Positions 1 through 64,000 of a stretch of DNA of 64,000 bases are shown here, piece after piece. The DNA is from Citrus sinensis (taxonomy: Eukaryota; Streptophyta; Magnoliopsida; Sapindales; Rutaceae). The notes beneath the pieces are model-generated. The model ran no database searches. It had not been told where the DNA came from and saw only the letters and a program-made list of their open reading frames with translations. The stretch lies in assembly GCF_022201045.2 (NCBI RefSeq), contig NC_068558.1, forward strand, positions 50,571,501 to 50,635,500, read 5' to 3'. The translations under genes were made by a program, and so were the position numbers. Every line of letters starts with the position of its first letter. Position 1 is the first letter of the stretch.

Positions 1-1458
1 TCAAGTATTCTTCATGGTTCAGCACTTGTCTTCCTGATCCTTCAAAGCTTCTGATCCAAAGGGGTTCATCAGTTTGAGCCATTTTAACCAATTCATCCAT
101 GGCAGCCAAAGCAAGCTCCAAAAACATTGATCTTTCAATGGATCTATCGAGGCCTGTAACGCCGGGACCTGATCTGTTCGGAGGCATAACAACTGGCAAG
201 GCATTAGAAATCCCAGTTCCAAAATCAGCAGGCAATGTTGTGGTCACGGTACTGCTTAAACCACCAAAACCATTAATGGTACCAACACCAAGTTCTAAAC
301 TTGAGTTTGGCATTGGAGGAGGACCCATTGAAGAAACTGGTCGCCCCAAAAACTTGCCGGCAAGGGCACAAACTCGATCTAACTCATCCTTTAAACGGGC
401 ATTTTCGATCCTCAAGTGCTGCTCTTCAAGAGAAATATCACCAATTATTGCAGGACCGCCACAGTTGGTGCAAATTGGGTTTCTCATTGCATCTCTAATG
501 GACATGTTTTCAGCTCGAAGCTTGTCGTTTTCTTGCCTGAGCAACGAGTTCTCGTGGCGTTCCAATTGAGTCTGGTGCACCACAAAGCCACCAAAACACA
601 CCAAGATAAATCAGACCCAACAACATCACGTAAGACCCCAAAAAAAAAAAAGTCTTAATTTTTACCTTCATTTGGGTACGGCGATTTTGGAACCAGAACT
701 TGACTTGTCTGGTTTCCAAGCAAAGTCTTTTGCTGAGTTCCAGTCTTTGTTTCTCATCAGGATGAGGACACTCCTTGAACAAACTGCGCGCACACCCGAA
801 AAACAAACAAAATAAAAAAATCACAAAACAAAAAAGATTGATTTTTTATTATTATTATATACTGCATGAATCAATCATATGTGTATATCATACGATTCAA
901 GTTCTTGGATTTGTTGAGGAGTGTGTCGGTGGTATCTCTTTTTCCGGGGAGGGTTGTCGGCAGCATCAAGGTCATCACCAGAAGCTCCATCCATATTATC
1001 GCTTCCAGATCTGCTTTCGTGTTCTAGGAGATCTTCTCTGCTTCTTCTCCCAATTATCCCTTCAAAACTTTCACCCATTCTTTGCAGTTGCAAATCCCCC
1101 CCTCCTTGATTGTCTATATTCGGTTGCTGCTGAAAAACAAGATCACAAACCCAGACAGATGGGATCATCATCGGTCAATTCAAGAGCTATAAGCAAACAA
1201 AACACAGTACCAGTCCAAGAGAGAGAAAGATGAGTGATTTACAAGGGCAAGTGAGAGGCCAGGAGAATTGAACATGGATTTGGAGAGAGGCTGAGGAGTA
1301 CTGCTGAGAAGGCGAGGATGAGCAAGTGTGGTAGTGGTGGGCATATTGTTGTTGTTGTTGTTGTCGTTGTTAGTATACGAGATATCAGCAACGATTCTTG
1401 CACCGCCACCACCAGAACTAGTACTAATATTATTCTCAAGAAAACCTCCAAAACTCAT
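1..1458 (-). CDS. ANL2: HD-ZIP class IV homeobox transcription factor (ANL2/HDG1 type), 5' part, cut by the window edge
   Basis: Four exons read on the minus strand: 1458-1243, 1129-894, 783-666 and 571-1, the last running off the window. They join in frame to about 380 residues. The first true ATG is at 1458, giving a start MSFGGFLEN like ANL2/HDG1. An Asn-rich stretch and an acidic region precede the homeodomain at about residues 135-190 (helix 3 includes [13 protein letters not shown]). A leucine zipper-loop-zipper with the CTNCGGP motif follows, up to about 265. The beginning of the START-associated region is seen near the edge ([15 protein letters not shown]). Most of START and the C terminus lie outside. 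Family role: nuclear regulators of epidermal (L1) cell identity, anthocyanin and cuticle traits. ANL2 and HDG1 cannot be told apart from this N-terminal part; ANL2 is chosen because QUA3 and PMT15 neighbours match its Arabidopsis locus. Confidence 0.93.
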
Positions 1459-1840
1459 CAAAATACTATTTTTTTTTTTCTTTTCTTCTTCTTCTTCTCC
1501 TTCTCTACAAATTTACAAAGACTTTCATTCACTCTTTAGCTAGCTTCATCAACCGAAAGTAAAATAAAATAAGATATGAGAGAGAAATAGAGGAGAAAAA
1601 AGGATAGAAGCCCCTCCAACTTCCTCTAGCTCAAGCTCAAGCTCTATTAGAAAGAGAGGAGAAAAAAAAAAGAGAAAGAAAGAGAAAGAAGGCAAAGCAA
1701 AATTAAGGCCGCTTAGCACTTCCTTCTCTAACCGTCTCTCTTTGATAACTAAACAAGCTTGTTCTGGTGACTGAGACCAGCTCTAGCTTAACTAGGAACC
1801 CTAGTTTTGGCAAACTCAGTGCTATAAGTATATAATATAT
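1459..1840 (-). promoter_or_regulatory. Leader and probable core promoter of the HD-ZIP IV gene
   Basis: Upstream of the ATG lies a long tract that is pyrimidine-rich on the sense strand near 1470-1500 and mixed further up (1560-1700), typical of a plant 5' leader. A TATA-like AT run lies at about 1823-1839 on the minus strand, which would place transcription start near 1790 and give a leader of about 330 nt. This is inferred from position and composition only. Confidence 0.35.
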
Positions 1841-4278
1841 CTCGTTCCCGTCTCTGCATGCTTGCTTCACTAATGACTGTCTATAAACTATGTTTAAACA
1901 AACGCTCCTAGAAGCAGCTTCAAAGATTTGATGAAAATTAATAAATGTTAGTACTAATATTATATATAGAAAAAAAAAAAAAAAAGGGAGAAAGAAAACG
2001 AAATGGGATTAAAGATTTGCACAGAGAGAAAGAAAGAGGAGAAGAGAGAGAGGCAAATGCAAAACAAAATAAAAGGGTTGAAGATAAAACGCAATATGTG
2101 GACTCATCGAAGCCTTACAAATACATACCACCAAAAAGGGTCGGTTGACTCTTTCGTTTTTCCCCTTTCACTTTTCTCTCAATCACTGTTTTATTTATTT
2201 ATTTTAAACAAAAGTCAGTGATTGACAGTCAAAGTGAAAACTTTTTCTTTTCTTTCTCTAGGTCACTGAAACGAGTTTGCAGAACAACACAGACAAAAGT
2301 GTTGCGTTGAATTAATCAGCTACTTCTGATCCATTGGCCTTCACTTGTCTTAAAATTACAATAGTTAAAAAATAATAATAATAAATTAAAAATCTTTTTA
2401 TTTTACCCACGTTGGTATCTTTTTTTTTTTTTATATATTTTTTTTCTTGGTTGGAATTAACCCACGTTGGTATCTGTACTAAGTACTAAGTACAATGAGG
2501 TTACTTTTATTATGGGCAAAAAATGAAATTAGGGCTTTGTGAACTAACCTGTTAACTGTAAAGTGGATGACGACGAGGCCACTGATCATCAGCAATGCAA
2601 ACCTAATCAGAAAGGAATTATTGAAAGCAAATTTTGAATTGTTTTCAACTTTTTTGTTCTTATTGTTATTATGTTTTGTGAATGAATCCAGAATTGATTG
2701 AAGTGTTTATTAAATAAGGGAATTTATTGATTTTTCCTTTGCTCATTTGGACAAATATTTTTACCAAATTCGGAGAATCTCTCTAAAATAACATTACAGC
2801 TAATCTAAGCCCTTAATAATGGAAATAAAGATAACACTGAGATACAGTGTCTACTTTATTATTTATGACTCATATCTGTATATAGTATCCTACGATATCA
2901 CACTCATGAATGTTAATGATTTAAATCACGTTTAATTAAAATTGATGAATGTGTGTCGGTACAATGCTGTAAATTATAAGTGTAACCTTATGTGTTATTG
3001 AAATATACTGTTTCCACCGCACAATAATTTCTGGAAAATAATATGTGATCCAAATATAGGGTACCGCCAGTGTCTAAAAATTTTGAGTGATGCAACAATT
3101 ATTTTATATATGCACACAATTCAGTGTAAAGTGATAATGGTTTTTTTTATCACATTCACATTAATTTTGCTTTTTAACTAGTATATATGATTAACCAAAC
3201 CAACAATGTCTAATTAAGAATGCAATTAAAGTCATATCCAATCACTTCATTGTAAATGTAACAAACTTGAGCATTTTTTTTATTAATGTTATTTGAATTT
3301 CATCATTCTTCTTCTGTAAAAAATTTCGAGTCGCAGATATTTCTAATGATTATTCTGTTCATAATGAAAGATTTGTTGGAATAAATATGGGCGTTATTAC
3401 GCTGGAGGTTTGGAGTAAATTCATGCATAACATAATTGGGATTTAACGCCGATTTTAATTATTTCCAACAGGATAACAAAGAAATCTGCAATTAAATATT
3501 CTTAATTACCATCCCAAAAGCCGTAATTTTCAAAAATCTGTTTTGGACTGAAACCTTCTCTTTTAATTAATTACTGCTCTGTGTTATTGTGTTGTATTAA
3601 ATACAGTGTCTGATACAAATTCGCATGCGCATTATTATTGACAATTATGACGAAGCAAATGCATGTGATTAATCAATCATTTGTTGTGTGAATAAATGAT
3701 AATCAATATAATGTAATTTACAATAAAATCATATGTAGATATCCATGACCTTCCACTTATTTCACATACTACCATCTCCTGTTTAAAATTACTATTTTTA
3801 ACTTGTTGTAAGTTAGATATAACGTAACTTAGCAGATGCCTAATCAATAATCAGTTATACGTTAAGAATTTAAATATTTATAAAAATAACTTAAATCAGT
3901 GTTACCCTGCTCTCTAGTCACCTTTTAATTCAAGAATTTCAGAATTTATTAAATTTCAAGAAGAATTTATAATGTTGTAAACTATATATTTTTTTTTTTT
4001 TTTTTGGGGGGCTTGGCTCTTTATGTACCTATCACGCGTTGCTTACACGGGATAATTAAGCTGCCGAATGAATATTAATAGAAGACTCATTAGCTAATAA
4101 TAACAACAATAATAGCTCAAGAGCCGAGACAACTTGAAATTGTTAGTGCGCGTCTATCTATATATATCCGTAACTTATTACAGAAATATCAACACAATGA
4201 AGGTATTGTTTTTGTTTTCTGTCTTTTGTCAAAGAATAACAAATGACGAAACCATTAAATATGATAAGTGGTTGCAGA

Positions 4279-4445
4279 CAAATTTTAGAATACGTCACGA
4301 GTAAATGTATGTATAATATGTATAATTGAATTTAATATAACAAACATTTGTATAGTATTTTTAAAAAATAAATATTTACGTGTCATAGTATTATTTACTT
4401 GTTGTATGGTTGATATGATGCCTCTGGGGTAGTTTAAAAGTTCTT
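4279..4445. repeat. Copy of a small dispersed AT-rich repeat family (MITE-like)
   Basis: This segment starts with aattttagaata and shares a core (aatttaatataac followed by a run of Ts and As, then attatttacttgttgtat) with segments at about 46055-46200 and 55755-55927. The ends resemble inverted copies of each other in the best preserved copy at 55.8 kb. No clear target duplication was found here. Confidence 0.5.
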
Positions 4446-4790
4446 GTGGTTTCGACTCTATAATCAAACTCTATCACTCTCACACAAACATGATAGCTTT
4501 CCTCGGTGTCCGAGGTTTATTAGGGAAAAAAAAATTCAAATTCTAAGAACTTATTTGATAATGTTGTTGGGTATTTGTATCTTAAAAGATACAATATTTA
4601 CTAAATACTTATATCTTTCGTTTCAAAGCCCACTTAATTTTATCTCACTATGTCTTTCGTTTCGAAGCTAACTTAATTTTATCTCACTCTTATATGATGA
4701 AAAAAGCTATTATATTTTCATTAGTTTTCTCAAAATTTTTGTTAAAAAGTCATATTAACCCCACACTACTAACTTTTATTTTATAACTAT

Positions 4791-5301
4791 TAGGGGTGGG
4801 CATTCGGATCGGGTTAACCCGAACCGAACTAAACCGAACCCGAAATTTGGTAACCTGTGCAACCCGAACGGATTCAAACTATCAACCCATTTGGGTTAAA
4901 ATTCATTTTAACCCGAATTTTTTTTTAAGTTTTGTCTTTTAAAAATAAATAAATAACTATATATATATATATAGTTATATATGTATTAAACAAAAAAAAT
5001 TCTCTTTGACTACATGTTGTATATTTTATTAACTTTAAAAAGGCTTGTTGAAATATTGTTAAGGATGTTTGGATTTGAGATTTTTAGATTTTAAGTGGTT
5101 TTTGGTAGAATTTATGGATTAAATTGTTCCAACCTGTTTTGACCCGAATTAATCCGAATTACTAACCTAATCCGATCCGAATTACGAACCTGAACCGAAC
5201 CGAATTAAATTTGGTTGTGTTCGGTTCGGGTTGGCGTTTTCAACCCAATTGGGTTCAATTCTCCAACCCGATCGGGTTGAAACCCGATATGCCCACCCCT
5301 A
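4791..5301. mobile_element. Non-autonomous hAT-type element (511 bp)
   Basis: The element begins TAGGGGTGGGCAT and ends with the reverse complement of the same 13 bases. It is bounded on both sides by the identical 8-bp duplication ataactat (4783-4790 and 5302-5309). Eight-base duplications and TAGGGGTGGGCA-type ends are hallmarks of hAT elements. The interior is a set of cccgaaccgaa-like low-complexity repeats with no transposase frame, so it would depend on an enzyme made elsewhere. Confidence 0.88.
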
Positions 5302-5389
5302 ATAACTATAACTTTTTTTGTCCATAACAATTGTGGCTTAAAAGGTATTTGGATTTGAATCCAAAGGCCACCAGCCTCCCTCCCAGACA

Positions 5390-5421
5390 TTGTTCCAATC
5401 CGGGATTCCGGATTGGAACAA
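5390..5421. repeat. Perfect 14-bp stem palindrome with 4-base loop
   Basis: ttgttccaatccgg is followed by gatt and its exact reverse complement. It lies between the duplicated segments and immediately before the TA microsatellite. Confidence 0.8.

Positions 5422-5424
<3 letters not shown>

Positions 5425-5479
<55 letters not shown>
5425..5479. repeat. (TA)n microsatellite, about 27 units
   Basis: Uninterrupted TA dinucleotide run, at the junction of the local duplication. Confidence 0.97.
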
Positions 5480-5487
<8 letters not shown>

Positions 5488-7597
5488 TAAACAAAAAAAA
5501 ATCTCTTTGACTACATGTTTTGTGTTTTATTAACTTTAAAAGATTTGTTGAAATATTGTGAAGGATGTTTGAATTTGAGATTTTTGGATTTTAAGTGGTT
5601 TTTGGTAGAATTTTTGGTTTAAATTGTTCCAATTCGTTTTAACCCGAATTACCAACCCAATCCCATCTGAATTACGAACCCGAACCGAACAAAATTAAAT
5701 TTGGTTCGGTTCGGTTCAAGTTGGTGTTTTCAACCCGATTGGGTTCAATTCTCCAACCCGATCGGGTTGAAATTCAAACCAAAACCCGATATGCCCGCCC
5801 GTAATAACTATAACTTTTTTTGTCCATAACAGTTGTGGCTTAAAAGGTATATCACCTTAATATAAAATAAGCCTTAAGTCTCTTGTATCACTTGTGAGAT
5901 TTTACTAGTTGAGCCAAGTGACACCATTATCATTAATTGATACTAAACTTTTAATCCTCCATTTGCTGACAGTATTAGAAAGAAAAGAAAAATTCGGTTA
6001 ATTAGAACTGAACGGAAACTTGAATGCCCAACAATACCCAGCATTAAACTCTATTTACCAACTAATAATACAAGAAGTTAATATCAACATAAATATATTG
6101 ATATCAGTCTAAATCCAACGACTCAGCAGAAAATTATTATAAGAAAACTAGGGAATTGTATTTAGTTTATATATATATATAATCATCAATAGGGCAGGAG
6201 AGGAGTTGCAGCAAGAGTTGTACCTATATACACACGCCATTTGATGACTATTTCATATAAAACGTTTACAGCTAGTGTAAATAATGGCACATGCTATGTT
6301 TGCCGACCTAAAAAATATATGTAATAATAAGTATAAAAACAAAGGAATTACTAATTAAAATTATCTTAATTATACATGGTCATGATGAAAAAGCATGATA
6401 TATTATTACTTATAAAGCATGATTGTATTTGAAAAATCTCTTCTATATGTCTCCCCTCAAGCGCCAAAAGAAATGCAACTTTCTGCCATGCCCGATGGAG
6501 CAAAGATAGTTGTTATCTTAAAAACTCAAACAAGGTTTTGACAAAACTAGTTATAACCATAGTGATGCAAAAATGTAAACAAGATATTATCAAGATAATG
6601 AGATAATTGATCGATCATTAACCTATCCTTATGAATTGGGTTTGAAAGTGATGTAAAAAATGAGGAAAAGAGATTGAAAACCCTAGAATGAGTAACTAAA
6701 CGAGACTGAGAGGGAGTGAGCAGGCTGAAATGGAGGTGATGACGTTGCCGTCGAGAGTCCCACACTTTGATCCCCACATTGCACATGACCTATCGCTCTC
6801 ATATTGGTTGTAATGTGAAGGGGACACCGTAACATGTTATTATATATATATGATTAATTTTAATTTTCTTTTATGTGTTTGAAGAATTAAATTCCAAGAG
6901 TCCAGGTAGAGTGAGAGAGAGTGAAATGGTCGTTAATGTACAGCGTAGCCATAGCCGTTGCATTAATGCTATTACCGTTTTCCAGCACATCACCTCTCTG
7001 TTTACATTAAGCGCTCTTTGATTGCTAGCCACCTTTCACTTTCTACCCAGAAAATGACACGAAAATTAAAAACTTTCTCGCGTTCATACTTATGGCAATG
7101 GCCTCTCGCTTTCTACGTAGAAAAGAAAAGGAACGACTATTCCTTTCTTCCTCAACACTCTCTATAAATTTCAAATTAACATTGACATGCAACTATGCAA
7201 GCATGTGTACACGTCTTTGATGAATCTATACGACCCTTGTGTAGATTATATAACTCATATCTACAGCAACACCCAATTTGTGCCTAATGTTTCGCATACA
7301 GCTTCCCAATGAATTTGAAGAAAGTAATTCTGGGCTTATTTAGCTGGAAAAGGAAAAAATCATTTCGCCTGATATATTAAATTATAATTTCTTCTAACGA
7401 ACGAGCGGGCTTTCTGAAGATTGGAGGACACGTGCACTCCGTGATGTTGGGGACTTGGGGGGCCGGGCCTCCAGAAGGCTAAAACAATAATCCTGTACCC
7501 AAACTTCCTACCCTACTCATTTTAGAAAATCTTATTGCCAGGCTAGACTCGTGTATTGTTGCTCTCGCCGGTCGCCACGGTGAGAGTAGCAGCTTAA

Positions 7598-8033
7598 TGG
7601 TCGGTTTAGTATTGCTTTTGTGTAAGATTCAAAACTAAAACTAATTTTTAAAAGTTAAAAGTTAATTTTAATATTCAGTAAATTTTTTTATAAATCACTT
7701 TTAGTAAAATCATCTCATGCTATAACATATTTTGAAAAGCGGGAATAAGTAATTTTTTAAAAATTTGATTTTGAGAATCAATTTTTATATATACACAATA
7801 AAAAATATTATATTTATGAATATTTAAATAAATTTTATTAAATATTATGCACAATTCAATCATTTATATTATTACTGCAGTTTAACAGTAATATTTACCA
7901 AATACATATAATTTACTTTTAAAACTCATGGTACTTCCAAAAGTAAATTTTATCAAACGTTTAATTAAATGCATATTTTTAAGTACGGCTGAGAATAATT
8001 ATTTTAAGAACTATAACATTACCATACTGGCCC
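7598..8033. mobile_element. Probable Tourist-like (PIF/Harbinger) MITE
   Basis: The ends are imperfect inverted repeats: the left begins tggtcggtttagtattgc and the right reads, on the other strand, gggccagtatggtaatgt. A TAA trinucleotide flanks both ends (7595-7597 and 8034-8036), the usual PIF/Harbinger target. The interior is AT-rich and non-coding. End identity is only about 12 of 17, so the call is tentative. Confidence 0.45.
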
Positions 8034-9278
8034 TAAGTCATATAGTACTCAATTTCAAATTCCTTTAATTTCCATAAATATAGATAAATAAGGATGGGGA
8101 TCTTGTCGTTCATATCTAGTGGTAGATAGGCAGCGTTGCAAGCGTATGTACATTCAAAATCCCAACAGAACTCATGTAGATTTGAATGATTAATACTTTA
8201 AACTTCTTCTTCCTTAAAATTTTTTTTTTTTGAAATAATATAGGCTTAGTGTAATTATTTTTTTGGATGTGAGATGGGTTTACAAAATAGTAGGCATCTT
8301 CTAAAAAAATTGCTCTTATTTAAAATATTTATCATGGGTTATTATTATTGCGAAGTTAGAGCAAGTCTAACTTGGGGCCAATTAAAGTCAGCTGTTGCGT
8401 CCCTTAATTTCTTACCGACGGTTTAGATAATTAGATTGGATAAGTATTGATTGACCGGGTTGAAAGGTTTGGGATGGGAGGAAATCTAATCCAACGGCTC
8501 TAATTCGTTAGCTCTCGGTTGGACGTAATAAGCCAACTTTGCAGCTCTCTGATTTTTAATAATAATAAGTTATAAATGTAAAAAGGAGACACATCACATT
8601 AAATGATTTACACGTGAACAAGTGGAGGAGCTCAACTGGCAGTCAGTACAGGCGCATGCAACACGGGGCTCCAACCAACCATACAAGCAACTACAATTTT
8701 TTGAACAAGTTCAGGTCAGCAGAAATCCGACTCTGACTCGGAGTGCACAGGACTTCATGAAAGCTAAGACTCCAGAAACCACGAAGTTGGGGAGGAACTG
8801 TTGAATTAGTCTGGCGACAACCAAACCAATGACCTCCCCCCATCTAGCAAATCCGTCAAATGTTAATTATCTCATGCCTGCCACGTCATTTCATGCTTTG
8901 CCACAAAGAATTTTTCTATTTCTCTCTCCTATCTCCTCCATTTTCCAACAATTCCCCAGGACCAATAAAATAATATTTTACTAAATCATACTACAAGAAA
9001 ATTTAAGGGCCCATAGGCCACAATACCATTTGAAATAATCCCTAGAGACAGCCTTTTCACCTTCAGCCTGATCAGCTGCGCTCACTCAGAGTCAGTTCCC
9101 GCGTGCTTCTACAGTAACTTCTGACTAGCTCCCAACACTAGTACTTATAACGATATTGCCAAAAAACAGTGGTCTTCCACTCGCACAAAGGGAAGCAAGT
9201 GTATAATGTACGCATGCAAGGGACTAAATATAATAAAATATGATGAATTGCAATAGAGCATCAATTATGATGGATAAA

Positions 9279-9552
9279 GGGTGCGTTTCATATTGAGATT
9301 GAACTATTTTAACTTTTAAGGTACAATATTAAAATATTTAATAAATATTATCTATTGTAACTTGAAAGTTATGTTAATATAATTTTTTATTTGTATGATG
9401 GAAAATTCATTATATCTTTAATAATTTTATCAAAATTATTATTTAAAATCTATATTTACTACATATTATTAAATATTGTTTTATAGTTATAGTTTTTTTT
9501 TTCTCCCAGCAGTTGTAGTTTAAAAGTTACAACCTCAATCCCAAATAAGACC
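9279..9552. mobile_element. MITE-like segment with degenerate inverted ends
   Basis: The left end gggtgcgtttcatattgaga resembles the reverse complement of the right end (ggtcttatttgggattgagg). Both are followed inward by a motif close to ttgtaacttttaa and its complement. The flanking target duplication is not clear. Confidence 0.35.
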
Positions 9553-9940
9553 AAAATAGCATCAAAATTACAATTCAATACTTGAAACAAACTGATGTTA
9601 CCATTGCCACTTATATATGTGTATGCTAACACATCACTGCACAGTCTTTCCATTTCTATACTATTTAACATATTCTACTCCTACTGTTTCTTAAAAATGT
9701 CCTCGACCAAAGAGGGAGGCAAGTGAAGCTTGACACCTATAGTTTTCTTTCTTACACAGACAGTGGATTGGCAGATCCATCAGCTACTATTCAATTAAAC
9801 AAATGAAGAACATGCATCATTTGGACGCAATTGAGATGACATCTTGGCTTCAGATAAGAGGGGGAATTTTTTTATAAAAAAAGAAAGAAAGAAGGGAACA
9901 GTACCTACATTACAAATTCACAAAAGCTGTGTCAGTGTGA

Positions 9941-12900
9941 TCATGAAGGTAGCTTCCAAAGGCTTTTGGTTGCAACAAGAATTTTCTCTCTTCCGTTTGA
10001 TCCAGGTTCTTTGTCATGTACGGCAGCCGTCCACCTCACAGTATTAGCTATGCGACTTACTTTGTCAATAACTTCTGGAGAATCTCGAACCACAACTGTT
10101 CCCTCTGGCCGCAACATTCTATCCATCTCCACCATTAAATCTACCAAGCTACAACTGCAGCAGCAAAAAATCAGATAATGTCAAAAGCTGACTAAGCACT
10201 GTATCTGCTGCCAGAAGAAAATTCAGATTAAGCATCACGTTAGGACTAAGGAGAAACAAAGTAACTGTAATATGGGTGCATGTCTTAAAATGAGAATGTA
10301 AACTTTGTAGAACTGGAGTCCAATTTAGCAAAATCATCCATAACATGATTTTGCAACGTAAGGAAAGGTTAATTTTATCAATTTATAAGAACGCAATAAT
10401 TATCCCTTTACCAAATACTGCTCATTTATAAACAGCCAGAAGTCGATGCCTGCAGTAACAATCTTTTCTGACGAGTCGATGGTTAACCAATAATGGGTTG
10501 GGGGTAAAGAGAGCGTTAAATCTACAATTTAAATATGCTCCATCACAGGAAATATCAAACCAGTATGCCTTTATTGGAAGAATTTATAATCCTTATGCAA
10601 TTGTCAACACCACACTTAACTTATGCAGTTAGCAGTAATAACCCCTATGGGACATGATATAACAATTTATTTTTCAGTATAATTTAAGTATAGCTTATTG
10701 CCTTTAAGAGTCACAATTAAATAAAGAAAAGAAAGAAATAAAATAAAAATAAAAAAAACACTTCTCCACAAGTCACAAGTGATTGTTTGAATGTAACAAA
10801 CTTCCCCATATAAACCATAAAGATCACATATGTAGTGTTGAAGAATAAGTATATAGATCATATATACCTGTTCTTGTTGGAGCCTGGATTTTTTATCAGC
10901 GATTCGATTCCAGATACATGGATCAGATCATAAGTACGAGGATATGTTGAGAACGGTTCACACCTATGAACATAAATAAAAAACATAATCAAATAACAAT
11001 AGTTCCCCATAAACAACATAGTTCCATTAAAAAATGTGAGCAGCTAATCCAGTCCATGACCATACGAAAATGGCAGTGAACTAGAAGAAAATTTGAGCCC
11101 AATAATAAATAAAACATAAATTCTGTTAAAATCCATGACATATTTTACTTGGCCATCAAAGATTCAATAACCAAAGAAGGTTTTCTGGCTACCTATAAGG
11201 ACATGCAAGAGGAATTACAAATTGGAGAAAAAGTGTATTTTACATATAAATGCACGGCAAAGGACATGATCATAGCAAAAAAAAACTTCAATCAATCTTA
11301 ACAAAAATACAACAAAAACATGTGGCTCAAGGACCTGATCGCATAATAACCATCACGCAAATAACTTCCATTATCCTTGTGCACAGTTTTATATCCAACA
11401 GAAGACAAAAACGTATACAATGACTCACCAATCATGGTAGACTCCAATTAGGCCTCTGTCATATATGACACTAAGAGTTGATGATTTGCGAGCAGGTACG
11501 ACATTCATCACCCACACAGGATCAGATGTAAGTGCTGCTGCAAAACCTCCGAAAAATGCATTCATATCCATGATGTTGCGTATAGCTGGAGTTCCTAGCT
11601 TCACGTTCAAAGTATTCTTGTAGTAAGCAACCCTTCTCCTCCATCGTCTTGAGTCAGCCTCAAATACATCATACCCATTTTTCATGACCAATGCCCGGGA
11701 AGGCGCTTTTGTTAGCCGTTGCGGCCACTTAGGGATAGTCCCAACAGCATATTCTCCCTTCACAGAAGATGTCCCACTCACACATTTCTTTAACTTGAAA
11801 TACCTGCAAATTAAACAAGCTTAGATTAATAGGTTTCAGGTGTAAGTTAACTGATCCCTTTCACCAACATTATAACAGCACAGACTACATCAATACCAAG
11901 ACAGCTAAGGTATCTAATATGCAGCGGAAACACTTGCATGATACAAAATCCAAGCAATAAAACAAGGGGGGCAATATTGAAGTTTAGTTTCCACAAAAAA
12001 CTTAAAACTAAGACTGCATTCTGGGAGAATTAGTCATCACCATGCATAATTAGGGTCATCGGATTCATCACACAATTCAAGGCCAAATTCATTTTGATTA
12101 GAGAGACATGATTCTCCAACAGGCTTCTTCCAAATGACAGTGTTTCCATCAACAGCAATCAACTCATAACACAAGGCTCTTGCAACAGCCTGGAGATCTG
12201 CCCACTCCTTGTCTTGTTTAGGCCATTGTACGGGGGGACCAGAAATGACTAAGTATCCTCCTGGCCGAAGCAATCGATCCACTTCGATAAGATAAGTCGC
12301 ATCTGCAAAGCCAGATTCCAAAGTTAACCCAAAGCACCAAGCAGGAAGTAGCAGAGTTGAAATACAAAGCCACAAGACACAAAATGAACTCACTGTAGGC
12401 TGTAAAAGGGATCAAGCAACGAGAGCAATGCACAATATCAAAAGAGAAAGCAGGAAAAGGCAGTCTGCGAGTGCCAAGCATGGCAACAAATGCCGGTATC
12501 CCTCTTTCCAATGCAAATTGTATCTGTGCTTTATGTGAGTCCCTAGGAGCAAACGAGAGGGTTAAAATGTTCTCCGAAAGCATAGATCCCCCAAAACTAG
12601 CAACCTGCAAGAAGATAAGTCTTCAAATCGTAAAACATCCAACAAGGAAAAACAGATAGGAAGAAGAGAAACCCTAGTCCATACCCCACATCCCATATCA
12701 AGAGCAGTCCTCAGAGTTCCTCCAGTGATAGGTATATACTGTTTAAGTTTGTCAATGTATTTGTCGGCTCCATCGGCAAACATGGTGCCACCTCCCGGGA
12801 ACGTGAAGTATGGACCACTCTCTTTCATCCATCCCTGATGGCCCTTCCTGTCCGCAATTTTATTGTATGGCATGTTGGCGTGCCATATCTGCACAGTACA

Positions 12901-13449
12901 CACAATAATAACACGACGTTCCTTCACTGAGGAATAACAATTCAACTCAACTCCACTAGATGCAATTCTATTTTCCTGAAATAAATAAAAATAAAGAGGG
13001 TAGGGGGCAATGGAAATGGATACCTTGGATAAGCTTTCAGGCCAAGGAACAGGGATCTTATAACCACGAGGGGGCGGAATCAAACAAAGAGGAGTTTGAT
13101 CGGGCAAAGGGCAATGTCTTTCTCGATAAAAATTCATCTCTCTGCTAAGCTGGCTGTTTCGCCTGGGATCTTCGCAAGGCATGTGATCGACGGAGTCGGC
13201 GGGGCAGGACTCGATGGGTTTGACGTGGTGACCAGCCTCAATTAAAGCGACAAGGCGCTGGCGCTGACGTGGATCCGACGTGGACATGAGGAGTGCTTGG
13301 CGACCAGAGGCGGCGAGTGAATCGCCGAGTGGAGTGAAGACTAGGAGAAAGAAGAGAAGGACTAAGCCGAAGAATGTGGCGGAGACGATGTCTAGAAGTT
13401 TCCATTGTCGAGCGTTGCGTTTCGATGCGGGTAAATTCAGGTGTCCCAT
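9941..13449 (-). CDS. QUA3: QUA3-like (PMT13 type) Golgi pectin methyltransferase
   Basis: Seven exons: 13449-13024, 12888-12685, 12604-12394, 12302-12041, 11803-11429, 10963-10868 and 10154-9941. All introns are GT-AG, and the exons join in frame to 595 residues, the length expected for QUASIMODO3. The short basic N terminus ([17 protein letters not shown]) is followed by one signal-anchor helix at about 19-39, so it is a type II membrane protein. The luminal part carries the DUF248 fold, with the SAM-binding motif LDMGCGVASFGG at about 204-214, FPGGGTMF and the [14 protein letters not shown] block. Family role: transfer of methyl groups from SAM to homogalacturonan in the Golgi. A Mutator-like foldback sits about 290 bp upstream of the ATG. 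A paralog of the PMT15 type lies 12 kb away on the same strand with matching intron positions. Confidence 0.95.
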
Positions 13450-13739
13450 GCCGCAGGTAAAGGATCCGATTCACTTAATTGCACATTCGATAAACTCCTC
13501 AATCGTCAGAGCCCAAAGGAGATGGCCGGAGTGGTTTATTTGTTTCGAGGAGATGATGATGAATTGATGGTCGGGACTTGGGGAGTGGAAATCTGGAATT
13601 GGTCTGAGAGTATTGAGTGGATCAGTTCAGTGGAGACAAGGGGAGCGTAGTAGTAACCAGTAAGAAGATTTAACTTCAGCATGACGGTGACAAAATTAAT
13701 ATTAATTTGAATAATAATAGTACTAATAAGTCCTAATAA

Positions 13740-14352
13740 GGGTAATTTTTAAAAACCTCCCCTGAGGTTTGGGCTTGTTGCAAGTAGATAACGAGAATTG
13801 ATTTATTTGTAAAAAACCCCCTACCGTCAGTTAAATTTAACATTGACCGTTAGTTGACCGTGCAAAGACAATATTACCCTTAACAATAGTTTATAAACGA
13901 AAATAACTATAAAAAAAACTAAAATTATTAGTTATTTTACACTTTTTAAATTATTGATATTTTCTTAAAGTTCTTATAAAAAATTAAAATTAAAAAATTA
14001 AAAAATCCTCTTTAAATTATTGATATTTTCTTAAAATTCCTACAAGAAAGATAAAATTAAAAATTTAAAAATGAAATAGTCATAATCTTTACCTATGATA
14101 TTGTAAATTTTTAGAATTGACAAGGATAAAATTGTCAAAAAATAGGGTTTGTGCTTTTTACACCAATAATTTTGGTTTTTTTTAGTTATTTTTGTTTACA
14201 AACTATTGTTAAGGGTAATATTGTCTTTGCACGGTCAACTAACGGTCAATGTTAAACTTAACTGACGGTAGGAGATTTTTTACAAATAAATCAATTCTCG
14301 CCATCTACTTACAACAAGCCTAAACCTCAGGGGAGATTTTTAAAAATTACCC
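13740..14352. mobile_element. Mutator-like foldback MITE (613 bp) with long inverted ends
   Basis: Both ends begin gggtaatttttaaaaa and stay complementary for roughly 180 bp, including gggtaatattgtctttgcac and the ctgaggttt block, leaving a short AT-rich middle. A 10-bp direct duplication gtcctaataa flanks it (13730-13739 and 14353-14362), consistent with the 8-11 bp duplications of Mutator-like elements. There is no transposase frame. It lies between the QUA3-like start and the 3' end of CSN1, so it is in the QUA3 upstream region. The transcript of either strand would fold into a long hairpin. Confidence 0.85.
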
Positions 14353-14362
14353 GTCCTAATAA

Positions 14363-14960
14363 TAATAATAACAACAGCACGCGGATTTGGTAGGCAGCTG
14401 TCTACTTTCTACCGACTCAAGAGTCAAGAGTAACGAACCGGGACGCTGACGGCAGAGATTTGGAATAATCAATCTAGCGTAGATTATTTATTGTGTACTA
14501 TAAAACTTAGCAGTGCCTTAATAAATTGAAGTGAATAAATAACGACATCGTTTAGTCAGCCCTTCGTTTCTTCGCTTTGGGTCATCAGCATTCATCATAC
14601 TACACATTGACCGTTCACTCGTTTACCTAATGCTGTGGGATAATTTCACATTACAAACTGAATGAAGCAGTCAAATTTTTCTTTCAGAAGAATCAACATA
14701 TTCATCTGATCTCAACTTAAGCATATTCAATACAGATTTTAGAGGGAGAGAGAGGGGAAAAAAAACGAATAATTGAACTCTCCAAATAAATCTCAGCATA
14801 TACAACAACAATTATCACCACAATGTACTCTGAAATGCACAAAATTCCATCAACCATGGACAACCAATCTTCTTTCAAAATAACGTAGAACCCTTCTTCT
14901 TCAATAATAGTAGTAGACAACGGCAGGTAAAATTGAATCTAAGCAAGCAGATCTACCTAT
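14363..14960. other. Intergenic DNA downstream of CSN1
   Basis: A short ATA/ATT-rich stretch and then ordinary mid-GC sequence, which should include the CSN1 3' UTR just beyond the stop at 14961. No further gene or repeat was recognised. Confidence 0.6.
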
Positions 14961-17609
14961 TCAAAGTTTCCTAGCAGCCCTAACATTGTATTCATGCTTC
15001 AGAAGATTTGCCCTCAGTAACATTACCCTCACATCCTGATCAAATTCACTGCCAGTCTGTAAAACCCGTTGGAAAGTTGCATTTCTTTGATCCGCATGTC
15101 GTGCATACAAAATCTTGTTGTGTGAGTCAATCCGAGCCTGCAAAGATGTGATAACTTAATCAAGAAAAGAAAAGATACAAAACCAAATCAGGTCATAAGA
15201 ATTGATCCTGTGTTGGTAGTGGAAGAGGTCCTTAAAAAATTTGCAAATCAGATTTTCACAATCAAATTCTCATATTTAACCTAACTACGGGAGCAAGAAA
15301 AACAGAAAAATAGTAGCGCGAAGCACACCTGTATTTGGTTGTCAGTAATCAAGGCTTCAAGCTCTTTCTCTATCCCAGCAACACTTGTTTTGAAAGCATT
15401 TGCCATCATGTGCAAATCAACAGACACAAATGGGTGTGTATACTGGATGAGGGCTTTGTTACGTATTTGATCATACAACGTCTCAACATGGTCGTGCAAA
15501 TGGATATCAAGCAACAGGTTTGCCTTAAGATTTCCAAGGTAATCCAGACATGATGCATAACGGCTGCAGTGGCAAAGAATAATTACAAATCACAACAAGG
15601 AGACGGCAGACCAGAATCTAAACATTTGAAAATTTAAAGAACCAAAGAGGGCCGAAAAAAAAGAACAGTGCTCCAAATGCAAAACCAAGAAAACCAAATG
15701 CACATGACAAACAAGTACGGGATATACAGAGGGAGATGCAAATAAGGATAGACATTAATGCTTTGATGGAATAAAATTTAGCAACAAAAAGTTTCACTGG
15801 CCAAACTAGCAATTCACTTTCAAGAAAAAGTAGCAAAGGAAAAAAAGAAAATTGTAGAACAATGAAATAAGCTGCTTCATGTCAGATTTAAAGGTATTAC
15901 CATGGAACGGCGAACAATTTATTCATACAGCCCAGCAGATGCAGTTTTTATATATCTGTTAAATTTACTGTTTCCATCTACTTGCTTCACTCTTAACCAT
16001 AGACAAAGCCACGATATATCAATATGCCCCAAGACTAAATCAACAAAGAGCTATTTACCTAGAGTAGAAATCGTTAATAAGCTCCCTAACTTCAGGAACC
16101 AGCTCTAAGAAATTTCGGAAGTTGACATTATCTATAACTTTGCTCTGCAAAATTAAGAGCATTAAATCAATAAATCATACCTCAGACACGCATTAACACA
16201 TCATATAGAAACAAAGTTATGGATAAAATAGAGAGAGATGCGAATGCCTTAAGCTCAGCCCGATCAAAACTTGCAAGTGCACAAAGTCCCCCGTATGTTG
16301 CAACATCTTGAGCAGCAATCACCTCATTATAGGAATTTCCCAGATCAGGACCCACTTCCAAGAACTGCATGCATATGAAAGATGATAAATGTCAAATTGA
16401 GAAGATAAATCCAATAAAAAAATTAAGGCTAATCTCAGAATTTCACATGTACAATTTCTCCACATAAATAAATATCAAAAGAAAGCCAAAGGGGGCGAAC
16501 CCATTTCATCTAAGTAGTGCTTGCTAGATTAATAAAAAAAATCAGCATATGAATTTTCTAACCTTACGAGCAGCAAGCTTGTACTTTCTAGCCTCCAAAT
16601 GAGCCAATCCTGCAGCACAACGTAGTTTTGCAATCGTAACAGGTTCAAGAGCCTCAGGTGTTTGTTCTGCTTTGCTGACATAGCTTGTCACATGAGTAAA
16701 TTGACCCATCTCAATGCTGACCAGAATTGCACTCATACACATATGAATAATATGCTTTGATGTAGTGCAATAATCACGAGTGCGAACATAACTTTTAAAA
16801 GCATCCCCAAGTGCACCATGAGCATAGTAAAAGTCTCCAAAATCATTATATCCCATTCTTATACTTTCTTTGATCAAATTTGTCTGCAAAAAGATTTAAA
16901 AAAAAAAAAAGGATTTATAGCCGCCACATAAGATAAAATTTCTACTTTTGTAGCAGATTAATGACATTTTACTTCAGCAAACTTTGTTAAATATTAACAA
17001 CAGATATAAACAAACACAGAAACCCTTATCCTACAAACGCATTAAACCACAATTTGAAGGGGACAAAGGGGCAGATTACTAACCATTAAAAATAAGTAAA
17101 TCAGCCAATGGGAACACTAATAGAGACGAAATAATTTTCAAGATTTTCATAAACAATTTATCGTAATATACATTATTTTCAATCATAATAAATTCATACG
17201 AGAGTGAAAGGGCCCATACCCTATAAGCATTGAGTTCGTTCTCAAGTTTCTCCTTGCGCTGTTCGGCTCTGCGATCCACGGAATCGCACCAAGCCTCGTC
17301 CATGGCATAATTGGGGCCCAGCCTCCCATCAATCTTCTTCACAACCTCTCTGAAAAGTTGCGTGTTCTCGCCTTTCTTAATCTCATCGTAGGCCATTCGA
17401 AGCGCCTCAAGCTGCATCGAAACGATGTCGCAGTGATCGGCGATAAACATTAGCCGCGTGATCTTCGTCCTCCCTTGGTACAGGCTCGCGTAAGCCTCGA
17501 CGTCCAGCTGCTCCCCGCTTATGATTGGTCTGGTACGCGCCGATTCTTCGCCGCCGTTCGAGTAGATCTCCTCCATCATTGAATTCGATTGCTCGTCTTC
17601 GGGTTCCAT
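14961..17609 (-). CDS. CSN1: COP9 signalosome complex subunit 1 (CSN1/FUS6/COP11)
   Basis: Six exons: 17609-17220, 16883-16563, 16364-16248, 16144-16059, 15563-15329 and 15137-14961, joining to 441 residues, the same length as Arabidopsis FUS6. The N-terminal part is acidic ([10 protein letters not shown]). Helical TPR-like repeats follow ([37 protein letters not shown]) and then the PCI/winged-helix region ([21 protein letters not shown]). It ends in the conserved YNVRAARKL. Family role: nuclear scaffold subunit of the signalosome that removes NEDD8 from cullins and represses photomorphogenesis in the dark. Intron 3 appears to start with GC instead of GT (AAG then GCATTC after residues RAELK), because the reading frame and homology leave no GT there. 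Start and stop are unambiguous. Confidence 0.96.
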
Positions 17610-19290
17610 TGCGTTAGGACTTAGGGTTACGGTTTCGTTTGGTTAAGGAATTGCTTGTTACTTCTATCGCCCTTCTTCACTGTGATGTGGTGTGTGAGGG
17701 CAGTGGCTATTTTGGTTTGGTCCAGTCTCTGGAGAGGGAGATGGCCTCGCACGCGACTTCAATTTATTTCCTTGATTGATTGCTATTTATATTTGCTAAC
17801 AAATCCCCCGTGCCGTTTCTTTGATTGCTTGGGTTTTAAAAATATAAGTCGGTGAGCTAGCTTAGAAATTCCAAGCTATTAAGTCATACATAACCAATGG
17901 CCCGTTAGTGAATGGATCTCGCTCTCAGCCCAGACCGTTATAAATTCAATTGTTTTTAACGTCTTGGGGCCATGGCCTTTCATTTTTTTTTTTTTTTTTT
18001 TTGAGAAGGGCCATGGCCTTTAATTGATTATTACATCTCCTTTTGATTTTTAATTCTCCCTGAATTTCTTCTTAGCGTACATTTTTTTTTCTCCAACTTC
18101 CCAATCAAATATTCAAAGAGTACGATACAATGCAGCACATACATGTTTGGGACATATAGTTCATTATTTTCAACCTTATGCTTTATTTCTTAGGTTGCCA
18201 CTTACCTACACAAATTTCAAAGGAAGTTGGAGCTACACAATTGTAAGAGATAGTTCCTTACATACTTATATTAATTCTATGAAATTATTTCCGCCAAGTT
18301 ATTTATTGTAAAGTATTAAAGTAAATATGAGTTTTTCATACATTCTAAAATAATATTTCGCTGTTATATTAATATAGTATGAGTATTATTAAAATAGCAA
18401 CAAACTCTCTAGATTTTCTAGAGAGTAAACTCCTTAGGAATCAACTCCCTATTTAGAGTTTTAGTTCAAATAAATTTCCTAGTCAGATTAGAATAAGTTG
18501 CCGTGAGTATAAATAAATGTCTTTTGTAACTTTTACAAACATGCTTTAATTATTTGTTATTTGACTATTTCTTGGAATAAACTCTAGATTTGACTTTAAC
18601 AATATTTCAAATATCAAAGTTATATATGAGTTTTTTAGTTTAATTAATTCTCACATTCTATGAAATCAATGAGTTTTAATCATCTGGATTTATAGAATTC
18701 TTTTAAATTAATGTAAATTTAGACTGTTCCTTATTCCGGTGCTTTCAATAATCAACAGAATAATAAAATATTAAACTTTTGTCGCATTAGTTTACTATCA
18801 AATCCTTTCTCTATGACAAACTTGAGCTTTCCTAACCACCACTCACCTTCCTTCATCATATGTAGAACTTTGGAGCTATAGAGAATATATTATGTTTGGA
18901 AGTAAAGGAACTTCACGTACGGGATCTACAGAGAAATGTTAAATTTCTCGAGTGCTCTTTTTTTTTTTTTTCTCTTATATCTAACAATACTAAAGTTCAT
19001 TGATTGTACACTGTTGATTTATTATAATGAAAGTTTTGTATTTATTTTTTTAATATTATTCCGTCCACCATGCTTCGTAAAGGCAAATGATGTTTGCATT
19101 TTATTTAGCATATATAGCAAATCAATTTATGCCGAGAAATTGCAAATAGAATTCATTATTTCAATTATTAGAGGAGAGTAGTTGTTGCGGTTAAGGTGAC
19201 TATATCAGAAAGTTTTTATTAATAGATCACTTCTCTCTGGTGTTAAAAGTCATGTTTGTTATAGATTGTAATGTTATTATAACCATGTAT

Positions 19291-19480
19291 TAGGGGTGTT
19301 CACATATTTGATTTTGTGGACTGACATCAATTCATATTCGATCTACGATTTTGCGGATTATAAATTTTGAATCTAATCCAATCCATGAATTGGTGAAATT
19401 TAATTCAAATCCAATTCATACGTCTGTGGATCGGATATGGATTTGACCCAATCCATTATTTTGCGGGCTAAAATTTTTTA
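19291..19480. repeat. Fragment resembling a hAT-type element end
   Basis: Begins taggggtgttcaca, a typical hAT-type terminus. It is followed by degenerate repeats of the form attcatatcc/ggatttgaatc seen inside such elements. No matching right end or target duplication was found, so it is probably truncated. Confidence 0.3.
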
Positions 19481-19990
19481 ATCATGTTTTGTCCACGAAT
19501 TAGCTAAATAAAAAATTAATATAAAAATCATTTTACTATCGATCAAATTCAAAATTATATAAGATTTAAATAAATTAATTATTTAAATAAAATTAGAAAA
19601 TACATTCAAAGTTTCAAAATATAACACACAAAAAAAAATTTATTTGTTTAGACCAGTATATGAAATTAACTGGTTAGGAAGTTATATTTTTTATTTAATT
19701 ATTTTTATTTTATATTATTATCGGATAAGATATAATATGTTGTTAATGTAACTATATCTTAACTTATTTATTTATCACTTAATAAGTATAATTTCACATT
19801 TACAAGTTTAATTTTTTTTAATTTTGCCACTGGATCCAAATAATCAAAGGGATAAAACCTTAATTCAATTCAAAGATGTACCAATAACCACAATAATAAA
19901 CATTTTGCAATCCTATAGCAGGCGGGTCTAATCAGTAGAATTTGAGGACTAAGATTTAACAAACAAAATGGTGGTTCTAATTCTCACTAA

Positions 19991-20530
19991 GGGTATGTTT
20001 GGCGGGTGGGTCTATAAGGGTATGTCTTGTAATATAAATTCAGACCCGCGTTTGGCTGTAAAAAGCAATTACCTGACGTGAAAAGATTGTGCGGCAATTG
20101 AGGTGCAAATAAGACCCGCCTCCCCCTGCGTGTCTAAATTGCACATCTCTTTTTTTATTTTAACTATTATTCATATTAGTTATTAAATTCACTACAAATC
20201 AAATATAATATTTCTTTAACATATTGATTTATATTTAATTGATGAATAAGAAAAGATGTTGAAATCTACAGCAGATAATTATATTTTTATTAATAAATCT
20301 AAATAATAAATTAACTTAATATTAAAATATTTATTAAATTCATATAATATTTATTTTAAAAAAATAAATAATAGCTATTTATTATTATTTAATATTATTA
20401 AATAATAAAAATATATAATGCATTCCATACTCTACCAAATATGATACTGTACTATTTAATACATTTCCATACAATATATTTTATTACAATCTAATACAGT
20501 CCAATACAGTGCGGCACACCAAACGCACCC
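19991..20530. mobile_element. Tourist-like (PIF/Harbinger) MITE, 540 bp
   Basis: The left end gggtatgtttggcg and the right end (reverse strand gggtgcgtttggtg) are imperfect inverted repeats. Both ends are flanked by TAA (19988-19990 and 20531-20533). The interior is AT-rich and non-coding. Its right end is about 376 bp before the UBX-gene ATG, inside the likely promoter. Confidence 0.65.
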
Positions 20531-20789
20531 TAACGGTTGTGTCTTCGCCACTGCAAGCCCACACCGAAATGACCCAATGGGGGTGCAGTACGTGTTTTAC
20601 ACGTGGAAGCCAATAATCGTGCCACGCTTTGTCCATTGAAGCGGTGAGGATGTACCCAAAATGTTTTTTTTTACGCGAGATGTACCCGAAATGTTAAAAA
20701 CTTAAAACTGCGCGCAAAAGATTGTACGTACTTGTCCCACAATTCCTACGTCACGTATGAATAATATACTTTCCCTAAATCAATCAATC

Positions 20790-20821
20790 ACTCTCTCTCT
20801 CCCTCTCTCTCTCTCTCTCTT
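20790..20821 (+). repeat. (CT)n tract in the UBX-gene leader
   Basis: A CT run with one CC interruption, about 85-115 bp upstream of the ATG. CT-rich leaders near the start site are common in plant genes. Confidence 0.85.
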
Positions 20822-20905
20822 AAGCTTCAACATTCATCATTCCTTTCACTCTATCTGGATTCTGGGGAGCAGACTGTTACGTACATTCTCGAACGCTGAT
20901 GAGTG

Positions 20906-24699
<3,794 letters not shown>

Positions 24700-25331
24700 C
24701 GCTGTCACTCTTTGAACATCACAGTGTAAATGCCAATTAGGTTCTATTGCTCTTGCGAGCTCGTAGTAAATACTCTGTTTGAGCACTACAATTTATTCAA
24801 CCTTTTTAGGATGCACAAGGAAAGGAATTATATAATACTGTCTTTCCCCTTAGAAGCTCAAATTAGGCCCTTCTGCTTGCTAACAAGAATAAGAAGTGAC
24901 CTCTTATGTTTTTCATTTGCATGTACTACACTGAAGATCCCCGAAGGGGGAAGAGGCCATTCTCAAAGTCTCTTGTTCTATTGTTCAGACTGCATGTCTA
25001 GGATAGTCAATTGAGGTACTTAGGTTTTATGGTATTCATTTGTTCATTACCCGAAAGCTGCAGCTGAAAATAGAGAAGCCGTAGCCTTGGGCTCGAAGCG
25101 GTTTTGCTACCTTCCAAGTTGAAGGTAACAAAAGTTCTAATCGGTCCTTTATGCCTTTAATCTCTTTAACCTCCGAGCATGTCTCTGCTTGCACACAGGT
25201 TTAATGGGAGTACAAGAATGCTTATAACCGAGGTTTTGAACTTATATTAATTTCTTATTTATCTTATTTGATGAAATCAATAAATCGATTCTGTGGTCAT
25301 CACATAATGATATGAAAGAATATTGTCACCT
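24700..25331. other. 3' flank of the UBX gene
   Basis: Sequence after the UBX stop codon, expected to contain its 3' UTR; an aatcaataaatc polyadenylation-like motif lies near 25275. No other gene was seen before the plastid-derived segment. Confidence 0.5.
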
Positions 25332-25668
25332 GGTTGGACTAATAAATCCTAGCGACGTTACCATAGCCTCTATTCAAGTTCAAGGGGGGAGAAATTAGTC
25401 CGCCTATTTTAATCACTAAGAAGAATTTCGCTCTTAAAGAATTGACGAAAGGGGGTATGCTTATTATCGAACCCCGTCGTTTTATTTTTTTTCTATATCA
25501 AATCGTAGGTATTGCATTGGTTCATAAGAATAAGCACAAAATTACTAAAAGATACCAAGAAAAGGGTTATGTTGATAAAAAGGATGTTGATGGATTCATT
25601 GCACAACATCAAAAAATGACTGGAAATAGAAACAAAAATCATTATGATTTGCTTGTTCCTGAAGATAT
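25332..25668 (+). pseudogene. Nuclear copy of plastid DNA: C-terminal fragment of ycf1 (TIC214)
   Basis: Read on the plus strand, 25332-25385 gives INPSDVTIASIQVQ. After a frameshift in a G run it continues SPPILITKKNFALKELTKGG, then IGIALVHKNK-like residues, KRYQEKGYVDKKD, and QKMTGNRNKNHYDLLVPE. These match the conserved C-terminal part of plastid Ycf1 in order. Several residues after IIEPRRF are missing relative to the usual plastid protein, and similarity stops after LVPEDIL. This is a frameshifted, truncated insertion and not a functional gene. It lies 90 bp beyond the PMT15-like stop codon (on the opposite strand), so it probably forms part of that gene's 3' UTR or terminator region. 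Confidence 0.85.
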
Positions 25669-25757
25669 TTTAGGAGGGAAACAAATGCCTTGATGGATGT
25701 AAATACAAAAATCTTGAAAAATAAATAAATAAAATAAATTTTGGAAGAAGAGCATTT

Positions 25758-28700
25758 TTATCGAGCTGTATGTGTTCCTTGATTTTGATCGGGGGCTGGT
25801 GCGGTCCAATATTTTTTATTTGCAAAAAGAATCTTCTCTCTCTGATGGGGTCCATTTTCATGGTCTGCAATTCTTCCTTCCCATTCCATGCCATCTGTGA
25901 TACTCTTAATCTTCACCAATATATCTACATCGTCCCGGATAATTACACTACCTTCTGGCCGTAAGATCCTATCCATTTCTAACAAGACATCTTCCATTTC
26001 ACATCTGTGATATGAATTCAATTCGATCGCAATCAGTTTATCATATTTATTCATTATATGCTTACCCGGCTAAACATGACACATGAGCACATGCTAATAG
26101 AATTACCTGTCCTTATAAAGACTGAAAATTGAATCAGCATGGATGAGATCATAAGTTCTCGGATAAGTAGACATGGCCTCGCACCTACAAGGAGAAAATA
26201 TTTAGCAACAACTTCCATTAATGAAATTTTAGGTTTAAGGCGGTTTTCGTGATGTAATAAGGAGGAAAAAAAATAGATTAATCGATCAATAAAGATTATG
26301 GAATTATGCGAAAGAGTTACAGCTAAGATGGAGATTTAGCCAAAACAGGCCTGGTTTGGAGGTTTCTGAAGAAAAAAACCAAACAAGACAAAAGGTAGTA
26401 GTGGGTCGTTTATCGGCTGCTAAGTGCTAATCAAGGAATATGAACGAAGTGGAGAGATAAAGACATACCAATTCTGATAGGTTCCAATCAAACCACGTTC
26501 GTAGATAACTCCAAGGGTGTTGATTTTGGCTTCAACTGGGACAGTGTTCATGACCCACAATGGATCATCAACGAGAGCTGCTGCAAAGCCTCCCAAATAA
26601 GCATTCATATCAAGCAAGTTGCGGTATCTCCCAGGTTGTGCTAGTTGATAGTCCACGGATTTGTAATATGTCACTCTTTTCTTCCATAGGGCTGTGTCTT
26701 CTCTAAACATCTCTGCTGTAACTCCATCCACTGCTCCCCTATTAACCCTGGGAGGGATTGCATTCAACCTCTCTGGCCACTTGGTCAATTGCCCCCCGGC
26801 GATTTCCTTTATATTGGACACCTCAGGCAGTGGGGTCAAGCAAGTCTCCATCTTAGTATACCTACATTCCAAAAAATAATAAAATCAATTAAAGCCAAAA
26901 TAAAAACAGATACTTCGACAAAGCATCTGCCATCTGGTTGCTTTATAATCCATTTGGTTTTAGAATCATTTCTAAAGCTTTCCTTGGCAAATAGGGACAA
27001 TTTTGCTTTTGCTTTTGTCATCTAATTCAACATCCCAGTGTAAATTAATCCTTCACAAAAAGTTTTATAATAAAGGAGATCGAAAATTATTCGAAACTCC
27101 ATCAAAAGGATAGGATTTTCTCACACAAGAAAAAATAATTAAAATTGGAAGAAAAAAAAAATTACCACGCCATGTCAGGATCTTGTGCCTTGCAAAAGCG
27201 AGGCTTTTTGAAGACTCTTCGGTTAGCTATACAATGTACATGATTAGTGGGTTTCTGCCAAATAGCGAGATCTTTCTTTTGAATTAACTTTTTCCAGCAT
27301 AGGCTCCTTGCTATGGTCTCTATCCCATTTTGTTCTGATTTTAAGTCTTCAGTTGTTCTATTCCAGCCTTTCCAGTGGCTCTCCCAGTTCACTGGTGGCC
27401 CAGACAGAATCCAATACCCACCAGGGCGTAAAACTCGATCAACTTCAATTAAATATAGACCATCTGCTCCACATGAAATTAAACCATAACTTAAATTTTA
27501 CGAACACTTTAAAAGTGAAAGAAACATTGAAATTGCAATGGACCAGTTAGTTAATTAGACTACCATATTGGCCCCAAGGAATGAGACAACGAGAGCAATG
27601 TGCCATGTCAAAAGCTCTTGAAGGATAAGGAAGCCTGATCGAAGCCATGACTCCAATCAATGCTGGAACTCCTCGCTCTAAAGCAAATTGTACCTGAGCT
27701 TCATGAGTGTCTCTTGGTGCAAATGATACTGCCAGAATATTTCTTGACATAAGGTAAGCTCCCCAGCTAGCAACCTGAAAATTTTAACATCATATCCAGT
27801 GAAAATAAAGTATCTGCTTAATATAAAACTATTGTCTCTCTTTTCTCCATACGTCTATATGCTTAGTATAAAGCATGTCACTGAAGAATGCTCTCTTATT
27901 TTATTTTTTATTTTTAAAAAATTGCACTGAATTAATGAACCATAAGAAAATATCAAAAATAACAACCATAGGGGTAATTATGAAGGCATTAATCTTAAAA
28001 AAGTTTAAAGTAGTTACAGAAAATGTTAATTAAGTAATAATGAAGTTTTGTTTATCAGCATTGTCTATGTCTACGTTAGCATTATTAACAGCATTCTTTA
28101 ACTGCAATCCCAAGTTTCCTTAAGTAGATATCAATTACAAAGTGCATTGCCCTAGACATTTTAGATAATTAAGGTGACCAAACACCTTTTCTGCGGTTGG
28201 AAGATAGATAGATATTATATCATTTCTTGGTGAACCACTTTACTTGAGGGCCAAGAATTTATTAAATTTTGCTAAAACTAAAAGAGTAAAGATGAATTAG
28301 GATGGGGGCAAAGCCTACAACTCATCATAAGATCTGCACTTCTTAGCTGTGATTTAAGATTAGGTTTGGTGCACTGCAACATGTGAGCTGGACTACTCTA
28401 AATAAACGCGGAAATAATTACAGTAGAAGGAGTAATAAATACCCGTAAATGGTAAGAAAATAACCAAGTAAATATGAATTCACTATTCTATTTCCATTCA
28501 AATCTTCAATAATGATATCCCATCCATAACCTCCCTATAAAAAAGGAATCATTTAATCGTAAAATATATTTTTCCCATTCAACCTAATTTTCATTATTTT
28601 ACAAGGATATTATTGACCGCACGCCATTCTTTTTCAATTATAATTTTTTTTTTAAAAAAAGAAAAATAACCTAAAAACCCATCCTGCTCCGCCGGCCGGC

Positions 28701-29581
28701 CAACTCAGCCACAGCCAGTGCACACATTCAGTTTAAGTTTATAACCAAGTCAAATAGATACAGACCAATGATTCCGGTTCACGCAAACGAACCGGACGGT
28801 CGACGCTCAAAGTAAAACAAATTAAATGTAAGAGAAAACAAGTTTGATTAAATATGAGAAATTGGTCATATATTTGTTGTAAATTTGTAGGACGTACCCC
28901 ACAGCCAGTATCAATGGCGGTCCTTATAGAGCCATCTTTGAGATTAATCAACTTGCCAATATCGTCAATGTACGCGTCAGCGCCGCGTGGGAACATCGTG
29001 CCGCCACCTGGAAAACTGAACCGGTCACCCTGGAACCGGACCCAATTCTGGTTCTTCTTCTCTACTGTCAACTCCTTATGCGGCACATTAGCGTACCACG
29101 CAAACTGCCTGCTCTCCGGCCACCTAAACGGCACCGTGTAACCGTGCGGCGCCGGCACGCGACACTTGAGCAACTCGGTTTTCTCAGGGCAGTGCCTCTC
29201 CCTGTATATCAACCTGTCCCTGTCGAATTTCAATGACCGGTGAGTGTCCTCGCAGGGGACGTTCTCGACGTATTTGGGGTCGCAGGGAGGGATGTAGGTG
29301 ACACGCGCCAAAGTGGGAGGGGGGTCAGGAGCCTGGTGGTGGGCTGAGAAGTCGAGGTTGAGGTTTGTTGAGGCCTTGGCCGATGTGCTGCTGCATGGGA
29401 CAAAAGTGAGTATAGAAGAAGGTGACGTGGCAGCGCGGATGGCCCCCGGCGAGTGCTGCCACATGCCCGCGAGGTAAAAGATTGTGCAGAGAATTGTAAC
29501 GAGGGTTATTGAATAAAGATTTGCATGCTTTGTTTTGAATGTTATGTAAGATAGTCTCGTTGAACCAGCCGTATTAGCCAT
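25758..29581 (-). CDS. PMT15: Probable methyltransferase of the PMT15 type (DUF248)
   Basis: Six exons: 29581-28898, 27774-27564, 27463-27166, 26861-26469, 26184-26107 and 26004-25758, all GT-AG, giving 636 residues. Start ATG is at 29581 ([12 protein letters not shown]); codons before it in frame lack an ATG. A signal-anchor helix lies at about 23-41. The luminal region carries [17 protein letters not shown], the SAM-binding [17 protein letters not shown] (about 223 onward), [24 protein letters not shown] and [18 protein letters not shown]. It ends EYW-type as [11 protein letters not shown], close to Arabidopsis PMT15 (At4g00750); PMT16-18 are close relatives. Family role: Golgi methyltransferase, substrate not proven for this clade. 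Exon 2 (211 nt) matches QUA3 exon 3 in length and phase, showing common gene structure. Confidence 0.93.
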
Positions 29582-32500
29582 TGAAATTGAAACCAAAATA
29601 AAAATAAAAAAAAATAAAAAAAAAATTAAGAGAGACCGATGAATTATGAATGAAAATGAGAGTCTCCGTATTGCTTTTATGCGAGAGTCTCTGTAGTCAA
29701 GGAAGACGGGTTAACGTAAGGGTGACGGGTGAACTCCTCAAGGTTTTGTTTGGTACGCGGACTGGTGATATCGAGTGAGGGTGACGCGCTGGTGAAAGAT
29801 GAAACTGGCCCAACGAGAGAGCGTGTTTGCATTTATGGAACGTGGGCGCGCGCGCGGGTATATTATTAATAAGGCAAGTGAATAAAGAGGCAGATTCTCT
29901 GTTCTTCGTCTCCACTCGCCATTCTTTGTTTTGTGTATTTAACAAAAATTGTATTTTTGCATGCAATTAAGGAATATCAATCTAAGATGTTCTCTGGTTA
30001 TGGTATTCGAAATAATAATTCTAATAAAATGCGAATTGAACTTATTTATTTAATTTTCGTGGATAGAACGTTACGTTCAAAATAATAAACAAAACATATA
30101 TTATTGGAATTGTTTCATTTGACCAGTAGTAAGGGAAAGAGGGACGTGGGAGATATTGGACATGCATCATGCATGGCACATCACAATGCACATCATATGC
30201 TGTATGCTTATACAAAATCAAAAGACGTGGGGCACTTAACTCAAAACTTTATAGAATCACATGGTGTGTTTTCTATAAAATTAAAAATGTCCTTAATAAA
30301 GATCTTTATACTATGAACTTTTGAGTTCAATATGGCATTACTAATAGCACTCGCTATCTTTGGTTTCACTTTCACAAGTAGAGTAGGTAAGTTTTTTTTT
30401 TTTTTTTTTTTCTGGACCTAATTGAATCATTTAATATATTCTGAAACGGTTTCAATATCTCCGAAATTAGAATTTTAAATTGCCGTAAATTCTGATGAAC
30501 CTCGAAACTATTTACTTGAAAGAAAGAAAAAGAAACTCCTCGAGGAGAGTGTCTTACACTCTCTTGATAGAGCGCGTGTGAGTAAGTAATGTCCCGTCAG
30601 CAATAGGAAGGTCCAGTCATGTCCGAGAGAAGCATATCCGCAGCTGTTGGATCAAAATTCAAGATAACAACTCAAACTGTGATCAGAACTCAACTGTCTG
30701 TAATTTCGTTTCGATTATTTTCGTTGACAACCAGAATCGAACTTTTCTTGCATATGGGTTTTAGTTGCTCTTCATTCGTCCTAGGCGTAGTTGCTACTTG
30801 CTTTGCCTGGGTCTCGTATTTAGGTGGGAACCGGTGAAGTTTGACTTTTAATCTTTAATGTTTATTTTATTGGAGAAGTAAGCGCTCGACCAGATTAAAA
30901 TAAGAAGAGAGGCACATGCAAATGCAATTGCAATTGAGTTTATGAATTAAATATTTAGTGTATAACATGCTGTACACGTTACATATATTATATATACATA
31001 TGCGCTAATGAATCCATCTTCATTCATGGTGGCACTAACTACGTTTAACGTCTTTAAGTAGATAAATTTGCATGTATGATATTCAATTTTCCTCAGTACT
31101 AAGCTCTTTCTCTAACTCAATGACAGCTTGCGCGTCCGCATTGTGCGAGATGCATTGTACGCACCCACTCCTATCTTTCTCTAATTATTATGCGCATGCA
31201 CGGCGGCTAATGGTGATTGGTAAGGGGCTTGAATGGAACTCCTCTACTACAACAAGTAATGAATCAAGCAAAGATCTTTAGAAACTCATGTGACTTTTTT
31301 TTTTGGGGGAAAATGTGCTTTCCTAAAGCTATATACATTATACCTTTCTTTAACTATAGTTTTTCATTAATTTGTGTTTGGTGAAGCAATTGAGTAGTTT
31401 GGAATTTCAATTTCATTGAACAGCTATATATATGCATGTGGACCCATCTTTGTGGAAACGGGGCCTTAAACCTATCCGCTTTTTATCAACCATAAAATTG
31501 GTGAAATTTTGACTTTACCCATGCATTAACATATCAAGCAAGGAAATGCTCCAATTTGGAAAATTTTGGAACATGATTTGATTTTATATATATATAGGTT
31601 CTTTCAACCATAACTCTGATCGTATCACATGCACCTATATATATATATATACAGCCAAGTTGGACACAAACGTTTCTTCATTTTTATTTTTATAACACTA
31701 ATAAAACATTTTATGTAACATTTAGTTTGCTGTAAGACTAATTTCTGTCGGATATATGATTGCGATTGATGGTGAGAACAGAGATATACCCAGAGTACAG
31801 ACACACGCGCCATAGTTAATTTTTTTTCCTGCAAAATATTTATTATTCGGCCGTCGTAGGGCATTCAAAATGCATGAGTGAATTTATTTTTATTGTACTT
31901 TTTTTTTTTTTGGTTTCGAAGCCCAGCAAGCCCATAGAACGTTTGTTGGATTGACTCTTTGAAACAAATGTTGGTGTACTTTGAAAATATCGAGGTTAAT
32001 TCAGTATTACGCCAGCACACGAGTGCTGATTACGAGAATGCCTAGTTTGCCTAACGGCTGATACAGAATTATTTGAATAAAAATGCGAGTCATGATAATT
32101 GGTCCCCTTCATTCATCTCACCGGCCACATTTCTCAATGAAAGCCATTAATTTTTTTTTTAAAAACAATCCATATCTCTTAATATACCTCGCGTCATGCC
32201 CAATAAACCCTTAAATCACAGTTAAGCTTGTTTAAACGTCTATAGAAGCCTCGTATCTACTGAAGAATGAAAAAAAAAAAAAAATAGTGTGCTTCTAATT
32301 TGTTCATGTTATTGGTAGGTAAAAACGCAGCGGTTTCTTACATGATGAGCTTAAAGAAAAGAGGAGAGAGGAGATTCTGCTAACTCAGCGCCACGTGGAG
32401 AACATTTTATTTATTTTATGTTTTGTTGTTTTAACACGCGGAGCTCGGGTCCACCAAAACTTGTCCTTACTGGGGACTGGGCCGCAGAATCATCAATCAA

Positions 32501-33612
32501 CTGAAATACTGGATCTATCAGAATCGGGTTTCTCTTGCATTTTCAGTCATTAATCAATTGAAAAAGGCAACTCAGTTTGGGTTGCATCTAATTGTTTATT
32601 GTGCGATTTGGTTCAAACGCAAAGTTGGGTTAGGTTGGGACACGTGGTGGTTGGAAAATTGAGGAAAAACGACACCACACTTTCGTTTAGCGAAAGCAAA
32701 AGCGCAAGCAAATCAAACTTTGGACTGGGACTGACAAGAGCTTAATCAACTATTAATTTATTTGGAAGGGACATCAATTATTTTGTCGATGAACATGACC
32801 ATCACCACTACCAAGTGGGCATATATATCGTTTAAGAATGGCCTATCCTACAATATTCTCTTTTAGTTTCTTAGTAAAATTGTCAATGGTTTTGAATAAT
32901 TGATCACATCAGGACGAGACAAACGTGAACGTATTGTATTTTTGTAATGCACAAATCAGTTTGGGTTCAGAATACATAAAATCATCATACATGACATGAC
33001 GGCACGGAATTCAATGGAATTTGGACACCCAGCTTTTGTGACGCTGTCTTAATCTCTTTCGGTTAATTGTATTATGATTATTATATATGAAATAGAAGTC
33101 GTAATGAAATATATAAGAGACAGATCGGATGAGGAGGGCAAATACCTGGATTACACAACAGAGACAGTTGACTAACTAACCGATCTACGGCGTAACGGGG
33201 ATTGCGACATTATCCGTTTACTTAATCCATCATTCAATTTAATTCAATCATAAGTTTTCTCACTTATGGCGCGTTCGAAAGAAACAGAAGCAACCACGTA
33301 GCGCGTGCATCCACGTTCTCTAAACCTAGGACAAGAAGGTGTTTTTTTTTTTTTCCTTAATATTGCTGTTGTTGTAATGGATAAGATTATAGTTCCAGCG
33401 TCACACCTGATCCTGATTCGGCAGACACCTCCACTAATGTAGTCGTAATGTCCCGTCGGACTTAAATCTCTTTTCTCTGACTTAAAGTTGTCCGAGTCTA
33501 CGTGTCTGCTTATTCAATCCAAGTTGGGTCGATTAATGAGTAAGAAGACTCAACAACAAACCCCATTCATTGAAAAATCAGATTTTGGGATCTGTCTGGG
33601 TTGAGAGGTTTA
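29582..33612. other. Divergent intergenic region between PMT15-like and PP2-A13-like genes (4 kb)
   Basis: Includes the A-rich leader and promoter of the PMT15-like gene on the left, with a short (GC)5 run near 29846, and the PP2-A13-like promoter on the right. The middle is ordinary AT-rich DNA with short frames that lack domain content. A small hairpin (gagagtgtcttacactctc) is near 30545. Confidence 0.6.
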
Positions 33613-35415
33613 ATGGGAGCTAATGTGTCTGGTATTGTAGCGGACAGCAATGGAGATGAATTGTCTTCATTGAGGCCGAGATTGAGCGACATGCCAGAGA
33701 GCTGCGTGGCATTGGTTTGATGCATTTGGACCCACCTGAGATCTGCAAACTGGCTCGCTTGAATCGGGCTTTTCGGGGAGCTTCTTCAGCTGATTTTATA
33801 TGGGAATCCAAATTGCCTTCCAATTATCAGTTCATTGTTGACAAAGTTTTGGGTAGAAGTAGTAAAACAAATATGGTTGATTATTTGAGTAAGAAACATC
33901 TTTATGCCAGGCTTTGTAGTCCCAGTCCCTTTGATGGTGGCAATAAGGTTTGTTTATTTCCATTTATTTTCTTTGTTTTTCGACATTATAAAAAATCTGT
34001 GATTGGGTTTCCGTACAGAAATGTTTTGATGCATCCGTCAAACCATAATCGTTTGATCCTCGATAATCTTCAAACTTGGTTGCTGTTTTTGATAATAATA
34101 CATCTTGGTCAGATCATGACAAGTTTTCTCCGAAATTTGGGAAATTTTATATTTTTCATTCACAATCTCTAGCAAGTGTATGTTATCTTTTTGCAAAGAA
34201 CCTTTGAATTGGTGCAGATGTTTACTGTGTATAGGGGGATTCAAAATGATTTTGGTTATGTACAGGAGATGTGGCTGGATAAAAATACTGGTGGCCTCTG
34301 TGTGTCTATTTCTTCCAAGGCTTTAGCCATCACCGGGATTGATGATCGGAGATACTGGACTCACATTTCAACTGAGGAATCTAGGTGAGATTGTTATAAT
34401 AGCTATGTAATTCTGCACTGTGTTGCCCCCGGAGCTGTTTGAAATTAGTAGTGGTCAATTGCTTCGCTGGTGCTTTTAATATCATTCGTGGTCATTTTGC
34501 AATGTATTGACACTGAATTATCCATTGGAATTTAGCATTTTGTCGCTCTACGTTTCCTCTACTATCAGATTGTGTCTCAATTTCGTGTGCAGTGTACAGA
34601 CTCCATTTGGCCTTTCATAATATTTGCGGAGTTGATTCTTTTTCTGCTATATCTTTCAGTTATGGAGTGCTCAGAAATTGGTTTTTCAGCAACATTCAAT
34701 CTGATTGATGCTTTTAAGCTGAGTTCACACATTCATATTTTGATGTGCGTTTACTCACTGCTAGTAATTAGATTACAATGATACAGTTGGCCACCTGCTA
34801 AGTTTACACCATTTTTCTTATTTCTAGGAACTTTGATTTATTCACATTCATTCAAATATTTTGTCCAAACGAAACATAGATTTATTGCGTTGTTTATGCT
34901 TTATAGTGGTCTCCTTTTCTCCCACTGCCTGATGAATGAAGCAATTTGTTTGGGACCTGTCCCTTTCTTTGCATGTTAGGTTCCAATCAGTGGCGTATCT
35001 TCAACAAATCTGGTGGTTTGAGGTAGACGGAGAGTTTGAGTTTCAATTTCCTGTTGGGACATATAGCCTCTTCTTCAGACTACAGCTTGGGAAGCCTTCA
35101 AAGAGGCTTGGTCGTCGGGTTTGCAAGTTTGAGCATGTCCATGGCTGGGACATAAAACCCGTTCGTTTCCTACTAACAACATCTGATGGACAGCACGCCG
35201 TATCTCAATGTTTTCTAGAGAATCCTGGTCACTGGGTTCATTACCGTGTGGCAGATTTTGTTGTTGAGGATCCTAGTGAATCGACAAAGATTAAATTTTC
35301 ATTGACTCAAATCGATTGCACTCACACAAAAGGAGGTCTTTGTGTGGACAGTGTTTTGATATGTCCCAGTAGTTTTGAAAAGAGTTTGTTAGGTCATTCC
35401 TGTAAACGATGTTAA
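33613..35415 (+). CDS. PP2-A13: F-box protein PP2-A13-like (F-box plus phloem-lectin-like domain), frameshifted in exon 1
   Basis: Three exons: 33613-33947, 34266-34384 and 34980-35415. The conserved start MGANVSG is at 33613 and the F-box begins [12 protein letters not shown] at codon 25. One T is then missing in the run at about 33715-33718, so the frame stops at a TGA (33718-33720). In the next frame the protein continues directly with [18 protein letters not shown], and the rest is intact: [17 protein letters not shown], the PP2 fold ([34 protein letters not shown]) and [20 protein letters not shown] 260-residue protein could start at ATG 33720 but would lack the first half of the F-box. 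Family role: substrate receptor of SCF ubiquitin ligases. Either a real null allele or an assembly error in a T run. Confidence 0.88.
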
Positions 35416-38400
35416 GGTTTGGTTTGTTAGGGAGTTAGTGTTATGGTTGTAGAAATATACGTGTTTTTGAAAGTCTTGTAAATCCTGCTTTCTGCTCTGG
35501 TGATTTGTTTTTCTCCTGGTGTAAATGAAATTGCTTCTTGATAGTTAACTAGTGTGTTCTCAGAATATGCAAATTGTTTTACATTTCGGCTATCTGTTTA
35601 CATCTCTGGCAATCCTAGTTATCCCATGCTCAAGTAAAACAGGAAAATTATACCAAGACCCCTCTTCAGAAAACGAACAATGGAGATCATTATTTTAGAC
35701 GTCCATATAACTTCACAGTTAAATGTTTCTGGCATTCAATCCTTAAATTTTTGTGATGGTAGTCAAGAATCTTCACCCAATTTTAGTAGGTACCAGTTTT
35801 GATTTGCGTGGTAAAGGCCAGCCAAATTTAAATGATAATGGTGAAACTATTTGCACTCTAAAATCTATTTCGAAAAATATTTTCTCTATTCGTTTAATTT
35901 AAAAAATAAATTTTACCCATCATACTATTACAAATGTCAAAACAGTCTTTCATCAAAACTATCCCATTAATAAGTAATTATTTTCCTGTTAAACCCATAA
36001 AGTTTCATCATTCTAGAATCATTTTTGTTTACCAAAGTCATAAATACATTTTGATTTAGTTTAAGTGACAATTGAAAGGAAGTTTTAATCACAATCACAA
36101 CTTTTGCTTTGTTATTCTTTATATGGGTGATGCCTACACAATTTATTAGTCTTGTTAACTTTCTTTCTTTATCTTTTTAAAAGATGAGGATTTGAAATAA
36201 AGTTTTTGCTGAATCAAAAGTTATTAGGTAAGAAAAATAAAAATTTTAAAAAAATCTTAATTATTAATTCAACAATCAATAAAAATTCAAGTGAAAATTG
36301 AATTATTATCCTTCTTTAAAACATAATTTTGTCTTGATTTGAATTTAAATTAATTTGTTGTAACACCAACAATAATAACGACAATAATAATAATGTTAAA
36401 AATAATTAAAATAATAAAATTTAATAACAATATTATTAATATAATAATAATGACACAATAAATAACAATAATAATAGTAGTAATAATAATATCTTTTTCT
36501 TAATTAAGATAAACAAAATTTATTAATAGAAAGGGAGTCATATGTCTTTTTTAAAAATATTAGGGAGTTTTATATTTCTTTTCCCAAACGTCAAAAGTTA
36601 ACCGTCATTTTTCATGTATTTTATTGTAAATATACAATATTATCTCTTTTTTGTTAAAATAAACGAAATAATTAGTGACAAATGGATTTAAGGCAAACAC
36701 TACCTTACAATCAATGTATAGTACATCCCTCACATAAATAGTGAGTGAGTCCCACTCATACACTGTTCATAAGTGAGGAATGTACCATACATTGGTTGTA
36801 AGGTAGTGGGATCCTTAGATTTAAATATTTTTTTTTAAATATTAAAAAAATTTAATGTCCCTTTCCCAAAAATTGAAAGCTACCAGTCCTTTTCCCATGT
36901 CAAAAGTAAAATTTAAAGTGTAAATGGATTCACCCAAAATTATAACCGCCTTGAGATGTGAGGCCATGTTCCATTCTATCATGTGATTCGGGTTTTCTCT
37001 GCTGGGACCCAAGTCCGAAGGTGGTGGGCTGCGTATAAGCCAGCTAATTTTTTTTTGGATTTGCATCTTACGTTTCGTTCTTATCCCCCGTTTAGGCGTT
37101 TAGTCTTCGTAATCTTCTCTGCCAAACATATATACTTAAAATAATATAAAGTTAAGATATAATTAAATTTTTTATTTAATAATTATTAATTATATCTTTA
37201 AAAATAATAAAAATCAACTCTCCGCTAAATTTAAATGCAACAAATATTAAATTAATAATAATAATAATAGGATTTTTCTCTTATTTAGGCCCTACTCAAT
37301 ATAACTTGGTAAAACCTCTTATAATATAATATACAATATATATTTTGAGTCATGAACCGTGCTCACCTTGTTAAGGAGGAGATTTAACTGCCATGAATGT
37401 ATTTAAAAATTCGATTTACAAATAAAAACGAATATTACAATAAAAGAAAAATGTTTAAATTTGTATTTTCTAGAAAGGTTTTAATTTGGATTGTTATTTA
37501 CCTGTAATTGATGTCAGAAAATTTTCTGCTTTCTTTTAGGGGGAAAAAAAAATCTCATCCGTGGGAATTGGAATCAAAGTGTCTGAATGGTGAAAGAAAT
37601 AATTTCAAAATTGTTCAAAGAGTTATTGAAAAAATATATATATTAATAGCCTAAATATAAGATTTGATATTTGACTTCTCTTAATTTATGAGTGAGATTG
37701 GCTTTTTCTTATTAGGAGGAATCAATAGAAAATGACGGTAAAATTTTTTTTAAGCTGATCCATTCTTTTGTTCTATTATAATAATTTATGAAGAACACAC
37801 GACTTTTCAATATTAATACATATGTCGAAGGATCAATTCAAACTTCAAAATTATTTCTCATCCAAAGAAACAAACGAAATTGAATCAAAATCATACCCGT
37901 AAATCATCAATGTAAAACTGTGTTGGTGTTCAAACAGAGGATTATAGATAAGTTAATAGTATGATTTATGAAATATCACCAAAATTTTCTAATATAATTG
38001 AAAAAATTCAAATGGAAAAATTAATTTTGAAATTTTGATTTTGGATTTGAGAAACAAAATGGGCCCAAAGAAAATGACCGGAGGGTACTTGATTGGTACC
38101 CAGGTGATGGTCGAGGGTGCCCAGGACAAAGTAAGGAAAATTAAAATAGAAGTTTGTGTTTTTGCCTTAAATTTAAAAATTGAATTTGATTGAAAAATAT
38201 ATATAAATATCTGAATAAATATTTATTTTTAATATTATAAGTGATATTTTATTTATTTTTATAAATAAAAAATTTTATCAGAAAAAATAAAAAGCAATCT
38301 TTCTATAAATTTATACATAATATGTTTAATAGATTTTTTGGGGATAAGTTATTTATTTCTCATTTAAATAAAAAGAATCACAAAAATTTATTGTTTTAAT

Positions 38401-38830
38401 TTCAATGTAAATATTTAAATATCGAAACATAATAAATTTAGAAAAATAAGTAAAATTTTCAAGATTTTAAATATTTAACAAAATAAACCTAATTTATTCC
38501 TTAATAATTTATCGACCGGGTCCCAAGTAAATTAAAAAGGGGAATGAAATCCATCAAAATAACAATGGCAGTCAGATAAGATTTAAAATATATCTAATGA
38601 ATTAAATTAATTTTCGAAATTAGCTTTCACCAAGCTTAGCCATGCCTATGTGTGACTCCCAGTCACATGCCACCTCGCTCTGTGGCAATAATCAGTTACT
38701 CACCACCACCAACAACAATTCTCTCTCTCCCCAAAATTATTACGCTTTCTCGCTCTAGGGTTTCGCACTTTTGGGGATTTTTCTTTTGATTCCTCAATAA
38801 AGGGCAAAAATTTAATCTTTTCTCTCAACC
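35416..38830. other. Intergenic region with foldback and ATT-rich repeats
   Basis: Strongly AT-rich, with ATT/AAT trinucleotide-like stretches near 36370-36500. It holds the foldback described separately. The right end (about 38700-38830) is pyrimidine-rich and reads like the 5' leader of the following F-box gene. No coding gene seen. Confidence 0.6.
36698..36808. repeat. Near-perfect foldback of about 110 bp
   Basis: Left arm cactaccttacaatcaatgt... (36698-36733) pairs with the right arm ending ...acattggttgtaaggtagtg (36773-36808) with only a few mismatches. The inner part (gtgagtgag versus ctcactattt-like) also pairs. Weaker pairing extends outward to about 36681 and 36828. It resembles a short foldback MITE; a hairpin RNA precursor is an alternative. 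No target duplication was established. Confidence 0.8.
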
Positions 38831-39294
38831 GTGAGTCTGTGATTCCCATCCCCTGAAAAGCTTTTTTCTTTTTTGTTATGCTTTTCGGTTTAATTTTCTT
38901 CGTCAATTTCGAGCTTTTAATTTTTAGTAGTATATACCTTTGAATTTTAATGGAAAATCATAATTTTTGTGACTACTTTCTGGCCGTTTATGCGAGTGTA
39001 TGTTATTGAATCTGAAACCATGTTAATAATGTATGCAAGTTTTTGTAGAATTAAAAATCCCTAATTTCTTTCATTTTTGGTTCAATAATTATAGGAGCTT
39101 TCAGATTTTTCATTTGAACCTTGCTCTCTTTACCATCTATCTTCACTCCTTGAATGTATTAAAGGGGTTTTCAGGAATTTGTGCCTGTGCGTGTGTTTTC
39201 TTTTCTATGGGGCTTTTAGGCACCGTTTGGATTTCTCCAAGTTTTATTTTGCTTATCCGTGCAAGTTCTTATTTACTGTGTTGCATTATTTCAG
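38831..39294 (+). other. Probable 5' UTR intron of the At4g00755-like F-box gene
   Basis: Donor GTGAGT at 38831 after leader sequence ending caacc, and acceptor tatttcag ending at 39294, 13 nt before the ATG. A leader intron would join the pyrimidine-rich upstream leader to the coding exon. Inferred from splice motifs only. Confidence 0.5.
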
Positions 39295-39307
39295 TTGGTC
39301 AGTTCAA

Positions 39308-41964
39308 ATGGAGAATCGAATTGATTTTGTGAACTGGCTTGATCCCGACATGTCTATTCAGATCCTCACTTGTTTGGATGATCTATCTGATCTTCTCCGT
39401 GTTACCTGTGTCTCACGTTGTTGGCGACAGTATGGTAAGCGAAAGTATTCAGTAATGTCTATGCTTTCTTCTGTTTTTGTACCAACTTCATGGTTGTAAT
39501 GCTGAGGGGTGAATTACTTGTTTTGTCTCTACTTGATGGAATTTTTCAAATGTAGACGTAGCAGAAAATCTATGGTCTTGTCCTAAAAGGTTTAAGGTTC
39601 TTTATGTGTTTTAAGATTGCAGTCTTGTCGCTGAGAGATACATAATTTTCTATGTTTTGCAGTCATTGCAAACGGTCTCTGTCGGCAGCTGTGCCTAAGA
39701 ATGTTTCCTCAGTTATCGAAAGTTGTTCATGTAGTGGAACAAAGATATGGTACAAAAGACCCTGCAGAGGTGGGATCTAGTAATTTTATGGAGTGGCAAA
39801 ATTTGGAGAGGGAGCACAGAGCTTATGCCTTTTTAGCACGAGGTTGTACAACATTTCCTATTAGAGATTTGATTTCAGAGCCAATCTGTGCTTCCAGCAC
39901 TGATAATTATCCAGAGGAGAGCATCGACAATACTCTGGAACCTAGAGATGTAGTTGCGCAGAGAGCTTCGTACTGGTCAAGTAAAGGAAACAGCAATCCC
40001 GCCGAGCCTGAAATGCTGTTATATAAGTTGATGGGTGATCTGTGTGTTATTACTGAAGTCAGCATACAACCTTTCGAAGGTTGATCGTTTTAGAAAATTG
40101 ATACTCGAGTTCTTCATTCCAAATTTCATTCTTTTTTTTTAAAGGACATACCAAATTTAATTCTTGTCACTGATGATAAGTTTATGTATTTTTTGTACAG
40201 CTTATTTTCAATGGGGTCTACCTATATATTCAGCCAAAGCTGTGCGCTTCCGAATGGGTCATCCAAAGTCTCCTGTGGATGTTCCCTTAGGTGAGTCATA
40301 TAAGGACTATGAAAATAAATTCATCTGGACGTACACTTCACAAGAGTTCCCAATGGCCCAGGTAAGCTGTATTTCTAAGCTGTATTTCTAACTGTGCTAT
40401 TACCTATATTGTTGCAATCAACTGAAAAGAAGCTGAAGTAAATATGAGTTTGTAAAGACTGTAATAGCATCTAGAGAATAAACCTTCAATAGATCTTCTC
40501 TTGCACCAAAATATTATCATTTGACATAATCACCTTTTGCATAATCTCACTTTAGATTGAGATAATGAGTTCAGATTGTGTGCACAAAAGGAGCCTGACA
40601 ATTATGTAATTGCTGGGGGTGCATTATGGCACATTCCCGCAGTAAGTCAATTCCATGCACAGAGATTTGATGTAAAGAGTGGCTGATACCTTTCAAGTAG
40701 CCAAATATGGATTAAAAGATGGGCAGTCCTTGACCATTGCATTTATCAGTGCCTAAAATGCCTTTTATCACCAAGAACTAATTTTGTAAATGGGAGAATA
40801 AACTGCTCATTATATTTTGTTTCAATTTGAACTTACTTTTGAGGACCATGGCTTGCCGCAAAAGGTCCTAGAAGCTGGCTGAATGCAACCGAAATGCACT
40901 TTCAGGCCTAAACTCAATCTCTTGATTGAAAAGTTTAGGATATTCTTACGAGTCAATGGCAGTATTTTTATCATTTGGTCTTCATCATTGTAAATTGTTT
41001 GTTTTGAGCTGCTATGTGACTCTCTGAGTGACACTTTGTTTCTTCTATATTTCCCATCCACATTCTAATCATCCTAATGAATTCACCAACAGGAGAATCG
41101 CCTCCAGACGTTCAAGCTTCCAGAACCTGTTTTGTGCATTGGTGGGTTTTTGCTGATTGAACTTCTGGGTAGGGTTCAGAGACAAGATATGGATGGCTTA
41201 TTCTATATATGGTTTGCCCCTTCCTCTCTTTTCAATTGTTCTTTTTTGGTATTCATGGTAAATTGTTGTGAACTTTTTCAGGATCAATGTGCTAGTACCT
41301 TAATTGAATACTTTGTTATTTTAGCCATAATTTTTAGCCATAATGTTTATGTCACAGATCAGCTTTGAGTTCCAAGCTTATCCAACAATATCTTTACATT
41401 AGCATTGGCCAAACTGATGGCTGTTGGATTATGAGTTTTAGTTGATACACTGTTTTGAGGGCTTTGATGATTCATTTTGGCACCATTTTATTGATTAGAG
41501 AGAATCTTTTGAAAATTTTACTTTCATTCTGAACAAAATAGATATTCATGTCTTTTCATTTTTTTTTTTAAAAAGATGAGACATTCATGTGCTTATCTTT
41601 GGTTAGAAACTGTTATGATCATTTTGGCTACTAGCTGTGTATGAGGAGAATATGTATTTCCATCGTATACTGGCCTAATTTTGGTACTTTATTGGCATAT
41701 CACAGTGTGTCTCATGTTCAGATCATGGGACGATCATTATCACCTGCATTCGGTATTGAAAGCCCTGAACCCTCTGGGAGATTTGCATTGAAGGTTCTGA
41801 GTTATGCTCAACCCACACTTGATGATCCATCCTTAATCCAGAGTGCGTATTTACGGAGGCGTGTGGGGCAGATTATAAACATCTTGCGGGGCAATGCTGT
41901 AGATGTTGTGGAATATGAGTGGGGTGAAGAAGATGATGAATCAGATGATGAGTTCGTTCTCTAG
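39308..41964 (+). CDS. F-box protein, At4g00755-like
   Basis: Five exons: 39308-39434, 39663-40079, 40201-40361, 41093-41211 and 41706-41964, joining to 360 residues. The N terminus carries the F-box (NWLDPDMSIQILTCLDD then LLRVTCVSRCWRQYV, about residues 9-44). A long region of unknown fold follows, with conserved-looking blocks WGLPIYSAKAVRFRMGH and ENKFIWTYTSQEFPMAQ. The C terminus is strongly acidic (EEDDESDDEFVL). It resembles Arabidopsis At4g00755, which fits the neighbours. Family role: presumably an SCF substrate receptor; its target is not known. Convergent with the PEX11 gene 620 bp away. Confidence 0.88.
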
Positions 41965-42584
41965 TGTGTCACATAAATCTAAATTGTATCTCCTTTTTCA
42001 CTTTGATCCCTGCTTTTGCACCAAGTAATAATTCCATTTGGAGTGGCATCGTCTAAGGCCTTTTTATTGTAGTGCTCAGGCAGAAATGTATGTACTTATT
42101 CTGCATTCTCCTTGCAGTTCACCGTGTAGCCTTTGTTCGGCACCAAGTTGCTCGTTCTTTCCCTCCACTCTGGGGAATAATGGAAGTTTGAAGTTATAGT
42201 TTCCCTGTGCTCAATAGAAACATAATCTCACTCTAGAGGTTCATCTCCAGATGTCAAAACCGAGAATGGCAAAATGAGCTTAATGACGATTCTGTTTAGT
42301 GCCTGATTGTTTAATGCTGGTTGACAATGCAATGTGGTTTTCTCTGATATGGATGCTAACTGACATTTAAATTTTTATATGAATCATAAATGAAAAGACA
42401 AGCCAGGGGTATTATTACTACTTTAAAAGAGCAGAGTGATCTTGACGACAAGTGGAATATTTTAATGTCACCTTATAAGGTGGCGAATTGAGCAAAAGCA
42501 TACACCAACATCTGACTTATGTAACCACTACGAATAATTATTTTAATGTCACTGAAGCTTGTGCAGCAAAGCCGCCTTCTCCAT
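41965..42584. other. Convergent 3' flanks of the F-box and PEX11 genes
   Basis: 620 bp expected to hold both 3' UTRs. No other feature recognised. Confidence 0.55.
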
Positions 42585-44556
42585 TCATGGTGCCTTGGCT
42601 TTTACTGGAGCTGGAAGTAGCTGCATCACAAAGAGCAAAAATCTAATCAGAAAATGAGCAGTGGCTAGTTGCAGTTTCCGAGAATTATATTGACCCAAAG
42701 GCTTAATCAGGTCCCGTGCTGCCGTGCAATGCTAGGATTATTTAAATTTTAATTTACTGTTTATGAAAGTCAAAGCCAATTTTTATTTTATCACTACTTG
42801 TCAATATACTAATAAAAAGTTTTTAAAAAAAGTTGTCAAAATACATCTATGGACAAGTCACATCAAGATAATTTCCCAAGTAACAAAAATCTTCATATTC
42901 ATGATGACTAAAGATGCCTGATGCTTCTTCTTCATCCTTCGTTCAAATCAGACCATTGTCAAATATAGTGTTTTCTTTTGTTTGGGTATTTTCAAACTCA
43001 CACATTACCGTCCTATGTTCGTATATTTCATCGTTCACGAGCCAATATATAACTAACGCACTAATGAAGATATCAACCGAAAATTAACTGTAGAATTTGA
43101 AACCTGATATCAAGAGATGGGTAGCAAATCCAAAGGCTCCGATATACAACTAACACAGTAATGAAGATATCAACCGAAAATTAGCTGTAGAATTTGATAC
43201 CTGATAACAAGAGATGAGAGAGGTAACAAATCCAAAGGCTCCTGTTACACGAGGAGTAACTTTCTTGGGGGCCAATTGAAGCAGCCCAACCGCCACCACA
43301 ATGTCCATGGCTGATTTGACAAGTGCTAGAGACCTCTCATTTGATTTTTTAAGTTTAGCTTGGTATTGTTCATTCTGCAATAAATCCCAAGGAAAAAGAA
43401 AAAGGGATGGAGAAAGACAACAGTTAGCTAGGTATTCAGTAGGTGCAAACGTTTCATTGTTAACTTATTGCGGAAACGTTAGGTTGGTATACTTTATGCT
43501 TATCACTGTCCTTAAGCTCCTTCTCTAACTTTTTCATTGATGTAGAAAGCCTCCCAAGCTCTCCAAGCTGACACATGGAAGGGATAAATTGGATTAGACA
43601 AAACCATCATAACAAGAAACTATTCCAAATTTAGAATTCCAACATATAGAAGCCAGTGGTTAATAGAAAACTAAAAGCAACACACCTCAACTAATGTGCT
43701 ACAAACTGAGGAACCCATCCAACAAAAAAGAGATATCCGACCAAGCAATTCTGCACGCTCTTTGTTCTGTTGCAAAAGTACCATCGTAGTTGATCTTTTT
43801 GGGGAGGGTAAAAAAAAACTTACAAACCTAAAATGAACGTACAGAACTGTCTTTACCTTGTAGATGCCTGATCTGCCAAGCCAAACGACTTGATCAAGAA
43901 ATAAGAAAGTTGACAATAATGCATTCTTGGACTGAAACATGCAAACAATTAAGAAGTCAAAGCCATGGAAGGAAAAGGGAGAGGGGAAAAAAAAAGACAA
44001 TAGAGAAGCCATTTCACAAACTATTTATACCTTTCCCAGCAAAACAAGTGGAAGCGGAGTTCCTTGGGGAACTGGGCTGATAAGAGCGTGCAAATCATTG
44101 ACAAACTGCAAAAACCAGAGTTACAACCAAATCATGTCAGCATGAGACACATAGAAATATAAGTTCAATATCAGATTTCAACAAACGTTTCAACTAAACC
44201 TCAGAGAGAAAATAAGTTCACAAATCTGCTTCTTTCTTAAGCTCTTGCTTACAGCAGGCAGAATAAAACATTATCAGTTAATAAATGACATGTCATACAA
44301 AGCTACCAAAGAAACCAAAAACCTATGCTACGGTTACTTCAAAAAGAATACTATAAAGCGTAACCTTAAAAAGACGGAAAACTTTCCGGGCTAAGCTGGT
44401 TGACTTGTCAACATTTTGGGCAGTACCAGGCTGTCCATCACTCAAGAATTTTGAACCATATTGTATAGCTCTGCATATCTTGTCCCTGGCTTCAGCCTTA
44501 TTCAAATACAAAACCACAAGTGCAAGTTCTGCTCTGGTTGCATCCAGTGTACTCAT
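42585..44556 (-). CDS. PEX11: Peroxisomal membrane protein 11 (PEX11 C/D/E group)
   Basis: Seven exons: 44556-44365, 44105-44031, 43931-43857, 43766-43686, 43567-43493, 43374-43201 and 42620-42585, giving 235 residues, close to the 235-236 of Arabidopsis PEX11C-E. The N-terminal block ELALVVLYLNKAEARDKICR and the segment SLARKVFRLFKFVNDLH are the amphipathic helices that remodel peroxisomal membrane. Later parts include LFLDQVVWLGRSGIYKNKERAELLGRIS and the C-terminal hydrophobic SAMDIVVAVGLLQLAP and GAFGFVTSLISCYQLLPAPVK. Role: elongation and proliferation of peroxisomes. The last exon codes only 11 residues. The exon 5 donor (AAA then GTATAC) was chosen because it gives the family length. 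A leader intron probably precedes exon 1. Confidence 0.94.
43045..43242 (-). repeat. Tandem duplication of an exon end and splice donor inside PEX11
   Basis: 43045-43140 and 43141-43242 are about 88% identical. The right copy carries the real end of exon 6 with its GTATCA donor. The left copy, now in intron 6, carries a 6-nt shorter version of the same exon end followed by a GTTTCA donor-like site. Confidence 0.85.
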
Positions 44557-44564
44557 TTTTTATC

Positions 44565-45478
44565 CTGTAATCAAGGTATTTGCGGTTCGTTATGATTCAT
44601 GTATAACTCAGATTAACAAAATAACATCAGGCATACAATGTTCAAAATACCACATCACAAATATAAAACAGAAGCAAAATATGTCAATCAAAACCAACAC
44701 AAGTTAAATCAAGTCAAGCAAGAGCTTAACTATAAAAAGCATATTATCCATTGTCCAAGGGAAAGTGCCATTTGAAAGATCCGTCCATTCTCAACGAATT
44801 AGAAAACTATAAGGTGGAGACCATTCAATTAGAGGATAAAAATTACACAATTACAATTGGCAAAAAGAATTTGAACAGCTCATTAACAAGAATACATGTC
44901 AAGATAACTTTAGGAAGTATGATTAACCAAAAGTTGCAGCACTAAATCTTGTTACAACTTCAAATTTCTATCCAAGAATCATCACCATGAACCGCTAGCC
45001 GCCCTATAACTGCATGAGACAATCTACAGCAAAGTACATAAACATCCCAGAATAGCTTCTGCGTCAGATAATCTCTTCTAAACCGGCAGATTATGATACT
45101 GTATTTCTCCAAGAAAAACTCAGAAACTTTTAAATGAAAAAAAAAAAAAAAATGGTGGGCCGTAAACAAACAGAGAGCAAGAGAAAAAGAAAAAAAAACA
45201 ATCTTCCTTCCAAGACTTTTTTTATCTCAACCCTCAGTTCAACTGCTAACCACAATAAATTTCCAAGCAACCCAACGGAGTAAAACAAGATGAGCGAATA
45301 ATTCATCAACAAATGAATAAAATCACAAAATCTAAAAACCAATATCTAAAATCACATTAATTAATCATGATTCCCAAATAAAAATCAAAACCCATAACTC
45401 AATAATCAAACAAAAAGCAGCTTATTGCAGTAAGCTTTCACATAAACATAAACATAAACAAAAATCGATTTTACATAC
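44565..45478 (-). other. Probable 5' UTR intron of PEX11
   Basis: On the minus strand a strong donor (TTTAG then GTATGT) is at 45478. A ttacag acceptor ends at 44565, eight bases before the ATG. The 914-bp interval has no coding content. Inferred from splice motifs. Confidence 0.55.
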
Positions 45479-45479
45479 C

Positions 45480-47404
45480 TAAAGTACAGATCAAAAGGTC
45501 CAAAAAGAAGAGAAAAATAAAAACGAACTGGGGTTTGTTTATTATAGGCGAACACAAAATTCTTTTTCTTTTTTTTTTCCCCAAATCTTACTAAGATACT
45601 CTTATTATGTATATGATGGATTGATAGAGAAGAGTATGGTACCGAAAAAAGTGCGCAACGATTTGGCCTCGAAAAGCTCAAATTTGGCCTTTTTTTTTTC
45701 TTATTTCCCTTAATTTTATCTGAGAAAAGTTGCAGAGGCTGCCCTTTAGTTAAGCTACCGTCAGCTATAGCGTCGTTTTGCTTCGGATGACCGGATTGCT
45801 TCTCTATCTCCGCAAATGATAGACTGTGATAAGGGCTTGTTTGGTCCTCTATTTTCCAATGTAGTAAAACAAAATCATTGGCCGTTAATTGTGTAACCGT
45901 AATTCCTCCGAGAGTTTTTGCATAAGGTCCCACTACCACAACTCATGATCCGACCGTTGATTTTTTTTTTGTTAGGGCGAAATGATTTACGAATTACGAT
46001 CACGATTCATTTTCGTTTTCATTATACAATAATAAAGATAAAGGAGGAAACCGTAAACAAGTAATCAATGTATGTACAGTGTATAAATATAATTAAATTT
46101 AATATAACCATTATTTATATAAAAAATTTTAAAATAAATATATAATTATAACATTGTTTATTTATTACATGGGTGATAAAATACATGTGCCCCACAAGTT
46201 TTCTAAATTTGTGCTCCGTTCGGTTCACACCAATCCGAAGAATGAGAAATATGGACGGCTCTGTTCAGCGAGTCACTGCTGCGCTGTCACTTATCTGGAA
46301 ACGCAGAAATCAGAAAATGGAATCGGTTGCCCCAAAACAAAACGTGCTTGTACTGCTCACTAAGCCCATTCTTTTGCCATCCTAAAAGCCCACTAAACAC
46401 TAAGCTTCAAACTGTTGATAATGCAGCGCAGAATCAGTTGTTTACTCTTCAGCTAATTCAGGAGATGCGGATGGATGCTTTGAAGTGAAAACACAACAAA
46501 ACTAGTGGGGTTAGGTCCTGGTGCTGTACAAGTATGACAACAAACTATATCTATCTTAAGTGATGTCGTGTTGACTTTCCATATCATTTTGCGGAGCAGG
46601 CCTAACTGAAATACCCAAAAGTTTTTTTTTAAAAAAAAAAAATCACAACAGTTCTCGTAACGGCTTTATTCTCTTAAACTCTCTGATAAGTATCACCTTT
46701 TCTGCAGCTGTCAAAAATATATTTTTCTTTTAACCCAAATTTCAACCATTGAGCAGTAAAGACCAACTAAAAGTGCACGAGCATCATGTCAGTCCCAGCA
46801 AGTTTTAGGTTGAAAAGCGTTCAAAGAGAAATCATTTATGATCTTATCCCCCACCGAGCGAGCTAGGATATGGAATCCAGGACAATGGCGGAGAATTGTA
46901 CAAGTAATTATAAGGCTAAATGATACACAACAGTACAACGGAGTAAACAATTGTTCTCAGGCTCTCAGCGACTGAAAGCTGTTGACCAGAGATGGCACAT
47001 TCAAATAAATAAAGCCTAATAGATACAAAGAGTAATAATAAAATAAATATGTAAAGAAAGCAATTTTAACCATTATTATGATCTATGCATAGGAAACAAC
47101 AGTAGAAAAGAATAAAGAATGACAAGGGATAAAATCTTCATCATAACAGATCATGATTGCAACACGTTCAAGTGCAAAGGCAAGTTGTGGTAAATGGCGA
47201 TATCGTTGAGAACTGAAGAAATTGGGGGGAAAAAAAAACATTATGCATTTTATAAACATTAATAATAATGACGTCGGTTGCATGGTTGAAACATTATGAA
47301 TATCATTGACTACTTTTGTTTCATACAGATCATGAAACATCAACCATACAACAGAAGCTATAGAAGAGGCCTTGTTACACAAAGGGTGATTTTCTTGTCA
47401 TTTT
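45480..47404. other. PEX11 leader/promoter and 3' flank of the ARM-repeat gene
   Basis: About 45480-45650 is likely leader exon. Upstream DNA includes the PEX11 promoter, a copy of the dispersed AT-rich repeat near 46055-46200, and a T/A foldback (46621-46645). The segment 47050-47404 should be the 3' UTR of the ARM-repeat gene. A 177-codon open frame overlapping the leader is judged chance. Confidence 0.55.
46055..46200. repeat. Copy of the dispersed AT-rich MITE-like repeat
   Basis: Shares the core aaatttaatataacca-ttattta followed by ttttaaaataaat and a tttattacat-like block with the copies near 4.3 and 55.8 kb. Ends are not well defined. Confidence 0.45.
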
Positions 47405-49087
47405 CTATTTTCTGCTGAAAAAACTTCTCAACCTTCCTCTTTCCAATCGCTCGAGGAGCTTCCTTGCACCTGGAATGTCCATCTCAGAAAGCTTTTTAAG
47501 ATATCCGATTGCACCATAAGAAATCATCAGCTTCTTACATTTCTTACTTGGAGAAAGAGATGCCAGGCAGGCCACTGCATATTTCTTTGCAGTGTTTTGT
47601 GGACTTGGGTCGAGCAATTGGACCAAATTTGGCACACTTTTATCATCCCTTTTGACTTCTCTGCAGTTCTGCGGAAGCGTCACCAAGCTTGAAATTGCTT
47701 GGGCTGCAACTTCTCTAACACTATTTGGTTTAGCTTCAAGCAACTTGATGAGCAGAGGTGTACACCCAGCTTCACCCACCAATTTTTTCATCTCTGCTGA
47801 GGTGCAAACCCTACAGAGAGCCGATGCAGCAGCTTGTTGTGCACCCAATGATCCTGCCTTAAGCACATGCACCAAACGAGGGAAGAAACCAAGAGAAATC
47901 AAAACCTCCTGAGAAACTGAACCAACCAAATTCCTCAATGCCCCAACTGCAGACTCCTGGGGCAAAGGACCATCAAGGTATGCCAATAAGCTTCGTATTC
48001 CACCTTCTGAAACCACAGACCTTCTTAGATTCTCATTGCTGGCAGTGAGATTCTGCAAGCACTCTGCAGCATATTCCTTGGATCCCAATAAAATTCCACA
48101 ATCTAGGAGTTTGATCATAACCGAGACAATCCCTTCTTCAGCAAGCATTTGGCGAACCTCAGGAACAGCTGATATATTCTTCAACGTACAGGCAGCTGCT
48201 GCCTGCGAAACAGAGTCACCAGTTTGACAGATCTCAATAAGAGGTCGAACCCCACCATGTCCCACAATTGCCCGGGCCATTTCTGCCGACATTGACAATC
48301 TTTGGAGCGAAATTGTGGCCTTCTCTTTACCCACAGTGCTACCAGACTCAACAAGCCTAATGAGAGGAGGCAAAACACCTTCTGAAACAAGCCAATTCTC
48401 ACAACTACCTGATTCAGCAAGTGAGCATATCACAGTAACAGTCTTTTCCCGTATACGAGGAGAAGTTGCTGTTAACAATTGGACCAGAGCAGCAATATTG
48501 CTCCGCCCCATAACAGCCAAAACATTCTTTTCATCCTCTTTCATGGCCTCAACAAGGCTGTCAAGAGCTTTGTGCTTTGCCTCCAAGTGCCCGATCTGAA
48601 GCCGTGCAAGTAATTCCCTTGTATTGCCATGTGTTGTAGCTTCAGCATCTGTTGAAGAACCAGCCACAGACAAAGGCAACGTAGCCTCCCCAAGCACTCC
48701 TGTCTTGATTAGAAGTCCACAGTCGTGCAAATTCAAATCCAATTTCCCTGATAAGGCATCGAGATCGCTCTGCATCCTAAGCTTCCCTTCATACTTCTCC
48801 TTCACACATAACTCTGCCAATTCAATTGCTTCCTTCAATGTCTTTGACACTGCCTGCAATTGCTCCCTACACAATGCATTTTTGGAAAAGCAAGGATGGC
48901 TTGACAAGTCGGATAAATGCGACGGGATCTGCTCCAATTTGGAGATTATCATCTTCCATCTACCAGGAAACCCCTTAATCTGTCTTGCCTTCTCAACAGC
49001 CACTGGAACAAGCTCTTGTGCATGTAACAGCCACTCATCAGCCGATTGAATATTGGCCAATGCCCCGTTACCACCATCTTCCACCAT
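47405..49087 (-). CDS. ARM-repeat protein with N-terminal DUF7032-type helical domain
   Basis: A single exon encoding 560 residues, starting at the first ATG (49087, MVEDGGNGALAN). The N-terminal 150 residues form a helical region (LLHAQELVPVAVEKARQI, LKEAIELAELCV) typical of plant DUF7032/ARM proteins. Armadillo repeats run from about residue 190 to the end (for example VQLLTATSPRIREKTVTVIC, GGVRPLIEICQTGDSVSQAA, GGIRSLLAYLDGPLPQESA). It ends with a basic GRLRSFFSRK. There is no U-box, although such proteins are often mislabelled U-box proteins. Role unknown; ARM repeats suggest protein binding. A leader intron is likely upstream. Confidence 0.9.
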   Translation of the reverse strand: MVEDGGNGALANIQSADEWLLHAQELVPVAVEKARQIKGFPGRWKMIISKLEQIPSHLSDLSSHPCFSKNALCREQLQAVSKTLKEAIELAELCVKEKYEGKLRMQSDLDALSGKLDLNLHDCGLLIKTGVLGEATLPLSVAGSSTDAEATTHGNTRELLARLQIGHLEAKHKALDSLVEAMKEDEKNVLAVMGRSNIAALVQLLTATSPRIREKTVTVICSLAESGSCENWLVSEGVLPPLIRLVESGSTVGKEKATISLQRLSMSAEMARAIVGHGGVRPLIEICQTGDSVSQAAAACTLKNISAVPEVRQMLAEEGIVSVMIKLLDCGILLGSKEYAAECLQNLTASNENLRRSVVSEGGIRSLLAYLDGPLPQESAVGALRNLVGSVSQEVLISLGFFPRLVHVLKAGSLGAQQAAASALCRVCTSAEMKKLVGEAGCTPLLIKLLEAKPNSVREVAAQAISSLVTLPQNCREVKRDDKSVPNLVQLLDPSPQNTAKKYAVACLASLSPSKKCKKLMISYGAIGYLKKLSEMDIPGARKLLERLERGRLRSFFSRK

Positions 49088-49119
49088 GATTATAATCTGG
49101 ATTGGATCAAACAAATCAG

Positions 49120-50172
49120 CTGCAGAGTTGTTTTAACTGAATTCGATAGACAACCAAACCTTAATACAACGTCCCAGATGAGGAAAAAAAGGATCTCTGG
49201 ATAGAAAATTTGAAGGCAGTGGAGCAGTTGCAATTATAAGGCGTGTAATATTATAAACTATTATTATTGCAAATAAAATAAGACAAATTAGACCAACATC
49301 AAGCCTCTCGAGAATCTTGTATGATCACAAAAAGCTTGTTTGCTGAAAACAAGACCCGACCAACACAATCAAAGTACCTAAAGATGCCCCCACGAGTAAT
49401 TTCCACTGTTTAGTCAAGTGATATCATTAAATGCCAACCATAATTGATTTTTTTTTTATAACACGTACTCATGGAGACACAAAAGTTTCTAAAATATCGT
49501 TAAATGACGATGTAAGAAGTTACTTTTAACGGCCTTGAGTGCCGTCTAATTAAGAAGCCGTCGTCGGTGAGTAACTTGTTTGAAATACCAAAACACCCTT
49601 TTACATATCAAGCAAAAAAAGAGAGTTCCATCGTTACTGTGAGGGGCAAATTGGTGAGAGACAATGAAACCCACAACTTTACTTTTCACCAAGAAGATTT
49701 GATGCTGATTCCGATCTACATCCAACGGTCAAGAATCACAGGAGAGACAGGAAAAGTAGGAATACGTATTGCCATTTTCACCCCCTAGCTGGTTTGACTG
49801 AGAAAGAGAGAGACTTCCCTTTGAAGAGAAGATAGGAGGAGTCTCTATCTACAGTTGTACATATGTAGAGTGTATTTAAATTCTCCTCAATGGACCCAAC
49901 TCCACTAAAAATCAAAACAAGTACGCAATGAACTGGAGAAAATTTTCAAATTTGGCGTGCTTATGTATACAGACACCAGAAAATGGGTCTCTCTCTCTCT
50001 CTCTAGTTTCTGAGTAAGCACAAAGAAACAGATTAAGAAAAATGATAGCAAACAGATTTGATCAATTGTGAAGAACCCAGATAAGAACAAAACAAGGAGA
50101 AGCCATTTGCAGAAGAAAAAGAGGAAAAGCAAGAATCAAAGAAAGCAAACGAAAAAAGCGTCAAGAACCAAC
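49120..50172 (-). other. Possible 5' UTR intron of the ARM-repeat gene
   Basis: On the minus strand a donor (TTAAAG then GTTGGT) at 50172 and a ctctgcag acceptor ending at 49120, about 30 nt before the ATG. The interval has no coding content. The upstream exon (50173 and beyond) is A-rich on the plus strand and lacks ATGs in a coding context. Splice motifs only. Confidence 0.4.
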
Positions 50173-51084
50173 CTTTAATTGAGACTCAGAAACTGAAATC
50201 TTGATCTTCTTTTTTCTCCAGAAAGCAACCCAATAAAGCTTAATCTTCAAAATTCCAGGAATTGGCAACCCAGAATGGCTTTATCTTCAAATCTATTCAT
50301 CACGTTCTCTCTGAACTGAGACCCAACAATGCTTCCATATTTAGCAATCAACTACAGCTAGAGCATTCCTGAGAACCAGACATGTACAGAAATTGTTTGT
50401 TTCTTAGTGAAGAAACAGACACTTAATGCTCGAAATCACGGAACAAAACGCAAGAAACTTCAACTAAGAAAATGAAAGAAGCTCTAGTTTGAAAACCCAA
50501 AACCCATTAAAGTATTTTTCATTTTTAACGGAACAAGACAGAACAAATAATACAACAATCACGATCCAATTCAAAAATCAAATTTTACTTCAAGTCCCTC
50601 TCTCCTTTTCTGTTCATATAGAAGCCGTGTCAGGTCTTTTGTCCCTTTAGATTCTCTCACTAAAATAAAAATTCAGAAAACGCATTAATTATTTTAATTT
50701 TATATTATAGGCAAGTAGTAGTAGTTTTAGAGCGAGAAAGAGAGCGTTATGGAGAGAGAAAGAGCTTGTGTTTGAGACAGAGATGCTTAACTGTCCAGCA
50801 TCATCAAAAAATCTTACGGCTCTGATTTATGTTTGGACAGAGGATATGACCGTTGAGATTGGATGAAATTTGAATGTGCTTTTCAGAATTTTTACGTTGA
50901 GGTGACGTGGCGGTGTACGCCACGAGCGATATAGGGTCAGCTTCAAAGTTTAAAAAGCGTTCATGGTTGGTTTAGACTGCACATGCGTGAAAGATAACTT
51001 CTTGAGACCTGTGTGACTGCAGAGCGAATTTACAAACACGGACTCAAAATGGATGTAAAATTTCAAGACTGCCACCAAAATATA

Positions 51085-51620
51085 GAATGGGGACAGCTAG
51101 GCCCAGGTAGGGAATGTGAATTAATGGGCGGGGGTAGGCTTTTCCGAGCCTTTCTTAGAAAAAATGAGGGTCGGGCCCGTTGCGGGCCTGGGTTTTTAAA
51201 ATTTAAAATTAATTTTTTAAGTTGTTGTAAATTTATAAATTATAATGGTTTAATAATCAATTAGTTATTATAATTTATAATGAATTAAAAGAAATAATAA
51301 TTTAAAATAAATAAAGTAAATAAAAATTTAGAGATTTAATTTTTTAATATTAGATCACCTAGTTCAAGTATTCTCTTAATTATTTAATGCTTAAGAGAGA
51401 GTTTAACATCATGATTATAAAATTTTATAACATTATTAATTTACAAATTAAGTATTCAAGTAATAATTACACTTTTAGATTTTAATTTATAAATTTATAT
51501 TTAAAAATTAGATGGTTGGGCTTGGCTTAAGTTTTTTTTTTTTAAGCCCTTCTCCAAGCTCTCAAAGGGTTGGGGGGCTGGGCTGGATTTTTTACTAAAC
51601 CTAAGCCTCAGGGGTCAGGG
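51085..51620. repeat. Degenerate repeat with G-rich ends (possible hAT-derived segment)
   Basis: gggcc/gggct-rich blocks (51100-51200 and 51530-51620) flank an AT-rich core of about 330 bp. This organisation is common in plant hAT MITEs, but I could not define inverted ends or a target duplication. Confidence 0.3.
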
Positions 51621-52225
51621 CCTTGTTATTTAATATTATTATTTTTCTAATACAATCATATTTATACCCCCCACATTATTTTATTAATGATTTTATCATT
51701 TATTAATAGATAACCGATCCATCTAATCAATACTTGAATTTTATATTTCAAAAAAGAAATCAAATTTAAAATTTTGAATTACACAAGTAATAATATGTTC
51801 GAATTATCAAATCATACAAAGTTATGATTATGTCTATCTCATCATGAATGTATAAATTGTAAACACGCAATTTTAAGGATTATGATTGTTTTGGACCCTT
51901 AATATTTCAAAATTTGACTATTCTATAATTTCATACAGAGGGTGTCATTATCTTTAATTTATATATGTTGTTAGGACTCGTTTGATCAATTATTTGAAAT
52001 GGGGATGCCTTTTTTTATAATGTTCACATGGGACTTGACACATCATTCCAAGACCAAAATGCTTTAAGTATGTAAGAAGAGAAACATAAGAAAATACCAA
52101 AGCAAGATTTTGAATAAACAATGTGAGACGCGTAGCTTCAAGTTACAAGAAGGGCAGAAACTTCGATAAGATGTTGATGTTGTTTATGCTTTTGAAGTGA
52201 AAATGTGAAAATGGCATGTTGCTTT

Positions 52226-52606
52226 TTAATAATCAAGGCCAATAGCTTCCTTCTTTAAAATCAATGGGTTTAATGACAGAAAACGAGAAAGGCCTTTTGA
52301 GATCACAAGCGAGATCACCAAGGTGCGTGTCATGTGCTGCGTCCATTCTGGCCCGGCGTTGGCAGGATGGAACTGTGCTGTATGTCCGCTAATCGGTCTG
52401 TGTATCTTATGTCCTCTTGGCGCTGTAGCCAATCCATCTTTATTAGTAGGAAGGGTATTTGACACTCCAATGATTGGAGTCCAATCCTTGTTGTTTGCTG
52501 CAAAATAAAGAAAAACCGAAAGGTTTTCTAATTTTGATACAAAAATCATAATATTACCACGCATTTGGCTATTGATTTCCATAGATACGAAAAAATACAC
52601 AAGCAA
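52226..52606 (-). other. Unidentified GC-richer open frame, possible gene fragment or exon
   Basis: A 127-codon open frame on the minus strand. Its middle (about 52330-52510) is clearly GC-richer than the surroundings and reads KDWTPIIGVSNTLPTNKDG then HKIHRPISGHTAQFHP. It is preceded by a ttttgcag that could be an acceptor (about 52503) and followed by a TTG-GTGATC that could be a donor. The first in-frame codon is not a convincing start. I do not recognise the family, and I found no partner exons. Confidence 0.3.
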
Positions 52607-53551
52607 AAGTCCAAATTTTTAAGTCTAAAAAAGTAAGCTTAAATAAGATTGAGTTCTAGTCAAAGTCTAGTTCAACGGGACTATTCTGAAAGGTCCTCAA
52701 GGCTTAATGAATACACTTGAGATTTCTTATCAAACACAGGCAATTTGACACAAAAATTGGCATGCGAATTGCCACGCAAATATTCTACACGCGTAAGATC
52801 ACGCCAAGCAAATATGCAAACTAGTTAAAATACTTTCCTATGCTACAGAGAACATGCAAAACTTATTTATGGGACCTTAAATTCATGCGATGGCCGTATA
52901 TGTAAAAATTAAGGCATTATACTTCATGCTATTGATGTCATGAAAGAGCATATCTTGTGTAATATACTTTATATCATATCACATGTCACGCGATAAATGT
53001 GCTTTTCATACAGTACAAATGAACTCAAACAACTCATTTGGGGCTCACTGTGATAGGTGTGGTGCGGACGGGAAGAGGAGTGATCCAAACTAATTATCTA
53101 GTAAATATATTAAGGTTCGATCCATTTGGTGGCTACGTGGGATCGTGCAAGATTTAGTAGATAATATAACTAGCAAAAGGCTTAACTTTAATGTTTAACA
53201 TAACTAGGAACTCATTTGATAAATTCTAAGATTATATATATCACTTACATGATGACTGTCATTTTATAATAATTTATTATCTTGTTATGTCTGTGTAGAG
53301 AGAGAGAAAGAGAGATTTCAATCAGAGATCCAGGATCATATTAAAGTTAAAAATAAGGTAGAAGATAAAAAATATAAATTTCAATACACTAGAATGACAA
53401 AATACATTGAATTAGAATTTGTGTTTTTTTGTCTTTTAACTTATTCCTAACGTTAATATGGTTAGGCTTATTTTTCAAAGGATAATATTGCAATTCACAT
53501 TTGACTATGACTCTTCAACTCCTAATGCAAATATGGATCATAAATACATAA

Positions 53552-53739
53552 GGTGTGTTTGGGAGTGAGGTGCTATAGCTTTTAAGTTACAATTATTGTG
53601 GAATAAAAGTTACAGCTATGGAATAGAAGTTGGGAAAAAAAATTTACTAACCTGCCAAAGCCCAGCTACAAGTGTTACCAAACACCTTAGTAGCTGGGTT
53701 TTGGCAGCCCAACTATCTCACCACACTCCCAAGCAGACT
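53552..53739. mobile_element. Small Tourist-like MITE (about 188 bp)
   Basis: The left end reads ggtgtgtttgggagtgaggt and the right end, on the other strand, gtctgcttgggagtgtggtg. Inverted similarity continues inward (gctatag versus agatag). TAA occurs just outside both ends. No coding content. Confidence 0.5.
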
Positions 53740-55754
53740 AATAAACCTATAAATGCATAGGCAACAAGCATTAGAAAGAGTAGAGAATTATTATATTATA
53801 CGATTCAATAATCATTGATATAAAGAGTAGATAAATGATTGAATTATCATTCATATAAAAGAATTATGATTCATATAGAGATCACAACTTAATAAGCTAT
53901 AGAAATAATAATTAAAGTAGTCCTTTATTTTGTAGAGTCCTTTGGATCCGACCCGATACTTTGTGAGTGTGATCACTTCTCTATATACATTTTCCTATCA
54001 TATTTTTCACTATTTTTTTTTTCATTGTGTCTTTTTGCAGGTCTTTTTTTCCTAGAGCCATGAGAAGCTACAATAGGCCTTTTTTCTAGTCTATTATCGC
54101 TTCAAGAAGGACGTAGGGTTCAATTTTTTGAATCCTCCTTAAGGGGACATGTCAACAATTACAAAAACTCCCCTATAATCACTAGCATTAACATGTGTAC
54201 TTTGCATTTGATAACTGATAGCTTTAAAATAATCTTATCAATTTATTAAACATATACAACAAATAATGATTTAGTCCTCAATGATGCTCATCTTACGATG
54301 ACCAATAGTGCCATATGAGTTGTTTGATCGATCCACAACTTAAGTACTATTCACAAGGAGCCACAAAATTATATTGTGTCCACATGCTCACTAGATCACA
54401 TTAATATAACAATTCTATCAATTAAAATAGATATATAATCGTATAAGCAATGCTGATAATGAGTAAGTGTCTATATATATGGCATTCATTTTATCTTCAT
54501 CAACAAAGAAGTGATATTTTCCATTGAGCAAAATGGAAGATGTATCAAGGACCTACATAAACATAATATGCCATATCAAAACTGAGACATGACCGATTCA
54601 ATTTTGTGTGGTCTTACTATCATATTAAACTTGTCATATGGGTAACTGCTTGTTTAATGCTTATATTTTAACTTAATTGTCTGTTTTGTCCTCATATTTT
54701 AAAAAAATTCTTAAAATATCTTGTAATTAAAAATATGTTACATTCTCACCCTTTGTTTTTATTTTGTTATTACAATAATATTTTTGCAACATATTCTTGT
54801 CATTAATTTATTTATTTATAAAAAACTTAATTAGTAGCTTAACCAATAATTATTCAGTAACAAATTAATCAATCAATATCAGAGTGAAAAAATTAATATT
54901 TTTTATACATTTAAAACAATCTTGCTAACAATGATTTATAAATCAATAATATCAGTCAACTTAAAACAATGTTTAGTATCCTCTACAACAATCTTACTAA
55001 TAATTATTTTATAAAAAAATTAATTTACCAAACTTATCCTAAAAATAAAATAATAGTATAAAATTTGTGTAAATTTATATGTTACTTTAAGGTTAATTTG
55101 ATAAATTTTTTTTTCTTTTCATTAATATCCCCAAAAATATTGTTGCAAGTGTATTATTGTCTAAGAAAAGAAAAAAAATAAGGGTAAGAGTGTAATATAA
55201 TTAACGACTATAATATCTTAAATTTTTTTTTTATAATACAGGAACTAAATAAATACTTAACTAAAAATTTATTAAGGACGAAATGAACATTTAACCTTGT
55301 GATATCATTCAATTGATACATTAATTTTAGCATCAACATAAAAACTCTTTTAGCGGGACCGTGTGGCAATGTCTATATTTTATTTGAAATTAAACCAAGT
55401 CAATTATTACTACAAACAAATAAAAAAATTTGAAAGTAGGCCTCTCCTCTCTTTTCTTTGTCTCAGAGTGAGAGATGGAATTAAAGTTGCTATATCAATT
55501 TGAATTCAATTATTTTTCCCTTCTTACTGAGTTTTGTTTTCGAAGTTGGTTTTTCATATATTGAGGGCAGTTTATATTAGTCCGCGCACAAGTGCCATGC
55601 AAATTGATAACTTGCCAATGGGATTGGGCCTAAGCACTTTTGTTGTTGGAGAATGGAGATCTAACATATTTCAAAAATTAATTAATTAATTAAATGGTTT
55701 TACCTAGTAGAAGTTTTTTATATATTAAAATCTAAAACCCTATGTTTGTTGAAA

Positions 55755-55927
55755 GAGAAATTTTAGAATATCTCTCATATATGCATGATATATCATGATA
55801 CGTGTTATTAAATTTAATATAACCATCATTTACATGATGATTTTTTAAAATAAATACAAACATATCATATTATTATTTACTTATTGTATGACTGATATAA
55901 TACCATTAATGTATTTTAAAATTTCTC
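55755..55927. mobile_element. Best preserved copy of the dispersed MITE-like family (173 bp)
   Basis: Begins gagaaattttagaatat and ends with the inverted form of gagaaattttaaaatac. The internal core is shared with copies near 4.3 and 46.1 kb. A short piece of one end (gagaaattttaaaatacatc) recurs at 56217-56262. Target duplication not resolved. Confidence 0.5.
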
Positions 55928-56515
55928 CTATTGTTGGGGAGAAAAACTTGTGTATAACAATTCTACCAACCTATTAGAGTGGTGTTGTTATAGTGGTGAT
56001 ATCAGTCAATACTATGCATGAAATGTATCTCATAATGAGATGCAAGACTCACTATAGTCCTTATAAAAAATTACTACTCTGCTGAATGGCAAAACACAAT
56101 TAACTAATTCTAAAACCTTACCAAGCTAAAGTAATAAAATCATTGTATACAAGTTTTTCTACTCCTTCAGAGTCACAATGAGAGTTGATTAATGCATCTT
56201 CTGCATTTTTTAATAAGAGAAATTTTAAAATACATCAAAAGTATTATATCAGCCAATAAGAGAGTTTTTTTTTTCTTTTTAAGGAAATATTTTACACTCG
56301 AATCTCGATGGTTGCACAGTGCATGTACTTGCATTCATAGCTGCTTCAGGGTTTGCAAGATTGCAATATGTAACCTGTGAATCGCCCAACTTTGTAGGCT
56401 CCAAAGATACCAGAGCCAAAAATTTGAAATTGGGTAAAGAAAATCCATGCAGTGTTCACAAAACATCTATACATATTAGAATCAAATGTGCAAGCTGCAT
56501 AAAGAATGGCCCGTG

Positions 56516-56629
<114 letters not shown>

Positions 56630-56633
56630 CCAT

Positions 56634-57061
56634 TAGAGGTGGCAAAAATACCCGCCCAGTCCGGACTCGGACCGTACCCGGGTGTTGTGGGCCGGGTACG
56701 GGTATGAAGCCGGGTCGGTCTTGGACACCACTTGATAAACCCGAAACCCGGATTTTATTAAAAAAATATTATAAAATATATATTATTTTAAATATTTATA
56801 TTTATTTGACTCATTTATTATACATATATAAAGTTTTAAACACTTAAAGTTTATATTTTCATGTCAAATTTTATTAAAATAAATTTAAAACTTATAAAAT
56901 TACCAAAAAATAAAAAAATATATACACATATAATATTAAAAAACATAAAATTTGGATACCCGAATTAAAACCCGGCCTGAACCCGGACCCAGACCGGTTG
57001 CATCCGGACAAAATCCAATCATTGCAATACCCGGACCCGGCCCGAGATTTTGCCATCCCTA
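56634..57061. mobile_element. Non-autonomous hAT-type element (428 bp)
   Basis: Starts tagaggtggcaaaaat and ends with the inverted form of tagggatggcaaaatc. It is flanked by the identical 8-bp duplication gttcccat (56626-56633 and 57062-57069). Subterminal cccgg-rich blocks (acccggacccggcccg) surround an AT-rich core without a transposase frame. Confidence 0.88.
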
Positions 57062-58652
57062 GTTCCCATATGATATATAGGAAACTTCAAAGTTCTAATT
57101 AGCAGCTGGTATCGAAAAAGTCTATGATTTGAAGTCCAGAAGCTTGCTTTTTAAGCCACACGTTGAGACAGACCCACTTTTAATAAAGTCCCGCAAACAC
57201 TTTGTTGAGACTTCGCACATTTGCTTCCATACGAATGGTTTGCTTTTTAACTTTTTAGATCGATCGATGATAATCATATCCTTGATTATATATGTACTAA
57301 TTAACAAGCAGTCAAGCACAATTAAGAACCCAAAAATTAAAAAAAATGAAAAAAAGAAAAAGAAAGTTGCTTAACGATTACTTTGTTTTATCCTTATTGA
57401 TAGCAATTGCTAGCGATGGAGTTTAATATTCTAACTTAACTCTCAAAGCACGAAAGTGAAATTAAATATCTATGAGATCATTACGAACGTAGATGTCCGA
57501 TTAGGATCATTCAAATTCAATCATTGATAATATAATTATTTTACTCAATGGGAGAAGTACAAGCCTCCTATACGTACCCCATTAATTAACCGTGATTTGG
57601 ACTAATTGCATCATGCAGTCATGCACTCTCGTGGTGACCACTGACCACGTTTACGAAGAAAAATCCAATGTCTGTCCTTTGTGTTGTTTTGTTCTTCCTT
57701 CACTGGAAAGCGACCTCCCTTCACTGGCCGCATTCCTTTCGTATGCAATGGTAATTGATCGGAATAGATTTCTCTCCTCGTATGATCTCTATTGAATTTT
57801 TAAAGATCTCTGTCTTTTAATAGTAATGTATGAATATTTTAATCCTAATTAATTAAATAATTGTTTACTTGTTCCTTAAAAAATTAACTATTACATTTTG
57901 TATGTACAGTTATAATTTTTAATCAAAAATAAGATTTGAGTGAGTTTTCATTGCTAATTGACTGCTTGAACTATCTTACTCTTACTTTGAATGATATCAT
58001 CAAAAACATGTATATCTTATAATTTTGCAAAATGAAGAATTTTCTATGTCAAGTTATTGTTGTGAACATTTTTTGTGATCAGAGGTAGCATTAAAACATC
58101 ATGTCATATATGTACACATTATGTCAAAATTTGACAAATGAATTGAAATTTACTAGAATAATCGAAGTAAAACCTTATCAACTAGTTGTATTATCTTTAG
58201 CACAAAGAAAAGTTAATTGAAAGCTGTTATCAAATTTTTGCAGATATAATGTGGTACAAGCGGCGTGGTCTTGGCTTCAACTTTGATGTTACTAACCCGA
58301 GTGCCTCTGGTTCACAGAAAGGCTCTCTAGGCATTAGCTCACCTTCATATAATTTCTTTCGTTATTTTTCTTTTGTTGGTTATTTATTTTTTTAGCATGG
58401 AGGTTTTGGTTTATATCCTCCTTCAAATATTTTATTTTTATTTTAATCTATAGATGGGGTAGTCTCACCTAAGCCCCACCCTATGGTGGTTTACAATTTA
58501 AAAGTGAAAAAAAAAATCACGTTGTCAAGGCTCTATTGGCCCAAAACGGAATGTACCGGATTTTTAGCACGTACAACCATCAAACCAGAGACCAAAGCAA
58601 GGCTCGACAAAACAGAAAGTATCATGGTACGTCGTCCTTCCCTGAAATGGAA

Positions 58653-58684
58653 CTTTCATGCTAGAACAACAACTAGCATGAAAG
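58653..58684. repeat. Perfect 12-bp stem-loop
   Basis: ctttcatgctag, an 8-base loop aacaacaa, and the exact reverse complement. It is in intergenic DNA with no run of Ts or gene nearby to suggest a function. Confidence 0.6.
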
Positions 58685-59315
58685 TCGATTTATTACGACA
58701 TTATATATAGCTCATTAATTGAGTCATATAGCATCAAATTAGCATATACTATTCCAATGACTACAAATCTACAATTAGAGGTTCCTTCGGGCCCCTTTTC
58801 TAGCTGATTGCTGAAGGAAAGAAACTAAGGGGCTAATGCATAAATTTTGTAGACTTTTTGAATGATTAAGCACTATAAATGTTGCAATATCTTATTGCTG
58901 GAAGTCTCGAATCAGGATGACGTGAAGACATTCGAAAGCATTGATTCCTGCTTTAATTTGGATGCATGCTTTGATCAGTGTATTAAATTTCACCGTAAAC
59001 TTCGATTTTGGCCTGGACTTCCCCCCTCCAAACCACAGAGAGATAATGGATGCCTGCTATCGTTATAGTTTCTTTTTTAACAACAGTATATCATTGAACA
59101 CATATGCCTTATATATGATCATATTATTTGAAATTGAAGTGTCATAATTAAGTTTCCCACTGTACACACTTTAGAGATCACCAACTTATCGATGGTCATC
59201 ATCACTGCAAAGTAAATAAAAACAGAAACAACTTCAAAACTAAAGGCTAGCAACAGCTAGTATAACTTCTCATGCACCCTTGAAATTAAAGAAGCTTCAT
59301 AATCAAAATAGCATC

Positions 59316-60203
59316 CTATATATGATCAAATTCAGTTCTACATTGTGGGGACCCACTAAACGTTGGAGGAACAACAACAGAGGAAGAAACCTTGAACCTC
59401 TTACTCCTCGACCTCGAAGCCTCAATCTCACTAGTGCAAGCACCAATATTCTCCGGGCTATCAATCCACCCCATGGTTGGATCGACAACAACTTCCCCGA
59501 TATCCGAATCCAGCCCGTCGGAGTCCAGCCCATGTTGCCGGAACCCACCCCACTCAGTGCTGCTACCATCAGACACAGTACTAGAGCTTTCCCAAGATGA
59601 TGGGTCATGCATATGGTCAGCTGCTTGAGGTACGATGATGCTTGGTTGCACAACTTTTTCAATGTTCTTCAAATCCACAGGGGTTTGGTATTGGTAGCTC
59701 CTAAAGTGGAAGATACTAGCAAAAGTGAAATGATCACTCACTCTACTCTTTGTGGACTTCTTGTTATTTTCCGAAGTCCTAGCCATGATGCTTTGTAGGT
59801 TCTTGCTCAACTTGGCCTTCAATGAAGAGAAGCTAAGGCCGTTGCGCCCATCGGATTGAGCCACAAACCTTCCATTAACACAGGGAGAGGAATTACCCGA
59901 ATCCGAATGATTTAGGGGATTATTATTATTGTTAACTGCCGATGATGCAAAGTTTGTTCGAGCATTTTCCCCACGTAGGGCACGAGCAGCTTCGTCATAG
60001 GCTCTTGCAGCTTCTTCAGGGGTATCATATGTGCCAAGCCATAACCTCACACGTTGTGATGAGTCCTTGATTTCAGCCACCCATCTACCTGACGGCCTTT
60101 GCCGGACTCCAACGAACCTACGAGCCGCCGGTTTGGTTGTTGCTTGACCGCCTTTAGAATTGGTGGTTGTGGGGTTCTTTGATGTTTCAGATCCAGCTGC
60201 CAT
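59316..60203 (-). CDS. AP2/ERF transcription factor (ERF subfamily, intronless)
   Basis: One exon, 295 residues, starting at the first ATG in frame (60203, [11 protein letters not shown]). A single AP2 domain lies at about residues 28-85 ([48 protein letters not shown]). It has alanine and aspartate at the two positions that mark ERF rather than DREB binding. The start [17 protein letters not shown] resembles the RAP2.11/ERN-like branch. The rest is Ser/Asn-rich, with an acidic stretch ([18 protein letters not shown]) that may activate transcription. Which ERF ortholog it is cannot be told from this alone. Confidence 0.92.
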
Positions 60204-60340
60204 TAGCACCTAAATTTAATTATATTTAAAGATTCAAGTGTATTTGGATGTGATATTATTTAGGGTTTAATTTTCCGATGAGTTTTGTGAAAAGAGGGAG
60301 AAAAATGTTTTATGAGGCATAGACAGTACTAGGCTGCTGC

Positions 60341-60348
60341 TATTTATA
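60341..60348 (-). promoter_or_regulatory. TATA box of the ERF gene
   Basis: On the minus strand the sequence reads CTTATAAATAGC, a strong TATA match, 138 bp upstream of the ATG. It predicts a leader of about 110 nt. Confidence 0.65.
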
Positions 60349-63300
60349 AGAACATTGTAAAATTTTTGGTATATTAAACTATTTTATATGCATAGAGTAC
60401 ATTAGATTTCAATTAATTCATATTTGAGCTGGGTAAAACTATAAGGGCGGTAAAGTTTTTTCAACAAATATTTAACCTAGTTACATTCTTAAGGCTCAAA
60501 CTGAGGATCTTAATTAAGTTAAAACAGTTCAATGCCAACTGATCTATACGCTTGTTGATTAGAACTAATCATGAGATCAGTACGTACCGCGACTAACTGT
60601 GTACAATACCTCCCATCATACCAACATGACTTGCTTATCCTTTTCGTGCTAAATTTTTTAATGTCCCTCTAATCGACGTTTGCACGATCAAACTAATTAA
60701 ATTGCTTCCACTGACTTGGCCCCACATCCATACACTCGGCTTATAATAAAACTCCGCCATGCAATTCCCACTTCAACATAAATTCCAAACCCTATTATTT
60801 TATTAATTATAACATTCTCAAGTAGAAACCAACTCCAATAATGAAGCTTAATCGTGAATAACTGGTAATAGAAAAATGCCACTCAAGAAGACTTGTTCCC
60901 TTTTGCAAATATTAATTTCTCAAATTAATATAATTTTTTTTTTATAAAAAAAAGTGTCAATTGGATACATGCACTAAAGTAATTACCCACTTGCTAGTTA
61001 TTGCTAATTATTGCTAATTCCTTAATTAATTTTTTTTTTAAAAAAAAAATAAGTCCACAACAGTACGTATCTCCATCTCCAACCCGTATCTTTCTTTAAT
61101 TTGAGAATTAAGAGCCGTGGCTTGATCATCAAAAACGTACGTAATCAGGCAAAATTACAGGGACAAGGCGACAGAAGAAAGGCGGTCCGGTTTTGTCAGC
61201 TTGTAAATGATGAAACGGATTTGGGACGTTGGATCCGAATTTTAAAAATCCGGCGCGAACAATTAATTTAATTAAGGGTGACGTGTAACTTACCGTTGGA
61301 ATTTAGCACTTGTTGATGGAATGACTGGTGGGCCCCGTAAACCCGTATTTTGTCTTTTAATTTGTTTTGCTCGCTACTTGCTACTTTACTCACCAAATTG
61401 CCCATTATTCTGAACATATTTATAGCTTTATTTGTGGAACATTAATTTGTTGTAGCATAAGGTGAGCGGGTAATTATGGATCAAAATTTTGTCTCCACGT
61501 TTATTCGTGGCCCTTGGATTAGGACTATAGTCACGTAATGTGGCCTTAGATTCCCATTTCTTTCATTCCCTTGTTGGTGGAAATGAGAGTTTTGTTTAGT
61601 AATGGGTGGATTTTGTGTCTACGACATGCGCGGAATGACACGTTGTACGTGCCACAAAATTTAGTTGGCCAATCACTTTGCTTTACAACCAAATAGTGAC
61701 AATTGCCGCATTTTTGCATCAAAATTTTTAAGTTCGTGATCACCCAAAGAATCCAATGCATTAATTCAATGTGTTCTATTGTATAATTCTAATACATAAT
61801 TTTGTATAAACCAAATTTACGTAGAATGAAGCAACATGTTTCCCTATACGTTAGCTCGATTATTTTTGTCACGTAATCGACGTTTGCTAGCAAAATTTGA
61901 TTTTCCATGTTTCGATGATTACTATAAATTGAGAGTTGAATTAATCTTCTTCTATTCACTGACTGCTCAGAGCATTTGAGAATAAAAATATATATTTTTC
62001 ACAAATAATAGAATCTTATTTATCCCGTTGTTGGTTGGCTTTTCTACTCTTTCGTTATTTCCCGTTTTCCCATCGGCTAATCATAAGAAACATAAACGCA
62101 TACTCCAAATTTTTTTTGGAAAGGGTTCGATAATTTCATGCCGTTGTGAAAATTTTATCCAGTAAATTATGGACATTTAGTCGTTCAGTTGGACCAAAGA
62201 AATGATTTCTTTCTTTCTTTCTTTTTTTGTTGGGGGGAAGAAATTTTGTATACAATTTAGAGAAATTTTGAGCTGTGGATTTAGTTGAATTATTCCACCT
62301 GAAGCTAGTAGCTGGTAGTACAGGAGGGGGCATAGGCTCATTCGGTGAGAGCAATGATAAGCATTATTTGAAGCAAAATCCAAGACCTGTAATTCGAGGA
62401 GCGTATGCTTCGTCGCCGGGACTATCTTTTTTCTAATCTTATTGGGCATGAATTTTAATATATATAAATAAAAATCTTGGGTAGTTTGAACAGTGTAGTC
62501 CACAACTTATTCATAAAATTTAACAAAACTTAACATTGAAACTCGTCATATTTTGGTGGAGGTGATAGATTGATGAAGAGTAAGATATACTATAGTGGTG
62601 GTGGTAATGGGACAACTAGGATGCTCTTCTGATCTGAACTCTCTTGATTTTTTACGGATCTTACGCCACCTATATTTTAGTGCTAGTTTATGATTAGGAT
62701 TTAACAACATTTACTTTTAATTTATCAACCACCAATCATATTAATGAAATTTGCTAAAAAAAAGATCAGATTAGGAAAGGATCCTGACTCGTAATGATGA
62801 TGATGTGCTTGTTGTTCATGAAGATAGACGGAGATGGTGAGAGAATAAAAATAAAAATAAAATTATTTTTAATAAAGGTAATTCTAAAAAATAATGAGAT
62901 AAATTAAAAAGTGAGAGTTCTGGAGACAATTTAAGGGGTTGAAATAACATTACTTAGTAAAAAATTGAGACTCACGATGGATTTGAAACAATTATGGATC
63001 TTTAATTTTGGGATAGATCCAACCCATATGTATTAATATATGCTCCATTGCACTAAGTTGAGCTTCAAGAACATAAATAGATAATATGGATTTTACTTTG
63101 AAGAGATCAAACTCACTAAATAGTTTTATGCAACTACATTATGTGGTTTCGACTCGAGGCCGCTTGATAGGTCATTAGGTCCATGTAGATTGAAAATTTT
63201 ATCTTAAATGATGTGTCATTTATCAAGTGATTGATAGTTTTTAATGAGTTTCGAGCGAATTAATTACATTATCTTACCATTCACTTGATAAATATCACAT

Positions 63301-63550
63301 AATTTAAGATAGCACACTGCTCAGTCGATCAAAGTCCCCATTGACAGCATCAATTTGGTTACAACAAATTGAGAACAATTGCAATCAGTTGGACCACTAC
63401 AAAGAACTGTAGTTCTACGTACAAAACGGTCTATACAAGAAACTTGGACACGGCCAATAAATGCTCAAAGAAGTAAGAGTTTACATTGCCACAAGTAGTT
63501 AGAGCCGTGCCAATCTGCTTGCTTTGTATCTGATTCTCCAAAGTATGTAG
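60349..63550. other. Intergenic region upstream of the ERF gene
   Basis: AT-rich upstream DNA of the ERF gene, then sequence up to the RING-H2 gene's 3' end. T/A-rich runs near 60930 and 61030 could form hairpins. Open frames are short and featureless. No gene or well-defined mobile element recognised. Confidence 0.55.
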
Positions 63551-63863
63551 CTAATTTCCAGGAACAGAGTGAAGGTGCCCTTGATTGTTGCCGTTCACCT
63601 CTGGATGCCCAAGATGAGTTAGCAGCCACTGTCTAGAGTGGTTAATTGAAGTCTCAGGACTATCTACAGCTTGGGCCATGCTAAATGTAGCTTCCCTCGC
63701 ATGCTTTCTTCCAAGAGGGTCTTGTAATGGTAACCGACAAACGGGGCAGGTGGTTTTTTTCCTTAGCCAAATATCAATGCAAGCGAGATGAAAGCTGTGT
63801 CCGCACTGGGGCATTATTCTCAGCACTTCTTTATCTTGGTACTCCCCCAAACATATTGAGCAT
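63551..63863 (-). CDS. ATL-type RING-H2 E3 ligase, last exon only (gene continues past the window)
   Basis: The terminal exon begins after a ctgcag acceptor at 63864 and runs to the TAG at 63551. It encodes a RING-H2 finger with the ATL spacing (C-x2-C-x15-C-x-H-x2-H-x2-C-x10-C-x2-C): CSICLGEYQ, MPQCGHSFHLACIDIWL and CPVCRLPL, with the Pro two residues before the third cysteine that marks ATLs. A tail ending HLHSVPGN follows. Upstream exons, expected to hold a membrane segment, lie outside. Role: ubiquitin transfer from E2, usually at membranes. A methionine start inside this exon is not real because its codon is TTG. Confidence 0.88.
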
Positions 63864-64000
63864 CTGCAGGACCCAAAATAGCACGTCTCAATCTAAACTT
63901 AAAAAAGGGAAAAAAAAAGTTATTTGGTTAGGGTATCACTCGCTCATCTTTCCCACAAAACACAACAAACATACAGAGACATTTTTATTTGACACAACAC

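Follow-up and report, generated by a model that had tools for sequence, protein, structure and literature searches.

A one-base frameshift in the F-box of a Citrus sinensis PP2-A13-like gene, in a region that the assembly contains twice

The stretch of Citrus sinensis DNA analysed here (the window, 64,000 nucleotides, on contig C3 at 50.5715-50.6355 Mb) carries a gene of three exons with GT/AG borders, which we take to be putatively PP2-A13-like, a name given in a reading of the sequence only. The spliced coding sequence is 938 bases long, a multiple of three plus 2, and the frame from the first ATG is closed after 35 codons, within the F-box, by a TGA at 33718-33720. The three Ts at this site are followed by a G, and the premature TGA shares one base with an ATG from which the spliced frame stays open to a TAA at 35413-35415 (Table 1). 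The first-pass annotation had described a frameshift in the F-box with a stop after 35 codons in a gene with an otherwise conserved start, splice sites and PP2 domain; the frame from ATG 33613 confirmed the former, and the exon borders, together with PF14299 in exons 2 and 3, upheld the latter. It had set the short T run at about 33715-33718; the three Ts lie at 33716-33718.

Table 1. Positions of the gene, of the indel-rich blocks and of the doubled region (window coordinates unless marked C3)
Feature	Location	Strand	Evidence
Exon 1 of the PP2-A13-like gene; stop inside the F-box	33613..33947	+	ORF reading; F-box in exon 1 of the second copy (Pfam)
Three-T run; four Ts in the second copy	33716..33718	+	Copy comparison
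ATG opening the remaining 276 codons, one-base overlap with the premature stop	33720..33722	+	Spliced frame
Exon 2, start of the PP2 domain	34218..34384	+	PF14299 at 34221-34385, 25.8 bits, cutoff 25
Exon 3, remainder of the PP2 domain and stop codon	34980..35415	+	PF14299, 93.6 bits, cutoff 25
Block 1, partner dense in one-base indels	23500..38500		179 in 14.5 kb aligned, 12.3 per kb
Block 2, same kind	73.5-87.5 kb, past the window end		202 one-base indels, 14.4 per kb
Whole window, within the downstream unit of the doubling	1..64000		Probe searches
Head-to-tail doubling, about 1.35 Mb per unit	C3:48.085-50.761 Mb		Probe searches and local comparison
Inverted probe pair	C3:49435914-49437113, 49440001-49441200; likewise 48084661, 48088748	-, + (first pair)	Probe search

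In Pfam searches, the window copy shows the PP2 domain (PF14299) of an F-box/PP2 protein of the PP2-A type and lacks an N-terminal F-box in a single open frame. The 35-residue piece of its exon 1 gave no match, and the 77-residue piece scored 16.7 bits as F-box-like, under the cutoff of 24.3. The 87-residue exon-1 piece of a near-identical second copy, described below, was recognised as an F-box at 25.4 bits against a cutoff of 20.5. Two paralogues, L003 (contig C9, 67%) and L005 (contig C6, 61%), also pass the F-box cutoff and have an open frame across the same residues. Because the near-identical copy reads through with four Ts and both paralogues are open, the frame of the window copy is truly broken as assembled. 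As plant F-box/PP2 genes go, this one is ordinary; it resembles the PP2-A13 type in its N-terminal F-box (in the second copy), its C-terminal PP2 domain and its three exons, and differs from it in that the window copy's frame ends inside the F-box. In C. sinensis, three exons are given for 19 of the 26 PP2 genes and an F-box for 21 of the 26 proteins (PMC12966013).

The genome assembly totals 299.7 Mb and has 11 contigs, two of them small and the other nine 24.8 to 52.3 Mb long. When it was searched with a 2.1-kb query from the gene region, both near-identical hits lay on contig C3, and the second of them (98%) puts a further copy of the gene near 49.2815 Mb. For the comparison we took 120 kb around this second hit together with 60 kb next to the window. 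The overlap was colinear throughout, with 12 of the 14 matches of at least 400 bases (shorter matches were left out) at 97.1-99.6% and the other two, local repeats, at about 86%. In the wider region, seven of ten 1.2-kb probes had a counterpart 1.33 to 1.35 Mb upstream; the remaining three, at 50.800, 51.000 and 49.680 Mb, lay in dispersed repeats and were uninformative, 40 candidates having been scored for each. An eleventh probe, at 50.760 Mb, matched 49.429 Mb at 99.25% in a local comparison. The upstream unit extends to at least 49,430,591, and the downstream unit starts by 49,435,914. Near the start of each unit, a 1.2-kb probe was also found to have an inverted, 100% identical copy about 4 kb away.

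The two copies are not one sequence. The window unit contains a 613-base inverted-repeat element (13740-14352), with inverted arms of 177 bases that are 94% complementary and a direct repeat at its edges, which looks like a foldback or MITE-type element, and the second copy has an empty site in its place. The same holds for a 6.4-kb stretch (65164-71577 in window coordinates, past the window end) with inverted ends and short direct repeats at its edges. Outside the two blocks rich in one-base indels that are described below, the copies differ by 409 substitutions in 86 kb, at 1 to 23 per 2 kb with a variance to mean of 4.7 (38 bins), and by 93 indels, often in long one-base runs or dinucleotide repeats; these differences look natural. 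Assembly of a single sequence twice is ruled out by the empty insertion sites and the 409 substitutions. Patchy divergence together with empty insertion sites is the pattern that two haplotypes would give, a real duplication being the other possibility, and patchiness of this kind can also come from coding constraint or gene conversion. We infer that the copies are most likely two haplotypes of one locus, wrongly set in series.

For the detailed comparison of the copies, 12 of 36 matches were kept after removal of those shorter than 300 bases, less than 95% identical or lying off the diagonal, and the paired stretch showed 664 substitutions and 504 indels, 430 of them of one base. These one-base indels are gathered in two blocks of about 15 kb (Table 1), where their density is 22 to 25 times that of the remaining sequence (49 indels, 0.57 per kb). 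Substitutions rise only about twofold, to 10.2 per kb in block 1 and 7.6 in block 2 from 4.75 elsewhere. The borders of the blocks are sharp at the 500-base scale, and the frameshift site falls within block 1.

The coding sequence in block 1 indicates which copy is at fault. The window has open frames in five methyltransferase exons (1,800 bases in all); the 27 frame-breaking indels in them fall in the second copy. Over the 938 bases of the PP2 gene, the copies differ by 11 indels, all of lengths not divisible by three; ten disturb the second copy and one the window. Altogether, 37 of the 38 frame breaks in the 2,738 coding bases checked in this block lie in the second copy, which is the mark of unpolished long-read sequence, as are dense one-base indels within sharp borders. 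Block 2 has five ORFs of at least 110 residues on the window side versus two on the second copy; a plain count of ORFs of at least 100 residues in block 1 gives no such deficit, with 11 in the second copy and nine in the window. Single Ns occur four times in the second copy and not at all on the window side. Among the indel bases, C and G stand at 47 to 16 in one block (p 1.2e-4) and at 31 to 51 in the other (p 0.035), an opposite unevenness as expected of single-strand reads, and A and T are not uneven (p 0.11 and 0.41; six tests in all, uncorrected). We considered and rejected the possibility that the window is the low-quality copy, as the exon-by-exon count and the loss of a 323-residue exon both point to the second copy. 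The second copy thus contains two stretches that look like unpolished reads, one of them over the PP2 gene, and the window copy is mostly clean.

A 575-residue armadillo ORF has no indel between the copies, and the sole indel in an AP2 ORF is an in-frame one of three bases. Four ORFs of at least 100 residues that carry indels outside the blocks or just past block 2 have no Pfam match. At about 88.7 kb (window coordinates, past the window end), 500 bases inside a 210-residue ORF, likewise without a Pfam match, contain clustered indels together with 16 substitutions. Methyltransf_29 (PF03141) is encoded twice on the minus strand of the window, by genes at 11425-13470 and 26420-29710 that lie within 20 kb.

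With its four Ts, the second copy shows that the assembly does include a form of the gene intact at the T run, and the gene is not demonstrated to be lost. The coding sequence of that copy, in which the F-box is recognisable, has its frame broken by ten further indels. From the comparison of the two copies, we consider it probable that the missing T is an assembly error in the window. Its absence would be a residual base error in one copy of a region that the assembly contains twice, two haplotypes of one locus having been placed in series, head to tail, over about 1.35 Mb. One haplotype copy would hold stretches of unpolished reads, one covering the PP2-A13-like gene, and the plant would have the gene intact at this site and make the F-box protein normally. 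The break in the window, one base in a run of four, is of the same kind as several of the errors in the second copy. Our prior expectation is that frame-breaking errors in long-read assemblies are no rarer than true frameshift alleles of conserved genes.

The doubling itself has much in common with false haplotypic duplication, namely near-identical, colinear copies of a locus on the same chromosome, a patchiness of divergence that may be allelic, and low base quality in parts of one of the copies. It differs in that the units meet without a gap, the 45,368 bases spanning their border containing no N, an argument against two haplotigs having simply been joined in a scaffold. The frameshift, the second copy with its four Ts and the assignment of the noisy blocks to that copy are observed; we infer a false doubling, and a loss of the T by error rather than in a real allele. 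Against an error stands the fact that, among the frame-breaking indels counted in coding sequence, the window carries only the missing T; good polishing ought to fix so simple an error, the more so as reads of both copies would map there. The first-pass annotation had rightly offered a null allele and an assembly error as alternatives; it could not see the doubling of the region, nor the four Ts and the indels of the second copy. The doubled region, the four-T partner and the partner's one-base indels make us lean towards an assembly problem; they do not decide the window base, given that the rest of the frame there is intact. A search with the 23-base flank of the site in collections of genome contigs and viral contigs gave no match and hence no independent sequence, and the literature searched held expression and review material without the sequence of the T-run site.

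A real null allele is possible, though we hold it to be rather unlikely. In that case the T would be truly absent from the window haplotype, or from the downstream copy if the duplication is true, and no full-length F-box protein would be made from it, the other copy being intact at this site. The window copy is in frame elsewhere, and a young null allele would show precisely one break with the remainder intact; the copies are moreover distinct, as seen from the empty sites of the 613-base and 6.4-kb insertions and from the substitutions outside the blocks. The site lies, however, within a block where the assembly of the partner is provably poor, and the three Ts are known solely as assembled letters. 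A stronger form of this explanation, in which the head-to-tail units, about 1.35 Mb each, arose by a real and young duplication and the loss of one base has naturally knocked out the window gene, a first step in the loss of a duplicate gene, appears improbable to us; the gap-free border counts for a real duplication.

It is very improbable that both real sequences have three Ts and that the gene is dead in both, the fourth T of the second copy being an error of its own. The second copy is rich in one-base indels in block 1, but at roughly 12 of these per kb an error would have to hit the exact place that restores the frame, and L003 and L005 retain the frame of the family. Hardly credible at all is a bridged frame, in which the deletion is real and the gene works through -1 ribosomal frameshifting or a restart at TGATG: the ATG that overlaps the stop does open 276 further codons, but the zero-frame GCA TTG GTT TGA has no slippery heptamer of the type X XXY YYZ, the ATG has a T at -3 and a C at +4, a poor context by the rule for start codons, its product enters the F-box-like profile at position 15 and stays under the cutoff, and the second copy and the two paralogues need no such device. 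Programmed frameshifting was accordingly rejected, given the missing heptamer and the open frames of the four-T copy and the paralogues. The earlier statement that the product from ATG 33720 would be without a working F-box holds as far as its sub-cutoff Pfam score goes, with an alignment to the profile from position 15 onward only; binding to SKP1 would be expected to be lost in such a product.

Counts of PP2 genes or of null alleles taken from this assembly could be misled twice, with one locus appearing as two genes and both seemingly broken, though not at the same position. All genes inside the doubled stretch and its noisy blocks are affected. PP2-A13 supports short-day growth in Arabidopsis (PMC11114106), and a PP2-A13 transcript is reportedly among those of six PP2 genes that are up in Liberibacter-infected citrus roots (PMC4457719). 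Should the deletion prove true, the window gene would be a natural knockout in which the function of PP2-A13 could be tested outside Arabidopsis.
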